Source of the DNA: Rhodoglobus sp.
Lineage (GTDB): Bacteria > Actinomycetota > Actinomycetes > Actinomycetales > Microbacteriaceae
Direction: 5' to 3'
Length of the DNA: 64,000 nucleotides
Assembly: GCA_025463605.1 (NCBI GenBank)
Contig: JAODAV010000001.1
Location: forward strand, 248,001-312,000
Position 1 is the stretch's first letter, and each line of letters begins with the position of its first letter. The notes below the pieces were generated by a model that did not search any database, was not told the DNA's origin, and worked only from the letters and a program-made list of their open reading frames with translations. The translations under genes and the position numbers were made by a program. Positions 1-64,000 of this stretch are shown here, in pieces.

Positions 1-59
1 GAGGCCCGCGCGGCGCAACGCGTTGCCCTCCAACCTCCCGAAGCTGATGCCTCTCGGTG

Positions 60-692
60 TCAGCGCGGCCACACCGGCCGGAACTGCACACTGATACGGG
101 GACCGACGGCCTGCCTGGTCTTCAGGATGGCGTGCTCGTAGGTGCGCTGACAGCTGCCGCCCATGACGATGAGGTCGCCGTGACCGACCGCGAAGCGTAG
201 CGACTGCCCACCACCCCTCGGCCGCATCGACAGCGTGCGCTCCGCACCAACCGAGAGGATGGCGACCATCGTGTCGCGGTCGATCGTGCGGCCGACCCGA
301 TCCCCGTGCCAGGCCACGCTGTCGTCACCCGTGCGGTAGAAGCACAGGCCGGCCGTCTCGAAGACCTGGCCGGGTGGCCGGCCGTAGTGGTCGTTGAGGG
401 CGTCGCGGGCGCCCTCGAGCACCGGATCGGGGAAGGTCGAGCCGGGCCCGAACCACGATACGAGCCGAGGCACCGCCACCACCCGGTCATACATCTCGCG
501 CTTGTCGGCCTTCCAGGGCACATCGACGGCGAGCCGCTCGAACAGCGCGTCTGAGTTGGAGAGCCAGCCGGGCCGGAGGTCGATCCAGGCACCGTGCTCG
601 AGGGGGATGCGCTGCATCATGAGACCGAGCGGACGCAGTTGCGGCTCGGAGGCGATGTCGTCGAACAGTGAGGTCTGGAACGCGATACTCAT
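60..692 (-). CDS. AlkB-like 2-oxoglutarate/Fe(II) dioxygenase
   Basis: Predicted 210-aa protein of the AlkB family, which uses Fe(II) and 2-oxoglutarate to remove alkyl lesions from nucleic acid bases. The iron ligands are visible as the HGD triad start (H129, D131) and H187 in the TYEHAI segment, and the family C-terminal arginines follow in PRISVQFRP (R199, R205). The length matches the short bacterial AlkB/ALKBH2-type proteins. The reading frame runs open upstream, but I chose the ATG at 692 because the protein then begins MSIAFQTSLF, as the family does, and a perfect LexA-type box lies 20 bases upstream. That box implies induction by DNA damage. It is transcribed divergently from the isomerase-like gene at 822. 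Sure of the family; the actual substrate (DNA, RNA or protein) is not shown by sequence. Confidence 0.9.
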   Translation of the reverse strand: MSIAFQTSLFDDIASEPQLRPLGLMMQRIPLEHGAWIDLRPGWLSNSDALFERLAVDVPWKADKREMYDRVVAVPRLVSWFGPGSTFPDPVLEGARDALNDHYGRPPGQVFETAGLCFYRTGDDSVAWHGDRVGRTIDRDTMVAILSVGAERTLSMRPRGGGQSLRFAVGHGDLIVMGGSCQRTYEHAILKTRQAVGPRISVQFRPVWPR

Positions 693-711
693 GTATAGAG
701 GATAGCAATAT

Positions 712-727
712 TCGAACATATGTTCGA
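712..727. promoter_or_regulatory. LexA (SOS) box
   Basis: The 16-bp perfect palindrome TCGAACATATGTTCGA matches the actinobacterial/Gram-positive SOS-box form CGAACNNNNGTTCG at every defined position. It sits 20 bases upstream of the AlkB-like start and about 95 bases upstream of the divergent isomerase-like gene. Repression of the dioxygenase by LexA is the simplest reading. Control of the rightward gene is possible but weaker because of the distance. Confidence 0.85.
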
Positions 728-821
728 GTGCGGATTGTGAGGCATGTCGAGCCGTCCTCGGCGGCAAGGCGGTTGGGGAGTAGAGCCCCGACCTCCCATC
801 ATTGTTCTCATGAGGAAGCCG

Positions 822-1814
822 ATGAACCCGCCCGAACCGATCGTGCTGCCGTCCAACCAACCGCGCGACCGGTTCTACCAGGGCGGCAGTCGCATATCCG
901 ACTTCCGCTCCGAACCGCCCTCCGACCCCCGCACACCCGAGGACTGGGTCGGCTCGACGACAAGCGTGCGTGGTGCGGCTCCCGTGGGCATGACCCGCCT
1001 TCCCGACGGGCGACTACTGGTCGAGGCGCTCGAGGCCGCCCCGATCGAGTGGCTCGGACCTGAGCATGTCGAGCGCTTCGGCGCCGACGCGAAGCTGCTC
1101 GTCAAGCTGCTCGACGCGGGCCAGCGGTTGCCGATCCACGCGCATCCCGACGGTGAATTCGCAGCACGGCACGTCGGAGCCCGGCACGGCAAGGCCGAGG
1201 CCTGGTACATCCTCTCGCCCGGCACCGTGTTCCTGGGCCTCAAAGAAGACGTCGACGACGCCCGGCTGCTCGCACTCGTCGAGGGGCAGCACGCGAGCGA
1301 ACTGCTCGCGCTCATGCACGAGATCGACGTGCGCATCAACGACACGGTCTACGTTCCGCCCGGAGTTCTGCATGCGATCGGGGAGGGAATCCTCCTCGCC
1401 GAGGTGCAGGAGCCGGAAGACCTGTCGATCCTGCTGGAGTGGGAGGGGTACGACCTCGACGGCGCTCGGGACGGGCACCTCGGCCTCGGTTTCGAGCTCG
1501 CTCTCAACGCCGTGGAGACCCGCGGCCGATCGCGTGACGAGGCGCTCGCACTCGTGCGGGCTGCTGCGGACGACGGCCCGGCGCTCGTGCCCGAGGCCGA
1601 CCGCTACTTCCGACTAGACAGGGTGTCGACCGAAGGGGACTTCCCGGCCGGTCTTGCGGTGGTGATCGGACTCGACGGCGAACTGAGCCTCGGCACGGCG
1701 AACGGCGCTGTGCCGCTACGCCGGGGCACCACCGTGCTGGTTCCGTACTCGGCGGGCGGGATGCGCCTCACAGGTGCGGGCACCGCCCTGGTCGCGCGAC
1801 CGCCGCTCGCTTGA
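822..1814 (+). CDS. manA: Class I mannose-6-phosphate isomerase-like cupin
   Basis: Roughly 330-aa protein related to type I phosphomannose isomerases, which interconvert mannose 6-phosphate and fructose 6-phosphate in the cytoplasm. Visible family features are the zinc-site segment LPIHAHPDGE (the QSHPD-like motif), KAEAWYIL (the KPEMWYI-like motif), and VPPGVLHAIGEGILLAEVQEP with its cupin histidine. It ends in a beta-rich C-terminal cupin half. The start is uncertain: ATG 822 follows AGGAAG with a very short 3-base gap, while ATG 810 has no clear ribosome-binding site. It stands alone and divergent from the AlkB-like gene. Shorter, diverged isomerases of this kind can act on other sugars, so mannose is likely but not proven. 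Confidence 0.75.
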   Translation: MNPPEPIVLPSNQPRDRFYQGGSRISDFRSEPPSDPRTPEDWVGSTTSVRGAAPVGMTRLPDGRLLVEALEAAPIEWLGPEHVERFGADAKLLVKLLDAGQRLPIHAHPDGEFAARHVGARHGKAEAWYILSPGTVFLGLKEDVDDARLLALVEGQHASELLALMHEIDVRINDTVYVPPGVLHAIGEGILLAEVQEPEDLSILLEWEGYDLDGARDGHLGLGFELALNAVETRGRSRDEALALVRAAADDGPALVPEADRYFRLDRVSTEGDFPAGLAVVIGLDGELSLGTANGAVPLRRGTTVLVPYSAGGMRLTGAGTALVARPPLA

Positions 1815-1873
1815 TGGTGCCGGCGATCGTCCTCGTGGGCGGGGATTCAGCGCGGAGCTTTGGTGCGAACCTC

Positions 1874-1903
1874 TTGGATGCGCCGCCCTCGACGAACTAA
1901 TAC
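1874..1903 (+). promoter_or_regulatory. Candidate sigma-70-type promoter of the GntR gene
   Basis: TTGGAT at 1874-1879 and TAATAC at 1898-1903 are separated by 18 bases, a good fit to a vegetative promoter reading rightward. It would leave a leader of about 100 bases before the GTG start at 2010. Seen by eye only; no operator palindrome stands out beside it. Confidence 0.4.
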
Positions 1904-2009
1904 GCTAGTGAATAGACACGCGCACGGGGCTGGGGCGCAGATCGCACTGCGATGGAGTTGGAGGGGACATGCCCACAAGTTCGCGATGGCGACATAAGGT
2001 CACCTTCTA

Positions 2010-2732
2010 GTGTCGAGACCGGCACTGCCGCTACCCGACGGACTCTTCGAGGACTCGAGCCCGCCTCTCAACGACGAACTCAGTGTGGACTTCGTTTACC
2101 GCACCGTAAAGGCGTCGATCATTCAAGGGCAGTTGGGGCCGAACTACCTGACGTCTGAGGAACAGATTGCCGCCCGGTTGGGTACGAGCAGAACGCCCGT
2201 CCACAGGGCGCTGCTAAGGCTGCAGTCCGAGGGTTGGCTCACCATGTCTCTGCGGCGGGGATTGCGTATTTCCTCGCTCACCGCGTCGGACATGGTCGAC
2301 GTGTACGAGGCTCTCATGGCGCTCGAGATTGCGGCCGTATACCGGCTAACAGAAAAGGGAGCCGACCCGGCTCTCCTTCAGCGACTCGAAGGAGTCTGCG
2401 CTCAAGCAGAAGAGGCGCTCGCTCGTGGTGACCTGGTTGCTTGGGGAAGATCCGACAGTGTTTTTCACCGCAGCGTGATCGTCGCTAGCGGAAACAAGCA
2501 GATCGCGGCCTTCGGGGACGTACTGATGGATCGTGTCGACCGAGCCCGTTACGCGACTCTTGATCGGCGGCCCACGCCCATACGCTCCAACGAAGAGCAC
2601 CGGGCGCTGCTCGACGCCCTGGTGAATCGAGACTCCTCCGCCGCGAGGCGGGCCGTCGAGATTCACAGGCGACATGCCATCAGCACTCTGGTGCCCATTC
2701 TCGACGCGATTAGCGCGGTGCCGCCCGCCTAG
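2010..2732 (+). CDS. GntR family (FCD) transcriptional regulator
   Basis: 240-aa regulator with an N-terminal winged helix (about residues 25-95, including EEQIAARLGTSRTPVHRALLRLQSEGWL, the GntR recognition region) and an all-helical FCD-type effector domain after it (SDSVFHRSVIVASGN and the EEHRALLDALVNRD segment carry the usual acidic and histidine ligand positions). FCD regulators bind carboxylate effectors, often with a metal. The GTG start at 2010 is forced by an in-frame TAA at 1995 and has AAGGT 9 bases upstream. It converges, 22 bases apart, on the catabolic operon ending at 2755, so it is the natural candidate regulator of that operon. Its ligand is unknown. Confidence 0.85.
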   Translation: MSRPALPLPDGLFEDSSPPLNDELSVDFVYRTVKASIIQGQLGPNYLTSEEQIAARLGTSRTPVHRALLRLQSEGWLTMSLRRGLRISSLTASDMVDVYEALMALEIAAVYRLTEKGADPALLQRLEGVCAQAEEALARGDLVAWGRSDSVFHRSVIVASGNKQIAAFGDVLMDRVDRARYATLDRRPTPIRSNEEHRALLDALVNRDSSAARRAVEIHRRHAISTLVPILDAISAVPPA

Positions 2733-2754
2733 CTCAGTCTCGCCGGCGCACGCA

Positions 2755-3771
2755 TTATGCCCCGCTGTACCTCGCGAAGATCTGCGCCACTTCGGCAATG
2801 TGTTGGTCTGTCTCGCGCTGATGAGCTTTGGCGCTCGCAATGCCGACAGCGAGCAGAATCCGTGCCTTGTTAGCCGGCAGCTCACCTGCCGGGATCACGC
2901 CCAACGCCTGCAAGGAGGTTTCCGAGCCCTGATACCCATAAGTGCGAGCAAGCGTCGCGCCCGCCCCGGTGCGCGAAGCGAAGACCACGGGCATTCGCTG
3001 CGCAGCCTCCCCGATCACACCGAGCGACTGCGCTGGAACATGACCACCGCCCAAAGCCTCGATCACGAGTCCGGAGTAGTGATCGCTGTCAATCGATCGA
3101 ATCTGATGTCCACTCTCGCCGAGCCCGATGCCGACTACGCAAACTTGGGGCAAGGGCGTGTCACCCGTCGGGATCGGCCGCCTGCGCTCCGACGTCCGGA
3201 GCACCATTCTCAGACGTCCCTCGGATATCCACCCCAAGGGTCCCACACTTGGCGAGCCGAAAGCGCTCACGCTGGACGTATGCAGTTTTCGAACCCAGCG
3301 CGCTGCATGCACCTGGTCGTTCATCACGACGAGGACGCCGAGTCCGCGAGCTTCTTGTGATCGTGCGACCTGGATCGCAGCGCTCAAATTGGCGAGGCCC
3401 TCGGCTCCCAGCGCATCCGCAGGGCGCATCGCACCTGTGAATACGATGGGCATGTCGCCGCCGTAGAGCAGATCAGTCAGGAATGCGACATCTTCCAGCG
3501 TGTCGGTTCCCTGAGTGATCACCACTCCGAGCACCCCGGCCGCCGCCGCAACGCGATCGACGATTTCAGCCGCGATAGCCAGGTCAAGGCTCGCGGAAGG
3601 CTCGCGGCGCAGTGTCAAGGTTGAGATCTCCAGCCCGTGGTGAACCGACCTCAGCGACGATGAGAGGTCCTCGGCATCAAGAACCGGTACAGCGAGAGAA
3701 GAGTCCGATCCCTGTGCCCGCGCAGACGAAATCGTGCCGCCCAGAGAAATAACCAACACGCCCTTTGCCAC
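2755..3771 (-). CDS. L-asparaginase/glutaminase-family amidohydrolase
   Basis: 338-aa protein of the bacterial asparaginase family. The nucleophile threonine is T13 in SLGGTIS and the second catalytic pair is in TQGTDTLEDVAFL (T89, D90); VFTGAMRPAD follows as in type II enzymes. No signal peptide is seen, so it should act in the cytoplasm. The GTG start at 3771 is preceded by GGAGG with 7 bases spacing, which rules out the longer upstream reading. It is the last gene of a seven-gene operon that starts at 10327, 35 bases after the NodB-fold hydrolase. In this setting it may hydrolyse the amide of a half-amide intermediate rather than free asparagine; that is inference from context. Family assignment is firm, substrate is not. 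Confidence 0.88.
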   Translation of the reverse strand: MAKGVLVISLGGTISSARAQGSDSSLAVPVLDAEDLSSSLRSVHHGLEISTLTLRREPSASLDLAIAAEIVDRVAAAAGVLGVVITQGTDTLEDVAFLTDLLYGGDMPIVFTGAMRPADALGAEGLANLSAAIQVARSQEARGLGVLVVMNDQVHAARWVRKLHTSSVSAFGSPSVGPLGWISEGRLRMVLRTSERRRPIPTGDTPLPQVCVVGIGLGESGHQIRSIDSDHYSGLVIEALGGGHVPAQSLGVIGEAAQRMPVVFASRTGAGATLARTYGYQGSETSLQALGVIPAGELPANKARILLAVGIASAKAHQRETDQHIAEVAQIFARYSGA

Positions 3772-3806
3772 GCCGGATCCTCCGCTCAGGCCGTGTGCAG
3801 AGTGCC

Positions 3807-4718
3807 TCAAGATGCCTGCGCTCTGAAAGGCACGCGCTCTCTGTACTCCACGGCAATCGCCTCCATCGTCGTCCACTCGACGCCCGAATGCTCGTCGACG
3901 AAATCGAAGAACCGTTCAAGCATGAGCAGATTTTGCGGACGACCGCATACGTCTGGATGGATCGTGATCGGAAATACGGCGTAATCGAGTTCCCGGTGCA
4001 CCCACTCGAACTGGTCACGCCACAGTTTCTCGATGTCATGAGGGCTGACGAAGCCGTGGCTGTTCGGCGAGGACTTGATGAACATCATGGGTGGCAGATC
4101 GTCCAGATACCAGTTCGTGGGTATCTCGACAAGGTCGATCGCGTCGCCGAGATGCATTGGTTTCATCCACGACGATGCCGGTCGCTCATAGTCAATGTTC
4201 GTCCATGCGTCGCCCGTTCGAACGTAGTGGGGCTGAAAGTCTCCGTATGCCTGACTGTGGTCATAGTCGAATCCGTACTTGAGAAGGAGCTCAGGGGTGC
4301 GCTCTGACATTTCCCACCACGGAGCGACGTAGCCCCGGGGGGCCTTGCCGGTCAGGCGGGTGATGAGCTCGCTGCTGAATGCCAACACTTCTTCCTCCTG
4401 GTCGGCATTCATACTGATCGGATTCTCGTGCGTATAGCCATGCGCCCCGATCTCGTGTCCGTGATCGACGATCGCCGCTGATTGGCTGGGAAAACTCTCA
4501 ATGGAATGCCCGGGAATGAACCACGTGGTCTGAATTCCCCGCCTGCGGAAGAGTTCGAGTAGCCGCGGTACCCCGATCTCCGCGGCAAAGACGCCACGCT
4601 GGATATCGGCAGGGGAATCTTGCCCTCCGTACGAGCCGATCCATCCGCTGACGGAGTCGAAGTCGACCCCGAGACTCAGTTGGATCTTCTTGGAGGCCCC
4701 GTGATCCGCAGTCTGCAT
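3807..4718 (-). CDS. NodB-fold (polysaccharide deacetylase/cyclic imidase-like) hydrolase
   Basis: 303-aa protein with the NodB homology fold. The metal-binding Asp is in LGVDFDS (D19, D21), the two histidines in HGYTHE (H93, H97), the RxxPxW-type motif in RGYVAPWW (R128, P133, W134), and the late histidine in [11 protein letters not shown]. It has no signal peptide or membrane segment, so an extracellular glycan is an unlikely substrate. The layout (no export, HGYTHE, IHPDVxGRP) fits the HpPgdA/PuuE-like branch, some members of which open cyclic imides or allantoin. The start follows GGGAGGAACTG and overlaps the SDR stop by one base (TGATG), so the two are translationally coupled. Between a dehydrogenase pair and an amidase, ring-opening of an imide-like compound is a reasonable guess. 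Confidence 0.8.
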
Positions 4719-5473
4719 CAGTTCCTCCCGACCTGTAGACCACCATCAACCGTGATGATCTGACCGCTTATGTAGCGGGAGTCGCGCGAAGCCAAGAAGG
4801 CCACGACGTCGGCGATGTCTTCCGGCTCTCCGATTCGCCGCAGCGGAATATAGTGGCGGCTCGCATCAAGACCCGCCTCCCCGAGCGAATGCACTTCAGA
4901 GAGCGACTGGGCTGTGCGAATGTATCCCGGCGCAACACCGTTCACGCGCACACCCGCAGGGCCAAACTCCACCGCGAGCGCACGAACTAGCCCGATGAGG
5001 CCCGCCTTGGCTGCTGAATAGCTCGCGTGCTCGCTCCACCCGTAGTTGTTGCCCATGATGGACGTCATCGCAATCATCGTTCCCGCCCCGCGCTCCTGGA
5101 GCTGAGCCGCACCCTCCCGGAACATCCGCATGGCCCCGTTCAGATCAATGTCGACAACATGATTCCATTCCGCGTCGCTCACGCCGAGGAACGTCTGCTT
5201 GTAGGCCACGCCCGCATTGGCGACGACGACGTCGAGTGGGAATTTGCCGCTCTGCACTGCGGAAAAGACGTGGTTCACTTGCTCGGAGTCCCGAACGTCA
5301 AGCTCGAGGAACTCTGCGGACCCTCCGGCGGCAATGATCTGATCACGCACCGCGCAACCCTCGTCGCAGAGGATGTCTGTGACCACGACATGGAATCCGT
5401 CTGCAGCCAATCGATGCGCGACGGCCGCTCCGATGCCGATCCCGGCTCCTGAGACTATTGCTGACAGTTTCAT
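4718..5473 (-). CDS. Short-chain dehydrogenase/reductase
   Basis: 251-aa classical SDR. The nucleotide-binding motif is slightly unusual (SGAGIGIG, residues 8-15, in place of TGxxxGxG). NAG is at 86-88, the catalytic serine at S138 in MTSIMG, and Y152/K156 in SYSAAK. The C-terminal [11 protein letters not shown] is the standard family ending. It should oxidise or reduce a hydroxyl or keto group with NAD(P). It overlaps the upstream dehydrogenase by four bases (ATGA) and the downstream hydrolase by one, so it belongs to the same operon. Annotation as 3-oxoacyl-ACP reductase would be by similarity only; context argues for a catabolic 2-hydroxyacid or sugar-acid substrate. Confidence 0.85.
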
Positions 5474-6600
5474 CGCTCTGCTCCTCCTTCGGTCGCCTGA
5501 GCCAACGCGACAGGTGTCGCCGAGAGCCTTCGCATCAGTGCATCCATAAACTCACTCGTTGTTGCGGTACCGCCAATGTCTCTGGTCTTCACGCCGTCCG
5601 TGTCGAGCACGTCTTCTATGGCCTGCAACAGGAAGGAGGACCCTTCGGACTCGCCCAAGTGGTCAAGCATCATCGCTGCGGCCCAGAGCGCCCCGATCGG
5701 ATTCGCAACACCGAGTCCAGCAATATCCGGTGCCGAGCCGTGGATGGGTTCGAACATCGACGGGAACTCTCGATCCGGATTGATGTTTCCGGACGCTGCG
5801 ATGCCGATGCTTCCAGAGATGGCCGCACCGATCTCAGAAAGGATGTCCCCGAAGAGGTTGCTCGCGACGACGACGCCATAGGAGTTGGGGTCGAGCACAA
5901 GCTTCGCGGCCAGAGCGTCTACGTGCGTCAGCTCCAAGGCAACGCCCTCGCGCTCACACACCTCCCGGCAAATCTCATCCCAGAACGGCATCGTATGGAT
6001 GATGCCATTCGACTTAGTGGCCGAAACGAGCCGACCGCTTCCTTCTGCGGCCAGCTTCGCCGCGTAGGTGACGATCCGGTCGACGCCACGGCGGGTGAAC
6101 ACGGATTCCTGCACGGCGAGTTCCTCGGGCTGACCTCTATATAGGCGCCCGCCGATCTCTGAATACTCTCCCTCGGCGTTCTCGCGAACGATCACGAGGT
6201 CTGTGCTGGAGAGCGGATGCACCAATGGGCCCTGCACGCCCCGCAGCAGTCGAATTGGCCTGACATTCACAAACTGATCGAACGACCTTCGAATGGGAAT
6301 CAAAAGCCCCCACAGGGAGTGGTGGTCCGGAACTTCCGGGGATCCCACGGCGCCCAACAGGATCGAGTCGACATCGCGCAAGCGCTCAAGTCCGTCCTCG
6401 TCCATCATGCGTCCGGTAGCAAGGAAGTGGTCACAACCCCAGGGAAACTCCGTCACGCTGATCGCAAAGTCGTACCGCGCACCGACGGCCATGAGCGCGT
6501 CGAGGGCCGCAGGAACTACCTCTTTGCCAATACCGTCTCCCGGTATCGAGGCGATCTCATATCTGCGCGGCGTGAGTGAGGCCGATTCTTGCGTAGTCAC
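5470..6600 (-). CDS. Tartrate/D-malate-type NAD-dependent dehydrogenase
   Basis: 376-aa member of the isocitrate/isopropylmalate dehydrogenase family, closest in motif to tartrate dehydrogenase/decarboxylase (TtuC) and D-malate dehydrogenase (DmlA). Diagnostic are SLWGLLIPIRRSFDQFVNVRPIRLL (loop and substrate arginines), IVRENAEGEYSEIGG, the catalytic lysine in TKSNGI, the metal-binding LFGDILSEIGAAISG, and the NAD loop FEPIHGSAPDIAG. It would oxidise a 2-hydroxy-dicarboxylate with possible decarboxylation, releasing pyruvate-type products. It overlaps the permease by four bases (ATGA), tying its expression to uptake. The length is typical. Which hydroxyacid it uses cannot be told from sequence. 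Confidence 0.85.
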   Translation of the reverse strand: MTTQESASLTPRRYEIASIPGDGIGKEVVPAALDALMAVGARYDFAISVTEFPWGCDHFLATGRMMDEDGLERLRDVDSILLGAVGSPEVPDHHSLWGLLIPIRRSFDQFVNVRPIRLLRGVQGPLVHPLSSTDLVIVRENAEGEYSEIGGRLYRGQPEELAVQESVFTRRGVDRIVTYAAKLAAEGSGRLVSATKSNGIIHTMPFWDEICREVCEREGVALELTHVDALAAKLVLDPNSYGVVVASNLFGDILSEIGAAISGSIGIAASGNINPDREFPSMFEPIHGSAPDIAGLGVANPIGALWAAAMMLDHLGESEGSSFLLQAIEDVLDTDGVKTRDIGGTATTSEFMDALMRRLSATPVALAQATEGGAER

Positions 6601-7595
6601 TTGATGACACCAATTTTCTTTCTATCCAACGAGATGAGAACAGCAAGCACCAAGACGATGCCCTGAGCAATAATCTGCATTTCCGGATTCACGCCAAGAA
6701 TGACGAGTCCGTTCAACAGGATGTTGATGATCAGCGCCCCGACGATTGTGTTCAGCAGGCTGCCAAGACCACCGGTCAACGGTGTTCCCCCCAGTACGAC
6801 AGCGGCGATCACAGTGAGTTCAAACCCGGTTCCAGCGGTCGGGGTTGCTGAGCCAAGCCGAGCGCTCACGATGATGCTCGCGACCGCGGCCATTGCTCCA
6901 GCCAAGACGAAGACGAGGATCTTGATCCTCGCGACGGGCACGCCTGACATTTCTGCTACCCGCTCTTGTCCACCAACAGCAGCGACGTAGCGACCGAATG
7001 AAGTGAAGCGATACAGCACGCCGCAGAAGGCGAACGCCGCGATTGCGATGACATAGATCCCGGGCTCACTTCCGGCCCAGTCCCACTCTGCGGGAGTCGG
7101 AATAGGGCTGGTCTGCGAGACGACGAGTGTGAGCCCGCGAGCGATGGACAGCATCCCGAGCGTCATGATGAAAGAGGGCACCTTCAGTATCGCCAACCCG
7201 ACGCCGTTGATCAGCCCAGCGGCAACACCGGTGGCGAGCGCGGCAAGTATCCCCATCCATGGCCCATAACCCACGCTGACCGTGGCTCCGACGACCCCGC
7301 TTAGTGCCAGGACCGACCCGACCGACAGGTCGATGGATCCCGAGACGACCACGAGTGTGACACCGAACGCGGCAACGGCGACGGCGACCGACTGAACCAG
7401 GATGAACTGTGCGTTCGAAGCTGTGGCGAATCGGTCAGGAGCCGCGATCGAGAAGAACGCGACAAGCACGATCAGCGCCAGAAAGGGAATCGACCGCTTC
7501 CATACCGACTGGATCCTCCTGGAGATCGTCTCCTGTCGAGTGATGCCTTCACGCTCTGCGACGGGCAGATCTTCCTGAACTCGTAATGAATTCAC
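6597..7595 (-). CDS. RbsC-type ABC transporter permease
   Basis: 332-aa integral membrane protein of the ribose/xylose-type permease family (BPD_transp_2). A charged cytoplasmic N-terminus of about 30 residues is followed by 8-10 hydrophobic segments. The family landmarks SGSIDLSVGSVLALSGVVGATV and the conserved loop GTPLTGGLGSLLNTIVGALIINIL are present. As a single permease it probably forms a homodimer with the ATPase encoded just upstream (13 bases away) and the lipoprotein at 9269. The same transporter class also imports autoinducers and nucleosides, so a sugar substrate is not certain. The stop overlaps the dehydrogenase start. Confidence 0.88.
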   Translation of the reverse strand: MNSLRVQEDLPVAEREGITRQETISRRIQSVWKRSIPFLALIVLVAFFSIAAPDRFATASNAQFILVQSVAVAVAAFGVTLVVVSGSIDLSVGSVLALSGVVGATVSVGYGPWMGILAALATGVAAGLINGVGLAILKVPSFIMTLGMLSIARGLTLVVSQTSPIPTPAEWDWAGSEPGIYVIAIAAFAFCGVLYRFTSFGRYVAAVGGQERVAEMSGVPVARIKILVFVLAGAMAAVASIIVSARLGSATPTAGTGFELTVIAAVVLGGTPLTGGLGSLLNTIVGALIINILLNGLVILGVNPEMQIIAQGIVLVLAVLISLDRKKIGVIK

Positions 7596-7608
7596 AACCG
7601 TTCCTTTC

Positions 7609-9111
7609 CTAGTGCATCATTCCGACGAGCAGTTCTTCAGTGGGTCCGCTCTCTTTGTCAGCAACACCGGAAACCTCCCCGTCGCGCATCATCAAGATCG
7701 AGTCGCTCATGCCGATCAGCTCGTTCAGCTCATCGGAGACGAGCAGGACACCAACACCACGCGACGCCAGGGACCGAATCACCGCGTAAATGTCTGACTT
7801 CGCACCGACGTCGACACCGCGCGTCGGATTCTGGAGGATCAGCAGCCGGTAGTCGCGCATCAACCACTTCGCGAGGACTACCTTCTGTCGGTTCCCCCCG
7901 CTCAAGTTGCCAGGGGCGTCCTGCGGGCCACCGCAAACCACCTTCAAGCGGTCAATGAGCATCGAGACATCAGATTTGTCGCGGCGCCGCGAGAGGAATC
8001 CGAACACCCCTCGAAATGGCACGTTGGGAAGCAACGCATTGTCTTGAATGGTGTGCTGAAGGATGAGGTCGTTCTTTTCACGATCGCCGGTCACAAAGCC
8101 GACGCCCATCCGAATGCTTTTCCTCTGGGAAGCTCGCTGCACAGGGCTGTCCCGAAAAGTCACCCTCCCGCTGTCCCGTGCGATCGAGCCGAAGACTGCT
8201 TCAGCAAGTTGCTCGTTTCCGCACCCGACGAGACCTCCCACGCCAACGATCTCGCCGGATCGAATCGCCAGCGACACCCCTTTGACTTTGTCGCCCACCC
8301 AGAGATCTCGAATGTCGAGAAGCACCTGCTCGCGGGCATCCTCACGCAGTTCCGCGTGGTAAAGGGTGCCGACAAGTGAGCGCCCGACCATCATGGTTTG
8401 CAGCTCGGCCTCGGTGAGATCCGCTGAGGCCATTGTCTGCACCAAGCGCCCATCCTTCATGACTGTGATGCGATCACACAGGCTGAAGAGCTCCTCGAGA
8501 TAGTGCGAGATGTACAACACAGCAACACCCAGCCCAGCGCACTGCTTGAGAAGCGAGTACAGCCGGTTGACGCCGGACTTGCCGAGACTCGCCGTCATCT
8601 CATCAATAATCAGCACGCGCGGCTTGAAGGCCATCGCGCGGGCAAGCTCAACGAGCTTCTGTGTCTCCAGGTCAAGTTCGCTCACGAGCAAGGACGGATT
8701 GAGGCCCAACCCCACGAACGCCAAAGCCTCGGCCGCTGCTTTCCGCTGACGAATCGGATTGAGCATCCCGACCGTCGAATAGTGATCTTCCCTGCCGAGG
8801 AACAGATTCTCGGCAACCGTCATAGTGGGGATGAGACCCGGCTCTTGAAGCACTATCTCAACGCCAAGTGCACGGGCCTCAGCGACGCTGTTCGGCGCAA
8901 ACGACACGCCATCGAGTTCCATCGAACCCGACGTCGGACTGACGATGCCACTGAGAATCTTCATGAGGGTTGACTTGCCAGCGCCGTTCTCGCCGGCAAC
9001 TGCGTGAATCTCTCCAGCCGAGAACGTAAGACTCTCTTCCGCGCCGAAGGCCACAGCCCTTGTGGCGCCATAGTTCTTGGTAATAGCGGTTAGCTTCAAC
9101 CGGTCGTTCAA
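7609..9111 (-). CDS. RbsA-type double ABC ATPase
   Basis: 500-aa protein with two fused nucleotide-binding domains, the standard form for ribose-class importers. The first domain has Walker A GENGAGKST (40-48), and KPRVLIIDEMTAS as Walker B. The second domain has the usual degenerate Walker A (GLVGCGNEQLAE) but a good signature and Walker B (LSGGNRQKVVLAKWL, YRLLILQNPTRGVDVGAK). It would energise uptake through the RbsC-like permease. In the first domain the signature is weak (SELDLETQKLVELARAM lacks SGG), which is common in this family. It lies 157 bases downstream of the binding-protein gene across a strong hairpin. Confidence 0.9.
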   Translation of the reverse strand: MNDRLKLTAITKNYGATRAVAFGAEESLTFSAGEIHAVAGENGAGKSTLMKILSGIVSPTSGSMELDGVSFAPNSVAEARALGVEIVLQEPGLIPTMTVAENLFLGREDHYSTVGMLNPIRQRKAAAEALAFVGLGLNPSLLVSELDLETQKLVELARAMAFKPRVLIIDEMTASLGKSGVNRLYSLLKQCAGLGVAVLYISHYLEELFSLCDRITVMKDGRLVQTMASADLTEAELQTMMVGRSLVGTLYHAELREDAREQVLLDIRDLWVGDKVKGVSLAIRSGEIVGVGGLVGCGNEQLAEAVFGSIARDSGRVTFRDSPVQRASQRKSIRMGVGFVTGDREKNDLILQHTIQDNALLPNVPFRGVFGFLSRRRDKSDVSMLIDRLKVVCGGPQDAPGNLSGGNRQKVVLAKWLMRDYRLLILQNPTRGVDVGAKSDIYAVIRSLASRGVGVLLVSDELNELIGMSDSILMMRDGEVSGVADKESGPTEELLVGMMH

Positions 9112-9197
9112 CGTCGACGCTCCTTCGTACTGGGAATTCGGGCGTGGGACATCGGGCAGAAGTCCGGTTTTTCTGGGAGGGATTCAATCAAGCTCAA

Positions 9198-9231
9198 CCT
9201 CGATGCGCCCGAAACGTTCGGCGCACCGAGG
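9198..9231 (-). terminator. Intercistronic stem-loop after the binding-protein gene
   Basis: Arms beginning CCTCG at 9198 and ending CGAGG at 9231 pair over about 15 bases with one mismatch and one bulge, around an ACG loop. It lies between the binding-protein stop (9269) and the ATPase start (9111). No clean U-run follows, so a partial terminator or mRNA-stabilising hairpin that gives more binding protein than membrane components is likelier than full termination. It is the only gap over 50 bases within this operon. Confidence 0.5.
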
Positions 9232-9268
9232 TCGAACTCAATTCACGCCGCGAGGCGTCCGCGCGCTA

Positions 9269-10327
9269 CTACTGAATTTCGATCCTGAAGTCGGACGTAG
9301 ACGCGTCGGGGTTGAGCGTCGAGGACATCGACTTGATGTCGTACGGCGGAAGACCCGAACCGAACTGCTCGATGTACTGGTCGATGTTGTCCGAGTTGAC
9401 GAGGAGGTAGTCCATGACAACGTAGGGCTCTTTCGGCTCATTGCCGTTCAGGTAGTCCCACAGCATGATGTACGCGAAACCGCCATCGATGAACTGGCCT
9501 CCGGCTGCGGCCAGAATGTCGCCGGCCGCAATGCCCGCTGACCCAGCGGCTTCGGCATCGAAGCCGGTGATGTTCACAGTTCCGCTCTCACCGGCCTTGT
9601 CGAGGGCCGCCACCGCGCCCACGGCTCCGCCGTCCGCGAAGCTCCAGTACCCGTCGAAACCTGGCCCCGGGTAGGCCGACAAGTAGTTCTGCGCAGCCGT
9701 GATCCCCTCCTGCTCGAGTTCGACCCCGTACTGCACCTGGAGGACTTCGAAGTCCTGATGTTCTTTCGCGAAGTCAAGTAGTCCGGCTACCCGCTGTTCG
9801 GCAACCGAACTGCCCTTGGTTCCGGTCGTTGCAACGATCTTTCGTGACCCAGCGTCATAGAGAGCCTGCGCTGTCAGCATCGCTCCCTGATGGCTGTCGG
9901 CTCCGACGAAACCGAGGTAGGAGGGATACTTCTTCGCGTCTGGCTCGAACCCGGGAGTGCGCTCGGCGAATACCAGCGGAATGCCCGCCTTGTCAGTCAC
10001 CTTGATGAGTGCAGGAGCGAGCGCGTCTGTGACGGAAGCAGCGATGATCCCGTCCACGCCCTGTGAAACAAACGTCTCCATGATTTGCAGCTGCTTGGAC
10101 TCGTCTTGGTTCGCGTCTGCGACGATGAGCTCGCCGCCCAGCTCCTCGGCCACGTGCTTCATGAAGTCGGCTTCCGTCTTCCAGAACGGACTTGCCAGTA
10201 CGGGAACGCTGAAACCGATTGTGAACTTGGGTTCTTCGTCGGTTGCGCTCGGGCTCGCCGCACATCCGCTCATGACCAACGCTGCGGATACGGATAACAC
10301 AAGTGATGCGGCAAGTCTCTTTCGCAC
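9269..10327 (-). CDS. Periplasmic-binding-type lipoprotein of the ABC importer
   Basis: 352-aa substrate-binding protein of the ribose/LacI-like fold. The signal peptide ends in a lipobox (VMSGC, C22), so it should be a lipoprotein on the outer face of the membrane. The mature part shows two lobes: TIGFSVPVLASPFWKTEADFMKHVAEELG at the start, the FVSQGVDGIIAASVTDALAPALIKVTDKAGIPLVFAER hinge region, and GFDGYWSFADGGAVGAVAALDKAG further on. The GTG start at 10327 has GGAGA 6 bases upstream. It heads the operon, as binding proteins usually do. The ligand is not recognisable. Family membership is certain. Confidence 0.92.
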   Translation of the reverse strand: MRKRLAASLVLSVSAALVMSGCAASPSATDEEPKFTIGFSVPVLASPFWKTEADFMKHVAEELGGELIVADANQDESKQLQIMETFVSQGVDGIIAASVTDALAPALIKVTDKAGIPLVFAERTPGFEPDAKKYPSYLGFVGADSHQGAMLTAQALYDAGSRKIVATTGTKGSSVAEQRVAGLLDFAKEHQDFEVLQVQYGVELEQEGITAAQNYLSAYPGPGFDGYWSFADGGAVGAVAALDKAGESGTVNITGFDAEAAGSAGIAAGDILAAAGGQFIDGGFAYIMLWDYLNGNEPKEPYVVMDYLLVNSDNIDQYIEQFGSGLPPYDIKSMSSTLNPDASTSDFRIEIQ

Positions 10328-10365
10328 TGCTTTTCTCCAATCGTCGAATGCTGCTTTCGGAGCAA

Positions 10366-10393
10366 GTTATCGTATACAAGAACCCGCATGCAA
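10366..10393 (-). promoter_or_regulatory. Candidate promoter with embedded GntR-like operator
   Basis: On the minus strand TTGCAT (10388-10393) and GATAAC (10366-10371) are spaced by 16 bases, a fair vegetative promoter for the operon starting at 10327. Within the spacer and into the -10 lies TTGTATACGA (10370-10379 in minus-strand sense), a near-palindrome around GTATAC of the kind bound by FCD-type GntR repressors. Position and form fit repression by the regulator at 2010. By-eye call. Confidence 0.4.
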
Positions 10394-10507
10394 ATTGCGG
10401 AGCATCATTTCACGGCGTCGAAACATTGGCGTCACGGCCACGAAACATCGAAGCATTTCAGAGCGACGAGGCACCCGTATCTCGGGGCCGGCGGCGCTCT
10501 CGATAGC

Positions 10508-10525
10508 GGACCCTAGGGGATTTGA
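10508..10525 (-). repeat. 18-bp copy of the tRNA-Ala 3' end (att-like)
   Basis: Bases 10508-10525 are identical over 18 bases to 10621-10638, the 3' acceptor and T-stem end of the tRNA-Ala gene, in the same orientation. Partial tRNA 3' ends in direct repeat are the usual trace of a tyrosine-recombinase integration at a tRNA gene. Here the copies are only 113 bp apart, so no element remains between them. It may be a relic, or one end of an element whose other end has been lost. Confidence 0.6.
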
Positions 10526-10547
10526 CGCCCCAAGTGCCGCGAGGGTT

Positions 10548-10621
10548 CACCGCCGTGAAGCACGCCGCCCGGCCTTAACGAAAGAACGCCGCCTCACTGG
10601 GCGGCGTACTTCACGGCTGTG
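10548..10621 (-). terminator. Large hairpin with alternative stems downstream of tRNA-Ala
   Basis: A 23-base arm at 10548-10570 pairs with 10599-10621 at 21 of 23 positions. A second, 8-base perfect stem (10586-10593 with 10600-10607) uses part of the same right arm. The two folds exclude each other. The structure lies directly after the tRNA 3' end on the minus strand and before the operon promoter, so it should end tRNA transcription and insulate the operon. There is no long U-run. Confidence 0.6.
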
Positions 10622-10692
10622 GACCCTAGGGGATTTGAACCCCTGACCTCCTCGATGCGAACGAGGCGCGCTACCAACTGCGCCAAGGGCCC
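10620..10692 (-). tRNA. tRNA-Ala (anticodon CGC)
   Basis: A complete 73-base cloverleaf can be folded on the minus strand. It has a 7-bp acceptor stem (GGGCCCT with AGGGTCC, one G-U pair), a D-stem GCGC/GCGC, a 5-bp anticodon stem CCTCG/CGAGG with loop TTCGCAT, and a T-arm AGGGG TTCAAAT CCCCT. The discriminator is A. The anticodon CGC reads the alanine codon GCG. The CCA end is not encoded. Confidence 0.97.
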
Positions 10693-10737
10693 CTGATCCG
10701 ACGCGCGAGCGAAGGCTCAGATGCGTTAGCTAGGTTA

Positions 10738-11874
10738 TCAGAACACGTAGCGACCGAATCTCGCCAGGTCAGCGAGAGTGAAGGCGGCATCGCCGAGGCC
10801 GACCTCGAGGAGGCGGTCGAACATCCTGGGGTCATTGCGACCGGCGCGGATGACGGTGTCGAGCACGAGCGGAAAATCGATGATGCGGTACAGCGTCGTG
10901 GTCTGCCGGTATTGGCGGCCGAACCGTGCGTGGAGTGCCGCGGCATAGTTCGCGCCCGGCGCCGAGCTCAGGGCGGCGCGACCCGCCATGGCGCCCGACG
11001 CGATCGCGCTGTGAATGCCCTCGCCCGTGAACGGGTTGATGAGGCTCGCCGCATCGCCGACGAGCAGCACGTTGCCGACCGCCGGGCGTGGCCGACTCAC
11101 GGTGAGCGGCAGCGTGTGGCCCGTAAGCGCGACGCCCTCGAGGTCGAACTCGGGCAGCAGCGCACCCAGCCGCCGCTCCAGGTGGGCGCGACTGTGCTCC
11201 TTCGCCGCAGACGAGAGACCGTAGCCGACGTTGGTCGTGCCGTCAGCAACCGGAAACGCCCACGCGTAGCAGAGTCCCCCGGAGCGCTGGCTGTCCCACC
11301 GGATCGTGAGCTCCCGCTTGCTGCCGTCGGGCGTCGGGGCATAGCCGCGGATCGCCACGGCGAGCGAACGCCCGTGATTCGTGGGCTCGCCGATCAGGCG
11401 CCGCACGACGGAGTTGCTACCGTCGGCGCCGATCACGACGGGTGCGCGCCAGCGTCCGTTGACGAGAGTGACGGATGCCCCCTGCCGCTCGAGACTCGCA
11501 ACCTTGGCCACCTCGAACTCGGCGCCCGCCACCATCGCCGCGCGCAGCAGCCGCGCATCGAAGACGGCCCGGCGGATGACGTAGCCCGGGCTCGTCGTCA
11601 CGGCTCCCGCGTTGCCGCCGCTTGGACCGATGAGGCGCACGGTGGCGACGCTCTCCTCCGGGCGTACCGCGTGCACCCCCAGTGACTCGAGCTCCGCGAC
11701 AGCGTGCGGGGCGATACCGTCACCGCACACCTTGTCGCGCCCGAACGGTGCTCGATCGAGCAGCAGCACACGGGCATCCGGCTTCGATCGCAAGGCGGCG
11801 ATGGCCGCGGCAGACCCCGCTGGACCTGCCCCGACGACGATCAGGTCCCAGTCGCGGCGGCCGCCGGAAGGCAT
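10738..11874 (-). CDS. Geranylgeranyl reductase family FAD-dependent oxidoreductase
   Basis: 378-aa flavoprotein. The dinucleotide-binding motif is at the N-terminus (LIVVGAGPAGSAAA), followed by DRAPFGRDKVCGDGI, which is typical of the geranylgeranyl reductase/digeranylgeranylglycerophospholipid reductase group. The second FAD motif is VLLVGDAASLINPFTGEGIHSAI. Such enzymes saturate isoprenoid chains; in actinobacteria they are often thought to act on menaquinone or other prenyl lipids. The ATG at 11874 overlaps the stop of the upstream membrane-protein gene by one base (TGATG), so the long upstream extension of the frame is not coding. The exact substrate is unknown. Confidence 0.85.
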   Translation of the reverse strand: MPSGGRRDWDLIVVGAGPAGSAAAIAALRSKPDARVLLLDRAPFGRDKVCGDGIAPHAVAELESLGVHAVRPEESVATVRLIGPSGGNAGAVTTSPGYVIRRAVFDARLLRAAMVAGAEFEVAKVASLERQGASVTLVNGRWRAPVVIGADGSNSVVRRLIGEPTNHGRSLAVAIRGYAPTPDGSKRELTIRWDSQRSGGLCYAWAFPVADGTTNVGYGLSSAAKEHSRAHLERRLGALLPEFDLEGVALTGHTLPLTVSRPRPAVGNVLLVGDAASLINPFTGEGIHSAIASGAMAGRAALSSAPGANYAAALHARFGRQYRQTTTLYRIIDFPLVLDTVIRAGRNDPRMFDRLLEVGLGDAAFTLADLARFGRYVF

Positions 11875-12719
11875 CAGCCTGCGGCGCGGCGGCGAGCGAG
11901 CACAGCGTCGAGATCCGGTGCGGAGCGCGAGGTGTCTTCGATGATGCCCATCCTCGCGAAGGGGCTCGCCGCCCGGGCCGCTGCGGGGCGCACAGGGCCG
12001 GCCTCGCGCTGGGTCTCGCGCAGCGCGCGCTCCGCTGCCGCAGATGCGAGCGCGAGTTCGAACGCGGGATCGGCGGCCGGTGCGATCTCTGCCGCCGGTC
12101 GCGATAGATAAAGGGGCTTCGGAACGGGAACCGGGGTCCACTCCGGCTGCCGTTGCTCGGCGACTCGCTCGACGGCGGCACCCAGGGAGGTGCGGCGGGC
12201 CGGGCGCGCCACAGAGGTTCGGCGCAAGCGTGCGGCATCGGCGAGCCGGCCGAGCATCGCCACGGAACCCAGCGCGGAGAAACCCGCCACGACGAGCACG
12301 ACCCACGAGCCCACCACGGGTCCAGCGGTGAGGATGAGCGAGAGCTGCACTATCGACACCACGGTGGAGGCCAGCATGACGGCGGACATGAGCATGCGGC
12401 CACGACGCATGCGGCGACGAGCCAGCGACGCCGCATCGAGTACAACCGGTGCAAATGGGCGCACCACGGGTCGCCCTACAGAGACGGGACCCTCGACCCG
12501 CAACTGCTGAGCAACGCGGCGAGCAGCGGCCTCGGCTCGAACGGCGGCGGGCAGCTCCGCGGTCTCCGCGAGTATACGGATGGTCTGCTGCAGCCTCACG
12601 GCGTTGCGCTCCGTCGCGAGATACTCGCGGCGCCGCAGCCAGTTCGGCACGAGGTAGACGAGCCACAGGCCAGCCGCGATGGCAAGCATGATGCCGCCGC
12701 CGATGCCCGTGAATTCCAT
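11874..12719 (-). CDS. Conserved membrane protein of unknown function
   Basis: 281-aa protein I cannot assign to a characterised family. A membrane segment lies at the N-terminus (about residues 8-26, IMLAIAAGLWLVYLVPNWL), followed by a charged helical stretch. A pair of membrane helices comes at about 108-155 (LMSAVMLASTVVSIVQLSLIL and VVLVVAGFSALGSVAMLG). The last 120 residues form an Ala/Arg/Pro-rich, probably disordered cytoplasmic tail. It sits between the acetyltransferase and the flavoprotein, and similar proteins occupy this place in other Microbacteriaceae, where they are sometimes called large exoproteins. Stop and start overlap with the flavoprotein gene shows co-expression. Confidence 0.75.
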   Translation of the reverse strand: MEFTGIGGGIMLAIAAGLWLVYLVPNWLRRREYLATERNAVRLQQTIRILAETAELPAAVRAEAAARRVAQQLRVEGPVSVGRPVVRPFAPVVLDAASLARRRMRRGRMLMSAVMLASTVVSIVQLSLILTAGPVVGSWVVLVVAGFSALGSVAMLGRLADAARLRRTSVARPARRTSLGAAVERVAEQRQPEWTPVPVPKPLYLSRPAAEIAPAADPAFELALASAAAERALRETQREAGPVRPAAARAASPFARMGIIEDTSRSAPDLDAVLARRRAAG

Positions 12720-12779
12720 GGCTCTACGGTACGGTCGTCGAGGCTCTCGAAGCGACTGCCACGCCAGAGCGAGCCCCGC

Positions 12780-13427
12780 CTAGATAAGAGGTCGCGCGGC
12801 CTTCGCGCGATCGGACGCGGGAACCTCGGCATCCTTCTCCAGTGCCTTGCCATCGAGCCAGCGCCGCAGCACACCCGTCGGCAGCTCGTCGACCGTAAGC
12901 GCGAAGCAGAAGTGGTCGCGCCAGTCACCGTTGATGTGGATGTACCGCCGCCGCAGCCCCTCGTAGCGAAAACCCAACTTCTCCACGACTCGAAGCGAAG
13001 GCTCGTTCTCCGGGCGGATGCAGATCTCCATGCGGTGCAGCCCCACCGCGAAGAAACAGTGATCAGTGGCGAGTGCGACGGCGGTGGGGGTCACGCCCTT
13101 GCCCGCGAACTTCTCCGACACCCAGTAGCCGATCGTCGCCGATGACAGCGAGCCGTAGGCGATGGATGACACGTTGAGCTGCCCCGCGAGCCGCCCGTCG
13201 TACTCGATCACGAACGGGATGCCGAGGCCCGCGCGCGCGTTCTGCTGCAGGCTGCGGATGCTCGAGCGCACGTCGAAACTCATCGGCCCGTGCGGGTTGG
13301 TCGCCTCCCACTTGCGCAGCCAGGACCGGTTCTCGGCGAGTTCCCGTTCGAGCGCTCGCGCGTCGCGAAGCCGGATCGGGCGGATCGTCGTAAGGCCCTC
13401 ACTGAGGGTGGGGATGGTCGACGCCAT
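12780..13427 (-). CDS. GNAT N-acetyltransferase, RimJ/RimL type
   Basis: 215-aa acetyltransferase of the ribosomal-protein N-acetyltransferase type. The core is VIEYDGRLAGQLNVSSIAYGSLSSATIGYWVSEKFAGKGVTPTAVALATDHCFFAVGLHRMEICIRPENEPSLRVVEKLGFRYEGLRRRYIHINGDWRDHFCFALT. This includes the acetyl-CoA loop (KFAGKGVTPTA) and the NxxSxxVxxKLGF motif. The ATG at 13427 lies two bases after the galU stop, so the two are one transcript. The natural acceptor (protein N-terminus or small molecule) is not known. This order is conserved in relatives. Confidence 0.85.
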   Translation of the reverse strand: MASTIPTLSEGLTTIRPIRLRDARALERELAENRSWLRKWEATNPHGPMSFDVRSSIRSLQQNARAGLGIPFVIEYDGRLAGQLNVSSIAYGSLSSATIGYWVSEKFAGKGVTPTAVALATDHCFFAVGLHRMEICIRPENEPSLRVVEKLGFRYEGLRRRYIHINGDWRDHFCFALTVDELPTGVLRRWLDGKALEKDAEVPASDRAKAARPLI

Positions 13428-13429
13428 GG

Positions 13430-14320
13430 TCAGTCCAGGGAGCTGGCGAACTGCTTGAGCCAAGGGCGGAGCTCGGGCCCGAGGTCGTGGCGCTCCACGG
13501 CGAGCTGCACGATCGCCTTGATGTAGTCGAGTCGGTCCCCGGTGTCGTAGCGCCGACCGCGGAACACGACCCCGTACACGCCGCCCGCGATGTTCTCGCT
13601 CGCCATCACCTGCAGCGCATCGGTGAGCTGAATTTCGCCGCCCTTGCCGGGCTGTGTGCGCTCGAGCACGTCGAAGACCTCCGGCTGCAGCACATAGCGC
13701 CCGATGATCGCAAGGTTGGAGGGGGCGGTACCGTTTACCGGCTTCTCCACGAGATCGGTGATGCGCACGATGTCTTCGGTCTCAGTCGCCTCGACCGTCG
13801 CGATTCCGTAGAGGTGGGCGGCCTCCGGCTCCACCTCGAGGAGCGCGATGACGGATGCGTTGCGCGCGGCCTGCTCCGAGATCATGCGCGACAGCAGCAC
13901 ATCCCGTTCGTCGATGAGGTCATCACCCAGCAGCACGGCGAACGGCTCGCGGCCCACGTGCATGTGGGCCCGCAGAACGGCGTGACCGAGACCGCGCGGG
14001 TCGCCCTGGCGCACGTAGTGCATGTCGGCGAGGTCGTTCGAGTACTCGACCTTCTTGAGGCGGTCGACGTCGCCCTTCTCCTCGAGGGTGGCTTCGAGCT
14101 CCGTCATGCGGTCGAAATGGTTCTCGAGCGCGTTCTTGTTGCGACCCGTGATCATGAGCACGTCGTGGAGACCGGCCGCGACGGCCTCCTCCACTACGTA
14201 CTGGATCGCGGGCTTATCCACCACCGGAAGCATCTCCTTGGGCATTGCCTTGGTCGCGGGCAGGAACCGTGTTCCGAGGCCTGCTGCGGGGATGACTGCC
14301 TTGGTGATCTGAAACGCCAT
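13430..14320 (-). CDS. galU: UTP--glucose-1-phosphate uridylyltransferase
   Basis: 296-aa GalU. The N-terminal nucleotide-binding motif VIPAAGLGTRFLPATKAMPKEMLP is complete, and IQYVVEEAVAAGLHDVLMITGR, AVLLGDDLID and the late motif EIQLTDALQ are all present. It makes UDP-glucose for cell-wall and exopolysaccharide precursors. Length and motifs match active enzymes. It is divergent from the formyltetrahydrofolate cyclo-ligase gene across a 92-base region that must hold both promoters. Confidence 0.96.
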   Translation of the reverse strand: MAFQITKAVIPAAGLGTRFLPATKAMPKEMLPVVDKPAIQYVVEEAVAAGLHDVLMITGRNKNALENHFDRMTELEATLEEKGDVDRLKKVEYSNDLADMHYVRQGDPRGLGHAVLRAHMHVGREPFAVLLGDDLIDERDVLLSRMISEQAARNASVIALLEVEPEAAHLYGIATVEATETEDIVRITDLVEKPVNGTAPSNLAIIGRYVLQPEVFDVLERTQPGKGGEIQLTDALQVMASENIAGGVYGVVFRGRRYDTGDRLDYIKAIVQLAVERHDLGPELRPWLKQFASSLD

Positions 14321-14399
14321 GCCTTCGAGACTATCGGGCCGCGGTAGAGCTCTCGTGTCGCGAGACGGTCGGCGACGTCGTGCCTGGTACCGCGGTAAT

Positions 14400-14405
14400 T
14401 ACACT
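14400..14405 (+). promoter_or_regulatory. Candidate -10 element giving a leaderless transcript
   Basis: TACACT at 14400-14405 lies 7 bases before the ATG at 14413, and there is no ribosome-binding site before that ATG. This spacing fits transcription starting at or next to the A of the start codon, as is common in actinobacteria. An 8-bp inverted repeat, CCGCGGTA (14339-14346) and TACCGCGG (14388-14395), brackets the divergent region. Confidence 0.4.
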
Positions 14406-14412
14406 TGACCCC

Positions 14413-14988
14413 ATGACCGATGCCAGTCATGAGAAGCGGGCCCTGCGCGCAGAACTGCGCGAGCGCCGTCGCATCACCACCTCGAAGGAACGCGAGGAAG
14501 CGGATGCCGCGATCACCCGGAACCTCATCGACCTGACCAGCGGCCTCGGTTCCCGTTCTATCGCCGCGTACCTCTCGACACCCGAGGAGCCTGCCACGCG
14601 GGAGTTTCTCGAGTGGGCGTGCGACAACGACATCCGCGTGCTGCTGCCGGTGTCCCGCGCAGACGGACTTCTCGACTGGGCCCCGTTCGACGGCAAAGAC
14701 GAAGACGAAGACCTGTTCGGAATGCCGACACCCACCAGCGAGTTGCTGGGCCCCATCGCGATCAACGAAGTGGATCTCATCATCGTGCCGGCGGCATCCG
14801 TCGACCGCACCGGCATGCGGATGGGCTGGGGTCGCGGCTACTTCGACAAGACCCTCGGATCGATGGAGGGCTGCCCTCCGGTCTATGCTGTGATCTTCGA
14901 CCACGAATTAGTGGACAGCGTGCCGAGCGAACGTCACGACCAGCGCGTCAACGGAGTGGTCACCCCCTCCGGCATCGTCGCCTTCTGA
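14413..14988 (+). CDS. 5-formyltetrahydrofolate cyclo-ligase
   Basis: 191-aa enzyme that converts 5-formyltetrahydrofolate to 5,10-methenyltetrahydrofolate with ATP, returning it to the one-carbon pool. The basic N-terminus KRALRAELRERRR, the central YLSTPEEPATREFLEWA, the PAASVDRTGMRMGWGRGYFDKTL motif (nucleotide and folate binding) and the C-terminal HDQRVNGVVTPSGI are all as in the family. The start is ATG 14413, apparently leaderless. It is followed 18 bases later by the FmdB-type gene, the usual neighbour in this lineage. Confidence 0.93.
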   Translation: MTDASHEKRALRAELRERRRITTSKEREEADAAITRNLIDLTSGLGSRSIAAYLSTPEEPATREFLEWACDNDIRVLLPVSRADGLLDWAPFDGKDEDEDLFGMPTPTSELLGPIAINEVDLIIVPAASVDRTGMRMGWGRGYFDKTLGSMEGCPPVYAVIFDHELVDSVPSERHDQRVNGVVTPSGIVAF

Positions 14989-15006
14989 TCCACCGTAAGG
15001 ATTGCC

Positions 15007-15348
15007 TTGCCCACCTATTCCTATCGCTGCACCGAATGCGACAACGCCTTCGACATCCAGCAGACGTTCACGGATAACTCCCTCACCGTCTGCCCGGTGT
15101 GCGGCGGCAAGCTGCGCAAAGTCTTCTCCCCCGTCGGTGTGACGTTCAGCGGCTCGGGTTTCTACCGCACGGACTCCCGCGCAAAGCCCGCGTCGGACTC
15201 GAGCTCGGCGTCGTCTTCGTCGTCTTCGTCGTCTTCGGACTCGGGGTCGTCGGGCTCCTCGTCGGGCTCCTCGGACAAACCGAAGAAGAGCGCGCAGCCC
15301 GCGGCCTCCTCCAGCAGCTCCACCTCGTCGGGGAACACGAGTAGTTAG
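15007..15348 (+). CDS. FmdB-type zinc ribbon protein with serine-rich tail
   Basis: 113-aa protein. The first 50 residues are the FmdB/CxxC_CxxC_SSSS zinc ribbon: MPTYSYRCTECDNAFDIQQ with C8/C11, and CPVCGGKL with C29/C32, then FSPVGVTFSGSGFYRTD. The remaining half is an almost pure serine run with Gly, Asp and a short lysine patch, probably disordered. The start is TTG, preceded by AAGGA. The function of the family is not established; a regulatory or metal-linked role is often assumed. It follows the cyclo-ligase gene in the same direction. Confidence 0.88.
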   Translation: MPTYSYRCTECDNAFDIQQTFTDNSLTVCPVCGGKLRKVFSPVGVTFSGSGFYRTDSRAKPASDSSSASSSSSSSSSDSGSSGSSSGSSDKPKKSAQPAASSSSSTSSGNTSS

Positions 15349-15407
15349 CAGAGGCCTGTTGTCTCGACAGCGCGCATAGCGCTCCCGCTGAGAAGCGGAG
15401 GGGCGGG

Positions 15408-15638
15408 TCAGGCCCAGTGCGGCGGCTTGTCCTGTTTGAGTCGCTCGTCGTTCTCGGTCGCCACATGGCGTGCCGGTTCGGGCGCGGGCCTCGGGTCGGA
15501 ACCCAGAGGCGGCTGTGTCGTCACCCGGCGGTGCCGCGCCCGGGTGCCGGGCGCCGCGATCTCGGGCGAATCGGCGCGGTGCGCGGGAGCGGACTGCCCG
15601 GGCTCACGCTGAGCGTCTTGGGGCGGCAGATCGGTCAC
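15408..15638 (-). CDS. Small hypothetical protein, Pro/Arg/Ala-rich
   Basis: Possible 76-aa protein starting at GTG 15638, only weakly preceded by a ribosome-binding site. It is hydrophilic and proline- and arginine-rich throughout, with no membrane segment, cysteine pair or known motif, so it would be disordered. It is the only sizeable minus-strand frame in the 415-base stretch between the FmdB-type gene and the helicase-like gene, and would be the next gene after 15765 on that strand. Composition of this kind also arises by chance in high-GC DNA, so I am not convinced it is expressed. Confidence 0.3.
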   Translation of the reverse strand: MTDLPPQDAQREPGQSAPAHRADSPEIAAPGTRARHRRVTTQPPLGSDPRPAPEPARHVATENDERLKQDKPPHWA

Positions 15639-15688
15639 ACTGCAGCCTAATCGCGCCGCCCGCCGAAGCCCGAACCCGCTAGCCCTGT

Positions 15689-15781
15689 CGGAAATTCAGG
15701 AGTTAGCGTCGACGGCAGGTCGTGGTGCCCCGAGTTCAAGCCACGGGCGCGCGCCTCTAGCCGCTTACTCCTGATTTTCCG
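15689..15781 (-). repeat. 20-bp inverted repeat overlapping a stop codon
   Basis: 15689-15708 and 15762-15781 are inverted copies matching at 18 of 20 positions, 53 bases apart. The right arm contains the last codons and TAA of the helicase-like gene, so the mRNA would fold into a long hairpin straight after translation ends. It may be the terminator for that gene or one member of a dispersed REP-like family whose core is TCAGGAGT. I see no third copy in this window. Confidence 0.55.
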
Positions 15782-18700
15782 AAGGGGGCGAGGCGGGGAG
15801 GGACTGCCGAGGCAGCGGGATGACGTCGAGAGGCTGGGTCGCGTTCGGGTCGGGCCGCAGGGGAAGCGAGTCCAGCGGTTGGGTCGCGTTGGGGTCGTTG
15901 GAGTAGGTCGGGGCTGGAGCCGCCGGACTCGTCGGAGTGGGAGCCGGCGGATGCGTCGACGCGGGCGGGCTCGTCGGGGCAAGAGCATTCGCCCATGCTG
16001 GCGCGCCCGCGGCGACGCGCACTGGCGCAGGCACCGGCAGGGGAACGACCGTGATCGGTTCGGTGATGGGCGCGGCGTCGGCTCCCAGCATGGTCGCGAC
16101 CCTGGCGGCGACGGCATCCGGATCGCTGAACAGCTCGAAAGCGTGAACGCGGAAGTAGTGCCATCCGAGGCGTCGCAGCAGTTCGGGGCGCATGCGCAGC
16201 GACTCCCGCAGGCTCGAGCGGTGCAACACCGTGTCGGTCTCGATCGTCACGCACACGCCGCCGCGGGATGCCACGAGCCCGAGCTTGCCGCGATGCCCGA
16301 GCGCCACGGTGAGACCACGGGCCTGAAGGCGCCGCGCGAGGTCGACGAGCATGGGCTCGCTGTCGTCGGGCACCGGCTCGGCCGCCTGGCGCGCGCCGAC
16401 CTCGCCGAGAATCTCCGCGAGCGCCACCGCGCCGTGCTGCATACGACCATCGTCGAGATCTTCCGGCTCGAAGGATGTCACGATCACCATGGAGCGGCGA
16501 GCCCGGGTCATCGCAACCGCGAGCAAGCGCTCGCCCCCGGGCTCGCCGAGCGCGCCGAAGTCGGAGAGCACGCGTCCGTGCGGCGTGCGGCCGTACCCGA
16601 TCGAGAAGATCACCCGATCGCGGCTCTGGGCCACGGCCTGCTCGATCGTGCAGACCGTGAACGGCTCGGGCCGATCGCCGATGATGAAATCGACGAGGTC
16701 GGCACGGGTCGAGAGCTCGTTGAGCACGGCCTGCATGACGCGCACCGAGTGCTTCGGGCTCGCCGTGATTACCATGAGCGACTCCTGCGGACGACGGGCC
16801 GCGTGGTCGAGCACGAGGTCGACGACGCGCTCGACCTCGGCGTCGGGACTCTCCACGGCGCCCGAGTCGGGGTCAGGCATCCCGTGCCCGTCGGCAACGT
16901 AGTCGAGCGCGAGGCTGCCGTGTCCGAGGAAGCTGCCCGCCCAGGGCAACGACTCGATCTTGCCGCCGTAGAAGCGGCGGTTGACGAGCTCGGCGAGATC
17001 CTCTCCGCCGGGGCGGTAGCTGCGCGTGAGCGTGAGGGTGGGCAGGAGCCCGCCGAGTCGCGCGAGAGCGGAGTTGGCGTGGAGCTCGTCGCGCGTGTCA
17101 TCCGAGGCGTGGTGCGATGCGACAGGCGAGTCGGTGATTGCGATGTCGAATGGCGCCGGAGTCTGCGTCACCGGGTCGCCGAACGCCACGACCTGCTTGG
17201 CCCGGCGGATGGCTCCCGCGTTCTCGGCGAGAGTCGTGGCCCCCGCGTCGACGATGATCACCGTGTCGAACGGCATCGTGTCCACGATCTGGTCGATCTC
17301 GTACGGCGAGGCGAGCCACACCGGCGCGACGGTGCGCGACAAGTGCGGAGCCGTCGTCTGCAGGTCGAAGGCGCTGATGGATTCGCGCATGAGCAGCTTG
17401 CGCAGGGCGCTTGCCTCATCCGGCCAGTCGACGAGACCGATCTTCCAGTTCTCCGCGAGCTGCCAGCCGAGCAGTTGCGCATTGCCCGCGGCGTGGGCTT
17501 CGTCGACGAGCCGGAAGTCCGCTTCGAGGCGGTCGAGCACGGGAGTGTTCGCGTTGAGCAACGCCCGGTCGGCATCGAGCAGTGACTCGAGCGCGGACTT
17601 CCACCATGACAACTCGAGCTCGGCGGCGACCTCCTCCTCGGGCACGTGGCGCCGCGCGAGGTCTTCGATGAGCGGATCGAGCTCGAGTTCGCGCAGTGAC
17701 GACATGAGAGCGGTGCGCTCCTGCAGGTTGTGCAACACGTCCGAATCGGCAGCGAGCCCCGCGATCTTCTCGATCAGGAACGGAATGACCATGCCGCCCA
17801 ATTGCGTTTCGCGCGTCGACAGGCCGAGCGGCTCGTCGAGCGCCGCGAGATCCTGGGCGACCGCCTGGTGCGCGACCTGCACGTCAGCGATGCCCACCGG
17901 AACCTCGGGCGTCGCGCCCTCTGCGACGAAGCGGTGCCACAGCACGCGCTGCTGCTGGATGCGCATGAGCGCCCCATGCAGGTCGCCGACTCGCACGCCC
18001 GGCCGCACGTACTCCATCGCGAGCTTCTTCAACCGGCGCCGGTTGCCGCGCGTCATATCGGGGAAGTCCTTGCGGGGCGCCGTCGCCGCGATCAGCTCCG
18101 TGATCGAGCGGTCGAACACCATGGGAAGGAACTTGTCGAGGGTGTCCCGCAAGTCGACGAGCAGCCGCAGGTAGACGCCCAGCTCATTGATGTTCTGGAA
18201 CGGCCGCATGTGCGTGCCCGAGATGAGGCGATTGGCCGCGTCGAGCAACGAAGGCAGGGCCGCGTCGAGGCGCTTGGCGACCGCGTGGGCGCGCAGCGCC
18301 TCCTCGCCGTTCGCGAACTGCGCGCCGTACCAGGGCGAATCCCCCGGTCCGTACTTGAACTCGCCGAGCTGGGCGGCGGCGATCATGATCTCCGCGGCTC
18401 GACTGCGATCGTTCGCGAGATGCTCGACCGCGGTGCGGGAAAGGCGAGCCGTCGTCGAGGGCGGCTTCGGCAGTAGGGCTAGGCGGCTCAACTCGGTGAC
18501 GCAATCGAGCACGGATGCGGCGATGGCGGCATCCGGGCGGGCAAGACCCTCGCGGTAGTCGAGCAGCACCTTGCGCAGTCGGAGAAGGGCCTCGTCGACT
18601 TCGCCGACACTCGGCTGCTTCGCCTTCTCGCTGCGGGAAATCGAACGGATGACGTCACGGCGCAAGGTGCGCGGGGACACCGCGATGCCCGGCAGCCCGA

Positions 18701-19796
18701 TGTCTTGCAGACGATCGGAGATCGATTGCAAGGATGCCCGGCGCGCGCTCGCGACGAGAACGCGCTTGTTCTGCGCGACGAGGGTTCCGATCGCGTTGAC
18801 GATGGTCTGCGTGCCGCCCGTGCCGGGCAGCGTCTTGACGACGAGGGAGGTTGCCGCGGTGATCTGCGCGATCACAGCCTCCTGCTCGGAGTCGGCGTCG
18901 AGCAGCAGGCTGTCGGTCTGCGGCGTGCGCTCGTCGGCCGGCACCGGCATGACGGGCGCGTAACTCTCCTTGATCATCCACTCTGCCGCGGTATTGCCGG
19001 CGAGGGCGTCGAGCACGGGGTGGGCGAGATCTGCGGCGTCCGCGACGAGTCCGGTCGAGACTTCAGCGAACGACGACACCACCAGTCGCGGGCTCACGGT
19101 GAACCACTCGAGGTGTGAGGTGAGGCCGCGCAAGCGGTCGATCACGGGGTTGGGCTTGAAGGTGCCGTCGTCGTCGGTGAGCGCGACGAAGGCCTGGGCA
19201 TCCAGCCGGAGTTGGAACTGCTCCTCGAGAGCGCGCGCGAACGCGGGATTCAGGAACGCGGAGCCGCGCAGCTTGACCTCGAAGTCACGGCCGTGGCGCC
19301 GGATCGCGAGTGGCCGCAGCAGCACGGGAGCACGGAAGTCGATGCCGCCGTGCTTCCACTCTGCGATGCCGATGCCGAGATGGATGGCGTCGATGCCCCG
19401 GGCGCTCGTGAGCTCGAGGCCCTTCGCGGCGATGGCGCCCGCCGCGATCCTGGCCGCACGCAGGGCGACATCGTCGCGGATGAGGTTGGAAAGCAGCGTC
19501 GTCTTGCCGGTGATGAACTGTGCAAGACCGCCCGGGTGGGTCGCGGAGAGCTCGATGCGCGTGCGTGGTGAGTCGTCGAAGTGCAACAGCGCCGATTGCC
19601 CGCCGACCTCCGCGAGCTCGGCACGCCACGCGGCCCACACCGGCTCGGCAACGTTGCCGGCCGACAGGTTCGGGTCTCCGAGGCTCAGCACGTGCGGGGC
19701 CGTAACCTGGGTTTGCGCGTACATGGGCCCGCTTTCCGGCTCGACATCAGCCGGTTCGACCTTGAAGTCGTCGGTTGGTCTGTCGGCACGCCACAC
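15765..19796 (-). CDS. DUF4011-type helicase/nuclease homologue with degenerate ATPase motifs
   Basis: 1343-aa protein with the architecture of the large DUF4011/AAA helicases. The N-terminal domain (about 1-300) includes DAIHLGIGIAEWKHGGIDFRAPVLLRPL. A superfamily-1-like helicase core spans about 310-1130, and a Vsr/PD-(D/E)XK-like domain about 1150-1230 (VCVTIETD, RLGWHYFRVHAFELF). The P-loop at about 320 reads LPGTGGTQT, lacking the essential lysine of GxGKS/T. The Walker B region at about 845 reads VIIVDAGATT instead of a DEA-type motif, and the motif that normally reads GDPKQLPP is GDPVTQTP. Residues 1240-1343 are Pro/Thr-rich with two DPNATQPLD copies. ATP hydrolysis is therefore doubtful, and it may be a structural or nucleic-acid-binding paralogue. 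It is transcribed alone, divergent from the coiled-coil gene at 19881. Confidence 0.78.
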   Translation of the reverse strand: MWRADRPTDDFKVEPADVEPESGPMYAQTQVTAPHVLSLGDPNLSAGNVAEPVWAAWRAELAEVGGQSALLHFDDSPRTRIELSATHPGGLAQFITGKTTLLSNLIRDDVALRAARIAAGAIAAKGLELTSARGIDAIHLGIGIAEWKHGGIDFRAPVLLRPLAIRRHGRDFEVKLRGSAFLNPAFARALEEQFQLRLDAQAFVALTDDDGTFKPNPVIDRLRGLTSHLEWFTVSPRLVVSSFAEVSTGLVADAADLAHPVLDALAGNTAAEWMIKESYAPVMPVPADERTPQTDSLLLDADSEQEAVIAQITAATSLVVKTLPGTGGTQTIVNAIGTLVAQNKRVLVASARRASLQSISDRLQDIGLPGIAVSPRTLRRDVIRSISRSEKAKQPSVGEVDEALLRLRKVLLDYREGLARPDAAIAASVLDCVTELSRLALLPKPPSTTARLSRTAVEHLANDRSRAAEIMIAAAQLGEFKYGPGDSPWYGAQFANGEEALRAHAVAKRLDAALPSLLDAANRLISGTHMRPFQNINELGVYLRLLVDLRDTLDKFLPMVFDRSITELIAATAPRKDFPDMTRGNRRRLKKLAMEYVRPGVRVGDLHGALMRIQQQRVLWHRFVAEGATPEVPVGIADVQVAHQAVAQDLAALDEPLGLSTRETQLGGMVIPFLIEKIAGLAADSDVLHNLQERTALMSSLRELELDPLIEDLARRHVPEEEVAAELELSWWKSALESLLDADRALLNANTPVLDRLEADFRLVDEAHAAGNAQLLGWQLAENWKIGLVDWPDEASALRKLLMRESISAFDLQTTAPHLSRTVAPVWLASPYEIDQIVDTMPFDTVIIVDAGATTLAENAGAIRRAKQVVAFGDPVTQTPAPFDIAITDSPVASHHASDDTRDELHANSALARLGGLLPTLTLTRSYRPGGEDLAELVNRRFYGGKIESLPWAGSFLGHGSLALDYVADGHGMPDPDSGAVESPDAEVERVVDLVLDHAARRPQESLMVITASPKHSVRVMQAVLNELSTRADLVDFIIGDRPEPFTVCTIEQAVAQSRDRVIFSIGYGRTPHGRVLSDFGALGEPGGERLLAVAMTRARRSMVIVTSFEPEDLDDGRMQHGAVALAEILGEVGARQAAEPVPDDSEPMLVDLARRLQARGLTVALGHRGKLGLVASRGGVCVTIETDTVLHRSSLRESLRMRPELLRRLGWHYFRVHAFELFSDPDAVAARVATMLGADAAPITEPITVVPLPVPAPVRVAAGAPAWANALAPTSPPASTHPPAPTPTSPAAPAPTYSNDPNATQPLDSLPLRPDPNATQPLDVIPLPRQSLPASPPSENQE

Positions 19797-19880
19797 GAGG
19801 CAACCTTAAGCGGGTGGCCAGCAGAAACCTCGGAGATACCGCCGAGTTTCGCGTACTCGCGCGCCCGTAGACTACGGATC

Positions 19881-21152
19881 ATGGACGTCGTCACCGGCCT
19901 CGCGATCGGCGTCGTGACCGTCGTGGTGCTCGTCACTGCCGCTGTCATCGCCGGGTTCGTCGTGCTGTTCCGCAGGCGCGGGGACAGCGGCATACGGCCC
20001 ACGGGAGCGACCAGTCTCGATGCCCTCAGCAAGCGCGCGGGCAGCCTGCTCGTGCGACTCGACGACGAACTGCGCGACGCCGACGACGAGCTCGGCTACG
20101 CGATCGCCCAGTTCGGCCCCGAGAAGGCGCGCGATTACGCGGATGCCCTCGCCGGAGCCCGCGGCACAGTGGCGGAGGCATTCCGGCTCAAGCAGGCCCT
20201 CGACGACGCACACCCCGACTCGGATCGCGAGAAGCGCGAGTGGACCCTGCAGGTGATCGCCCTGAGCGAGCAGGCCGAGAAAGCGCTCGCCGAGCAGGAT
20301 GCCGCATTCGCGAGCCTGCGCCGCCTCGAGGTCAACGCGGCAGGCACGCTCGCCGACGTGCGTTCCCGCATCGCCGCGGGCACCGCGCGCCTCGGATCCG
20401 CGCGCGACACTCTCGCCGGGCTTGCGAAACTCTACGTGCCCGAGACCTTCGCGCGAGTCGCGGCCAACCCCGATGCTGCGGCCGCGCTCCTGCACACGGC
20501 CGCCTCGAAGGCGGATGCCGCTGCGCCCGGCATCTCGGCTTCGGGCGTGAGCGCTGTCTCGGGCACACTGCAGGAGGCCGGGCAGGCCGCGCACCGGGCC
20601 GACCAGCTGCTCGACGCGATCGACCGCGCCGCCGGCGATCTCGCGGCGGCCGATGCCGCACTCGGCGAGTTGCGCGCCCGCACGAGAACCGACCTTGTGG
20701 AGGCGAAGGCCGAGCGCGACACAGCGCCGGATGCCGACACGGGCGCGGCGATCATCCGGGCGATCGCGCAAATCGAGGCGATCCTCGCCGAGAAGCCCCA
20801 GCCGCCCACGCACCCCGTCGCCGAACTCGATCGCCTCGGTGACGCGGTCGCGCAACTCGACGCGGCCCTCGCGAGCGCTCGCAACCAGGCGCAACGACTG
20901 GAGCATGCGCGAGCCGCGTACGCCGGCACCCTCGTGTCGGCGAGGAGCCAGATCGCGGAAGCCCGCAACTACATCGGCACGCGCGGCGGCGGCGTGGATG
21001 CCCGCACCCGGCTCGCTGAGGCCGAGCGCCAACTCATGCTCGCGGAGGCCGAGACGGATCCGGTGGAAGCGCTCGACACGATTCGCCGCGCGGTGACCCA
21101 CGCTCGCGACGCCGACGCGCTCGCGCGCTTCGACACCATGGGCAGCCGCTAG
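19881..21152 (+). CDS. Membrane-anchored coiled-coil protein (TPM-protein C-terminal type)
   Basis: 423-aa protein. One N-terminal membrane helix (about 5-29, GLAIGVVTVVVLVTAAVIAGFVVLF) is followed by Arg/Gly residues and then about 380 residues of alpha-helical, Ala/Glu/Arg-rich coiled coil. The segment AIAQFGPEKARDYADALAGARGTVAEAFRLKQALDD and the later LRRLEVNAAGTLADVRSRI resemble the C-terminal part of actinobacterial TPM-domain (Psb32-like) proteins, but the extracellular TPM domain itself is missing. It would sit on the cytoplasmic face of the membrane. The ATG at 19881 was chosen because the hydrophobic helix begins right after it; there is no strong ribosome-binding site. Function unknown. 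Confidence 0.75.
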   Translation: MDVVTGLAIGVVTVVVLVTAAVIAGFVVLFRRRGDSGIRPTGATSLDALSKRAGSLLVRLDDELRDADDELGYAIAQFGPEKARDYADALAGARGTVAEAFRLKQALDDAHPDSDREKREWTLQVIALSEQAEKALAEQDAAFASLRRLEVNAAGTLADVRSRIAAGTARLGSARDTLAGLAKLYVPETFARVAANPDAAAALLHTAASKADAAAPGISASGVSAVSGTLQEAGQAAHRADQLLDAIDRAAGDLAAADAALGELRARTRTDLVEAKAERDTAPDADTGAAIIRAIAQIEAILAEKPQPPTHPVAELDRLGDAVAQLDAALASARNQAQRLEHARAAYAGTLVSARSQIAEARNYIGTRGGGVDARTRLAEAERQLMLAEAETDPVEALDTIRRAVTHARDADALARFDTMGSR

Positions 21153-21226
21153 GCGGCAGCGGCGGCGAAAGCGGTGGCCGACGCAGGACTCGGGGTGCTG
21201 CGCCTGCCACCGGGAAACCACGATGC

Positions 21227-21244
21227 CACACTCGTATGAGTGTG
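21227..21244. promoter_or_regulatory. 18-bp hyphenated palindrome upstream of the TOPRIM gene
   Basis: CACACTC (21227-21233), GTAT, GAGTGTG (21238-21244) form a perfect 7-bp inverted repeat 55 bases upstream of the TOPRIM gene and 75 bases after the coiled-coil gene. There is no U-run, so an operator is at least as likely as a terminator. Confidence 0.35.
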
Positions 21245-21299
21245 AGTGCACGCTTTCCACAGGAATCGAAGATCGTGCACGCAGTGGCAAGCTGGGCGG

Positions 21300-21794
21300 G
21301 TGAACACCGTCATCCTCGTCGAAGGCGTGAGCGACGAGGCCGCCGTCGCGGCAGTCGCCCACCTGCTGAGCTGCGACCTGGCCGCGCACGGGGTGCGCGT
21401 CGTTGCGATGGGAGGCGCGACCAACATCGCGCGGTTCGCGGCGAGTCATGAAGGCGACCGGATGCTCGGCCTCTGCGATTCAGGCGAGGAGCGGTTCTTC
21501 CGGCGAGCGCTCGGGCACGACTATTTCGTGTGCAACGCCGACCTCGAAGACGAGCTCATCCGCGCTCTCGGGCCGGAGCGCGTCGAACGTGTAATAGAGG
21601 AGCAGGGCAACCTTGCCGCCCTGCACACCTTCCGCAACCAGCCCGCGCAACGGGAGCGCAGCATCCAGCAGCAGCTTCGCCGCTTCATGGGAACGACGAG
21701 CGGTCGCAAGGAGCAGTACGCCCGCGCGCTCGTCGAGGCACTCGATCCCGACCAGCTGCCGCGGCCGCTGCGCGAGTTGTTCGCGAGCCTGTAG
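21300..21794 (+). CDS. Stand-alone OLD-type TOPRIM protein
   Basis: 164-aa protein made almost only of a TOPRIM domain of the OLD-nuclease kind. The conserved glutamate is in the first strand (VILVEGVSD, E8), the second acidic motif is GLCDSGEE, and the third is CNADLEDELI, whose DLEDEL form is diagnostic of OLD-like nucleases. The C-terminal half (RERSIQQQLRRFMGTTSGRKEQYARALVEAL) is helical and follows the same family pattern. Unlike OLD proteins it has no ATPase domain, and no ABC-type ATPase gene lies next to it. GTG 21300 was chosen because the first strand begins there. It could be a metal-dependent nuclease or phosphotransfer enzyme; role unknown. It ends 10 bases before a convergent gene. 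Confidence 0.8.
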   Translation: MNTVILVEGVSDEAAVAAVAHLLSCDLAAHGVRVVAMGGATNIARFAASHEGDRMLGLCDSGEERFFRRALGHDYFVCNADLEDELIRALGPERVERVIEEQGNLAALHTFRNQPAQRERSIQQQLRRFMGTTSGRKEQYARALVEALDPDQLPRPLRELFASL

Positions 21795-21804
21795 CGCCCG
21801 CCCG

Positions 21805-22791
21805 CTAGCGCCGCGGCGGCGCGTCGGGTGACCGCGCGGCGCGCAGCAGCAGCGCCGTGCCGCCGACCACCAGGATGCCCCAGCCGACGATCCGGCGGCG
21901 GCGCAGCCTCTCGGCTCCCTGCCAGCCGCCCGTGACCTCGCCCTCCGTGGCTGGCTCGAAGAGGATGCCGCGGGTCTTAGGCGCGTGCTGTTTGCGTGAG
22001 AGGTTCATGGTGTCCGTCTGCGCAGCCATCTGCGCCTCGATGAGTTGGGGGGTCATCCTGTGCAGTCGCACGAAGGTTCTGCCCAATCGGCCGACGACGA
22101 TTTCGGGTTTGGGCGACCGCACCGCGCGAACGATGGCTTTCGCGACCGCTTGCGGTGGGTAGAGGGGAGGCATCGGCATGAGCCGACGACCGGTGTAGTT
22201 GGCAGCGTGACCGTAGAAAGGTGTGTCGATCGTCGCGGGAAGGATAGTCGAGACGTGCACTCCTGTGATGCCCTGCAGCATCAGCTCCTGGCGCAGGCTG
22301 ACGTCGAGCGATCGCACCGCCGCCTTCGACAGGGCATACGACGACCCGTAGGGTTGCGGAACCTCACCGAGAACGGATGCGACGTTCACAAGCACACCGC
22401 TGCCCTGCAGGATCATCGTGCGCAGCGCCGCTCGCGAACCGAAGACGACGCCCATGATGTTGACGTCGATCACGCGACGGAAGTCGTCGAGCGGCACGTC
22501 GACGAATGGCGCGTACACCGAGACCGCGGCGGCGTTCACCCACACGTCGATCCTTCCGAACCGCGACCGGGCGGCCCTGGCCAGGTGCTTGACCCTGCGG
22601 TTGCGGCTCACATCGGTCGGCACGGCAAGGGCCCTGCCTCCGCGCGCCTCGCACTCGGCGGCGAGATCGATGAGCACCTCGTTGTTGCGACCGGCGAGCA
22701 CCAGATCCGCTCCCTGCTTGGCGAATTGCAGTGCCGTGGCACGGCCGATGCCGCTTGACGCGCCCGTGATGACGACGACCGGTTGTTCCAT
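21805..22791 (-). CDS. SDR oxidoreductase with C-terminal membrane segment
   Basis: 328-aa classical-type SDR. The cofactor motif TGASSGIG is at the N-terminus (9-16), NAAAVSV replaces the usual NAG, and the catalytic serine is in NVASVLG and YALSK supplies Tyr/Lys. After the catalytic domain, about 80 extra residues end in a positively charged stretch and one hydrophobic helix (IVGWGILVVGGTALLL), so the enzyme is probably tethered to the membrane. This longer membrane-anchored SDR type is common in actinobacteria and is often of unknown substrate. It converges with the TOPRIM gene and is divergent from the DUF2231 gene. Confidence 0.85.
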   Translation of the reverse strand: MEQPVVVITGASSGIGRATALQFAKQGADLVLAGRNNEVLIDLAAECEARGGRALAVPTDVSRNRRVKHLARAARSRFGRIDVWVNAAAVSVYAPFVDVPLDDFRRVIDVNIMGVVFGSRAALRTMILQGSGVLVNVASVLGEVPQPYGSSYALSKAAVRSLDVSLRQELMLQGITGVHVSTILPATIDTPFYGHAANYTGRRLMPMPPLYPPQAVAKAIVRAVRSPKPEIVVGRLGRTFVRLHRMTPQLIEAQMAAQTDTMNLSRKQHAPKTRGILFEPATEGEVTGGWQGAERLRRRRIVGWGILVVGGTALLLRAARSPDAPPRR

Positions 22792-22889
22792 TCATCTAGG
22801 CGACACCCTCCCATCGCCCCGACGCAACCCCCTGTCGATGGGTAGATCGCGGCGTTAGCGTCGAAAGAACGAAAGCTCGAGGAGGCACC

Positions 22890-23393
22890 ATGGATGACAC
22901 GGCTCTGCGTCGAGCGAAGCGCCCGCGCACGATCCTGGCCGGGCCGTACGGGCATCCGGTGCATGGCCTTCTCGTGACGATTCCGATCGGCGCGTGGACT
23001 GCGAGCCTCGTCTTCGACATCGTCGCTGCGGCCGGGGATGAACCCGAGGTGTTCTCGAGGGGCGCCGAGTGGCTCATCGGGATCGGTCTCGTGGGCGCTG
23101 TGCTCGCGGCGATCGCGGGTCTCATGGACCTGAGCATGATCGCCCACGACACTCGAGCTCGCAAGATCGCGCTCACGCACATGACGCTCAACCTCAGCAC
23201 CGTGGCGCTGTTCCTCGTGAGCCTGCTGCTGCGACTGAACGAGAGGGAGGGAATCAGCGTCGGGGGCGTGGTCTTGAGCGTCGTCGCGCTGACCCTGCTG
23301 GCGGCATCCGGGTACCTGGGTGGCGAACTCGCGTATCGCTACGGCGTTCGAGTTGCCGACGAGGATACTCAGCGAAAAGGCTTCGACGGCTGA
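22890..23393 (+). CDS. DUF2231 membrane protein
   Basis: 167-aa integral membrane protein of the DUF2231 family. The family signature GHPVHGLLVTIPIGAWTASLVFD at residues 21-43 opens the first of four hydrophobic helices, and the histidine pair in HPVH is the likely ligand site noted in this family. GLMDLSMIAHDTRARKIALTHMTLN carries further conserved histidines between helices. The start follows a strong GGAGG. Function of the family is unsettled (a redox or heme-linked role has been suggested). It stands between divergent and co-directional neighbours with no clear operon. Confidence 0.85.
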   Translation: MDDTALRRAKRPRTILAGPYGHPVHGLLVTIPIGAWTASLVFDIVAAAGDEPEVFSRGAEWLIGIGLVGAVLAAIAGLMDLSMIAHDTRARKIALTHMTLNLSTVALFLVSLLLRLNEREGISVGGVVLSVVALTLLAASGYLGGELAYRYGVRVADEDTQRKGFDG

Positions 23394-23484
23394 TTCTGTC
23401 GGCTGCTGTCGAAAACGGATCGGTTCTGCGTCATCTCAGTGACCATCCCCTCCGGGACCGTCACCACCGATGAAGGGAATCACC

Positions 23485-24171
23485 GTGAACGACCGCACCT
23501 ACCCGGCCAACGCCGGGGCAGACCTCTACCTGCTCACCGTGCTCGGCACGCCCACCACGGGCGACCCCGCGCAGGCCAAAGACCTGCACAACGCCACAGC
23601 CGGAGACCCCGGAGGTGTCGCCGGAGCGAAAGCGCTCGGCGACCTCAGCCACAACGTCTACCTTCCCGGCTCCGAGGGCGATGGCCGCCTGCTGTTCCTC
23701 GACACCTGGAACAGCCCCACCGGCGTCGGGCAGTTCTTCTCCGACCACCAGGTCATCGAGGGCGGCAACGCGCTCTTCGCCGAACGCGAAGCAGTGCTGT
23801 GGATGCCCGCCGCCGGCTTCGGCAGTTACCGCCTGCCGGTCCCCTCGGGTCGCACCGTCGGGGCCATCGGCATCATGCGAGCGCCGGTCAGCAACTTCGA
23901 GGACGCCGCGGGTGCGTTCTTCGCCGACTCGTCCAGGAAGATCAACGCGAGCCGCCAGCTCGGCATCATCGCGCACGAGCTCTGGGTTCCGATGCCGATG
24001 GGCGACACGACGCCGGCGACCGAAGTGCTCGGCGTCGACTACTGGCTCGAGGCCGACGGCATGAACGAGTGGTACGCGCAGGCCGAGTACAACGAAGTGG
24101 GCGCCGTGTTCAGCGGTGCTCCAGTAACGAGCTGGTGGACGCCCGCCGGTACGGAGTGGGTGGAGTGGTAA
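23485..24171 (+). CDS. Hypothetical protein, probable tandem dimeric alpha-beta barrel
   Basis: 228-aa cytoplasmic protein with no signal peptide. Two similar halves can be discerned, each with a strand-rich start and an aromatic LFLDTWNSPTGVGQFFSDHQV or YWLEADGMNEWYAQAEYNE segment like those of the antibiotic-biosynthesis monooxygenase/EthD-like ferredoxin fold. I infer a fused dimeric barrel, but no catalytic residue can be named. GTG 23485 has AAGGGA 6 bases upstream; the earlier ATG 23470 lacks a ribosome-binding site. It is followed by a perfect 34-bp palindrome. Otherwise unrecognised. Confidence 0.65.
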   Translation: MNDRTYPANAGADLYLLTVLGTPTTGDPAQAKDLHNATAGDPGGVAGAKALGDLSHNVYLPGSEGDGRLLFLDTWNSPTGVGQFFSDHQVIEGGNALFAEREAVLWMPAAGFGSYRLPVPSGRTVGAIGIMRAPVSNFEDAAGAFFADSSRKINASRQLGIIAHELWVPMPMGDTTPATEVLGVDYWLEADGMNEWYAQAEYNEVGAVFSGAPVTSWWTPAGTEWVEW

Positions 24172-24187
24172 GCCGCAACAACTGAGG

Positions 24188-24221
24188 GTTCTGACCCCCT
24201 ACTGCAGTAGGGGGTCAGAAC
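24188..24221 (+). terminator. Perfect 34-bp palindrome, probable terminator
   Basis: Bases 24188-24221 are an uninterrupted perfect palindrome centred on CTGCAG, with GTTCTGACCCCC on the left and its exact complement on the right. In RNA this gives a stem of 15 pairs or so with a tetraloop. It lies 16 bases after the stop of the preceding gene and 50 bases before the desaturase start. It has no U-run, so it would act as an intrinsic-like or bidirectional stop. Confidence 0.65.
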
Positions 24222-24270
24222 GGCTCCGTGGCGGGACGCCGGCGAAGGCGCACGAATCTAGCGTGGAACC

Positions 24271-25353
24271 ATGCCCGCAACTGCTTCGACGACCGCCACC
24301 ACGGACCGCCCGCAAGACCGCTACGCGCGTGACTACGTCGACCTCGTCGCGACGATGACCGATCTGGGACTCATGCGCCGCCGCTACGGCTGGTACCTTG
24401 CCCGGGGCGCCCTGCTGCTCGGCCTGCTGGCCGCCGCGTTCGTGGCACTTTTCACGCTCGGCCAGGGGCCGATCCAGCTCGTCGTCGCTGGAGTCTTCGG
24501 TGTGCTCTTCACCCAAGTGGCGTTCCTCGGCCACGACGGTGCCCACCGACAGGTCTTCGTGTCGGGCAGGCGCAACGAGGCGCTCGCGCGCATCCTCAGC
24601 AACCTCGTCGTCGGCCTCAGTTACGGCTGGTGGATGAACAAACACGGCAAGCACCACGCCAACCCCAACAAGGTGGGCAAGGACGGCGACCTCAAGGGCG
24701 GCGCCATCGTGTTCGTCCCCGAGGACGCCCGCGAACTCACGGGCGTGAAAGCATGGCTCATCGCCCGCCAGCACTGGTTCTTCTTCCCCATCCTCACCCT
24801 CGCCGGGCTCGACCTGCACGTCAACGCCGTCAAGGCCGTCGCGGGTGCCGAGCCCGTCAAGCACCGGATGCTCGAAGCCGCCATGCTGTGCGTGCGGCTT
24901 CTCGGATTCCCTGCGCTCGTCATGCTCGCCATCGGCCCGTGGTGGGGGCTCGCCTTTCTCGCCGTGCAGGTCGCGGTCTTCGGCATCTACATGGGTGGCA
25001 GCTTCGCCCCCAACCACAAGGGCATGCCCATCGTGCCGGCGACGCTCACGATCGACTTCCTGCGCCGCCAGACCCTCATGTCGCGCAACATCAGCGGCGG
25101 ACCGGCCGTGGCGATCGGCATGGGCGGACTCAACTACCAGATCGAGCACCACCTCTTTCCCACCATGCCGAGCGTCAACCTCGGCCGCGCTCGCCCCATC
25201 GTCAAGGCGTACTGCGAGTCCCGTGGAATCACCTACACCGAGACCACTCTGGTCGGGTCGTACCGAATCGTGCTCGCGTACCTCAAGCGAGTGGGACTCG
25301 GCCACGCCGACCCCTTCGAGTGCCCGGTGACTGCGCAGCTGCGCACGCGGTAG
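24271..25353 (+). CDS. Membrane fatty acid (acyl) desaturase
   Basis: 360-aa di-iron membrane desaturase. The three histidine boxes are complete: HDGAH (88-92), HGKHH (125-129, with H128/H129) and QIEHH (290-294). Four hydrophobic helices are arranged in pairs between them (about 45-85 and 195-240). It inserts a double bond into acyl chains using O2 and an electron donor, adjusting membrane fluidity. The third box, QIEHHLFPTMP, is typical of front-end/acyl-lipid desaturases of actinobacteria. The start ATG has no clear ribosome-binding site and may be leaderless. A histidine kinase and response regulator follow immediately, which suggests cold or fluidity control in the manner of des-desK-desR of Bacillus. 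Confidence 0.92.
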   Translation: MPATASTTATTDRPQDRYARDYVDLVATMTDLGLMRRRYGWYLARGALLLGLLAAAFVALFTLGQGPIQLVVAGVFGVLFTQVAFLGHDGAHRQVFVSGRRNEALARILSNLVVGLSYGWWMNKHGKHHANPNKVGKDGDLKGGAIVFVPEDARELTGVKAWLIARQHWFFFPILTLAGLDLHVNAVKAVAGAEPVKHRMLEAAMLCVRLLGFPALVMLAIGPWWGLAFLAVQVAVFGIYMGGSFAPNHKGMPIVPATLTIDFLRRQTLMSRNISGGPAVAIGMGGLNYQIEHHLFPTMPSVNLGRARPIVKAYCESRGITYTETTLVGSYRIVLAYLKRVGLGHADPFECPVTAQLRTR

Positions 25354-25402
25354 TCGGGCGGCCACGGTGGCCCGCGCGACTCAGGGCGGGCAGTATTGCA
25401 GG

Positions 25403-26593
25403 GTGAGCCTGCCACGCAGAGAACGACGGTCCATCGTGATCGGCTGGGCGATCGTTGCCGCGATCGTCGTCGCCATCGCCTCGCTCGTGGTCAGTGCGAC
25501 ACTCAGCACCACCATCTACGGCGTGCCCGTCGCTGCCGCGTTCCCGATCGCCGCGCTCCAGGCGCTCGCCGTTCCGTTGGCCCTCCTGCGCCCCACCATC
25601 GCGGCAGGCGCGACCGTCAGTGCAGTCATCGCGCTGGCCCTGGTGCAGACCGGCGGTGGCCATGCCCCCTGGCCGTGGGCCGTGCCCACCATCATCACGC
25701 ACGCGATCGTCATCGGTCTGCTCGGAGTGCAAGCCCGACCTCGGCTCGGCCTGGCCGCATGGGCCGCGGCAATCGCCGGCACGGTCGTCATCGGCTTCGT
25801 GCATCCGCGCGGCACGGACGAGACGGCGGTCAACATCATCGTCACGGCCTCGGTATCGGGCGTGGCGCTGGCCGCTGGCACCGTGCTGCGCGAGTGGCGC
25901 AGCATCCGGGGCCAACTGATTCGTGAGCGCGCGGTCTCGTTCGACGAGCACGAACGACGAATTCTCGCGGAGGAAAAGACACGCATCGCGCGGGAACTTC
26001 ACGATGTGGTGGCCCACAGCATGTCGATCATCAACGTGCAGGCGACGAGCGCGGTCTACCGCCACCACGACGTTTCCCCGCCCGTGGCACGAGAGTTCGA
26101 CCAGATCGCCGCGGCCGCCCGCGGCGCCATCTACGAACTCCGCGGTCTGCTCGCCGTGCTGCGAGAGGAGGGCGTGACCCAACAGCTCACCCCGCAACCT
26201 GGCCTCGCCGACATCCCGGCACTGGTGCTCGCCACCGAGCGCTCGGGCATCGAGATCGAGTACCGGCGCACGGGTGACCCCGACCTCCACGTGGGGCATG
26301 CGGTCGGGCTCGCCGCGTACCGAATCGTGCAGGAGGCCCTGAGCAATGCGATCCGGCACGCGCCAAGGTCCGCGATCACGGTCACGTGCGATTGCGACGA
26401 GAACGGGTTGACCGTGAAAATCGTGAACGCCCCGCCAGACCTTCTCTCGACCTTCGATTCGGCCGGGCACGGCGTGGTGGGCATGCGGGAACGGGCGGCG
26501 GCCGCGGGAGGCACCATCGAGATCGGCCCCACCCCCGAGGGAGGGTTCGCGGTTACCGCGCGGCTCCCGCTCAGGCACGAGAACGACGAATGA
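25403..26593 (+). CDS. Sensor histidine kinase (HisKA_3 type)
   Basis: 396-aa membrane kinase. Four to five hydrophobic helices fill residues 12-170 with almost no extracellular domain, so the stimulus is probably in or at the membrane. A linker leads to the dimerisation helix with the phospho-accepting H200 in [15 protein letters not shown], then an HATPase domain ([13 protein letters not shown] as N box, [16 protein letters not shown] as G1/G2). The GTG at 25403 is the likely start. It overlaps the response-regulator gene by four bases (ATGA). It lies 50 bases after the desaturase gene, and its topology resembles the thermosensor DesK; this link is inference. Confidence 0.92.
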
Positions 26594-27252
26594 ACACCCG
26601 GATACTCGTCGTCGACGACCAGGCGATGGTGCGCGCCGGGTTCGCGGCGCTCCTGGACGCGCAACCGTCGTTCGAGGTCGTCGGTCAGGCCGACAACGGT
26701 GAGGACGGTGTCACGCTTGCTGCGCAATTGCGGCCCGACATCGTGCTCATGGATGTGCGCATGCCCGTGCTCGACGGCATCGAAGCGACCCGGCGCATCC
26801 TGGCGGGGCCCGGCAGCCTCCCGCACATCATCATGCTCACCACCTTCGACGCAGACGAGTATGTCTTCGACGCGATCCGCGCGGGGGCCAGCGGGTTCCT
26901 GCTCAAAGACGCGCTGCCCGCCGACCTCATCGCCGCCGTCGAGATCGTCGCGCGAGGGGATGCCCTGCTCGCGCCATCCGTCACCCGGCGCATGATCGAA
27001 CACTTCGTTCGCAACGCCGAGCCCCGGCGCGAGAAGACCACACTCCCCCAGCTGACCGAACGGGAACGGGAAGTGCTCGTGCTCGTCGCCCGCGGGCTCT
27101 CCAACTCCGAGATCGCTGCGGAGCTGGTGATCGCCGAGCAGACCGTCAAGACTCACGTGAGCCACGTACTCGGCAAACTCGCCGTGCGCGACCGGGCACA
27201 GGCCGTCGTCGCCGCGTATGAGAGCGGGCTCGTGGTGCCGTCGGGCGACTAG
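26590..27252 (+). CDS. NarL/FixJ family response regulator
   Basis: 220-aa regulator. The receiver domain carries the acidic pocket VVDDQ (D9, D10) and the phospho-acceptor D55 in IVLMDVRMP; the conserved lysine follows in GFLLKDA. The C-terminal LuxR-type helix-turn-helix is complete ([43 protein letters not shown]). It is translationally coupled to the kinase and should be its partner. The desaturase gene upstream is the obvious first target to test, since nothing else of interest is in the same transcript. Confidence 0.94.
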
Positions 27253-27320
27253 CCGACCCTGTTACGCCTTACTCGGCGTCTGCCACTTGACTCGTCAGCG
27301 GATGCACCTAGGGTGCAGGC

Positions 27321-27866
27321 ATGAGCTCGTGCGTCATCCCGGACTGCCGTGAGGCGGCCGACCCCGGCGCGCCGCTCCCGCTCTGCACGCGGCACCTGCT
27401 CGCGGCCCACGACTGGGTGGTACGAGACGTCGGCGTCACCGACACCCTGCCCTCGCCGTGCGTCGCGTGCGGATCACGCGTCGGCGTGAAATACCCATCC
27501 GGCTGGATCTGCGCCACCTGCGAATGGAAAGTCGGCGAACTGCCCGACTCCTCGGCGATCGTGCCCTTCGTCGAAGTGGTCTACTACATCCGCTGGCGCG
27601 ACCGCATCAAGATCGGCACCACCGCCAACCCGCGCATGCGGCTCGCCGCGCTCCCCCACGACGAAGTGCTCGCCTTCGAACGCGGCGGCCGTTGGCTCGA
27701 GCAGCGACGGCACCTGCAGTTCGCCGAGCACCGGATGCCCGGCAGCGAGTGGTTCCACGTGCATGACGCGCTCATCGAGCACGTGGCTTCGGTCGGGGCC
27801 GGCATCGAGAACCCCTGGGCGCGGTACGCCCTGTGGGTCAGCCGCGAGGTGGGGCTGCGGGAGTAG
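27321..27866 (+). CDS. Zinc-finger protein with GIY-YIG/Mug113-like domain
   Basis: 181-aa protein with two small metal sites and a nuclease-like fold. The first site is C4, C9, C22, H25. The second is a ribbon with C47, C50, C64, C67. The C-terminal part (about 83-165) has the GIY-YIG superfamily order: a strand VEVVYYIRW, KIGTTANPRMRLAAL with its arginine, and a helix WLEQRRHLQFAEHRMPGSEWFHV with the glutamate (E127) and histidine. This matches the T5orf172/Mug113 branch. It looks like a small DNA-binding nuclease, but the first tyrosine motif is altered and activity is not assured. It stands alone after the two-component pair. Confidence 0.78.
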   Translation: MSSCVIPDCREAADPGAPLPLCTRHLLAAHDWVVRDVGVTDTLPSPCVACGSRVGVKYPSGWICATCEWKVGELPDSSAIVPFVEVVYYIRWRDRIKIGTTANPRMRLAALPHDEVLAFERGGRWLEQRRHLQFAEHRMPGSEWFHVHDALIEHVASVGAGIENPWARYALWVSREVGLRE

Positions 27867-27881
27867 GGGTGCGGCTCGGGT

Positions 27882-28268
27882 TCACCAGGAGGGCATGCTC
27901 ACGCGCGCGTGGGAGAGACTCTCCGCCGCACTCGGAAGAACGACGGGTGCCGTAATGGGTTGCGCCAGACCCACCGGCTCGGGTGTGATCCGAAGGCCAT
28001 CCACCGACATGGATGCCCTCGCCAGAGCATCCAGCCAGTCCGGGTTAAGCGTCGGAGGCCGACTTCCAGCGAACTTGAATTGGAGGGGAATTGACGGATG
28101 CATCCACAAACTCATCCGACCGGAGCCTTCCGCAGTGGGCAACTCCCACGAGATCAGAAACGACTCGTTGCGTCTCATCTTCTGGATGATGACGACCTTC
28201 AGATGGGCGAGCAGGCGATCCTCCATGGTGACTTCCGACGGCGGCGAGCCGTATAGCAAAGTACCCAT
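27882..28268 (-). CDS. DUF7882 family protein
   Basis: 128-aa protein starting MGTLLYGSPPSEVTMEDRLLAHLKVVIIQKMRRNESF, the hallmark opening of the small DUF7882 proteins that are frequent in Microbacteriaceae. The rest (SLWMHPSIPLQFKFAGSRPPTLNPDWLDALARAS) also follows the family. The role is unknown; many genomes carry several copies, often with PIP-like or DNA-related neighbours. ATG 28268 has GGAGG 6 bases upstream, so the longer frame is excluded. TACAAT on the minus strand at 28312-28317 is a possible -10. It lies 108 bases downstream of the giant gene. Confidence 0.85.
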   Translation of the reverse strand: MGTLLYGSPPSEVTMEDRLLAHLKVVIIQKMRRNESFLISWELPTAEGSGRMSLWMHPSIPLQFKFAGSRPPTLNPDWLDALARASMSVDGLRITPEPVGLAQPITAPVVLPSAAESLSHARVSMPSW

Positions 28269-28375
28269 GACAACCTCCACTTGCCTCCAAGGTCTGGGGA
28301 GACTTGGGGTGATTGTACCCCCCTTTATAGGGGTGCGGGTGATTTGGGGTGAAAGGCGGGTTTGAGCATCCGCGC

Positions 28376-31300
28376 TCAGCCGCCGACGGCCATGACCGAG
28401 GCCATTGCTCCACCGGTCCTGTTCGCCATGCACGTCGTGAAGATCGACACGCTGTTCTGTGAGGCCCAGGCATCGTAGGCGGAGCCCTCCCAGCCGATGT
28501 TGCCCGACGCCGCGGCGTCATAGACGGTCTTGGCCGCGGCGATCGCCGTCACCGCCTGGATGCCGGGCTCCGCCTTCTTCCCCGCCTCCGCCGCTTGCGC
28601 TTTGAGCTTATCTAAAGTCGACTGAGGGGCAGCCTGTTGCGGTTGTTGCGCACCCGCAGAGAGCGCGGTGACGATCGCGGTGCCGATCAAGTTCTGCGCT
28701 GCGTAGAACGCGGTATTCTCACCGCCGGCCGACCACGCCGTGATGCAATCGAGGGGCGCGAACAGCATGGTAATCATGCTGTTCATCGCCGTCGACGCGC
28801 TCTTCATCCCGTCGATGGCGGAGCCCTCGACACCCAGGTATTCGAGGCCCTGCGCGACGTAGCCGATGCCCGATGCCACGAGCGACGCCTTCGAGATGAG
28901 CACCTTCGCGTATGCGGCGACCGCAGCTGACGCGACCCCGATCATCTTCTTGGATGCGATCGCCAGTGAATCACCGACGAGAGTGCCGTACTGGGTGATG
29001 TATTCGCCCGCCGACTTCGACGAGTAGTACGGCACGACGGACTTGTCGCTCGTCATGATGACGGATGCCCAGTGCGTGTCGGCGTCGATCGCGTCGACAC
29101 CGCTCACCCAGTTGCGGAACAGCGAGTTGCTGCGGTCGGATGCATGGATAACCACCGCGGTGCCGCCGAGGTACAGCTTCTCGGAGGCGGCCATGCCGGG
29201 GCAGTTCGGTGCGGTGATGACCTCGAGCTTGTCGGCATCGGACGGCAGTGAGAGCTTGTAGCAGATTGCCGTGAAGTTCGCCGAGACCCGGTAATGGTAG
29301 TTGTCACCTTGCGCGGTGCGGCCGGCGCCAACCAGGTTGAGGGGGGCATCCGGGGTCTCCCCGGTTCCGGTCACATCGCCCGACCATCCGGTGAACCGGT
29401 ACGCGAGGGGATCGGCGGTCACCACGGGCATGAGCTGCGTGCCGACCACCCAGGCATAGCCACCGTAGCCCGACCGCGGGTCGGAGCCGGTCGCGCAGTT
29501 TGCGGGCTGCGTGATGAGGAAGTCGCCGAGTCGCGACTGCGACTCCCGGTCGACGTTCAGTGCACCCGCGCTGCTCACCGGCTGACCGGTGGGACTGGAG
29601 ACGTTCGCACCGACGGCGACGAACTCGCAAGCGTACGCGATGATCGCCGAGGTCCCGTAGAGCACCTCGTTCAGTTGCGTCGTGCGCGACCAGATCTTGC
29701 TGACGCCGCCCTCGCCGCCGGCCGGCGATCCGGGAGGGTTGCTCGTCCACGCGAACACGGTCTCGGCGCCATCTGCCGCCGGGGTCGCCGGAGAGGCATT
29801 GATCAGGATGCCGTTGCCGTCCATACCCTGGTCGTAGAACCTCGGGCCGTACATCGCGCTGCAGGCGTTCGCGCCGAGAGAGAAGCTCGTATCGAGGGTC
29901 AAGGCCCCGGCCGGCACGGTCGAGATGGTGAGCGGCCGGCAGTTCGCGTTCGTGCCGTACGAGGCGGTCGCGGTCACGTCGGAGTTCAGGGCGAAGGAGA
30001 CCGTAGTGTCGAACTTCCGCGCCCCCGAAGGCAACCCGCCCCAGCCGAGGAACTTCAGCGTCTGCCCCGACGCGGCCGTGGTCACGCTCACCTGTGTGCC
30101 GGTTCGATACCAGCGCGAAATCCCGTTGCCGTCGCCCAGCGGGCAGTTCGACGGCGTGTTGATCGTGGCCGTGCCGGGCGCTCCGGACGACGCGTCCCCG
30201 ATGACCTTCGTCGTGAGCACGGTGCAGGCGCCATAGGCTGCGCCGATTTCGAACGGACGCTCGCCGAGCAGGAAGTTGATCGTGCGAGCCGTTCTGCGCA
30301 CGCCGGATTCATCGGTGCTGACGGTGGTCGAAGCCTCGCTCCATGAGCTGGTGCCGACGTGCCAACCATCGAAGTAGACGGGGCGCTCCGGCAACCAGCC
30401 CCTATCCTCGTACGACACCGTGCGACCGTTCCCGCTCACGTAACTGCGGGTCACGGGCTGGAGGGTCGTGCCGACCGCGTCGACGAGCGTGGCGGATCCC
30501 GGCGTACCGGACCTCCAGCCGGTCACCCCGGTCCGCGGGTCGGAGCAGTTGGGTTTCGGGAGCGAGACGGTGATCGTGCCCTCGCTCGGCTGCCCGACAT
30601 TCGGCGCGTTGGCGTAGCAGATCGGTCCGAAGACAGCGGTGATGGTCCTCGTGTCCGGGCCGATCGTGTAGGTCGCCCGATCTGCGAACGGATCGCCCGA
30701 AGCGAGTCCCTCCCAACCGTAGAAACTCATGCCCGCGGGCACGAGCCCCGACTGGTAGAAGACCCGCACCTGGGTGCCGCTCTCGAAGTACGCCGTGACC
30801 GAGTTGTCCACCCCGACGGTGACGGTGTCGTTGCAGCGCGAGCTGTCCCAGATGAGCATATTGCGCGCGACGCTGCGGTCGAGGATCCCGGTGACCCTGA
30901 ACCGCACGGGCACGCACTCTGCCGCGATGTTGGCCTGGATGCCGAATGGGATCTGCTGTGTGCCGAACCACTGCAGCATCGGGCTGATGGCCATCGACGC
31001 GCTGCCGTTCGCGTACTTCGTGATCGCACTGGCGGGGTAGGACCAGGGGAAGGAGCCGCTCACCGAGCCTCCGGAGAACCCCGAGATCCGGTAGCCCGCC
31101 ACGTTGGGGGTCGCGCTGACGTACACGGTGTCGCTGGTGAAATAGCCGGTGCCGCCGCCGCAGGTCGGTGCCGGGGTCACCGACACGGTCGCGGAGCCGG
31201 CCGGATTCGCCGTCGACCCCTGGAACGGGATGCAGGCGATGATCAAGCCGGGGCGGATGGTGGTTGCGCTGTTCCACAGCGCACTGCCGCTGTACTCCAG

Positions 31301-34300
31301 GGTCAGGCGATCGCCATCGACGGTCGCGTTGTACGCGGGGATCGCGACATTGCACGATCCGACGAGCGAAACGGAGGTGCAGACGGTGACGGAGCCGCGC
31401 TTGATCGTCACCGTTCCGTCCGATGGCCCGTCGACGGACCAGTCCACGGGAATGGTGCTGAGCCCCGCCCACCGCTCGCCGTTCGGCGTGGTCAGCTCGA
31501 GGTCCGGCGTGCCCTTGACAACAGTCGTGGTCAACGCGGTCGACGAGCCGGCCCCGTAGATGACGTTGCCGCCATACGAAGCCGTCAGCGAGTGCGATCC
31601 GAGGTGCGCGAACTGGATGCTGCACGTCGCCTCGCTCACCTCAGTGGTGACTTCGGAGAGGTAGGCGTCGCACGAGGTGCCGTCCCCGTCGCTGACCGTG
31701 ACCATGCCGCTCGGACCGTACGGTGGACGCAGGCTCGTCGAGAGGAACTGGAACTGGGTCCAGTCGAACTGCACGTGCACCGAGTACTCGTTCGCAGTGC
31801 CGATCTTGCCCGATCCCGAGCCCTGCAGGGCGACAGTCACGGGAGCCTTGACCCACGAGTGCGCGAGCGTGCCAGTGCTGCGCGCCACGGTGCCGACCAG
31901 AGACACGAACTCGGCAACGATGTCACCCGACCACGCGACGTCGGCGATGACGGAGATCGCTGCGTTGCCGTGCACGTCGACTGGCGCCTGTCCGATCAGC
32001 GTGGACCCACGACTGAAGTTCACGTACCCGGAAGGTGTTCCCACAGTCGCGGTGACGTGCGCCGAGTACTGCACGGTCGCGCCCACGATCCCGGGATAGA
32101 GCTCGAGCACCCTGCTCGATGTGGTGACGGTCGTCGAGGTGCCGGTCTTTCCCACGACGATGGTGAATGGGTCGGAGGTTGCCGAGTTCAGGGTGCCGTC
32201 GCCCACGTACTGCACGACGAACTCGTGCGAACCGATTGCGAGGAACGCAGGGTCAAGCTGGATGTCCGCTTGCCCGTTGACGAGCGGCACCTCGGCGCTG
32301 GCCAGAATGTTGCCGAACACGTTGAGCTGCACGCGCACCAGCCCGGTCGGCGTGACCGCGCCGGCCACCTCGACGTGGACGGATGCGGGTACCAGATACT
32401 CGACGGACTCCGGGGCATCCGCCGTCACGACAGCCCCGCCGGCGACGACATCGACCTGATTGATCGCGGTGTTGTTCGGACTCACGGAGACGTACCGGAG
32501 ATCGGTGTCCTTCATATAGGTGGCCCGCACGATCCAGGAGCCGGCCAGGCCGACGGTGATGTCCGGGTTTGGGCCGAGCGCGTCCGCGAGTGTCGCCTGC
32601 CCGTCGACGAGCGCGACAGGGCCGACCTCCTGGGAGCCCGCGCCGCTCTTGATGATGAGGAAGGTGATCCACCCGCCCGGGGTGATGCCAAGGTCGTCCC
32701 CGACGATGTCGACGGTCGCAACGGCCTCGAGTGGTAGGCCGAGCACGGCGTTGACGTCAACCCCGACCTCGGTCTGGAGGGGGGCCACTGTCACCCACTG
32801 GCGCTCCTCGCCCGCATCGGTTGCGAGCTGGGAAGCCGCGAATCCGGACGCTGGAACGAACTGGGCGGTGAGCCAGAATTCGCCCGGAGCGGGGATCCAC
32901 GTGCCGAACTCGGCGGTCACGTCGACCGTGCGGACTCCGGGCACGGCCGTATCGTGCTCGGGCCCAAGCGTGACTCGGCCGACCTCGTTGCCCTGCCAGG
33001 TGACGACGACATCACCCTCCGGCTCGACCTGGCTCGACTCGTTCTCGACGGTGAGGACGACGTCGAGAGTGCCTCCGTAGACGACAGTCGTCGCACTGAT
33101 CGAGTCGAGTCCGATATCCGTGGCAGCGGTGCTCACGGTCAGCGCGGCGGAACCTGACGCGGCCTCGAAGCTCGCATCGCCGGCGAATGATGCCGTGATC
33201 TCGTAGGCGGCCGGAATCAGCAAGCCGGTGGTCGGCACGAGGAGCGTTCCGCTACCGTCCGAGAGCACCACGGTGCCGAGCGGCACCGGTGCTCCCTCGG
33301 CGGGAACGGCTTCGACCACGATCTCGGTACCATCGGCGGGCTCGGCGAGGCCGGTGCCGACGGTGATCGTGTAGGTCGTCGAGTGTCCGTACGCCAGCCC
33401 TGCAGCTCCGTTGACCACGACCGTGGGGGTCGCCTTGGAGATGACGTACTCCTCGATCGCTCCCGAAGAGGCTGCGAAATCGGACGTGCCCTGGTACTCG
33501 GCAGTGAGGGTCGTGGTGCCGATGCCGACAGCGCTCGCCGCGACGGTGAGGGATGCTACGGCGCATCTGTCGGGATTGGGAGCGTCGCACGCGCTGAGCG
33601 TCGCCGTTCCGAGGTCTGCGGCGCCGGCGGAGAACTCGACCGTGCCGGTCGCGATCGACGCCACACCCGTCGCGTCCACCGTCGCGGTGAGGGTGACCTG
33701 GTCGCCCCAGACGGACGGTGTCGGCGAAACGACCAGGGCCGTCGTTGTCGGGGCGCGGCCGATCGAGAGTGCCCAAGCTGGCCCAGTGGGCGAGGAGGAG
33801 TCGTCGAAGCTGCCATTGCCGTCGAACTCAGCGACCAACAGGTGGTTACCTGCACCGAGCGCGTCCGCGGGGATGACCAGGTCGAACGTGGTCTCGCCAT
33901 CGCCGTCTTGCGCATAGGGGTCGAAATCGATCGGCCCGGATGTCTCGGTGCCGTCGACGAGGAGCGTCACCGCACCCTGTGGATCCGCCCCACTCGGCGC
34001 AGTCGCGGTCACCTTCACCGTCACCGTGATGGCTTCGCCGAATTGTGCCGCGACGGGGGCGGCGCCGACGATCTGCGTCGTCGTACCCGCCGGCGTGGTG
34101 TCGTACGTGACCGTGTTCGACGTGGCGCGTCCGTAGACCGCGTCGCCCTGGAACTCCGCGCTGAGCGCGAACGCTCCACCGCTCGACGGCAGATCGCTGA
34201 AGTCGAGGGTCGCCCGCCCGCTCGCGTCGAGCGTTGCAAGGCGTCCGAACACGCTCACCGAGCCTGTCGGCGTCCCGGCCGCCCCTGTGACGGTGACCGT

Positions 34301-37117
34301 GAAGGCGCCGGCATCCGAGTCGCCATAGACACCGCTGCTGCCGACTCCCGAGATCGAGACGGTGGGAGTGAGAAGCACGACGAGCGATCGTGCGATGGGC
34401 GATACTCCGGCGTGGTCCGCGTCGTCGCTCTCATAGATCGCGTGGAGCGTGTCGTGCAGGCCGGGTCCGAACGCGGACGCCGGAATCACGAACGCCGCCT
34501 CCCCGTCGACGACCGCCACCGGCCCGGCGACAACCGTGGTGCCTTCCGGATCGAGCGCGATCACGACCGAGCCGGGCCGATCATCGACGACTCTCGCGAA
34601 AAGGTGGATCGACTCCGTGTCAGTGATGTTCCAGTGCTCGCCGACGCACTCGGGCGCCATCACCGGGTTGGGTGCCGCTGGATTCGCGCACAGCAGGTCG
34701 ACGGCAACCTGCACCGGCTGGACGGCGTAGTTGAGCGGACCGGCACTACTTGCCTCGAAGGGGCCCGACGGGGCGAACGCGGCGGAGTACACGTAGGTCG
34801 ACCCGACGTCGAGCCCCGAGATCTGAACTTCCGCGACGGTGACGTCGTCGCTCGAGTCATCCGGATCGTCCAATGCGATCGGGCCGTGGTCGACGCCGTC
34901 GAATGTGAATGTGACCGAGCCCAGGGGGATCGCCGCGGAATCGCTCGTGACGGTAGCCCGCACCGTCACCGTGCCGGCGACCGTCGCGTTAGGAATCGTC
35001 TCGAGAGCGAGCACCGTAGCACCAGAGAACTCGACCGCGCCCAGGTCGCAGCCATTTGCAGGGCGAGCAGCGCCGATCGCGTCGGTCGGAGGACAGTCGA
35101 CACCTGCGCCGAGCGCCGGGTTACCGCTGGGCTGGAGGGGGAACACCGGCACGGGTCCGGTGGAGTCGAGTGGTCGCACGACTGCCGGGCCGACGGATAC
35201 CCCGCTCGTGCCCGGGCACGTCGAGTCCGCTTCGCGAGAGAGGTTCGCACCGCCCGTGAAGCTCCCGGAGCAGGCGAACCCTCCGCCGGCCCAGTCGCTC
35301 GTGAAGAGCGAGTTGTAGATCTCGGAGGGCGCATTCGTGCGCAGCGAACCGCCCTTCGAGTTGACGAAGGTGCTGTTCACGACCGTCATGCTGTCGTCGG
35401 CATAGACGTCGCTGCCGTTGTTGATGAGGGTGCTGAACTGGTCGCCGATCGAGCTTCCGGAGAAGGTCGAGTTCACGATCGAGATGTGACCGGTCGCGCG
35501 CACGGCTCCGCCGTACGTTGAACCGGTGTAGCCGGTCGCCTTGTTGTCGAGGAACGTGCTGTCGAGCACCGTCAGCGTCTGCGCGAAAATCGCACCGGCC
35601 CCCATGGATGCCGCATTGCCGTCGAAGAGCACCGACTGGAGCTGCGTCTGGGGCACGCCGGCCAATAGCCCTCCGGCGAACGAGTTTGAATAGCCGTCAA
35701 GGAAGGTCACGCCGGACACCGCGAGATTCCAGTGCTCGCTCGCTGCCGAAAGGATCTGGTAGGCGCCTCCACCATCCAGCACGACGTCGTAGCCGCTCCC
35801 ATCGATCGTCAGCACGCCCGCGCCGATCGCCGTCGCCGCGCTCGGCGCGAACGCCAGCGGTGCGGCCAGGGTGATCGTCATGCTCCCGACGAACCCGATG
35901 GTGGCCGAGAGCGCTCCGTCAGCCGCATCCTGGGACGCAAGATCCAGTGCCGCTCGGATGGTGCAGTCCGGTCCCGCGGCACGGCAGCTCGCCTGCTGCG
36001 CCCCGAGTACACCCGCGTCGACGGTGTCGACAGCCGAGGTGACGACGAAGCTCACATTCTGTCCGGCATTCACGGGATCCGCTGACGCTTGGCTGGCCGC
36101 GCCGACGACTGGCGTGACCGCGATCGTTGCGACCAGCGCTGCGACGGTGACGGATGCGATCCGTGTCATCGCCGGGGACGCCGAACGAACCGTCCGCGAA
36201 GGCGCGGGCGATGCCGCCCGCTCAAGCACCCGCCCCGTGGGCCCGGCAGCACGCCGGTACAGGGCTACGGCGGCGACGATCGGAATCGGCAGGGCGAGCA
36301 ACTGCACGATGCCCCCGAGAAGCGACGCGCCGACCTCCCCCCAGAGCGCAGCGCCAAGAAGGCTGAAACCGGCCGACAGTCCGATGGCCGCGACGAACGC
36401 GATGGCAGACACCGCCAGAATCGGTAACCGCCTGCCGGTCGCTGCTCGTTCGGCCGCCCGGTGAGCGAGGAGCGGTCCGGCCGGCTCGAGCACCGCGGCG
36501 GGGAGCATGAGCATCGCGCGCGCAGCGACCCGTGCGAACCATGCGAACGGGATCGCGGCGAAGCCCCAGGTGCGCCACCCCGGCCATTTCGGAAGAACGC
36601 CGGGCCTGCGCCGACGGACGAGCGCAATCACTCCCGTGACCGCGAGACCGAGCACGCCGCCGAGTGAGATGAACGGTGTGGCAACGAGGAAAGCGAGTAC
36701 CAATAAGAAGGCGAGGCAGAGGGTACCCAGAATCGGGAGGAACCGCGAGAATCCGCGTGCGAGCGATCGCCAGAGCCGCGGACGACGACCCGCAAGCGCG
36801 GCATCGGTCACCTGCGCCGTCGCTGCGGTGCCCGCGATGAGGAACGGAATCGACACGAGTGCAATCGCGACGATGAGAATCGAGGCGATGCCGACCATGC
36901 GGCTCTCGAGCTGATCGAGGTCAGCGGTGATGTATGCCGTCAGGTCCGTGCTATTGCCCGCAACCAGCAACGCGCACACGCCTATTGCGGCGGACAGTCC
37001 CAGGAGCACGAGAATTTGCAGCGTCGCAAACCGCCACCACTGCCCCTTGTAGGCGCGCAGCACGTCTACAAGATCGCCCCGGAACACGTGACCAATACTG
37101 GCCCCTCCCCGCGGCAC
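28376..37117 (-). CDS. Giant membrane-anchored surface protein (beta-helix, Ig-like and Cys-paired repeats)
   Basis: 2913-aa protein. Residues 1-300 are a multi-pass membrane domain of about 6-7 helices like those of DUF7847/GPDPase-membrane-type proteins, and one more hydrophobic segment follows at about 322-345 (VAALVATIAVTPVVGA). Residues 355-690 form a CSLREA-type start (CTIRAALDLAS) and a right-handed beta helix. About 700-1960 hold roughly 12 Ig-like domains (Big_3_5 style, for example VTFTFDGVDHG, YGDSDAG). About 1960-2700 hold 7 or so modules, each with two cysteines and a GWxG-type strand (bacterial repeat domain). The last 190 residues are Ala-rich helices with three cysteines. No LPXTG is present. 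GTG 37117 lacks a good ribosome-binding site; GTG 37087 is an alternative. An adhesin or cell-surface matrix role is inferred. Confidence 0.85.
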   Translation of the reverse strand: MPRGGASIGHVFRGDLVDVLRAYKGQWWRFATLQILVLLGLSAAIGVCALLVAGNSTDLTAYITADLDQLESRMVGIASILIVAIALVSIPFLIAGTAATAQVTDAALAGRRPRLWRSLARGFSRFLPILGTLCLAFLLVLAFLVATPFISLGGVLGLAVTGVIALVRRRRPGVLPKWPGWRTWGFAAIPFAWFARVAARAMLMLPAAVLEPAGPLLAHRAAERAATGRRLPILAVSAIAFVAAIGLSAGFSLLGAALWGEVGASLLGGIVQLLALPIPIVAAVALYRRAAGPTGRVLERAASPAPSRTVRSASPAMTRIASVTVAALVATIAVTPVVGAASQASADPVNAGQNVSFVVTSAVDTVDAGVLGAQQASCRAAGPDCTIRAALDLASQDAADGALSATIGFVGSMTITLAAPLAFAPSAATAIGAGVLTIDGSGYDVVLDGGGAYQILSAASEHWNLAVSGVTFLDGYSNSFAGGLLAGVPQTQLQSVLFDGNAASMGAGAIFAQTLTVLDSTFLDNKATGYTGSTYGGAVRATGHISIVNSTFSGSSIGDQFSTLINNGSDVYADDSMTVVNSTFVNSKGGSLRTNAPSEIYNSLFTSDWAGGGFACSGSFTGGANLSREADSTCPGTSGVSVGPAVVRPLDSTGPVPVFPLQPSGNPALGAGVDCPPTDAIGAARPANGCDLGAVEFSGATVLALETIPNATVAGTVTVRATVTSDSAAIPLGSVTFTFDGVDHGPIALDDPDDSSDDVTVAEVQISGLDVGSTYVYSAAFAPSGPFEASSAGPLNYAVQPVQVAVDLLCANPAAPNPVMAPECVGEHWNITDTESIHLFARVVDDRPGSVVIALDPEGTTVVAGPVAVVDGEAAFVIPASAFGPGLHDTLHAIYESDDADHAGVSPIARSLVVLLTPTVSISGVGSSGVYGDSDAGAFTVTVTGAAGTPTGSVSVFGRLATLDASGRATLDFSDLPSSGGAFALSAEFQGDAVYGRATSNTVTYDTTPAGTTTQIVGAAPVAAQFGEAITVTVKVTATAPSGADPQGAVTLLVDGTETSGPIDFDPYAQDGDGETTFDLVIPADALGAGNHLLVAEFDGNGSFDDSSSPTGPAWALSIGRAPTTTALVVSPTPSVWGDQVTLTATVDATGVASIATGTVEFSAGAADLGTATLSACDAPNPDRCAVASLTVAASAVGIGTTTLTAEYQGTSDFAASSGAIEEYVISKATPTVVVNGAAGLAYGHSTTYTITVGTGLAEPADGTEIVVEAVPAEGAPVPLGTVVLSDGSGTLLVPTTGLLIPAAYEITASFAGDASFEAASGSAALTVSTAATDIGLDSISATTVVYGGTLDVVLTVENESSQVEPEGDVVVTWQGNEVGRVTLGPEHDTAVPGVRTVDVTAEFGTWIPAPGEFWLTAQFVPASGFAASQLATDAGEERQWVTVAPLQTEVGVDVNAVLGLPLEAVATVDIVGDDLGITPGGWITFLIIKSGAGSQEVGPVALVDGQATLADALGPNPDITVGLAGSWIVRATYMKDTDLRYVSVSPNNTAINQVDVVAGGAVVTADAPESVEYLVPASVHVEVAGAVTPTGLVRVQLNVFGNILASAEVPLVNGQADIQLDPAFLAIGSHEFVVQYVGDGTLNSATSDPFTIVVGKTGTSTTVTTSSRVLELYPGIVGATVQYSAHVTATVGTPSGYVNFSRGSTLIGQAPVDVHGNAAISVIADVAWSGDIVAEFVSLVGTVARSTGTLAHSWVKAPVTVALQGSGSGKIGTANEYSVHVQFDWTQFQFLSTSLRPPYGPSGMVTVSDGDGTSCDAYLSEVTTEVSEATCSIQFAHLGSHSLTASYGGNVIYGAGSSTALTTTVVKGTPDLELTTPNGERWAGLSTIPVDWSVDGPSDGTVTIKRGSVTVCTSVSLVGSCNVAIPAYNATVDGDRLTLEYSGSALWNSATTIRPGLIIACIPFQGSTANPAGSATVSVTPAPTCGGGTGYFTSDTVYVSATPNVAGYRISGFSGGSVSGSFPWSYPASAITKYANGSASMAISPMLQWFGTQQIPFGIQANIAAECVPVRFRVTGILDRSVARNMLIWDSSRCNDTVTVGVDNSVTAYFESGTQVRVFYQSGLVPAGMSFYGWEGLASGDPFADRATYTIGPDTRTITAVFGPICYANAPNVGQPSEGTITVSLPKPNCSDPRTGVTGWRSGTPGSATLVDAVGTTLQPVTRSYVSGNGRTVSYEDRGWLPERPVYFDGWHVGTSSWSEASTTVSTDESGVRRTARTINFLLGERPFEIGAAYGACTVLTTKVIGDASSGAPGTATINTPSNCPLGDGNGISRWYRTGTQVSVTTAASGQTLKFLGWGGLPSGARKFDTTVSFALNSDVTATASYGTNANCRPLTISTVPAGALTLDTSFSLGANACSAMYGPRFYDQGMDGNGILINASPATPAADGAETVFAWTSNPPGSPAGGEGGVSKIWSRTTQLNEVLYGTSAIIAYACEFVAVGANVSSPTGQPVSSAGALNVDRESQSRLGDFLITQPANCATGSDPRSGYGGYAWVVGTQLMPVVTADPLAYRFTGWSGDVTGTGETPDAPLNLVGAGRTAQGDNYHYRVSANFTAICYKLSLPSDADKLEVITAPNCPGMAASEKLYLGGTAVVIHASDRSNSLFRNWVSGVDAIDADTHWASVIMTSDKSVVPYYSSKSAGEYITQYGTLVGDSLAIASKKMIGVASAAVAAYAKVLISKASLVASGIGYVAQGLEYLGVEGSAIDGMKSASTAMNSMITMLFAPLDCITAWSAGGENTAFYAAQNLIGTAIVTALSAGAQQPQQAAPQSTLDKLKAQAAEAGKKAEPGIQAVTAIAAAKTVYDAAASGNIGWEGSAYDAWASQNSVSIFTTCMANRTGGAMASVMAVGG

Positions 37118-37228
37118 ACAGTGCGGGTCGGAGCTATTGGTGTCCCCCCAGTGAGAGGGTCATGGGGGTGCGCGCCGCTTGCGTCTTCGCTGTTCCAAGA
37201 CCACCGTCTACGTGCCCCAGCGAGGCGA

Positions 37229-38359
37229 TCATCCGACCCCGCCTGACCCGAGTCGACGATAACGCTCAAGTGCTTCGACGAAGTAGTAGTCGCCCCACAT
37301 GGTGCTCTCCTGCACGCCGAGTCCGTTCCCCCGGTGATAGGTGGCACGTTTGATCAGCCCCTCCCACCCGTCGCCGGGGGTCGTCAAAAACTCGGGGGTG
37401 CACAGTTTCGCGAGAATGCGCGATCCGTAGGAGACGTAGACCGCGCCCTCCGGTCCGAGGATTTCCGCCAACTGGAGCATCGCAGATGCGGCCACGCTCG
37501 CCGCCGACGCTTCGTACGGAAACTCCGGATGCGGGTCGTCCCAGTCGTTCGGTGGGATGAGCGCATCGCCCGTTCTCTCGATGTAGAGATCAGCGCACTC
37601 GATCGCCGTCTGCAGGAATCGCTCGTCGCGGGCACGCTTGTATGCAGCGCCGTACCCATACATCGCCCACGCGTGGCCCCGCACCCAGCAGGAGTCCGCT
37701 CGATAACCCTGATGAGTGGCGGTGCGCAGAAACTCCCCCGTGCCCGCATCGAACCAACCTTCGTGCGCAGTACTGGAGTCGCCTCTCACCAAGTATCGCC
37801 GACTGGTAAGGGCGTGCTGGGTAGCCACGTTCGCGAGCTCATCGTCCTCGCAGAGGTCCGCGGCTTCGTAGATTATGTCGATGTTCATCATGATGTCGAT
37901 GACGGTGCTCCCGCCATCAACCCCGGTCTTGAGATACTTGCCCCTGGTGTTGAAGCCTCCAGCGAGCGTGCGACCCGCCTGCACCAGCACGTCGCGGCTC
38001 CGTCGAGTCGGGTCGATCGAGTGCCACCTGCCCCAACTCGGCGTGAAGAGGAAGCCGAGGTCGTGCGTGCCGGTATCGAGTTTGTGCGGCTCGAGCAGGA
38101 GCGTGTACTTCTCCGCTTGGTCGCGCCACCAGGAGTCGTTGGTGTGTTGGGCGACAGCCCAAATCATTCCGGCCAGAAATCCGCCTGTCCAGACGGGCGC
38201 CCATGAGTCGGAATCGAAGTGCCACCGCCCGCCCTCCGTGTACACGGGGATCTGGCTCGGGTGCTCTGTGATGAGCCTCCTCAGCCGATCGCGCACGATC
38301 TCGAAGACACCATCCGTGTCGACGATGTTTGTGGTCCCATGCACAAGTTCCGCGGCCAT
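37229..38359 (-). CDS. GH88 unsaturated glucuronyl/galacturonyl hydrolase
   Basis: 376-aa cytoplasmic enzyme of glycoside hydrolase family 88, an (alpha/alpha)6 barrel that cleaves the 4,5-unsaturated uronic acid left at the non-reducing end by polysaccharide lyases. The two catalytic aspartates can be matched: D100 in THDLGFLF and D155 in STVIDIMMNID. Further family segments are GRWHFDSDSWAPVWTGGFLAGMIW, SCWVRGHAWAMYGYG and GLIKRATYHR. ATG 38359 is the best start; an AAGGAG lies about 12 bases upstream. Its presence implies that a uronic-acid polymer is degraded by a lyase, in line with the beta-helix protein at 52424. It is the first gene of the carbohydrate locus and is separated from the PhyH gene by 148 bases. 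Confidence 0.9.
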   Translation of the reverse strand: MAAELVHGTTNIVDTDGVFEIVRDRLRRLITEHPSQIPVYTEGGRWHFDSDSWAPVWTGGFLAGMIWAVAQHTNDSWWRDQAEKYTLLLEPHKLDTGTHDLGFLFTPSWGRWHSIDPTRRSRDVLVQAGRTLAGGFNTRGKYLKTGVDGGSTVIDIMMNIDIIYEAADLCEDDELANVATQHALTSRRYLVRGDSSTAHEGWFDAGTGEFLRTATHQGYRADSCWVRGHAWAMYGYGAAYKRARDERFLQTAIECADLYIERTGDALIPPNDWDDPHPEFPYEASAASVAASAMLQLAEILGPEGAVYVSYGSRILAKLCTPEFLTTPGDGWEGLIKRATYHRGNGLGVQESTMWGDYYFVEALERYRRLGSGGVG

Positions 38360-38507
38360 CTCTTCCCGCTCTCCTTCATTTCGTCGCTGGCTCGGAGAAC
38401 CGGCGCAGCACGTTCTCGGTGCCGGCCCGAGAGTCAGCGAGCGACCGCGCAGTGAGGCCCGCGGACCGGCACCCACCGCGCGGCCGCCAAGGTCACCCTT
38501 GAGGGAC

Positions 38508-39296
38508 CTACGACCATGCCTTCGAGTCGCGGAAGGGGAAGTCGATCCCGTCGCGATAGTTCGGGGTCGGCTGGTACTGGTTGTCGCCGCGCTTGCCCCG
38601 CAGCCAGAACGCGCTGGGGAACGGCTGCTGATCTCCGGTGATCCGCGTCGTCGTAGGGATGTACCGAATGGTCAGCCCAGCACGCCGCCGCGGTGAGGTG
38701 TTGGCGTTGCTGCCGTGCACGATCATCGGATGGTGCACCTCCACGTCGCCGCTGCGCAGGATCATGTCCGCTGCCTGTGACTCGTCGACGTCGACCGCGA
38801 TCTCCTGGCCGAGCACGTTCTCCGTGTCGCTGGCGTCCTTCATCGGCTCGATCTTCATCGTCTGGCTACCGGGAACCAGCCGCACGCAGCCGTTCTCCGG
38901 CGTCGAGTCGTCGATCGCGAGCCACAGGGTCACCACTTCCATCGGCTCGAGGGGCCAGAACGCGGCATCCTGGTGCCAGAGAACGGGCTGGCCGATGAAC
39001 GCCGGTTTGACGATGTAGTGGGAAGCGAACAGGGCCAGATCCGGGCCGAGGTACAGCTCGGCGATGTCGAGCAGTCGGTCGTCGCTGACGAGTCTCAGCC
39101 AAAACGGGTCGTCCTTGAGATAGAGGTGGCCGAGGTGCTCGGGTCGCACGTCGGGGTACTTCTGCTGCAGCCACGCGATGTGGTCGCTCGACTCGGCGAC
39201 GAGCTCGGGGTCGATCACGTTCCTGAAGATGTTGTAGCCGTCTCGTCGGTACTGCTCGAGCACCGTTGCACGTTCGGCGGTCATGGTGGTGTTCAC
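38508..39296 (-). CDS. Phytanoyl-CoA dioxygenase (PhyH) family protein
   Basis: 262-aa Fe(II)/2-oxoglutarate dioxygenase. The iron ligands H108 and D110 (LWHQDAAFW) and H194 (MIVHGSNAN) are present, and the 2-oxoglutarate arginine is in SPRRRAGLTIRY. The GTG start at 39296 follows AAAGGA. PhyH proteins hydroxylate many small molecules, and members are common in actinobacterial sugar-utilisation clusters, where they might oxidise a methylated or modified sugar; here that is inference. It is divergent from the AraC-type regulator, with a short palindrome between them. Confidence 0.88.
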   Translation of the reverse strand: MNTTMTAERATVLEQYRRDGYNIFRNVIDPELVAESSDHIAWLQQKYPDVRPEHLGHLYLKDDPFWLRLVSDDRLLDIAELYLGPDLALFASHYIVKPAFIGQPVLWHQDAAFWPLEPMEVVTLWLAIDDSTPENGCVRLVPGSQTMKIEPMKDASDTENVLGQEIAVDVDESQAADMILRSGDVEVHHPMIVHGSNANTSPRRRAGLTIRYIPTTTRITGDQQPFPSAFWLRGKRGDNQYQPTPNYRDGIDFPFRDSKAWS

Positions 39297-39327
39297 GGGG
39301 TTCCTTTCGTCTGGTTGTTCCGCGTGT

Positions 39328-39343
39328 ATCAAGATTCCTTGAT
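39328..39343. promoter_or_regulatory. Palindrome between the PhyH and AraC genes
   Basis: ATCAAG (39328-39333), ATTC, CTTGAT (39338-39343) is a perfect hyphenated 6-bp inverted repeat in the 110-base divergent region. A direct GATTC repeat overlaps it. It is 32 bases upstream of the PhyH start and 64 upstream of the AraC-type start, so it could be the AraC-type operator. Confidence 0.4.
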
Positions 39344-39406
39344 TCTTCGGATGGTGTCGCCCACTGGAGTGCCCGGAAGTTGTACTGTGTTGATGTGCAA
39401 GCGGTC

Positions 39407-40258
39407 ATGGAGCGGTTCGCCGATTCGGCTCAGGGTGCGCCGTACCACGCCGGTCTGGTCGATCTTCGCGCGCGCTACCGCGCGCATGGCCACGTCGACT
39501 ACTTCGAGATGATGGCGGTGGTCGGCGGCGAGGGGCGGATGCTGATCTCGTCCGGCGGGCGCGCCCCGATGATGCAGCGGCTTGAGCCCGGGCAGCTCTT
39601 CCTCATCCGCCCGCTCGACCGGCATTCGCTCGCCGGCCACGGCGCCGGCGGGGTGCAGTTCTACAACGTCGCGTTCCCCGCCGCAGGCTGGCTCGCCTTT
39701 ACCGACCTCGCGGGGATCGAGTCGGGCTGGTCGACCTCGGGGCCGCCACCAGTGGTGCGCCTGGATCGGGATGACGAGCTGGCGCACGCGCCGTTCGCCG
39801 CCGCTCTCGAGCGGTACATGAATGCTCCGACGACGCTCGACCTGATGCGCTTCTGGCTCGACACCGCGCCGGTGCTGTTTCCGCCGCGGAAGCGCGCGGA
39901 GGCAGGCAGCGGCGCGCCTGCGTGGCTTCTCGGCGCGGTGTCGCAGATGCGTGAGGAAGGCAACCTCCGCGCCGGGCTGCCCCGGCTGCAGAACCTCGCC
40001 TACGTCACCCCGGCGCACCTCTCCCGCACCGTGCGCCAGTACTTCGGAATGACCCCGACCGACCTGGTCACCGAGTTGCGGGTCCGGCACGCGGGCATGC
40101 TTCTGAGCACAACCCTCGACAGCGTCGGGACGATAGCGCAACGGTGCGGCTTCGCCAGCCAGTCATACTTCAGCAATACCTTCCGGCGCGCGAATCTGGT
40201 GTCCCCGCGCGAGTACCGGCTGGGGTCGCTGGGTGGCTTCCTCGGTGCGCCGCGCTAG
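39407..40258 (+). CDS. AraC family transcriptional regulator
   Basis: 283-aa regulator. The N-terminal cupin-like effector domain (about 1-140; YFEMMAVVGGEGRMLISSGGRAPMMQRLEPGQLFLIRPLDRHSLAGHG) is typical of sugar-responsive AraC proteins. The C-terminal tandem helix-turn-helix region is complete (LAYVTPAHLSRTVRQYFGMTPTDLVTELRVRHAGMLLSTTLDSVGTIAQRCGFASQSYFSNTFRR). The start is uncertain between ATG 39407 and GTG 39395; neither has a ribosome-binding site. It is divergent from the PhyH and GH88 genes and convergent with the long catabolic operon. It probably activates neighbouring genes in response to a sugar. Confidence 0.87.
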   Translation: MERFADSAQGAPYHAGLVDLRARYRAHGHVDYFEMMAVVGGEGRMLISSGGRAPMMQRLEPGQLFLIRPLDRHSLAGHGAGGVQFYNVAFPAAGWLAFTDLAGIESGWSTSGPPPVVRLDRDDELAHAPFAAALERYMNAPTTLDLMRFWLDTAPVLFPPRKRAEAGSGAPAWLLGAVSQMREEGNLRAGLPRLQNLAYVTPAHLSRTVRQYFGMTPTDLVTELRVRHAGMLLSTTLDSVGTIAQRCGFASQSYFSNTFRRANLVSPREYRLGSLGGFLGAPR

Positions 40259-40297
40259 CGCATTACCCGCGCGCCTGTTCGGGCGTCGCCGCTTCGA

Positions 40298-41314
40298 TCA
40301 TCTGCGAGGATCAACGTGCACCTTCGGTCCTGGACTCGCCTCCGAGCCTCGACGGCCTTCGAGCCTGCTCGGAACGTCTTCGAGCGAGATGACCTCGCTG
40401 ACGATCGGGTCGGGCACTACCGCCCCGATCGCGAAGCTCGCGATGGCACCGGCCAGCCCAGGTGACGCCGACAGGATGCCGACCGCGGTGATGTCTTTGA
40501 GGGCGACATCGCGGGAGTCTACGAGGCTCCGTTGGGAAGCCAGGCCGATGAACACGACCCGCCCGGCGGGCTTGGCGAGCTGCACCGAGAGGGCGGGCAT
40601 CGCGTCGATACTCGTCGCCTCGATGACTGCGTCGAACTCGTCGCTGCCGGTCAGCTCAGCGAGCTGCCACGTTCGATGCACCCCGAGCGAGCGCGCGAGC
40701 GCGAGCGAACCTTCGCGCACCCCGCCGACGTGAACCTCCGCCCCCTCGGCGAGAGCGAACTGCGCCGCGAGCAGGCCGATAGTGCCGGAGCCGAGCACGA
40801 GCACTCTCTGCCCGGGTTCGATGGCTGCCGCCCGCACGGCTCGCAGGGAGTTGCCGCCTGGCTCCACGAGCGCTGCGGCAGTAAGGCTGACGCTTTCCGG
40901 TATCTCAAACGCGAAGCGCGTCGGTACGAGCGTCTTCTCGGCGAGGGCGCCGGCCCAGCCATCCCTGATCCCGACCTCGAAACGGTCGGGGCACACGTGA
41001 TGGTTGCCACTCTGACAATAGGCGCAGTGGCCGCAACCGAGCATGGTGTCACCCGTGACACGTTTGCCCAGCCATGCATCGTCGTCGGCGGAGCCGGCAC
41101 CGACGACCCGACCCGTCCACTCGTGGCCGAGTCGGATGGGAAAGTGGGTAAATCCCTGCCCAATGTAGGCCATCTCGCCCGTGTAGAGCTCGACGTCTGT
41201 GCCGCAGATTCCCACTCGTTCGACATCAACGAGCAGCTCGCCGGGGCCGGCGACGGGTTCGGGAACCTCGAGCACCTGAGCCTGACGGGGAGCAGTAACG
41301 ACGAGCGCGCGCAT
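40298..41314 (-). CDS. Zinc-dependent medium-chain alcohol/sugar dehydrogenase
   Basis: 338-aa MDR enzyme. The catalytic zinc ligands are in GICGTD (C37) and GHEW (H64, E65), and the four structural-zinc cysteines in CGHCAYCQSGNHHVC (C94, C97, C100, C108). The cofactor motif is VLGSGTIGLLAAQ. It is related to threonine/sorbitol/galactitol-type dehydrogenases and would oxidise a polyol, sugar or sugar acid with NAD(P). It is the last gene of the operon that runs from 52379; the start overlaps the FAH-family gene stop by one base. A role as sugar dehydrogenase of the non-phosphorylative route is plausible. Confidence 0.88.
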   Translation of the reverse strand: MRALVVTAPRQAQVLEVPEPVAGPGELLVDVERVGICGTDVELYTGEMAYIGQGFTHFPIRLGHEWTGRVVGAGSADDDAWLGKRVTGDTMLGCGHCAYCQSGNHHVCPDRFEVGIRDGWAGALAEKTLVPTRFAFEIPESVSLTAAALVEPGGNSLRAVRAAAIEPGQRVLVLGSGTIGLLAAQFALAEGAEVHVGGVREGSLALARSLGVHRTWQLAELTGSDEFDAVIEATSIDAMPALSVQLAKPAGRVVFIGLASQRSLVDSRDVALKDITAVGILSASPGLAGAIASFAIGAVVPDPIVSEVISLEDVPSRLEGRRGSEASPGPKVHVDPRR

Positions 41315-42186
41315 CAGCCGACCGCGGTCGGATCGCCGATGACGCGCTGGGTCTGCGTGCCAAGCCTGGTGATACTGAGCGTCATGGTTTCGCCACCCTT
41401 CAGGTACACCTGCGGCGATTGCCCCATGCCGACACCCGGCGGCGTACCCGTGTTGATGAGGTCGCCAGGCTCGAGCGCCAGGAACTGGCTGAGGTAGTGC
41501 ACGATGAACGTCGGGCTGAAGATCATGGTCGATGTCGAGCCGTCTTGTCTGCGCACACCGTCGATGTCGAGCGTCATGTCGAGATCGAGCACATCGCCGA
41601 TCTCGTCAGGCGTGACGAGGTAGGGACCAGCGGGGTTGAAGGTCGGCGCCGACTTTCCCTTCGACCACTGGCCGCCACGCTCGATCTGCCAGGCACGCTC
41701 GCTCACGTCGTTCACGAGTACATAACCGGCGATGGATTTCTCGGCCTCGGCCTCATCGGCGAGGTATGACGAGTGGCGGCCGATCACGACGCCGAGCTCG
41801 ACCTCCCAATCCGTCTTCTGCGAGCCTCGGGGGATCAGCACGTCGTCGTCCGGGCCGATCAAGGTGTTCGGCGCCTTGGTGAACAAGATGGGCTCGGCCG
41901 GAACGGCCTGGCCGGTCTCCGCGGCGTGGTCACTGTAGTTCAGTCCGATGCAGAGGATCTGATGGGGTCGCGCGATCGGGGCACCGAACCGGCGACCGGC
42001 GAGGGCTTCGGCGCGGCCCTCCGCCACCCGCTCAGCGACGACGCTGTCGAGAGTCGCGAGCGCGCCGGAGCCGAAGAACGCCTCATCGAAGTCGCCGACC
42101 ACGTCGGAGAGGTCCACGAACGTCTCGTCCTCGACGAGCACTCCGGGCGTCTCGCCTCCAGCCGAACCAACTCGAACCAGTCTCAT
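41314..42186 (-). CDS. FAH-family hydrolase (2,4-diketo-3-deoxy-sugar-acid hydrolase-like)
   Basis: 290-aa protein of the fumarylacetoacetate hydrolase family. It opens MRLVRVG and has the conserved core LCIGLNYSDHAAE, FTKAPNTLIGPDDDVLIP, KTDWEVELGVVIG (metal ligands E and E/D of the family), VNDVSERAWQ and LINTGTPPGVGMG. This branch contains 2,4-diketo-3-deoxy-L-fuconate (and rhamnonate) hydrolases, which split the diketo acid into pyruvate and L-lactate. Neighbours fit this step: an SDR, a lactonase and two hydroxyacid dehydrogenases. The ATG at 42186 overlaps the lactonase stop by four bases (ATGA). Family certain, exact substrate inferred. Confidence 0.87.
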   Translation of the reverse strand: MRLVRVGSAGGETPGVLVEDETFVDLSDVVGDFDEAFFGSGALATLDSVVAERVAEGRAEALAGRRFGAPIARPHQILCIGLNYSDHAAETGQAVPAEPILFTKAPNTLIGPDDDVLIPRGSQKTDWEVELGVVIGRHSSYLADEAEAEKSIAGYVLVNDVSERAWQIERGGQWSKGKSAPTFNPAGPYLVTPDEIGDVLDLDMTLDIDGVRRQDGSTSTMIFSPTFIVHYLSQFLALEPGDLINTGTPPGVGMGQSPQVYLKGGETMTLSITRLGTQTQRVIGDPTAVG

Positions 42187-43094
42187 GCGTCTTCCCTTCC
42201 CAAACTCCAATAGGGGGTTGTTGTGCTGCCGGCCCAGCGACACGTTGCGAGCCCGGTGATCCCGACATCTGCGACGAAGATCGCTCCAGCCTGATCGGTA
42301 ATGTGCACGAGGCCCTCCCGCGCGGTGGTGATCGCGAGAATGTCCAGCTCGGGGCCGACGAACGCGGGGCACGACACCTGAGCGGCGTCAACGGTGACGA
42401 TGCCGAGTAGTTCGCCGGACGGCGCATGGCGGCGGACGGATGAACCGCCCCACTGTGCCACCCACAGAGCGCCCGAGGCATCCACCGCCAGGCCGTCCGG
42501 GGCGTGAGGCAGGTCAGCTAGGACTGTGACCCAAGGCTCACGGTGGCTGAACGCGCCGACGCCGTACGAGTGGCTGGAGACCGTACCGGCGACGGTGTCC
42601 ACGTGATAGATGGTGTCCCCGCGGGGGGAGAACGCAACGCCGTTCGAGAGGTGGATGCCCTCACGTAGAACCTCGACGCGGCCGTTGGCCGATACGCGCA
42701 GGAGCACCTCGTCACCTGTGTTGTCGCTGAGCGAGTGCGTGCCGACGATGAAACGCCCCTGCAAATCGACGGTGCCATCGTTGAAGCGCACGTTCTCCCG
42801 GTCTCCGAGCAAGTCGGGGCCAAAAGAGATCACTCCATCCCGCGAGACAGTTGCGAGCCTCCGCGACGCCGCAACGAGAAGTCCGCCATCCTCGGTCAGA
42901 CCGATCGCGCCCGTGGTCTCCCCCAATTCGAGGTCATGAGTCACATGAATGCGGCCATTGTGCAGTTCGCCTGAAAGCAGCCGGCCCTTCTGGATGTCGA
43001 CCCAGCGCACGACACCCTCACGCTCATCCCAAAGGATGCCTTCTCCGAGGTCGTAAAGGGGAGGCGTTGCTGCGATGGCAGCATACTCGGTCAT
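42183..43094 (-). CDS. SMP-30/gluconolactonase-type lactonase
   Basis: 303-aa six-bladed beta-propeller of the SMP-30/regucalcin/gluconolactonase family. The metal ligands are recognisable: E18 in LGEGILWD, the asparagines in RFNDGTVDLQGRF and LSNGVAFS, and the aspartate in APDGLAVDASG. It hydrolyses sugar lactones to aldonic acids, the step after oxidation of a free sugar. The start ATG at 43094 gives the family N-terminus; no strong ribosome-binding site is seen. It lies 124 bases downstream of the SDR gene, the largest gap in this operon, and overlaps the hydrolase start. Confidence 0.88.
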   Translation of the reverse strand: MTEYAAIAATPPLYDLGEGILWDEREGVVRWVDIQKGRLLSGELHNGRIHVTHDLELGETTGAIGLTEDGGLLVAASRRLATVSRDGVISFGPDLLGDRENVRFNDGTVDLQGRFIVGTHSLSDNTGDEVLLRVSANGRVEVLREGIHLSNGVAFSPRGDTIYHVDTVAGTVSSHSYGVGAFSHREPWVTVLADLPHAPDGLAVDASGALWVAQWGGSSVRRHAPSGELLGIVTVDAAQVSCPAFVGPELDILAITTAREGLVHITDQAGAIFVADVGITGLATCRWAGSTTTPYWSLGREDA

Positions 43095-43218
43095 TGGTCC
43101 AGTGCTCTCTGTGAGGTCGTGATCATCATTGTTTACCGGTTCTCGATCTCGGCCAGCAACGCAAATTGGTCGTCGAGACCGTACCCGCGCCGGACGCGGC
43201 GTCGCCACCAATAACCCG

Positions 43219-43893
43219 TCAATAGGTGGCCCGACCGCCGCTGATGTCGTAGACCGCGCCGGTAGAGAAACTGCACTCGTCCGAGGACAGCCAGCTCACG
43301 AGCGCGGCCACCTCCTCCGGCTGTCCGACCCTGCCCATCGGAATGAGCGACGTGATATGCGCGAGCACGTCCGGCGACGTCGTTGCATTGAACGGGGTCG
43401 CGATCACGGCCGGCGCGATCGCGTTGGCGATGACGCCGGTCTTCGCCAACTCCTTGCCAAGGGACTTGGTGAGCCCAATGACTGCCGCCTTCGTCGCCGA
43501 GTATGCCGACAGGTTCGGATTGCCATCCTTGCCTGCCATACTGGCGATGTTTACGATGCGACCCCAGCCGCGTTCAATCATGCTGGGGACGACAGCCTTC
43601 GTCACGGTGAAGAGGCCGTGCACGTTGACGTCGAAGGTCTTCATCCAGTCCGCCAACGGAACCTCCCAGAGCGGCATGTTCGGGCCGACGATTCCGGCAC
43701 TGTTGATGAGGATGTCGACGGTCCCGATTTTGTCGATGGCCGCCTCGACTGCGGTGTTGTCGGTCACATTGACGACGTAATCGGCGTCGGGTGAAACGTC
43801 AAGAGTCACGACGTCGACACCGTCCGCTCTGAGTCGAGTCGCGCAGGCAGCTCCCAAGCCGCTCTGCCCGCCAGTCACGATGGCTCTTTTCAC
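43219..43893 (-). CDS. SDR dehydrogenase (2-keto-3-deoxy-sugar-acid dehydrogenase-like)
   Basis: 224-aa classical SDR starting MKRAIVTGGQSGLGAA (GTG start, GGGAGA upstream). NSAG, the serine in NIASMAGKDGNPN and YSATK supply the catalytic centre. The AGKDGNPNLSAYSATKAAVIGLTKSLGKELA stretch matches enzymes that oxidise the 4-hydroxyl of 2-keto-3-deoxy-L-fuconate or -rhamnonate. That is precisely the step before the FAH-family hydrolase encoded two genes on. The start overlaps the stop of the Fe-S flavoprotein gene by four bases. Specificity is inferred from this match and context. Confidence 0.87.
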   Translation of the reverse strand: MKRAIVTGGQSGLGAACATRLRADGVDVVTLDVSPDADYVVNVTDNTAVEAAIDKIGTVDILINSAGIVGPNMPLWEVPLADWMKTFDVNVHGLFTVTKAVVPSMIERGWGRIVNIASMAGKDGNPNLSAYSATKAAVIGLTKSLGKELAKTGVIANAIAPAVIATPFNATTSPDVLAHITSLIPMGRVGQPEEVAALVSWLSSDECSFSTGAVYDISGGRATY

Positions 43894-46808
43894 TGTGGTC
43901 TCCCTGTCGTCGTTGGGCTGGAAGCTGCTCGGTCGAACACCTCGAGGATGTGCTGGTAGGGATGACCCGTGGCCCGGGACATCCCGATCTCGCACGTGCG
44001 GTTGCACGAGACGTACGCGTCGAACTCGCCCGCGACGACCTCGGCGGATTCGCGGTCCGTCGCACTGGCGGTGAACTCCGGATGCAGCATGCCGCGGTCG
44101 CCCGCGAACGCACAACACCCCCAGTCGTCGGGCACGGTGACCTCGGCCGCGACCGCCCCGGCCAAGCGCGCGAGGTTGGGGTTGGACCCGGCCCGCGTGC
44201 TCGAGCAGGTCGGGTGCACGACGATGCTGTCGAGCGTCGCTGCCACGTCGAGGAGGGGAAGGATGCGCTCCGCCGCGAAGTCAACGGCGTCGACGATGCG
44301 CATGGCACGGTATTCGGGGCGTTTCTCGATCGCCTTCTCGAGCGCCAGCACGAGCCCTTCGGAGCATGACGAGTTGTCGCACACAACCGGAAGGTGGCCC
44401 CCGGCGGATGCGGCCCACAGCGCGTCGACCGTGCGATCGACCATGTGCTGGTAGCCGTCGAGCATGCCCTTCGACTTCCAGGGCGTGCCGCAGCAGAGAC
44501 TGCCGATACCCTCCGGCTTCACGAGGCCGATGCCCGCCTTGCGAGCCAGGGACTCGAACGCGACCGCGACACCCTCGCCGCCCTCGGCAGGACCGAACAT
44601 GGTGCCGACGCAGGCACGGAAGTACACGGCATCCATTCGGGCTCCGGTGACGCCGCCCCGACGTCTTCTGCCGCCTTTCGGCAGGTCCTTCGACCAGAGC
44701 GGCAGGGTGTCTTTGCCGAGGATCGCTCGAGCGGCCGAGTTGGGGGCGGTGATGAGCGGGGCGGGCAGCACCGATGCAACGCTCAGGGCCGCGGATGCCA
44801 CGCCGGTGACCGGTTTCCACGCTTTGCCGGCCGCGTTCCACACCGCGCTCTCGACCGAGCCCACGGTCTCGGACCGCAGCCGGCGCACGAGGTCGCCCGT
44901 GTTGATGAGCACGGGGCAGGCGGTCTGGCACATCCCGTCGACCGCGCAGGTGTCGACGACCTCGTACTCCTGCTCGCGGCGCAGCTCCCTCACGAGCGCC
45001 GTGTCGCCGCGGGACTCCGCCTCCGCGATCGCGCGTCGCACGACGATGCGCTGCCGCGGCGTGGTGGTGAGGTCTTTGCTCGGGCACACCGGCTCGCAGT
45101 AACCGCACTCCACGCAGCGGTCGACCTCCTCCTCCACCGTGGGGGTGGACTTGAGGTTGCGCAGGTGCAGGTCGGCATCCGTCGTGAGGATGGTGTCGGG
45201 GTTGAGGATGCCCGCCGGGTCGAACGCCCGCTTGATGTCGAGCATGATGCCGTAGAGCACGGGACCGTACTGCCTCGCCACGAACGGCGCCATGATGCGG
45301 CCCGTGCCGTGCTCGGCCTTGAGCGTGCCGCCAGCGGCGAGCACGAGTTCCACCATGTCTTCGGTGAACGCCCGGTACCGCGCGACGTTCGGCTCGAGAT
45401 CGAAGTCCTCGTTGATGAGAAAGTGCACGTTGCCGTCTTTGGCGTGCCCGAAGATCACAGCATCGTCGTAGCCGTGGATCTCGAACAGCCGGGTCAGCCC
45501 GGCACACGTCTCCGAGAGCCGCGCGACCGGCACGGCAATGTCCTCGAGCAGGGCGGTCGTTCCCGACGGCCGGGCACCCGCGATGGTCGCGTACAGCCCC
45601 TTGCGAATGTGCCAGAGTGATGCCCGCACTCGAGCATCACTCGTGAGCACGGGGGCCGTCGTCAGCGGGAGGGCGGCGAACACCTGCTCGGCGCCGCGGC
45701 TGAGCACCGACAGCTCCTCCGCGGTCGCGGACTGGTACTCGACCAGCAGCGCGCAGTGGCCGACGATCTCGAAGTCGGGCAGGGCATCGCGTGACTCCGG
45801 GTCGATGAGCGCGGCGCGCAGGGATGCGGCATCCATCAGTTCGACGGTCGCCGGTGCTGTCGCGATGATGTCGACGAGGGCCTCGGTCGCCTCACGCAGG
45901 CTGTCGAACACGAGCAGAGCGGTCGCGGCGTGCTTGTGCAGCGGCACCGTGTTGAACGTGGCCTCGGCGACGAACCCAAGGGTGCCCTCGCTTCCGACCA
46001 TGAGGTGCGCGAGGATCTGAACGGGCGACTCGTGGTCGACGAGGGAGTTGAGTCCGTAGCCCATCGTGTTCTTGATGCCGTACTGCCGCACGATCTCGTC
46101 CGTGAGCAGCGGGTCCGCCAGCACTCGCGCGCGCAATTCGGCGAGCTGCCGCCACAGGGCGGGCTCGGCTTTGCGCACCAGCTCGTCGGCATCCGCAGCA
46201 CCGGTGTCGACGATGGTGCCTCCGGGGAGCACGATGATCGCGGAGCGGAGGGTCTGGTAGGTGTTCTGGCTCGTGCCGCACGCCATGCCGCTCGAGTTGT
46301 TCGCCACGACCCCGCCGATGGTGCACGCGATCTCGCTGGCCGGGTCCGGGCCGAGCTTGCGACCGTGCCGCAGAAGTCGCGCGTTGACCTGGCGCACCGT
46401 GGCCCCCGGCCCGACCCGAACGACCTTGCCGTCATCGAGAACCGAGATCGAGCGGAAGTGCTTGCGAGTGTCGACGAGGATGTTGCCGGTGGAGGCCTGG
46501 CCCGAAAGGCTCGTGCCGCCCGACCGGAAGGTGAGCGGCTCCCCACCCGCGGTCGCGTAGGCGAACAGCGCGGCGACCTCGTCCGCGCTTTTCGGCGTGA
46601 CCACGGCTCGGGGTGTCAGCAGGTAGTGGGACGCATCGACGGCCGCGATCACCCGATCGAATGCTCTCGTCGACACCGCGGCATCCTTCGGCAACGCGGC
46701 GCGGATCGCCTGGGCGAGTGCGGCCTCGGATCTGCGGAAGTCGGCACGGGAGGCAGACTCGATGAGTGCTGACCCACGCCGGTGATCTCGACCGAGCAGA
46801 TTCTCCAC
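43890..46808 (-). CDS. FAD- and Fe-S-containing D-lactate/glycolate dehydrogenase (fused type)
   Basis: About 972-aa fused flavoprotein. The N-terminal half is an FAD-binding type-4 domain (TFRSGGTSLSGQA, GGVVANNSSGMACG, MVGSEGTLGFV) with the family cap domain (HAKDGNVHF, EHGTGRI). Then come two 4Fe-4S motifs (CVECGYCEPVCP and CAVDGMCQTACP) and two CCG domains (LCCGTPWKSKG, WGCCAFAGDRGM) typical of GlpC/GlcF/LldE. Membrane-associated enzymes of this type oxidise D-lactate or glycolate and pass electrons to the quinone pool. GTG 46808 is preceded by AGAGGA; ATG 46847 is an alternative. In this operon it would consume the 2-hydroxyacid made by the FAH-family hydrolase. Confidence 0.9.
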   Translation of the reverse strand: MENLLGRDHRRGSALIESASRADFRRSEAALAQAIRAALPKDAAVSTRAFDRVIAAVDASHYLLTPRAVVTPKSADEVAALFAYATAGGEPLTFRSGGTSLSGQASTGNILVDTRKHFRSISVLDDGKVVRVGPGATVRQVNARLLRHGRKLGPDPASEIACTIGGVVANNSSGMACGTSQNTYQTLRSAIIVLPGGTIVDTGAADADELVRKAEPALWRQLAELRARVLADPLLTDEIVRQYGIKNTMGYGLNSLVDHESPVQILAHLMVGSEGTLGFVAEATFNTVPLHKHAATALLVFDSLREATEALVDIIATAPATVELMDAASLRAALIDPESRDALPDFEIVGHCALLVEYQSATAEELSVLSRGAEQVFAALPLTTAPVLTSDARVRASLWHIRKGLYATIAGARPSGTTALLEDIAVPVARLSETCAGLTRLFEIHGYDDAVIFGHAKDGNVHFLINEDFDLEPNVARYRAFTEDMVELVLAAGGTLKAEHGTGRIMAPFVARQYGPVLYGIMLDIKRAFDPAGILNPDTILTTDADLHLRNLKSTPTVEEEVDRCVECGYCEPVCPSKDLTTTPRQRIVVRRAIAEAESRGDTALVRELRREQEYEVVDTCAVDGMCQTACPVLINTGDLVRRLRSETVGSVESAVWNAAGKAWKPVTGVASAALSVASVLPAPLITAPNSAARAILGKDTLPLWSKDLPKGGRRRRGGVTGARMDAVYFRACVGTMFGPAEGGEGVAVAFESLARKAGIGLVKPEGIGSLCCGTPWKSKGMLDGYQHMVDRTVDALWAASAGGHLPVVCDNSSCSEGLVLALEKAIEKRPEYRAMRIVDAVDFAAERILPLLDVAATLDSIVVHPTCSSTRAGSNPNLARLAGAVAAEVTVPDDWGCCAFAGDRGMLHPEFTASATDRESAEVVAGEFDAYVSCNRTCEIGMSRATGHPYQHILEVFDRAASSPTTTGRPQ

Positions 46809-46889
46809 GGAATCCTCTATTTTCCAGTAGTTCGAACGATTAGCCATCGTTCACATCGGTTCTCATACAACGAAGCCGCCAGCAGGTCG

Positions 46890-48122
46890 TCAATCGCGAA
46901 GGCGAACTCGATCGCCTGCCAGCGCGCTCACCGTGCGCACACCAAGGAGTTGCATCGTCCGGGTCAATTCCTCGCCCAATAACGACAGCACCCGATCGAC
47001 ACCACGCTCGCCGCCAGCCATGAGGCCGTACAGGTAGGCGCGCCCGAGGAGCACTGCGTCCGCGCCGAGGCATATCGCAGCGGCAACATCCGACCCACTG
47101 CGGACCCCGCCGTCGAGGAACACTGCCAACTCCGGTCCTATTGCGTCACGGATGATTGGCAGCCGCTCGAGGGGGACGGGCGAGCGATCGAGCTGTCGCC
47201 CGCCGTGGTCGCTCACCACGATCGCGTCTGCCCCCACCTCGGCTACCGCGATAGCGTCCGCAGGATGGAGGATGCCCTTCACGACGAGCTTGCCGCTCCA
47301 CATCTTCCGAATCCGGGCGATCTCGTCGATCGTCGTCGATGGGTCGAACATGCGGTCGGCAGGACTCGCGAGCGGTTTTTCCCACATGCTCATCGACGCG
47401 AACTTGAGGGTTTCCCTGGTGAGAAAGTTCGTCCACCACGAGGGGTGAGTGGCGCCATCAAGCAGGGTGCGAACCGTGAGAGCTGGCGGTAGGGTCATCC
47501 CGTTGCGCGCGTCGCGGAGCCGGGAACCGCTCACCGGCACGTCGGCAGTGACGACGAGGGTGTCATAGCCCGAGGCTTCCGCGCGAGCGACCAATTGATC
47601 CGTTACTCGGCGGTCAGCCCAGAAATAGAGCTGGAACCAGCGTCGTCCACCGGGTGCTGCGGACGCTACCTCTTCGATCGAGGTGGTTCCCATCGTGGAC
47701 AGCACGTAGGGGACGCCGGCGCGCTGGGCCGCTCGGGCCACGGCCCGCTCGCCGGTGTGGTGCATCATCCGCGAATACCCGGTCGGACCGACGATCACCG
47801 GCAGAGCCGACTGCACTCCGAAGATATCGATAGTGGTATCGACATCGCTCACGTCCTGTAACACTCTCGGCTCGAACTCGACCCGGTCGAACGCCGCGAG
47901 TGACCTGCGCAGGCCCACTTCACCCTCAGCGCCCCCGTCGACGTAGTCGAACACCGCTCTGGGCGCAACACGGCGCGCGACCTCCTTGAGGTCATCGATG
48001 GTGGCGGCTCGAGCCAGGCGTCGCTCCACGGGGTCGGGTTGCCATGGGCGCATTCGCATGAGTTCTGTGAGATCGTGCGGCCGCGGGACCCGGCGCGAAT
48101 AGCGGATGGACGGCAGGCTCAC
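46890..48122 (-). CDS. FMN-dependent L-lactate/2-hydroxyacid dehydrogenase
   Basis: 410-aa member of the FMN-dependent alpha-hydroxyacid oxidase/dehydrogenase family (LldD, lactate or glycolate oxidase). The catalytic histidine and substrate arginine lie in VVSDHGGRQLDRSP, the FMN phosphate-binding region in FLDGGVRSGSDVAAAICLGADAVLLGRAYLYGLM, and the N-terminal YVDGGAEGE and VGPTGYSRMMHHTGE blocks are as expected. The GTG at 48122 overlaps the stop of the glycosidase gene (GTGA). Its product position, beside a second dehydrogenase for the opposite hydroxyacid stereoisomer or glycolate, points to disposal of lactate from deoxy-sugar breakdown. Confidence 0.9.
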   Translation of the reverse strand: MSLPSIRYSRRVPRPHDLTELMRMRPWQPDPVERRLARAATIDDLKEVARRVAPRAVFDYVDGGAEGEVGLRRSLAAFDRVEFEPRVLQDVSDVDTTIDIFGVQSALPVIVGPTGYSRMMHHTGERAVARAAQRAGVPYVLSTMGTTSIEEVASAAPGGRRWFQLYFWADRRVTDQLVARAEASGYDTLVVTADVPVSGSRLRDARNGMTLPPALTVRTLLDGATHPSWWTNFLTRETLKFASMSMWEKPLASPADRMFDPSTTIDEIARIRKMWSGKLVVKGILHPADAIAVAEVGADAIVVSDHGGRQLDRSPVPLERLPIIRDAIGPELAVFLDGGVRSGSDVAAAICLGADAVLLGRAYLYGLMAGGERGVDRVLSLLGEELTRTMQLLGVRTVSALAGDRVRLRD

Positions 48123-50209
48123 CGCGCTGGTCCGGACAATCTGATGAGGCGGGCCGAATTCGTGGCAGGCAGCGTCACCGAGAGCGACGAGCCATCCCAC
48201 ACCATTTCGGTTTGCATGTCCAGGGGGAATAGCACTTCGGCGCTCGAGAACCCGGGCGGCACCGGGAGAGTAGCGGTGACATCACCGCCGCGTCGCCACA
48301 CCGCGAGGTAGATCGCATCGGGCGTCTGCAATCCCTGGGCGATCCAGTGATCTGACCACCCGGGGAGCCCGAGCGGCCATATCGGTTCCGCGGTGGGGAT
48401 GATTGAGCGATACGTCTTGTACACGTCCATCGCTGTTGCGACAACACCGAGCTGATCGTCGGAGAGCTTCCACATGCCGCCGCTCAGCTGCGGGCGCGCC
48501 AGCATCCCATTCACGATGCTCAGCCGCAGTTCCTCGTCGCCGAACTCAGGCTGCGGGTAGACCCAGATCGCGGCCTGCTCCGGGGTGAGGGCGGTGGGCG
48601 CACCCGCCGCGATCGGAACGTACCGGTAGTGGTCGGTCTGATCGCTCGTCGAAACGATCGAAAACCGGCGCTGCGATGCCGCATCGATTCGGGCACCCCC
48701 GCTGGAGCAGTTCTCGATCACGAGCCCTGGGTGCCGCTCGAACAAACCATCGATCCACCGGAGGAATCCACGGTGATGCTCCAGAAGCCCGTCACCGGCA
48801 CTGTCGGCGCCCAGGTCGGTCCCGATGCCTCCGTTGATGTTGTAGTCGAACTTCAGGTAGCCGAGGCCGTAGTCCGCGATCAACCGGTCGATGATCCGAT
48901 CCATGCGCTCGACGACCACGGCGGAGCGGAAGTCGAGTTGGTGGCGACCCTGGCTGTCGATTCGAGCACCGTTGCGCCAGAAGAACGCTTCCGCGGGCAG
49001 CTCTTCGGCGATCGGGCTCTCCACCCCGACGACGTCCGGCTCGACCCAGAGCCCGGGGATCATCCCGGCCTCCCTGATGGAGTCGAAGATCTTGACGAAA
49101 CCGTGCGGGAAGCGCGCGGGCGATTCCTCCCACGCCCCGACGGTGTTCCACCAGCCCTGCTCGTCGCTGTACCAGCCGGCGTCGACGCAGAAGTACTCGC
49201 TGCCGGCTTTCGCGGCTGCGGCGATCACCGGCAGCAGCTTCTCCTCGCTGGGGTCGGCGAGCAGGGAGTTCATGAAGTCGTTGAAGATGACGGGCAGCTC
49301 GGTGTCGTCCGAGTTCGGCCGGCGGACGCGACGGCGGTAGTCGGTGAGCGGTGCGAAAGCATCCGTCAGCTCGCCCAGCACGGTCGTGATCGTGAAGGGC
49401 ACGGCGTCGAAGGAGTCACCGGGCCGAAGCACGCGGTGCCAGTGGTGCTCCTGGTCGTTCGGCCCGCTGGCCGAGATGTAGATGCCGGCGGTGTGGTCGC
49501 CGAGTTCCCACTGCCAGGACCCGTTGTGCTCAATCTCCCACAGCCAGGAGACGCCGCGGGTGTGGTCGGTCAGCCCGCCCATAGGCAGGTACTCGGTCGT
49601 GGGCTGGGTTCCGATCGCGCCGACGGAGACTCTCATCTTCGATGAGTGCGGACCGGTTTCGCCGAAACCGACATCAATGATTCCGAGACTCGGCAGGGTG
49701 TGCCTCGTCCACTGGAACTCGGCGATGAGCGTGTTGTGCGGAATCGCGAGCTCGGCGGCAGCCGCCCAATCCTCGTTGCCGAAGCGAAAGAACCCGTTGT
49801 AGGTGAACGACGAGATGTACTCGAGCGTGAACGGCACATCGGAATCGTTGGTGACGGTGCTCTCGGCCCTGATCACCGGAATGCCCGTGAAGGCTGTCCA
49901 TGTGGTGGTGACGGTCACACCGCGGGCAGGCCCATGCTGCACCAGCACCAAGCGGCTGCCCTCGTCGACCTCGGTGATCGTGTGCGAGCTGTAGCGCAGG
50001 TCCTCCGTGGTCCCGAGGCCGATGTGGCGGCTGCCCTGGGGCAGGCGGTCGCCGGCGATGAGCAGCTCCACGGGGCCGCGCGCCATCACGAAGGGGATGT
50101 CGGGGGCGAGGGCGCCGGTCGGCCCGAGGGCGACCACACGGATGCGGTCACCCTCGATGCCGAAGCGGGAGTCAACGAGGCCGTTGCCCCACGAGAACGT
50201 GCCGGTCAT
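48119..50209 (-). CDS. GH36-type alpha-galactosidase
   Basis: 696-aa glycoside hydrolase of family 36. An N-terminal beta-sandwich (about 1-290) precedes the barrel. The nucleophile aspartate is in GYLKFDYNI (about residue 454) and the acid/base is in STSDQTDHY (about 523), where most relatives have SDNTD. GLWVEPDVVG, ENCSSGGARID and FCVDAGWY are conserved family blocks. No signal peptide, so it acts on imported oligosaccharides. Family 36 also includes alpha-N-acetylgalactosaminidases, so galactose as leaving sugar is likely, not certain. It is coupled by overlap with both neighbours. Confidence 0.9.
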   Translation of the reverse strand: MTGTFSWGNGLVDSRFGIEGDRIRVVALGPTGALAPDIPFVMARGPVELLIAGDRLPQGSRHIGLGTTEDLRYSSHTITEVDEGSRLVLVQHGPARGVTVTTTWTAFTGIPVIRAESTVTNDSDVPFTLEYISSFTYNGFFRFGNEDWAAAAELAIPHNTLIAEFQWTRHTLPSLGIIDVGFGETGPHSSKMRVSVGAIGTQPTTEYLPMGGLTDHTRGVSWLWEIEHNGSWQWELGDHTAGIYISASGPNDQEHHWHRVLRPGDSFDAVPFTITTVLGELTDAFAPLTDYRRRVRRPNSDDTELPVIFNDFMNSLLADPSEEKLLPVIAAAAKAGSEYFCVDAGWYSDEQGWWNTVGAWEESPARFPHGFVKIFDSIREAGMIPGLWVEPDVVGVESPIAEELPAEAFFWRNGARIDSQGRHQLDFRSAVVVERMDRIIDRLIADYGLGYLKFDYNINGGIGTDLGADSAGDGLLEHHRGFLRWIDGLFERHPGLVIENCSSGGARIDAASQRRFSIVSTSDQTDHYRYVPIAAGAPTALTPEQAAIWVYPQPEFGDEELRLSIVNGMLARPQLSGGMWKLSDDQLGVVATAMDVYKTYRSIIPTAEPIWPLGLPGWSDHWIAQGLQTPDAIYLAVWRRGGDVTATLPVPPGFSSAEVLFPLDMQTEMVWDGSSLSVTLPATNSARLIRLSGPAR

Positions 50210-51306
50210 CGCGCCCCCACGATACTCGTCTCGCCGGACCACGGCAGGTCAGTGCCGACCTCGATCGTCGCGCCGCTCGCCGCCGATTCGTTGAGCCGCA
50301 GGCTCAGGTACTGGTCGTGGCATCCGTCGGCCAGCGGGTAGAACGGTTCGCCGACGGTGACGAACTCGGCCATGCGTGACATGACCTCTGTCACCGCCAG
50401 CTCGTCGTCGTTGAGGCGCGCGGGCTGGTACTTATTGCTCCAGTGCGTCGTGTCGCCGACGGAGAGGCTCCGCAGGAAGTAGCCCTCGAGGTCGCCATCG
50501 GCGCCCGTGGCCTCGCGCTCGATCCGCGTGGTGGTGGCCCGGCCCGGGGCCGTGAGGTAGGAGATCGCGTCGTCGTGGATCTGGCCCTTCGAGCCGTAGA
50601 CCTCGATGTGACGCGACCTGATCGGTGAGAAGTACTGCTCAAAGTCGAACTCGTAGTGGCCGACCCGCGACCCGAACTGCAGTGTCGCGAAGGTGCGAGC
50701 GGAGTCGTACTCGACGTACTGCTCGTGCCAGTTGTCGCGACCGCGGGCGGAGACGGCGGGGTCGGCGAACGCGCTCGCTGAGATCGAGACCGGCTCGAAA
50801 CCGGCACCCAGGAAGAGGCGAATGAGGCTGATGCCGTGGTACCCATGGGCCACGGACATCCGCGTGCTGTTGATTGCTCCCAGTACCCCGGAGTTCGCGA
50901 CCGACAGTCGCACCGCGTGGTGCGGCTGGTACTGGTACTGCTCGGCGACCTGCACCGGCAGGTCTCTGAGATCGGCGTACAGGGCGAAGAGGCGTTCGAC
51001 ATCGAGCGCGGGTGGGGTCTCGGTGAGGACCGGGATACCCGCCCGGGCGACCGTCGTGGTCAAGTCCGGTGCGACCGCGGGCGGAGTCGTGATCACGACG
51101 AAGTCGTACGGTGCGTCGGCGAGGAAGTCATCGAGGCTCGTAGTTGCCGCCACCGCCCATTTCTCGGCGACTCGCGCCGCGGAGGCATCGCTCTGCACGA
51201 GCACCCGTTTGACGGTGAACCTGTCGGGCAGGGCGGCGGCAGCGCGCAGGAAGTACTCTGCGCGCCAGCTTGCCCCGATGATGCCGATCGTCGCGTGAGC
51301 CGCCAT
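50206..51306 (-). CDS. Gfo/Idh/MocA family oxidoreductase
   Basis: 366-aa NAD(P)-dependent oxidoreductase. The Rossmann start is IGIIGASWRAEYFLRAAAALPD, slightly unusual in lacking the GxGxxG pattern. The domain change follows the usual TETPPALDVE (in place of EKP) and YQYQPHHAVR. The C-terminal half is the typical beta-sheet substrate domain. Members oxidise or reduce sugars, inositols and sugar acids. The EKP motif altered to ETPP, and its tight pairing with the next gene, suggest a specialised partner. Stop overlaps the glycosidase start. Confidence 0.85.
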   Translation of the reverse strand: MAAHATIGIIGASWRAEYFLRAAAALPDRFTVKRVLVQSDASAARVAEKWAVAATTSLDDFLADAPYDFVVITTPPAVAPDLTTTVARAGIPVLTETPPALDVERLFALYADLRDLPVQVAEQYQYQPHHAVRLSVANSGVLGAINSTRMSVAHGYHGISLIRLFLGAGFEPVSISASAFADPAVSARGRDNWHEQYVEYDSARTFATLQFGSRVGHYEFDFEQYFSPIRSRHIEVYGSKGQIHDDAISYLTAPGRATTTRIEREATGADGDLEGYFLRSLSVGDTTHWSNKYQPARLNDDELAVTEVMSRMAEFVTVGEPFYPLADGCHDQYLSLRLNESAASGATIEVGTDLPWSGETSIVGAR

Positions 51307-52379
51307 CAGAGCTCTCGGCCGTTGCGGCCGCCGCCGGTGCCTGAATACGGACGACCCGGATCCCAGTCGTCACCGGTCGGCGGCTGCGCGCCGTCGAGCG
51401 GGAGCAGCACGGTGCCACCGATGCGGGCCGACTGGTACGCGGCCTCGACAACCTCGAGCGCCTGCAGCGAGGTGTCGGGGATGCCGTAGTCCCGCTCTCC
51501 GGAACGGATCTGCTTCGCGAGGAACTCGAGGTGGCGCTGGTGACCGCTGACCTCGAAAGGCTCGACGTCGATGCGCGTGCGATCATTCCCGGGCGTCACG
51601 AGCGTGTAGTACCCCTCGTAGGCACCGAACTCGATGAACCCGTTGTCTCCGATGATGCGGAAGAGGCAGACAGTGTCGTTCCTCGACATCGGCACGTGGT
51701 CGCCCGTGTGCATGAGCACGCGCACGCCACTGGCGGTACGGCCGAGGGTGATTGCATCCGTCTCGACCTGCATGCCGTCCCGGAACGTGCGCGTAGACCG
51801 GTCGGTCGCCGCGAGAACGAACTCGACGGGCGAACCGTCCACGAGCGACAGGAAGAACTGCAGCCAGTGGATGCCCGCGTTGATGATGTCCCAGGTCGTG
51901 CATTCCATCTCGACGACGCGCAGTGGGCCAATGGCACCATCCGCGATCTGCGCGATGATCTTTTGCGCGGCGGCCTGGGCCATGAGGCCGTGCGGAACGA
52001 CGACCGGCAGATCGTGTCCCTTTATGGTCTCAAGGATCTCTTTGCCGGCGGCCGTCGTGTCTCCGAGAGGCTTTTCGACCAGCAGACCCCGGATTCCAGG
52101 GATCTCGACCGCAGCCTTGGTCAGCGGGAGGTGGGTCGGCGCGTACGTCGAGACGCAGACGACGTCCGACGGCACGGCCGCGAACATCTCCTCCGCGGTC
52201 GCGAAGGTCGCGACCGCACCGCCGGTCTTCTCAGTCACGCGACCGCGAGCGGCCTCGCTCATGTCAGCGACGCCGATCAGGGTGAAGTCGTCGGAGGCGA
52301 GTAGCGCGTCGATGCTGAGCGTGCCGCCGGCACCCGCGCCGACTACGGTCGCGGTAAGTGGGGTGGTGTCGTGGGCCAT
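51306..52379 (-). CDS. Gfo/Idh/MocA family oxidoreductase
   Basis: 357-aa oxidoreductase with a standard cofactor motif (VVGAGAGGTLSIDALLASDDF) and the conserved EKPLGDT lysine motif (LLVEKP). The substrate domain includes MECTTWDIINAGIHWLQFFLSL, where the aspartate and histidine of GIHW are probable catalytic residues. It is the first gene of the nine-gene operon running to 40298 and is 44 bases downstream of the beta-helix gene. Together with the next gene it may oxidise the released sugar to a lactone, the entry step of the pathway; that is inferred. Confidence 0.88.
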   Translation of the reverse strand: MAHDTTPLTATVVGAGAGGTLSIDALLASDDFTLIGVADMSEAARGRVTEKTGGAVATFATAEEMFAAVPSDVVCVSTYAPTHLPLTKAAVEIPGIRGLLVEKPLGDTTAAGKEILETIKGHDLPVVVPHGLMAQAAAQKIIAQIADGAIGPLRVVEMECTTWDIINAGIHWLQFFLSLVDGSPVEFVLAATDRSTRTFRDGMQVETDAITLGRTASGVRVLMHTGDHVPMSRNDTVCLFRIIGDNGFIEFGAYEGYYTLVTPGNDRTRIDVEPFEVSGHQRHLEFLAKQIRSGERDYGIPDTSLQALEVVEAAYQSARIGGTVLLPLDGAQPPTGDDWDPGRPYSGTGGGRNGREL

Positions 52380-52423
52380 GGGGCCTGTGTTCCCTTTCTT
52401 TGGATGGTGTTCGCGAGTGCTGG

Positions 52424-53857
52424 TCAGACGAGATTGAGGTCGACGACTTTGTTGATCCCGCCGTTGTCGACGAGCCCTGCGGTCGCATTGCTTGTGAGCA
52501 GGTTGGAGGTGATGACGTAGTTGTCTACGCCCGCATCGATCTGGATGCCGACCCCCACGGGCCGCAACTCGGGGTAGATGCCGTTCGTGCGCACGGAGTT
52601 GCCAGAGATCACGCTCTGCGATGCCCCTCCGGTAAGGAGCACGCCGTAGCCGCCGTTCACGCCCTGGGCGTTGATGCTGATGTCGTTACCGGTGATCGTC
52701 CACGCGCCCGATTCGGCATAAATTCCGGAGCCTGCCGCATTGAACATCTTGCAGCCGGACACCGTGACGTTCGACGGGTGCAGGATCGAGCCGGTGTGCG
52801 CCCGCAGCAGCGCGCCGTCCGGGTGCCCGGCGCCGCCATACCCGCTATTACTGAACCATGTGTTCTGGAACGTGAGCACGTAGAGGCCGTTCTCCTTGAT
52901 CTCGACGTTGTGCTGGTAGGAGCCGTCAAGCACGACCTCGTTGAAGACGATCTCCCGGTTGGGCATTCCCGCCAGCGTGTCGTCGATCAGGACGTTGGTG
53001 CCGTTCAGGTAGAACACGGCGTCGTTGAAGTACACGCCTCCTACTCCGCCACCCACCTGCACACCGATCGGAGTGAAGGAGATGAGCGTTCCGCCCGTGA
53101 TCCATACGTCGGCGCCCACCGTCTCACCCCACAGTGCGATCCCGCGGTTCTGCGCCTGGATCTTGAGGTTCTCAAGGCTCACGAACGTGAAGTTGTGGAT
53201 CGTGAACGAGTCCCAGAGGTTGTTGGCGTAGATACGGGAAATCGCGTGCACGTTGATGACTCGGAAGTCCTGGATCGTGTCGAGCGCGAGAGCGGCGCCG
53301 CTTGTCTTCTGCACCGTCGAGATGATGGCGAAGTCGTAGAAGAGTCCGTTGGCCACGTTGGCGGTCGCCCCAGTGGCTTGCGCTACGCGGAGGATGTCCC
53401 CTGCGGCGAATGAGCACGCCAGGATGCTCGACGCACCCTCCCCTTGGAAGCTCATGTTGTTGCCGGTGATCAGGAGCGTGCTCGTGGTCTTGAAAGTGCC
53501 GGACGGCAGGTACACGGTACCGCCGCCAATGGCCTGGGCTGCGTCAATCGCCTGCTGGATCGCCGCGGTGTCGTCGGCCGTGCCGTCGCCCACCGCGCCG
53601 AAGTCGCGCACATTGAACACTTCATGCTCGAGCGGCCCGCTGCTGGTCTTCTTCTTGGCGGCTAGCACGTCGGGCTTCTCGACGGCTAACCCGTCGGACG
53701 CGCTCGCTGGGCTTGGCGCCGCGAGGGTCGCTGCGGAGACTCCGCCGACCGTTGCTGCCGTGAGGAAGGTGCGTCGTAGCATCGCCTTGGTGCGCGGATG
53801 CTGCGCCTGCTCGAAGTCGAATGAACCTGTATCGCCGATCGAATTGGTGCCAGTCAT
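52424..53857 (-). CDS. TAT-exported pectate-lyase-like beta-helix protein
   Basis: 477-aa exported protein. The twin-arginine signal is LRRTFLTAATVGGVSAATLAAPSPASA (R28, R29), so it crosses the membrane folded. The mature part begins with the pectate-lyase-3/GH28-related block FNVRDFGAVGDGTADDTAAIQQAIDAAQAIGGGTVYLPSGTF, then a right-handed beta helix of repeated strands (for example VTVSGCKMFNAAGSGIYAESGAWTITGNDISI). Proteins of this type are lyases or glycosidases on uronate-containing polymers. No catalytic residue can be assigned by eye. A strong GGAGG lies 6 bases before the ATG. A CTATCTGATAG site lies in the divergent region with the GntR gene. Confidence 0.85.
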   Translation of the reverse strand: MTGTNSIGDTGSFDFEQAQHPRTKAMLRRTFLTAATVGGVSAATLAAPSPASASDGLAVEKPDVLAAKKKTSSGPLEHEVFNVRDFGAVGDGTADDTAAIQQAIDAAQAIGGGTVYLPSGTFKTTSTLLITGNNMSFQGEGASSILACSFAAGDILRVAQATGATANVANGLFYDFAIISTVQKTSGAALALDTIQDFRVINVHAISRIYANNLWDSFTIHNFTFVSLENLKIQAQNRGIALWGETVGADVWITGGTLISFTPIGVQVGGGVGGVYFNDAVFYLNGTNVLIDDTLAGMPNREIVFNEVVLDGSYQHNVEIKENGLYVLTFQNTWFSNSGYGGAGHPDGALLRAHTGSILHPSNVTVSGCKMFNAAGSGIYAESGAWTITGNDISINAQGVNGGYGVLLTGGASQSVISGNSVRTNGIYPELRPVGVGIQIDAGVDNYVITSNLLTSNATAGLVDNGGINKVVDLNLV

Positions 53858-53899
53858 CGTTCTCCTCCTTGAGAACTCGGTGTGTGAGCAGTCCAGAGT

Positions 53900-53910
53900 C
53901 TATCTGATAG
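53900..53910. promoter_or_regulatory. Candidate GntR operator, copy 1
   Basis: CTATCTGATAG is an 11-bp palindrome about a central T, in the divergent region between the beta-helix gene (43 bases from its start) and the GntR gene (81 bases from its start). The 9-base core TATCTGATA recurs at 54789-54797. Two copies only, one on each side of the regulator gene, make it the best candidate for its own binding site. Confidence 0.55.
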
Positions 53911-53990
53911 GTGTCCGCCGTCAAGGCGTCAGGAGGAACAAATCTGGATGAAAGTGCCAGTACTCTTGCACTACCGGACCTTGGAGGGAC

Positions 53991-54716
53991 ATGGACGAGC
54001 CGATAGCTACGGACGAAGCACTGGCAAGCAAGCCGAGGAACCAGATGGCACTCGTAGTCGAGCGCGTCGAAAACCTCGTGTTCGACGAACTCGAGCCGGG
54101 CCACGAGCTGCCATCCGAGGGTGCCCTCGCTCAGGACCTGGGCGTCAGCCGGCTGACCGTTCGCGAGGGAATGCGCCAGTTGAGCGCGCGCGGACTGATC
54201 GAAGTCCACAACGGCCGCCGGCCCATTGTCGCTTCTCCGAACGGTAAGGGCATCGGGGACTTCTTCCGCAATGCGATCCGGCGCGATCCCCGCGCGCTGC
54301 TCGATCTTCTTGAGGTGAGACAGGCGCTGGAGGTGCACATCGCCCTTCTCGCAGCCCGGAACACCAGTCGTTCCAGCATCACGGCCATGCAAGCGGCGAT
54401 CGAGGACATGCGCAGCGGGATCGAGGATCCGGACGCGTTCAACGAGGCCGATGTCCACTTCCACGAACTGCTCGCCGCAGCGACTGGTAACCAGATGCTG
54501 ACTACCCTCATCGAGGAGTTGTCTGACTCGCAGCGCTCCAGTCGGGTGCAGAGCCTCGTCGGCCATACCAAGCTAGGGCGGCAGCTCGACGAGGTGCTCC
54601 AGCAGCACACGGCAATTCTCGAGTGCGTCGAGCGTCGAGATGAGAGCGGCGCGGCAGCCGCCATGCGCCGCCACCTCCGCAGCACCGGAAAAGACCTCAT
54701 CGCGGCATTGCGTTAG
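53991..54716 (+). CDS. GntR family (FCD) transcriptional regulator
   Basis: 241-aa regulator. The winged-helix domain (about 18-85) contains ELPSEGALAQDLGVSRLTVREGMRQLSARGLIEVHNGRRPIV, and the FCD domain (about 100-235) contains the FHELLAAATGN block and the EVLQQHTAILECVERRD block, whose acidic and histidine residues usually bind metal and effector. GGAGG lies 3-7 bases before the ATG. It separates the beta-helix/operon side from the dehydratase/ABC side and probably represses both until a sugar acid binds. The best operator candidate is TATCTGATA, found both before this gene and before 54878. Confidence 0.9.
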   Translation: MDEPIATDEALASKPRNQMALVVERVENLVFDELEPGHELPSEGALAQDLGVSRLTVREGMRQLSARGLIEVHNGRRPIVASPNGKGIGDFFRNAIRRDPRALLDLLEVRQALEVHIALLAARNTSRSSITAMQAAIEDMRSGIEDPDAFNEADVHFHELLAAATGNQMLTTLIEELSDSQRSSRVQSLVGHTKLGRQLDEVLQQHTAILECVERRDESGAAAAMRRHLRSTGKDLIAALR

Positions 54717-54775
54717 CCCATCGGGTCAGCGCGACACAGCTAGGTCTGCGTTGACGGTGCAAATCCGTTGCTTGT

Positions 54776-54799
54776 GGTTTTCAAAACCTATCTGATACT
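54776..54799 (+). promoter_or_regulatory. Candidate GntR operator copy 2 and promoter of the dehydratase-ABC operon
   Basis: A perfect 13-bp palindrome GGTTTTCAAAACC (54776-54788) directly abuts the second TATCTGATA core (54789-54797). GATACT (54794-54799) can serve as -10 with TTGTGG (54772-54777) as a weak -35 spaced by 16 bases. The core ends 81 bases before the dehydratase ATG, the same distance as copy 1 from the GntR start. Confidence 0.45.
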
Positions 54800-54877
54800 C
54801 TTCGGAACAGTCGTCGACGGGGACACGGGTTCCCGAGCACGCAGAGCGACGCACTAGCCAGCACTCGAGGAATATCA

Positions 54878-56074
54878 ATGAAGATCTCCCGCATCGTCAC
54901 CACGGTCGTCGGAACGCCATGGCGCGAACTCACGTTCGTCGAACTGGAGACCGACGATGGTCGAGTCGGCGTCGGGGAAGTCCGCATGGTCAACAAGACC
55001 GAGACCCTGCTCGCCTGCATCAAGGAGCTCGGAGAGCGCTACGTCATTGGAGCAAGCCCGTTCGATGTCGAGAGGATCGCATACGGCGTGCAGTGGAGCG
55101 AGTATGGTCGCGCGGGTGAGGTAGCCCAGTCGGCCCTTGCCGCTATCGACATCGCATGTTGGGACCTGATCGGCCAGGCCGTGGGCCTGCCGGTGTGGAA
55201 GCTCCTTGGCGGCCAATTCCGCTCGATTGTTCCCGCCTATGCGAATGGCTGGTACCAGGGCGAGCGCGAGCCGGCGCAGATCGCCGAACTCGCACAGACG
55301 GTCGTTGCCCGCGGATACCGCGGTATGAAGCTCGACCCGTTCGGTGCCGCCTCGGCGGAACTCGGGCCGGGGGAGCTGGCGCGCTCCGTCGCGATCGTCG
55401 AGGCAGTAAGGGATTCCGTCGGCCCCGACGTGGCCCTCATGATCGAGCTGCACGGCCGCTTCCGTGCGGCGGCCGCATCCCGTATTGCCGACGCACTCGA
55501 GCCGTTCAATCCCGAGTGGCTCGAGGAGCCCGTGCCTCCGACCAACGTGACGGGCCTGCGCAACGTGCGCCACTCCACTTCGCAGCCCATCGCCACCGGC
55601 GAGCGCAGCCACGCGATGGATGACCTCATCCCCCTCCTGGAGGAGGGGCTCGTGGATGTGCTCCAGATCGATGTGACCCACTTCGGCGGCATCACCGGCG
55701 TGCGCAAAGCCGCCGCCTGGGCTGCGGCCTACAACGTGCCCATCGCCCCCCACAACGTGTGCGGCCCAGTGGGTACCGCCGCGAACGTACACCTCGGAAT
55801 CGCGACACCCAACTTCAAGGTGCTCGAGCACTTCAACGATTTCGCCGACTCGTGGGTAAGCGATCTCGTCGATATCGCGCCAGCGGTGGATCCGACCACG
55901 GGCGGCTTCGGGCTCCCCGGCCGTCCCGGTCTCGGGCTGACGCTGAATCGGGCCGCGGCGGCCGAACATCCCGCTAACGGCGCGACCTTCAATCTGTTCG
56001 CCGTCGGCTGGGAGAAACGCCAGGGCACCGCCCTTGGTGCCGCGCATGCCGACGCGCCCAGCCGCGCCCTCTAG
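54878..56074 (+). CDS. Enolase-superfamily sugar-acid dehydratase, galactonate dehydratase-like
   Basis: 398-aa member of the mandelate racemase/muconate lactonising enzyme family. Compared with DgoD numbering (recalled), all key residues fit with a constant offset of +7: metal ligands E216 and E242, D265, catalytic H292 (APHNVCGP) and E317, and H192. The first metal ligand, Asp in DgoD, is E190 here (IELHGRF). It should dehydrate an aldonic acid to a 2-keto-3-deoxy acid, which the SDR and FAH-family enzymes of the other operon can then use. It leads an operon with the ABC importer and is downstream of the CTATCTGATA-type site. L- or D-sugar acid cannot be decided. Confidence 0.88.
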   Translation: MKISRIVTTVVGTPWRELTFVELETDDGRVGVGEVRMVNKTETLLACIKELGERYVIGASPFDVERIAYGVQWSEYGRAGEVAQSALAAIDIACWDLIGQAVGLPVWKLLGGQFRSIVPAYANGWYQGEREPAQIAELAQTVVARGYRGMKLDPFGAASAELGPGELARSVAIVEAVRDSVGPDVALMIELHGRFRAAAASRIADALEPFNPEWLEEPVPPTNVTGLRNVRHSTSQPIATGERSHAMDDLIPLLEEGLVDVLQIDVTHFGGITGVRKAAAWAAAYNVPIAPHNVCGPVGTAANVHLGIATPNFKVLEHFNDFADSWVSDLVDIAPAVDPTTGGFGLPGRPGLGLTLNRAAAAEHPANGATFNLFAVGWEKRQGTALGAAHADAPSRAL

Positions 56075-56140
56075 ATCGGCAGGCCAGCGGCCTCACACAC
56101 CTGCACCCCCAACAACAGATCGAAGAAAGTGAGACACAGA

Positions 56141-57457
56141 ATGCAACGAAGCATCAAGAGAGTCCTCGCGCTTGCAGCGGCCACTGTCATCACGGTGAGC
56201 CTCGCGGCATGTTCCCAGGGCTCGTCCGGCAGTGACGACGGTGAGTCGACGGGCAAACTCGTCGTCTGGGACCTCCTGGTCGGCAGCGACCCGAACTGGA
56301 AGGCGGTCATGGATGACGTGGACGCGCAGTTCGAAGAAGCTCACCCCGGCGTCGAGATCGACCGCGTGGCACAGCCTGCCGACCCAACGGTCATCAAGCA
56401 GCTCATGCAGGCGGCAGCGCAGTCCAAGAGCGGTCCAGATCTCATCATGATCTGGGCCTGGGGTGACGTACTCACGCTCAAGCCATCGCTCACGCCTATC
56501 GACCAGTACATCTCGGACGAGGAGCGTGACAGCCTGAACGGATGGGAGGGCGTCACCTTCGACGACCAGACCTACGGTGTGCCCATCGGCCTGCAGGGGC
56601 TCGGAATCACGTACAACAAGCAGTTGTTCGAACAGGCGGGCCTCGACCCCGACAGCCCGCCGGACTCGGTGGACACGCTGATCGACTCGTGTGACGCGCT
56701 CAACGCGGCAGGTATCACTCCCATCGGCGGCGGCAACAAGGAAGGCTACCTGAGTGGCTGGACGTACTCGACCCTCTTCGCGGGATCGGCCACTGCTGAT
56801 CAGGCGGCGGCGCTTGCCGACTACAACACACCGCTCAACGAGGCGCCCGTCTCGGATGCTATTGGCGGCGTGATGGATCTCGTGGATGCCGGATGTTTCA
56901 GCCCCGATATGCCCGCAACGCCGTGGTACCCGGACGGCTTCGAGGACTTCCAGGCAGGCAAGACCGCGATGCAGTTCACGATCTACAGCCAGTTCGGTTA
57001 CATGCAGGACCCGACCATCGGGCAGTACCTCGGGTTCATCCCGTCGCTCGAGAACACGGTTACTCCTGAGTTCCTTCCGGCCGGTGCCATGAATGTGTGG
57101 GCAGTCACCGACTTCTCTCCGCGCAAGAAGCTCGCAGCTGAACTTGCTCTATTCCAGGAGCAGGCGCAGTTCCAGCAGGAGCGACTCGACAAGGGCGGCT
57201 ACTTCCCGAACAATAAGGGGGTCACGTTCGACGACTTCCTCAGCCTTAACCCGGGCGTCGCACCGCTCATCGACTTGCTCCAGGACGGAACACCGACCTT
57301 CCTGCCCGCCCACAACATGCAGGATGCGAAGACGAACGACATCTTCCAGTCGCAGATCGAGCTGGCCATGCTTGGTCAGACGACGATCGAGGATGCCCTG
57401 CAGCAGGCAGAGGACTCGCGTCTCGACCAGCGGCCCATCCTCATGGGAACGGAGTAA
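56141..57457 (+). CDS. Carbohydrate ABC transporter substrate-binding lipoprotein
   Basis: 438-aa family-1 solute-binding lipoprotein. The signal peptide ends at the lipobox VSLAAC (C24). The mature protein begins in the usual way for oligosaccharide binders (LVVWDLLVGSDPNWKAVMDDVDAQFEEAHPGVEIDRV), and has LPAGAMNVWAVTDFSPRKKLAAEL near the end. ATG 56141 was chosen; GTG 56129 is possible. It follows the dehydratase gene by 66 bases and precedes the two permease genes. No ATPase gene is nearby, so a shared MsiK-type ATPase encoded elsewhere is expected, as is usual in actinobacteria. Confidence 0.92.
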   Translation: MQRSIKRVLALAAATVITVSLAACSQGSSGSDDGESTGKLVVWDLLVGSDPNWKAVMDDVDAQFEEAHPGVEIDRVAQPADPTVIKQLMQAAAQSKSGPDLIMIWAWGDVLTLKPSLTPIDQYISDEERDSLNGWEGVTFDDQTYGVPIGLQGLGITYNKQLFEQAGLDPDSPPDSVDTLIDSCDALNAAGITPIGGGNKEGYLSGWTYSTLFAGSATADQAAALADYNTPLNEAPVSDAIGGVMDLVDAGCFSPDMPATPWYPDGFEDFQAGKTAMQFTIYSQFGYMQDPTIGQYLGFIPSLENTVTPEFLPAGAMNVWAVTDFSPRKKLAAELALFQEQAQFQQERLDKGGYFPNNKGVTFDDFLSLNPGVAPLIDLLQDGTPTFLPAHNMQDAKTNDIFQSQIELAMLGQTTIEDALQQAEDSRLDQRPILMGTE

Positions 57458-57465
57458 CCAAGATC

Positions 57466-58395
57466 ATGACAACCACGGTGACGAGCAAGCGCCGATTGAG
57501 GAAGTACTCCTCACTGGGCTCTCTCGCCCTGTTCCTCGGACCGGCGCTGCTCGTCATCGTGGTCATCCGGATCTGGCCGGTGTTTCAAGGTGGTTACATC
57601 GCCTTCACGCGGTGGGACGGTATCCGGGACCCCGTGTTCATCGGATTCGACAACTTCACCAGGATGCTGTCTGACCCCATCCTGCTGACCGCGCTCGGCA
57701 ACACGGGAAAGATCCTCCTCCTCGCACCGATCTGGGTGATCGGCCCGATGCTGCTCGCCTCGGTGATCCAGGAGCGTGTGCCCGGCGCATCCTTCTTCAA
57801 GATCGCCTACGTACTGCCCGTGCTCGTCTCGCCCGTCGTCATCGGTACCCTCTTCGTGATCATCCTCGGACCGAACGGCCCGCTCAATACGGCCCTGCGT
57901 GGGATCGGACTCGGCTCCCTGGCCAACAACTGGACAGTCGATACCAACCTCGTCATGTGGATCGTCGCGGGTATGGTGATCTGGTCGAGCTTCGGACTGG
58001 GCGTGCTGCTCTTCACGGCGGCACTCGCGTCGGTGGACGAGAGCCTCTACGAAGCTGCTCGCATCGATGGCGCGAACTGGCTGCAGCGGTTCTGGCACGT
58101 CAGCGTGCCCTCCGTACGCGGAGTCACCGAATATTGGACGGTCATGGTCGTCATCATGGCGTTCTCCTCGGCGATCGTTCTCGGCTACGCGTTTTCGCAA
58201 GGCGGTCCCGGCTACGCGTCCACGACGGTCGACCTCTTCATCTACAACCAGGCCTTCAGGTACGGCGCCCCCGGGTACGCCACCGCGGTCGGCATCACCC
58301 TGTTCCTCCTGATCGGAATCCTCCTCGTGATATTTCTCAACCTGGCCCGTCGTCGTGGCGAGCTCATGTTCGACGACAGCGGGACCCCGCTGTGA
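57466..58395 (+). CDS. Sugar ABC transporter permease (MalF type)
   Basis: 309-aa permease with six hydrophobic helices and the EAA loop YEAARIDGANWLQRFWHVSVPSVRGV that contacts the ATPase. The MalF/UgpA-like order is clear (ALLVIVVIRIWPVFQGGYIAFTRWDG). It starts 8 bases after the binding-protein stop and overlaps the second permease by four bases (GTGA). It forms the channel with the next gene product. Confidence 0.92.
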   Translation: MTTTVTSKRRLRKYSSLGSLALFLGPALLVIVVIRIWPVFQGGYIAFTRWDGIRDPVFIGFDNFTRMLSDPILLTALGNTGKILLLAPIWVIGPMLLASVIQERVPGASFFKIAYVLPVLVSPVVIGTLFVIILGPNGPLNTALRGIGLGSLANNWTVDTNLVMWIVAGMVIWSSFGLGVLLFTAALASVDESLYEAARIDGANWLQRFWHVSVPSVRGVTEYWTVMVVIMAFSSAIVLGYAFSQGGPGYASTTVDLFIYNQAFRYGAPGYATAVGITLFLLIGILLVIFLNLARRRGELMFDDSGTPL

Positions 58396-59300
58396 CCGCA
58401 ACACTCGCTCCCGTCGTCGCGGACGCCGGTCCCCGTGAGGAACGGCCGCCGGTGTACAGGCGCCGCCGAAAGCGACTGAGCCTAGGCAAGCTCGTCGTCA
58501 TCATCGTGTGCTCCGCGATCGCGGCATCCACCATCTATCCATTCGTCTTCATGACCTTCACCGCGCTCAAGACCTCGGACGACTACGTTGGCAACAAGCT
58601 GGGATTGCCAATCCCACCGACGCTGGAGAACTTCGTGACCGCGGTGTCGGGCACTATGGGGATCTCCTTCGTGAACAGCGTGATCACGGTGAGCGCGGGA
58701 ACGATCCTCACGGTGATCCTTGGATGCATGGCCGGCTTTGGGTTCGCCTTCCTTCGTTTCCCGTTCCGAGCGGTCTTGCTCAGAATCATCATGATCATCA
58801 TGATCCTGCCGGTCACAGTGCTGATCCCGCCGATCTTCAAGGTCATCCTCGACCTGGGGCTCGTCAACACCTATCCCGGCCTGGTCCTGCTCTACGTGGG
58901 GCTGACGATTCCCGCGGGCGTCTACATGATGGCGACGTTCTTCATGGCCGTGCCCAAGGAGCTCGTGGAGTCAGCGCGCATCGATGGCGCGTCCACCTTC
59001 AGGGTGTTCCGCGAGGTCGCGGTGCCGCTGGCTCGACCCGCGTTCATCACGCTCGGCACATTCACGTTCCTCGGCCTATGGAACGAGCTGCTCTTCGCAC
59101 TTCTCGTCATGTCGTCGCCCGAGCAGCGCACACTTCCGGTGGCGATCGCTCTGCTGCGCCAGAGCGTGCAGAACCCGACACTCGTGCAGGACGCGATCAT
59201 CGCTGCAGGTCTGCTGCTCTCCGCCGCGCTTCCATTTTTGCTATTCGTACTGTTCAATCGACAAATCACGCAGGGACTCGTCGCAGGGGCGCTCAAGTGA
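58392..59300 (+). CDS. Sugar ABC transporter permease (MalG type)
   Basis: 302-aa permease with a basic cytoplasmic N-terminus, about six helices and the EAA loop VESARIDGASTFRVFREVAVPLARPA. It has the YPFVFMTFTALKTSDDY start and NSVITVSAGTILTVILGCMAGFGFA block of MalG/UgpE-type proteins. GTG 58392 overlaps the previous stop. The next gene starts on the last base of its stop codon. Confidence 0.92.
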   Translation: MTATLAPVVADAGPREERPPVYRRRRKRLSLGKLVVIIVCSAIAASTIYPFVFMTFTALKTSDDYVGNKLGLPIPPTLENFVTAVSGTMGISFVNSVITVSAGTILTVILGCMAGFGFAFLRFPFRAVLLRIIMIIMILPVTVLIPPIFKVILDLGLVNTYPGLVLLYVGLTIPAGVYMMATFFMAVPKELVESARIDGASTFRVFREVAVPLARPAFITLGTFTFLGLWNELLFALLVMSSPEQRTLPVAIALLRQSVQNPTLVQDAIIAAGLLLSAALPFLLFVLFNRQITQGLVAGALK

Positions 59301-60280
59301 TGCGCTCCGGGCCGCCCATCGCGGAAGAGTTCGCTCAGCATCTGGCCGTCGACTTTCCTGACGACCCGTCGATGGTGCCCGGTAATATTTCCCGGCTCCG
59401 GGAAGCTATGGCTGCCCAGTTTTGGACCGACGAAGCCGTGCGTGCCGTTGGGGATGTCGTCGTGTCGCATCACGACGCTAATGGCATCGACTTGGTCCGG
59501 GTCGCCCCATCGGGGCTGTCACCGGATGCCGCATGCCTGTTCAGCGTGCACGGGGGAGGCTTAGTCGCTGGCGGCCACCGCTCCGGGTTGGGACAATTGG
59601 CCGAACTTGCCCTACGGCTCGGCGTCGTTGTCCTCGCACCGGACTACCGGCTCGCACCGGAGCATCCCTATCCCGCAGCTTTTGATGATTGTCGAACCGC
59701 CTATGACTGGACTATTCGATCGGCGGAGCTGCTTGGGTTTGACCGTGACCGCCTGGCGCTGATGGGCGGTAGCGCTGGCGCAGCCATTGCGGGCGGTCTC
59801 GCCCTTTACCTCCGGGATACCGGGGCCGCGCAGCCTGGCGCACTCATGTTGATCCAGCCGATGCTCGACGACCGCAACCAGCTTCCGTCGACCTTCGAGA
59901 TCGACGACGACATCATCTGGGACCGAACGTCGAACGCCACCGGCTGGACTGCGTACGTGCAGGGGCTTCAAGAAGTCCCAGGGTATGCCGCCCCGGCTAG
60001 GGCAGAGAGCCTCGCGGGCCTGCCGCCCACCTTCATCGAGATTGGGTCGAGCGACCTGTTCCGCGACGAGAGTCTCGAGTTCGCGACTCGAGCCAGTCGT
60101 GATCGCGTGCCTGTCGAGCTTCACCTGTGGCCCGGCGGATTCCACGGATTCGATAGCGTCGTCGGTTCGCCAATCGCGGCCAGTGCGCTTAGGGCGCGTG
60201 AGGACTATCTGGGGCGATTCATTCGCGGCGGAATTCCAGCTCAACGACAGGGTCGATCATCGTCAGCCCTGCTGCTGTAG
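59300..60280 (+). CDS. Alpha/beta hydrolase, HSL-type esterase
   Basis: 326-aa esterase of the hormone-sensitive-lipase group. The oxyanion-hole motif HGGG (84-87), nucleophile S158 in GGSAG, the acid in GSSDLFRDES, and the histidine in GGFHGFD complete the triad. PDYRLAPEHPYPAAFDD is the family landmark. No signal peptide, so it acts inside. The ATG sits on the final base of the permease stop (TGATG), so it is co-translated with the importer. Removing acyl or methyl esters from an imported sugar is a sensible but unproven role. Confidence 0.88.
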   Translation: MRSGPPIAEEFAQHLAVDFPDDPSMVPGNISRLREAMAAQFWTDEAVRAVGDVVVSHHDANGIDLVRVAPSGLSPDAACLFSVHGGGLVAGGHRSGLGQLAELALRLGVVVLAPDYRLAPEHPYPAAFDDCRTAYDWTIRSAELLGFDRDRLALMGGSAGAAIAGGLALYLRDTGAAQPGALMLIQPMLDDRNQLPSTFEIDDDIIWDRTSNATGWTAYVQGLQEVPGYAAPARAESLAGLPPTFIEIGSSDLFRDESLEFATRASRDRVPVELHLWPGGFHGFDSVVGSPIAASALRAREDYLGRFIRGGIPAQRQGRSSSALLL

Positions 60281-60385
60281 TCGGGCCGGTTCAGGAGCGA
60301 GGTGGGCGCTTGTGAGCGAGATTCGGCTCCCCACTGAGCCACCCCAACATCCAACCGCTCGGCCTTGTGCGAAGGAACGGACTCA

Positions 60386-61648
60386 CTAGCGCCCGCTGAC
60401 CCGACCGAAAGCCCTAGCGATGCTGGCGAGAATGATCGGGCGGGCAGCGATCCACGCTCCGGCGATTACGACCGTCGAGACCACGAATATCAGAAAGCCC
60501 ACCCAATTGACGACATCCTGGGATGCGTAGATGTGGTTGAGGTTGCGAAGCGCACCGGTGGCGAAGACGAGGGCGACGTGCGTGGTGATGAACGCGACGA
60601 AATACAGCATGATCGGAAAGTGAAGCGCCCGTGCCCACTCAAGCGGGTAGAGCCGGTTGAGGGTCTTCGCCTTCTCGGGCCAGATTCCGGACATCCGAAC
60701 GCCCGTGATGGCGGCCAGGGGTGCCGCGATGAAGATGGTCGTAAAGTACGCGAGCACCTGCAGGCTGTTGTAGTTAACCCAGCCGTTCTCGGTCGGCCAG
60801 TTCAGGGATGCGTACTGGATGAGCGCCGACAGCGCGTTGGGGAAGACGTCCCAGGTCGTGGGGACGACCCGCACCCATTGCCCGGTGACGAACAGCAGCA
60901 CGACGTAGATCACGCCGTTGGCCAGCCAGAGTATGTCCAGTGACTGGTGGAACCACAAGTTGATGCTGATCTTGCGGCTGGGCTTGCCCCGGGGGAACCA
61001 ATAGAGGGGCGGCCGCTTCTGGTGCCGCACTTGTAGACCCGATCGAATGATCAGCGCGATGAGAAACACATTGAAAAAGTGCTGCCATCCCAGCCAGGCC
61101 GGCAAGCCGACCGGCGCATCGACAGGTAGTTCTGTCTCCCCAGGGTAGGAGGTGAGGAAACCCTGCATCAATTCGGTCGTCAGCAGCCATCGGGTAAACA
61201 AAACAGCGCCCATCGCGAAAACCAGCAGTACCGCGGAAACCGCAACCCCAGCCCACCCACGCGCGGTCAACCGCCAGAACCGGTCCTGAGTGGGGGGCGG
61301 CTCTGGAATGGACGAGGCGGCACCAGCTGCCGGCGAGGCGGGAACCACGCTCTTGGCGGCTGGTGGCATGGTCGCTCCGGGTGGCACCGTTGCGACAGCT
61401 GACAGAACCGGCTCGGGGGCGGCCGATGTCGATATGCCCGCCAGCACTGGTTCGGCCGCACTGGTGGGACCGGTGGCGATGGATGGGTCTTCTTCGGCGT
61501 CGGGCGGCCAGGGTCTGCCGCCAGTGGTACGGGGCAATCCGCTGCGAACTGGCACGGTGCCTTTACCTTGCGGCGGCCAGGGTTCGCCACCCGCAGTCCT
61601 CGGGAGCCCTCGCCGCATACGCCGCGTCGGCGCTGGTTCGCTCGCCAC
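60386..61648 (-). CDS. Cytochrome b-type membrane protein with Pro-rich N-terminus
   Basis: 420-aa protein. Residues 1-125 are proline/alanine-rich and hold two copies of GLPRTxGGxPWPP (15-26 and 38-49). From about 130 there are five to six membrane helices. Histidines H190 (WQHFFN), H234 (WFHQSLD), H343 (LHFPIML) and H357 (THVALV) lie in helices and could bind two b hemes, as in cytochrome b561/hydrogenase-b-type proteins (DUF4405/Ni-hydr-CYTB-like). It lies 11 bases after etfA and so may pass electrons between flavoprotein and quinone. GTG 61648 start. Heme content and partner are inferred. Confidence 0.75.
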   Translation of the reverse strand: MASEPAPTRRMRRGLPRTAGGEPWPPQGKGTVPVRSGLPRTTGGRPWPPDAEEDPSIATGPTSAAEPVLAGISTSAAPEPVLSAVATVPPGATMPPAAKSVVPASPAAGAASSIPEPPPTQDRFWRLTARGWAGVAVSAVLLVFAMGAVLFTRWLLTTELMQGFLTSYPGETELPVDAPVGLPAWLGWQHFFNVFLIALIIRSGLQVRHQKRPPLYWFPRGKPSRKISINLWFHQSLDILWLANGVIYVVLLFVTGQWVRVVPTTWDVFPNALSALIQYASLNWPTENGWVNYNSLQVLAYFTTIFIAAPLAAITGVRMSGIWPEKAKTLNRLYPLEWARALHFPIMLYFVAFITTHVALVFATGALRNLNHIYASQDVVNWVGFLIFVVSTVVIAGAWIAARPIILASIARAFGRVSGR

Positions 61649-61659
61649 GCCGGCCGCCC

Positions 61660-62628
61660 CTACTTCTTCGCCTCGAGCGCAGCAATCAACTGCGGGACAA
61701 CCGTGAAGATATCCCCGACCACACCGTAGTCAGCGATTTCGAATATCGGCGCGTCCGCATCCTTGTTGATCGCGACGATGGTCTTGGCCGTCTGCATGCC
61801 AGCGCGGTGCTGAATCGCGCCGGAGATGCCCAGCGCCACATAGAGCTCAGGGGCAACCGACACGCCGGTTTGCCCCACTTGGTGCGACTGCGCAATGTAA
61901 CCCGCGTCAACCGCAGCCCTGGACGCGCCGACCGCCGCGCCGAGTACGTCGGCGAGTCGGTCGACCAGCGCAAACTGCTCAGCCGATCCCAGCCCGCGAC
62001 CACCCGCGACAACCTTCGCGGCGCCACGCAATTCGGGCCGAGTCGATGCGATGACTGCGGCATCGACCGAGTCGATGGATGCTGCGGGCTTACCGCTTGC
62101 GGTCACGTCGATCTTCCGCACGTCCGGCGCGGCGGCTTCAGCGCGGGCGTTGATCGCGCCCTGGCGCATCGTGATGATGGGTACACCGAAGGTGACGGCC
62201 GAGGTAACACTGTAGGCACCGCCGTAGACGAGGTGGTGGGCGACAACGCCCTCGTCGTCGCGCGAAACTCCGATGGCGTCCACCGCGAGCCCTGACCGTG
62301 TACGCACCGCTAGTCGGGCCGCAGCCTCTCGACCTTCCACGGAGTGGGCGACCAGCACTGCGTCAGGCCGCACAAGCTCGAGGGCGGCGGCGAGCGCGTC
62401 AACGGTGGGAATGGTCAACCCATCACCGGGCTCAGCGACGAGCACCGTCGCGGCGCCAAGATTCGCGGCATCCTCGGCCAACTGCGCCGACCCCACTATG
62501 AGCGCGATCGGCGTGCCGATGGTCCCGGCAGCGCCCAGTAATTCGGCGGCGCTATTCGCGAGCTTGCCGCTAGGGGTAGCGTCTAGGAGCACGAGGATCG
62601 AGTCTGCTGAGAAGTCCGTCATCGTCAC
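61660..62628 (-). CDS. etfA: Electron transfer flavoprotein alpha subunit
   Basis: 322-aa EtfA/FixB. The C-terminal FAD-binding domain is diagnostic: [68 protein letters not shown] and the ending [28 protein letters not shown]. It carries electrons from acyl-CoA and other flavin dehydrogenases toward the quinone pool. It starts 3 bases after the etfB stop. The length and motifs are normal. Confidence 0.95.
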
Positions 62629-62631
62629 CTT

Positions 62632-63408
62632 CTATGCCAGCCTGTTCTCAAGCAGGAACACCGCGAGCTTCTCGCCGGCGTCGCCTTGGTCCGTAATCTT
62701 GACGCCGGCTTTGCGCGCCGACTTCTCCGTGATGTCGATGATGATCGACCGTGCTCCGTCCGGACGCTCCGCGTCGACACCGAGGCCGGCGAGGGAGAGC
62801 ATCTCAATTGGCTTCCTCTTGGCCGCCATGATGCCCTTGAAAGAGGGGAATCGCGCATCGGGCAAAGCCTCGGTGATCGAGATTACAGCGGGCAGCAACG
62901 CTGAAATCGTCATCGTCGCGCTATCGGACGCCCGCGTTCCCGACACACGATGCTCGTCTATCTCCACAGTAGAGAGCGCTGTCGCGGCGGGGACTTCGAG
63001 CAGCTCGGCAAGCATTGCCGGTAGTACACCGCCAGAGCCGTCCGTCGACAGGTTGCCTGCAACGACGAGGTCGAAACCCTTCTTGCGCAGGGCGGAAGCC
63101 AGCACCTCCGCAGTAAGCCCAAGATCGGCGCCGAGCAGTGTTTCGTCGACGATGTGAACAGCAGATGCGGCGCCCATCGCCAGTCCCTTAGTCAAGGTCG
63201 CTATCGCTGTTGCCGGTGACATGGACATGACGACGACCTCGGTGTCGGGATGCTTGTCGGCGTAGGACAATGCCACTTCGAGCGCTCGCTCGCCGATTTC
63301 GTCAAGCACGTTTTCGCCGCCATCGCGTTTAGCGAGGCCCGTTTCGAGGCTGAGCTTGCGGTCGGCATAGGTATCCGGCACTTCCTTGACAAGTACCACG
63401 ATCTTCAT
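62632..63408 (-). CDS. etfB: Electron transfer flavoprotein beta subunit
   Basis: 258-aa EtfB/FixA. The N-terminus MKIVVLVKEVPDT, the nucleotide-binding block AGNLSTDGSGGVLPAMLAELL, and PSFKGIMAAKRKPIE near the end are characteristic. ATG 63408 with GGAGG about 10 bases upstream is preferred to GTG 63417, which would be too close to it. With etfA it makes the heterodimer; the cytochrome b-like gene completes a three-gene unit. The MFS gene upstream on the same strand is 51 bases away. Confidence 0.94.
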   Translation of the reverse strand: MKIVVLVKEVPDTYADRKLSLETGLAKRDGGENVLDEIGERALEVALSYADKHPDTEVVVMSMSPATAIATLTKGLAMGAASAVHIVDETLLGADLGLTAEVLASALRKKGFDLVVAGNLSTDGSGGVLPAMLAELLEVPAATALSTVEIDEHRVSGTRASDSATMTISALLPAVISITEALPDARFPSFKGIMAAKRKPIEMLSLAGLGVDAERPDGARSIIIDITEKSARKAGVKITDQGDAGEKLAVFLLENRLA

Positions 63409-63459
63409 CTGATCCACCCCTCCCGATGCGCATTGGCCATCTCGGCAATTGTTGACAGT

Positions 63460-64000
63460 TTACAGACTCTTGCCGACCACGTCGATGTCGCGATTCGGCC
63501 GAAGGAGGAAAACGAGAGCGATCGCTACAGCGGCAACGCCGCCCAGCAGCAAGGGAGTGCGGGCACCCCCGGGCCAGGTCGCCACGAGACCGGTCAGCGG
63601 AGCGCCGAGCACAGTGCTGCCCTGCCAAGCCACGAACCACAGCGCCATCACCCGTCCACGAAACTCCGGTGCTGCTCGAACTTGAAGAATCGTCTTCGCC
63701 GCACTGCTGAAGATGACCGCGAAAACTCCAGCGAACGCTAACGCCACGTATGCCGCCCACACCGCCGGCGATAAACCAACCGCGAAGGTTGCGGCTCCCC
63801 ACAGGAGCGACGCCCACGCCAGCTCACGAACCGTCGACAACGGACTGCGTGCGGCAAGAACAGAGCCAACCAAGGCGCCTGCGCCGAAGCAGGCCATCGC
63901 AGCTCCGAAGGCTGTTGAACCCAGATCGAATGTGCCGGTCATCAACAGCGGGATCGAAACGGGGTACTCCCAGGTGAACAGGCCAGTCACCACCACCATG
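63460..64000 (-). CDS. MFS transporter, C-terminal part (cut by window end)
   Basis: About 180 residues of a membrane transporter are visible, ending at 63460; the start lies beyond 64000. Five or six hydrophobic helices include FGAAMACFGAGALVGSVLAARSPL and VFAVIFSSAAKTILQVRAAPEFRGRVMALWF, which resemble the MFS drug-exporter type (EntS/TetV-like). Substrate unknown. It is upstream of etfB on the same strand, but there is no evidence that the two work together. Confidence 0.8.
   Translation of the reverse strand, partial: MVVVTGLFTWEYPVSIPLLMTGTFDLGSTAFGAAMACFGAGALVGSVLAARSPLSTVRELAWASLLWGAATFAVGLSPAVWAAYVALAFAGVFAVIFSSAAKTILQVRAAPEFRGRVMALWFVAWQGSTVLGAPLTGLVATWPGGARTPLLLGGVAAVAIALVFLLRPNRDIDVVGKSL

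Follow-up and report, generated by a model that had tools for sequence, protein, structure and literature searches.

A horizontally acquired Rhodoglobus operon that may take up and degrade a small hydroxylated N-heterocycle

Which compound is imported and degraded by an operon that joins a sugar-type ABC importer to a NodB-fold hydrolase, an asparaginase-family amidase and two dehydrogenases? We analysed this locus in a 64,000-nucleotide stretch of Rhodoglobus sp. DNA (hereafter the window). A sequence-only reading had described a run of import and catabolism genes here. Pfam and NCBIfam agreed with its family names, and the gene order and overlaps were confirmed, with seven genes on the minus strand from 10327 to 2755 (Table 1).

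Table 1. Features of the operon and its surroundings
Feature	Coordinates	Strand	Evidence
RbsB-type CUT2-class (RbsB/YtfQ-like) solute-binding protein	9269..10327	-	Peripla_BP_4, E 1e-38
RbsA-type ABC ATPase, two nucleotide-binding domains	7609..9111	-	ABC_tran, two stretches
RbsC-type permease	6597..7595	-	BPD_transp_2, E 5e-39
TtuC-like hydroxy-diacid dehydrogenase (tartrate/D-malate type; Iso_dh)	5470..6600	-	TIGR02089, 3flk
SDR, proposed hydroxylactam-to-imide dehydrogenase, HxnW-like role	4718..5473	-	adh_short_C2, E 3e-60
NodB-fold cyclic imide hydrolase candidate, HpPgdA/HxnM branch	3807..4718	-	3qbu alignment, kept residues
Asparaginase-family amidase, proposed half-amidase	2755..3771	-	Asparaginase, E 2e-46; Asparaginase_C, E 1e-15
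GntR/FCD regulator, candidate	2010..2732	+	FCD, E 1e-23; GntR, E 1e-12
tRNA-Ala (CGC), likely insertion point	10619..10692	-	ARAGORN
18-bp copy of tRNA-Ala 3' end, attachment-site-like	10508..10525	+	exact at 10508 and 10621

Operon layout, importer and genomic island

Gaps of 157 nt and 13 nt separate RbsB from RbsA and RbsA from RbsC, and the next three junctions are overlaps (RbsC-TtuC and TtuC-SDR, 4 nt each; SDR-NodB, 1 nt). GTG at 3771, which has GGAGG upstream, is the most likely start of the asparaginase-family gene. The longer reading frame from 3876 therefore probably begins too far upstream, and 35 nt would separate this gene from the NodB gene. The seven genes are probably carried on one transcript. 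A candidate GntR/FCD regulator gene, outside the coordinates of the sequence-only reading, converges on the operon end; it scored 78 bits with model phnR_burk (cut-off 271.5). An operator search revealed one TTGTATACGA copy (10370-10379) ahead of the first operon gene, and at least one copy occurred in 29 of 100 shuffles. One sigma-70-like promoter was found, versus 2.1 expected.

With 60% GC against 67%, the operon forms a low-GC stretch that begins at the 3' end of the tRNA-Ala gene; at this point, or no more than about 90 bp from it, DNA similarity with four congeners stops. A search for a third copy of the 18-bp repeat found none, whether in the window with up to 3 mismatches or in the assembly, which is 87% complete, with up to 1 mismatch. 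A close imidase was absent from 24 congeners. For an empty-site test, we looked for the ManA-like gene of the left flank next to the gene of the right flank; no congener found had the two near each other, and the island comparison was therefore restricted to the right flank. These findings indicate that the operon was horizontally acquired.

The importer has the component set and folds of CUT2 importers (RbsABC, YtfQRT), but its proteins score below the ribose and galactofuranose model cut-offs. The binding protein, which by eye looks like a lipoprotein precursor (LVMSGC), matched YtfQ best among NCBIfam models (75 bits; cut-off 510), and the ATPase matched AraG (397 bits; cut-off 689). Ribose models gave 365.9 of 745 bits for RbsA, 65.2 of 337 for RbsB and 205.8 of 398 for RbsC. 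A ribose operon was rejected on these scores and on the absence of ribokinase from the operon. The nearest solved chains of the binding protein were 5ocp, 2ioy and YtfQ. The closest, 5ocp_A (E 4e-19), is presumably an arabinofuranose binder; this likeness is too distant to count as a hint of a five-membered-ring ligand.

CUT2 importers mostly carry sugars. This favours an ordinary sugar, amino-sugar or sugar-acid operon, in which the NodB protein would be a deacetylase, the asparaginase-like protein would have a side activity, and the SDR and TtuC-like enzymes would oxidise a sugar acid. However, kinase, isomerase and aldolase genes are absent from the operon, and the amidase and SDR partners would be left unexplained. 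We consider a sugar operon quite unlikely.

The candidate imidase and its partner enzymes

The NodB-fold protein aligned gap-free with HpPgdA (3qbu) over 289 residues at 431.6 bits; the second-best of 22 matched sequences scored 103.3 bits. Residues D19, D21, Y30, H93, H97, W134, W203, L208 and H254 equal the catalytic and gate residues of HpPgdA. In the numbering of PMC3084791, these comprise the zinc ligands Asp14, His86 and His90, together with Asp12 and His247, and the bulky Trp127, Trp196, Tyr23 and Leu201; all are present in the window protein at an offset of +7. Across an alignment of 100 members, which includes duplicate loci, each of these positions was conserved in 84 to 100. The fungal cyclic imidase HxnM was modelled on HpPgdA, its structure resembles 3qbu, and 64.2% is shared between HxnM and the Pseudomonas putida cyclic imide hydrolase (PMC9304392). 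The latter (AAY98498) is an HxnM-branch imidase according to the fungal papers, as the window protein may be. Judged from its sequence, the window protein is placed in the HpPgdA/HxnM branch as a candidate cyclic imide hydrolase.

The function of HpPgdA (HP0310 of Helicobacter pylori; 3qbu, 4ly4) is itself disputed. It shares metal ligands, gate residues and the absence of a signal peptide (by eye in the window protein), and has been described both as a peptidoglycan deacetylase and as an acetyl esterase. PMC3688963 reports that HP0310 is an acetyl(xylan) esterase and acts on acetylated xylan and pNP-acetate, which favours a sugar operon; in PMC3084791, typical polysaccharides gave no activity and a polysaccharide groove is absent, which speaks against it. 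Because the latter paper describes HpPgdA as lacking a signal peptide and having a closed site for small molecules, we rejected peptidoglycan or polysaccharide deacetylation as the main role, although the esterase report stands opposed.

We also weighed a cyclic ureide operon (hydantoin, dihydropyrimidine or allantoin type), with the NodB protein acting like PuuE allantoinase. In favour, PuuE belongs to the next-nearest solved relatives and gives the top-scoring NCBIfam model, and dihydropyrimidinase and hydantoinase A/B genes occur near imidases elsewhere. However, alignments with PuuE gave 52 and 61 bits, far below the HpPgdA score, and the PuuE model gave 73.3 bits against a cut-off of 424.6; a PuuE-type allantoinase was rejected on that score. 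The metal site is kept, and metal binding is said in PMC3084791 to set HpPgdA apart from PuuE; allantoin was among the HP0310 substrates tested there. Dihydropyrimidinase and carbamoyl-amidase are absent from the operon. A ureide operon thus appears unlikely. A barbiturase-type ring opening was discarded, as no such family was among the Pfam matches of the eight proteins.

The asparaginase-family amidase keeps T11, T87, D88 and K160 (trimmed protein), which correspond to what we take to be the catalytic Thr, Thr-Asp and Lys of type II L-asparaginase. Of the 28 family members linked to an imidase, 27 or 28 retain each of them. The protein did not reach the cut-off of the type II L-asparaginase model TIGR00520 (163.1 vs 314.3 bits). 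Gln was absent from the five commonest residues listed after the conserved Ser in the 28 members, a position that we take to be Gln59 of E. coli AnsB. A non-Gln residue would fit a substrate that lacks an amino group; this argument was dropped because asparaginases 9d91 and 8h49 also align Pro there. Fructose-asparagine utilisation, a known use of an asparaginase, was rejected, as deglycase and kinase are absent from the operon.

The TtuC-like protein passed tartrate dehydrogenase model TIGR02089 (484.9 bits; cut-off 470.4), scored below the cut-off of sister model PRK08194 (489.3 vs 501) and matched the tartrate dehydrogenase/decarboxylase 3flk at E 4e-102. Its tartrate/D-malate-type specificity is a prediction, and the other genes of the operon are not those of a tartrate operon.

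Recurrence of SDR, imidase and amidase in other bacteria

Among 396 genomes of the same order, 9 of the 10 matches to the SDR at E ≤ 1e-50 outside its own locus have an imidase at a distance of 1.2-1.5 kb; the 10 genomes with such foreign matches all belong to the 37 other imidase genomes. A NodB gene lay within 4 kb in 20 of the best 25 of at least 5000 plasmid records, with a cyclase-family hydrolase and an amidase instead in one; this neighbourhood count covers 21 of the best 25. The window SDR falls in a clade of 28 rows (100/100), two of which are the window protein itself and most of which were picked by imidase; an imidase is nearby for all rows except L138. Both SDRs of the haloarchaeal locus L143 lie outside this clade. 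These findings indicate that SDR and imidase are true partners, and that the SDR, to which the sequence-only reading had given no role, is the most tightly linked one.

Within 5 kb of the 40 order-level imidases, an amidase was present in 20 cases, an SDR in 17, both in 15 and neither in 18. By comparison, one asparaginase and 25 SDRs occur in the 2.88 Mb of the organism's own assembly. With an imidase score threshold of 350, passed by 21/23 named-genome loci and 10/13 plasmid loci (L138, without NodB, L140, PuuE-like, and L143 were left out), neither partner was found within 5 kb in 9 of 21 and 2 of 10, respectively. SDR, imidase and amidase thus recur together in other bacteria; the many imidases without amidase or SDR indicate that the imidase has roles in other contexts as well. 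An NCS1-type permease gene adjoins it in six order-level loci, and dihydropyrimidinase is near it in 10 of 21 named-genome loci. Amidase-annotated or PF01425-matching genes are present in other clusters.

The sequence-only reading had called for a search for the same operon elsewhere. Similar functional sets were found at three loci: ASN-IMID-RbsA-RbsC-RbsC-RbsB-GntR-TtuC without SDR (L134); CUT2-TtuC-cyclase family-SDR-amidase without NodB, its dehydrogenase scoring under the TtuC cut-off (L138); and ASN-TtuC-enolase superfamily-SDR-PuuE-like NodB with an Opp importer (L140). In L140, the PuuE-like NodB is a point for a ureide operon, and the weak likeness of the enolase-superfamily gene to sugar-acid dehydratases is one for a sugar operon. 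TtuC was less constant: of the 42 other places in the order that hold TtuC, 1 is near an imidase, and we conclude that TtuC is a recruited part of the operon, not a dedicated imidase partner. Likewise, RbsA matches were near 2 of 40 order-level imidases. These two counts would fit a chance assembly of unrelated genes on the island; however, the overlapping start and stop codons, the similar sets at the three loci and the SDR-imidase linkage make such an assembly very improbable.

Proposed route and its fungal parallel

Nicotinate catabolism in Aspergillus nidulans uses the HxnW SDR, HxnM imidase and HxnN amidase, in that step order (PMC9304392); the SDR yields the imide, the imidase opens it, and the amidase frees ammonia and leaves a 2-hydroxy-dicarboxylate (PMC9304392, PMC8478523). 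The window cluster contains an SDR, an HpPgdA-branch imidase candidate and an amidase, for which we propose the same steps. The earlier claim that no characterised pathway has this set was thus too strong. HxnW and HxnN are likened to the window proteins by role, not by sequence; HxnN resembles fatty acid amide hydrolase (amidase-signature family), whereas the window amidase is of the Asparaginase family. Moreover, the fungal system has neither an operon with an ABC importer nor a TtuC step, and its C5 intermediates were shown in the fungus, whereas the window route is proposed from genes alone.

On balance, we lean towards an operon that takes up a small hydroxylated N-heterocycle and catabolises it, in five steps overall, each reaction being one that we infer for this organism. 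A polar ring compound would enter via the CUT2 importer. The SDR would oxidise the hydroxyl beside the ring nitrogen of a hydroxylactam to give a cyclic imide (HxnW role), which we consider its most likely reaction by analogy. The zinc NodB-fold enzyme would cut the imide to a half-amide (HxnM role), and the amidase would free ammonia to give a dicarboxylate (HxnN role, different family). Last, oxidation and decarboxylation of a 2-hydroxy-dicarboxylate by the TtuC-like enzyme would feed an oxo acid into central metabolism. The sequence-only reading had proposed imide opening, half-amide hydrolysis and hydroxy-dicarboxylate oxidation; its logic is strengthened by the HpPgdA/HxnM branch and the SDR-imidase-amidase recurrence, and the substrate is still a conjecture.

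TtuC enzymes act on D-malate/tartrate-type acids, and malamate is the hydroxy analogue of asparagine. The carbon skeleton is therefore most likely C4 (3-hydroxysuccinimide to malamate, malate and pyruvate), and our best guess is a substrate of hydroxysuccinimide type. The fungal product is the C5 compound 2-hydroxyglutarate, which is not malate-type and to which a beta-decarboxylating TtuC enzyme is unsuited; the fungal parallel is thus not exact.

The alternative is a six-membered glutarimide ring, that is, a bacterial counterpart of the lower part of fungal nicotinate catabolism, leading from a pyridine-derived hydroxypiperidone to 2-hydroxyglutarate, with TtuC acting on that acid or on something else. 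The C5 compounds of the fungal pathway favour it, as do old-yellow-enzyme genes in or near the cluster at four bacterial loci (L046, L061, L117, L141) and, at L063, a 626-aa monooxygenase with domains FAD_binding_3 and Phe_hydrox_dim, those of HxnV (PMC8478523). However, genes for a ring hydroxylase or an ene-reductase are absent from the window operon, and the TtuC preference speaks against it; a glutarimide route has a small chance of being correct.

More tentatively, widespread unrecognised bacterial clusters may run the lower HxnW-HxnM-HxnN half. The window operon would then represent a C4 version of them, taking up a hydroxylated pyrrolidinone or hydroxysuccinimide and ending via malate and TtuC, and some actinobacterial ene-reductase clusters could hold a ring-saturation route, which the fungal authors reported from no prokaryote. 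Among the matches listed, no open-licence paper laid out a bacterial imide pathway gene by gene.

Cyclic imides arise from N-heterocycle breakdown and also occur in drugs and agrochemicals. The recurring SDR-imidase-amidase set offers a testable small-molecule role for many proteins annotated as polysaccharide deacetylases, is relevant to the dispute over what HP0310-type proteins do, and connects gene clusters in bacteria with reactions reported in a fungus.

Operon layout and genomic setting

Of the seven genes in the operon, the first three encode a CUT2 (RbsABC-type) uptake system made up of a binding protein, a double ATPase and a permease. Next come genes for a TtuC-like dehydrogenase, for an SDR, for a hydrolase of the NodB fold and, last, for a member of the asparaginase family; Pfam and NCBIfam both supported the family of each. 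The binding protein gene is separated from the remainder by 157 nt. The four junctions from RbsA to NodB comprise a 13-nt gap followed by overlaps of 4, 4 and 1 nt, and the asparaginase-family gene lies 35 nt from NodB with GTG 3771, its best start placement, as the start.

GC content was 60.3% at 2010-10500, versus 67.8% at 1-2000 and 66.5% at 10620-64000. Because isolated 1-kb windows outside 2010-10500 fall as low as 61.2%, the distinctive feature is an unbroken low-GC run of about 8-8.5 kb. The 18-bp 3′ end of the tRNA-Ala(CGC) gene recurs 113 bp away, and no third copy was found in the assembly. In four congeners with a retained right-flank gene, DNA similarity stops between 10529 and 10619, at or slightly beyond the 3′ end of the tRNA gene. 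The region 10508-10692 looks like an integration site, and the operon is read as an island. When the imidase was searched for in all 24 congeners, no close homologue was found (0/24); three had proteins at 32-34% identity, and one had a partial match (31%).

Features of the window and of comparison loci
Locus	Position	Strand	Feature or gene order	Remark
Window	60-860	-	AlkB-type dioxygenase look-alike	by eye
Window	744-1814	+	mannose-6-phosphate isomerase look-alike	by eye
Window	2010-2732		GntR/FCD gene	Pfam; convergent with the operon's end
Window	10327-2755	-	seven-gene operon	
Window	3807-4718	-	NodB-fold hydrolase	imidase candidate
Window	10508-10525		copy of tRNA-Ala 3′ end	18 bp
Window	10619-10692		tRNA-Ala(CGC)	beside operon start, at edge of low-GC stretch
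Window	13430-14320	-	UTP-glucose-1-phosphate uridylyltransferase look-alike	by eye
L061, Arthrobacter sp. Hiyo4	~10001-11000		imidase match in several pieces	complete genome; sequencing error or decay
L063, Haematobacter massiliensis pOT1-1	8998-13120		imidase, small hypothetical protein, CobW GTPase, 626-aa monooxygenase	in a row
L065	9913-10206		small protein between imidase and CobW GTPase	
L134			amidase-imidase-CUT2-GntR-TtuC	without SDR
L138			CUT2-TtuC-cyclase family-SDR-amidase	without NodB
L138	8836-9810		cyclase-family (PF04199) hydrolase	adjoins same SDR type and amidase
L139	18206-19174		cyclase-family (PF04199) hydrolase	adjoins same SDR type and amidase
L140			amidase-TtuC-enolase superfamily-SDR-PuuE-like NodB	Opp importer
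L141, Rhodococcus erythropolis pLRE138	6752-12996		asparaginase-imidase-MFS-SDR-SDR, then old-yellow-enzyme gene	
L142, Klebsiella pneumoniae plasmid	5589-12160		amidase-imidase-MFS-SDR-SDR-hypothetical-CobW	amidase of another family

The NodB-fold hydrolase and its SDR partner

Imidases of Blastobacter and P. putida have been the subject of older enzymology. Among 22 distinct solved sequences matched by the NodB-fold hydrolase, HpPgdA (3qbu, 4ly4) was an outlying top match at 431.6 bits, with 289 residues aligned gap-free; the runner-up scored 103.3 bits, and two PuuE-type chains scored 61 and 52 bits. The hydrolase has every residue that PMC3084791 names as a zinc ligand, as holding the water or as part of the bulky gate; in an alignment of 100 members, some of them duplicate loci, each residue is conserved in 84 to 100. 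In that study, HpPgdA gave no activity with typical polysaccharides, and its authors deduced a small-molecule substrate. An acetyl(xylan) esterase activity of the same HpPgdA/HP0310 protein, reported in PMC3688963, weighs against a simple reading of the hydrolase.

At E≤1e-60 the imidase branch was present in 38 genomes of a same-order set of 396 and in 33 of a phylum-wide draw of equal size, each count including the operon's own genome. The SDR query alone, with the six best candidates scored per genome, gave 11 matches at E≤1e-50 in the 396 same-order genomes, again with its own counted. In 9 of the 10 others an imidase lay 1.2-1.5 kb away; the tenth (G723) has a tandem SDR pair, and its imidase is on another contig. 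At least 5000 plasmid records matched the SDR. The neighbourhood was checked in 21 of the best 25, many of which are near-identical rhizobial plasmids: in 20 a NodB gene was found within 4 kb of the SDR (19 HpPgdA-type, 1 PuuE-like), and in one a cyclase-family hydrolase and an amidase stood in place of NodB. In a 65-row tree the SDR, entered as two rows (window and own genome), fell inside a 28-row clade (support 100/100) and, within an inner nine-row clade (100/98), grouped with SDRs of Leucobacter, Skermanella, Aminobacter, Mesorhizobium, Rhizobium, Agrobacterium and an Acetobacteraceae bin. Since its rows were picked mostly by imidase, this tree is not by itself a demonstration of linkage.

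Imidase neighbourhoods in other genomes

Neighbourhoods were counted out to 5 kb from each imidase. Among the 40 order-level imidases, an amidase was present at 20, an SDR at 17, both at 15 and neither at 18. The corresponding counts were amidase 11, SDR 3, CobW GTPase 10, dihydropyrimidinase 10 and neither amidase nor SDR 9 for 21 named-genome loci, and amidase 7, SDR 7, CobW 9 and neither amidase nor SDR 2 for 10 plasmid loci; all these counts include related, non-independent genomes. The background in the operon's own assembly (87% complete, 2.88 Mb) was 25 SDRs at E≤1e-20 and one asparaginase.

The order amidase-imidase-MFS-SDR-SDR is frequent in Actinomycetota. At least five Klebsiella plasmid records among the matches listed carry both SDR and imidase. 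On a haloarchaeal plasmid, asparaginase, NodB and two SDR genes are grouped, both SDRs being outside the clade of the window SDR. An old-yellow-enzyme gene is added in four loci (L046, L061, L117 and L141), which are candidates for a bacterial counterpart of the fungal HxnT, HxnW, HxnM and HxnN steps. The monooxygenase of L063 contains FAD_binding_3 and Phe_hydrox_dim, the domains given for HxnV in PMC8478523.

The small protein between imidase and CobW GTPase has 91-112 aa in six plasmid examples. A match to it lies close to 10 of the 21 imidases in named genomes and to 8 of the 10 on plasmids, and the one copy searched (L065) had no Pfam match. Many CobW proteins serve as metal chaperones, a function that would fit an imidase dependent on zinc. 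CobW is absent from the window operon; elsewhere the same assembly has one clear and one weak match. In L138 the PF04199 hydrolase occupies the place of the NodB imidase, a possible non-homologous replacement.

Fungal parallel and proposed pathway

In Aspergillus nidulans nicotinate breakdown, as described in PMC9304392, the SDR HxnW converts 5,6-dihydroxypiperidin-2-one to 3-hydroxypiperidine-2,6-dione, the HpPgdA-like imidase HxnM opens the latter to hydroxyglutaramate, and from this the amidase HxnN forms 2-hydroxyglutarate. That paper also gives 64.2% identity between HxnM and a P. putida cyclic imide hydrolase homologue, and states that the ring-saturation and HxnW steps had been detected solely in that pathway. 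The fungal divergent pairs hxnM-hxnW and hxnN-hxnV are conserved (PMC8478523). All three enzyme roles recur in the window operon, in the order SDR-imidase-amidase, with an asparaginase-family protein as the amidase. Leucobacter (L045) shares this gene trio and its order, on a 6-kb contig that ends just before the SDR.

The TtuC-like enzyme scored over the cut-off of the tartrate dehydrogenase model TIGR02089 (484.9 vs 470.4 bits). TtuC is no regular imidase partner: elsewhere in the order it occurs at 42 sites, one of which (in G452) was near an imidase. Comparable gene sets that include a TtuC-family member were nevertheless present in three differently built clusters, of which L140 was above the TIGR02089 cut-off, L134 slightly below (463.1) and L138 far below (272.5).

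In the most likely scheme, the CUT2 system would import the substrate, the SDR would oxidise a hydroxylactam to an imide, and zinc-dependent ring opening, deamidation and oxidative decarboxylation to an oxo acid would follow. We infer each of these reactions in this organism, and their order follows the fungal precedent. TtuC enzymes take D-malate- and tartrate-type acids, so a C4 imide is the best fit to the operon; six-membered rings, ureides and sugar derivatives are rival substrate types. Human omega-amidase is reported to hydrolyse L-malamate to L-malate (PMC5485471); the form that a TtuC enzyme would want is D. The C4 route that fits best would run from 3-hydroxysuccinimide through malamate and malate to pyruvate.
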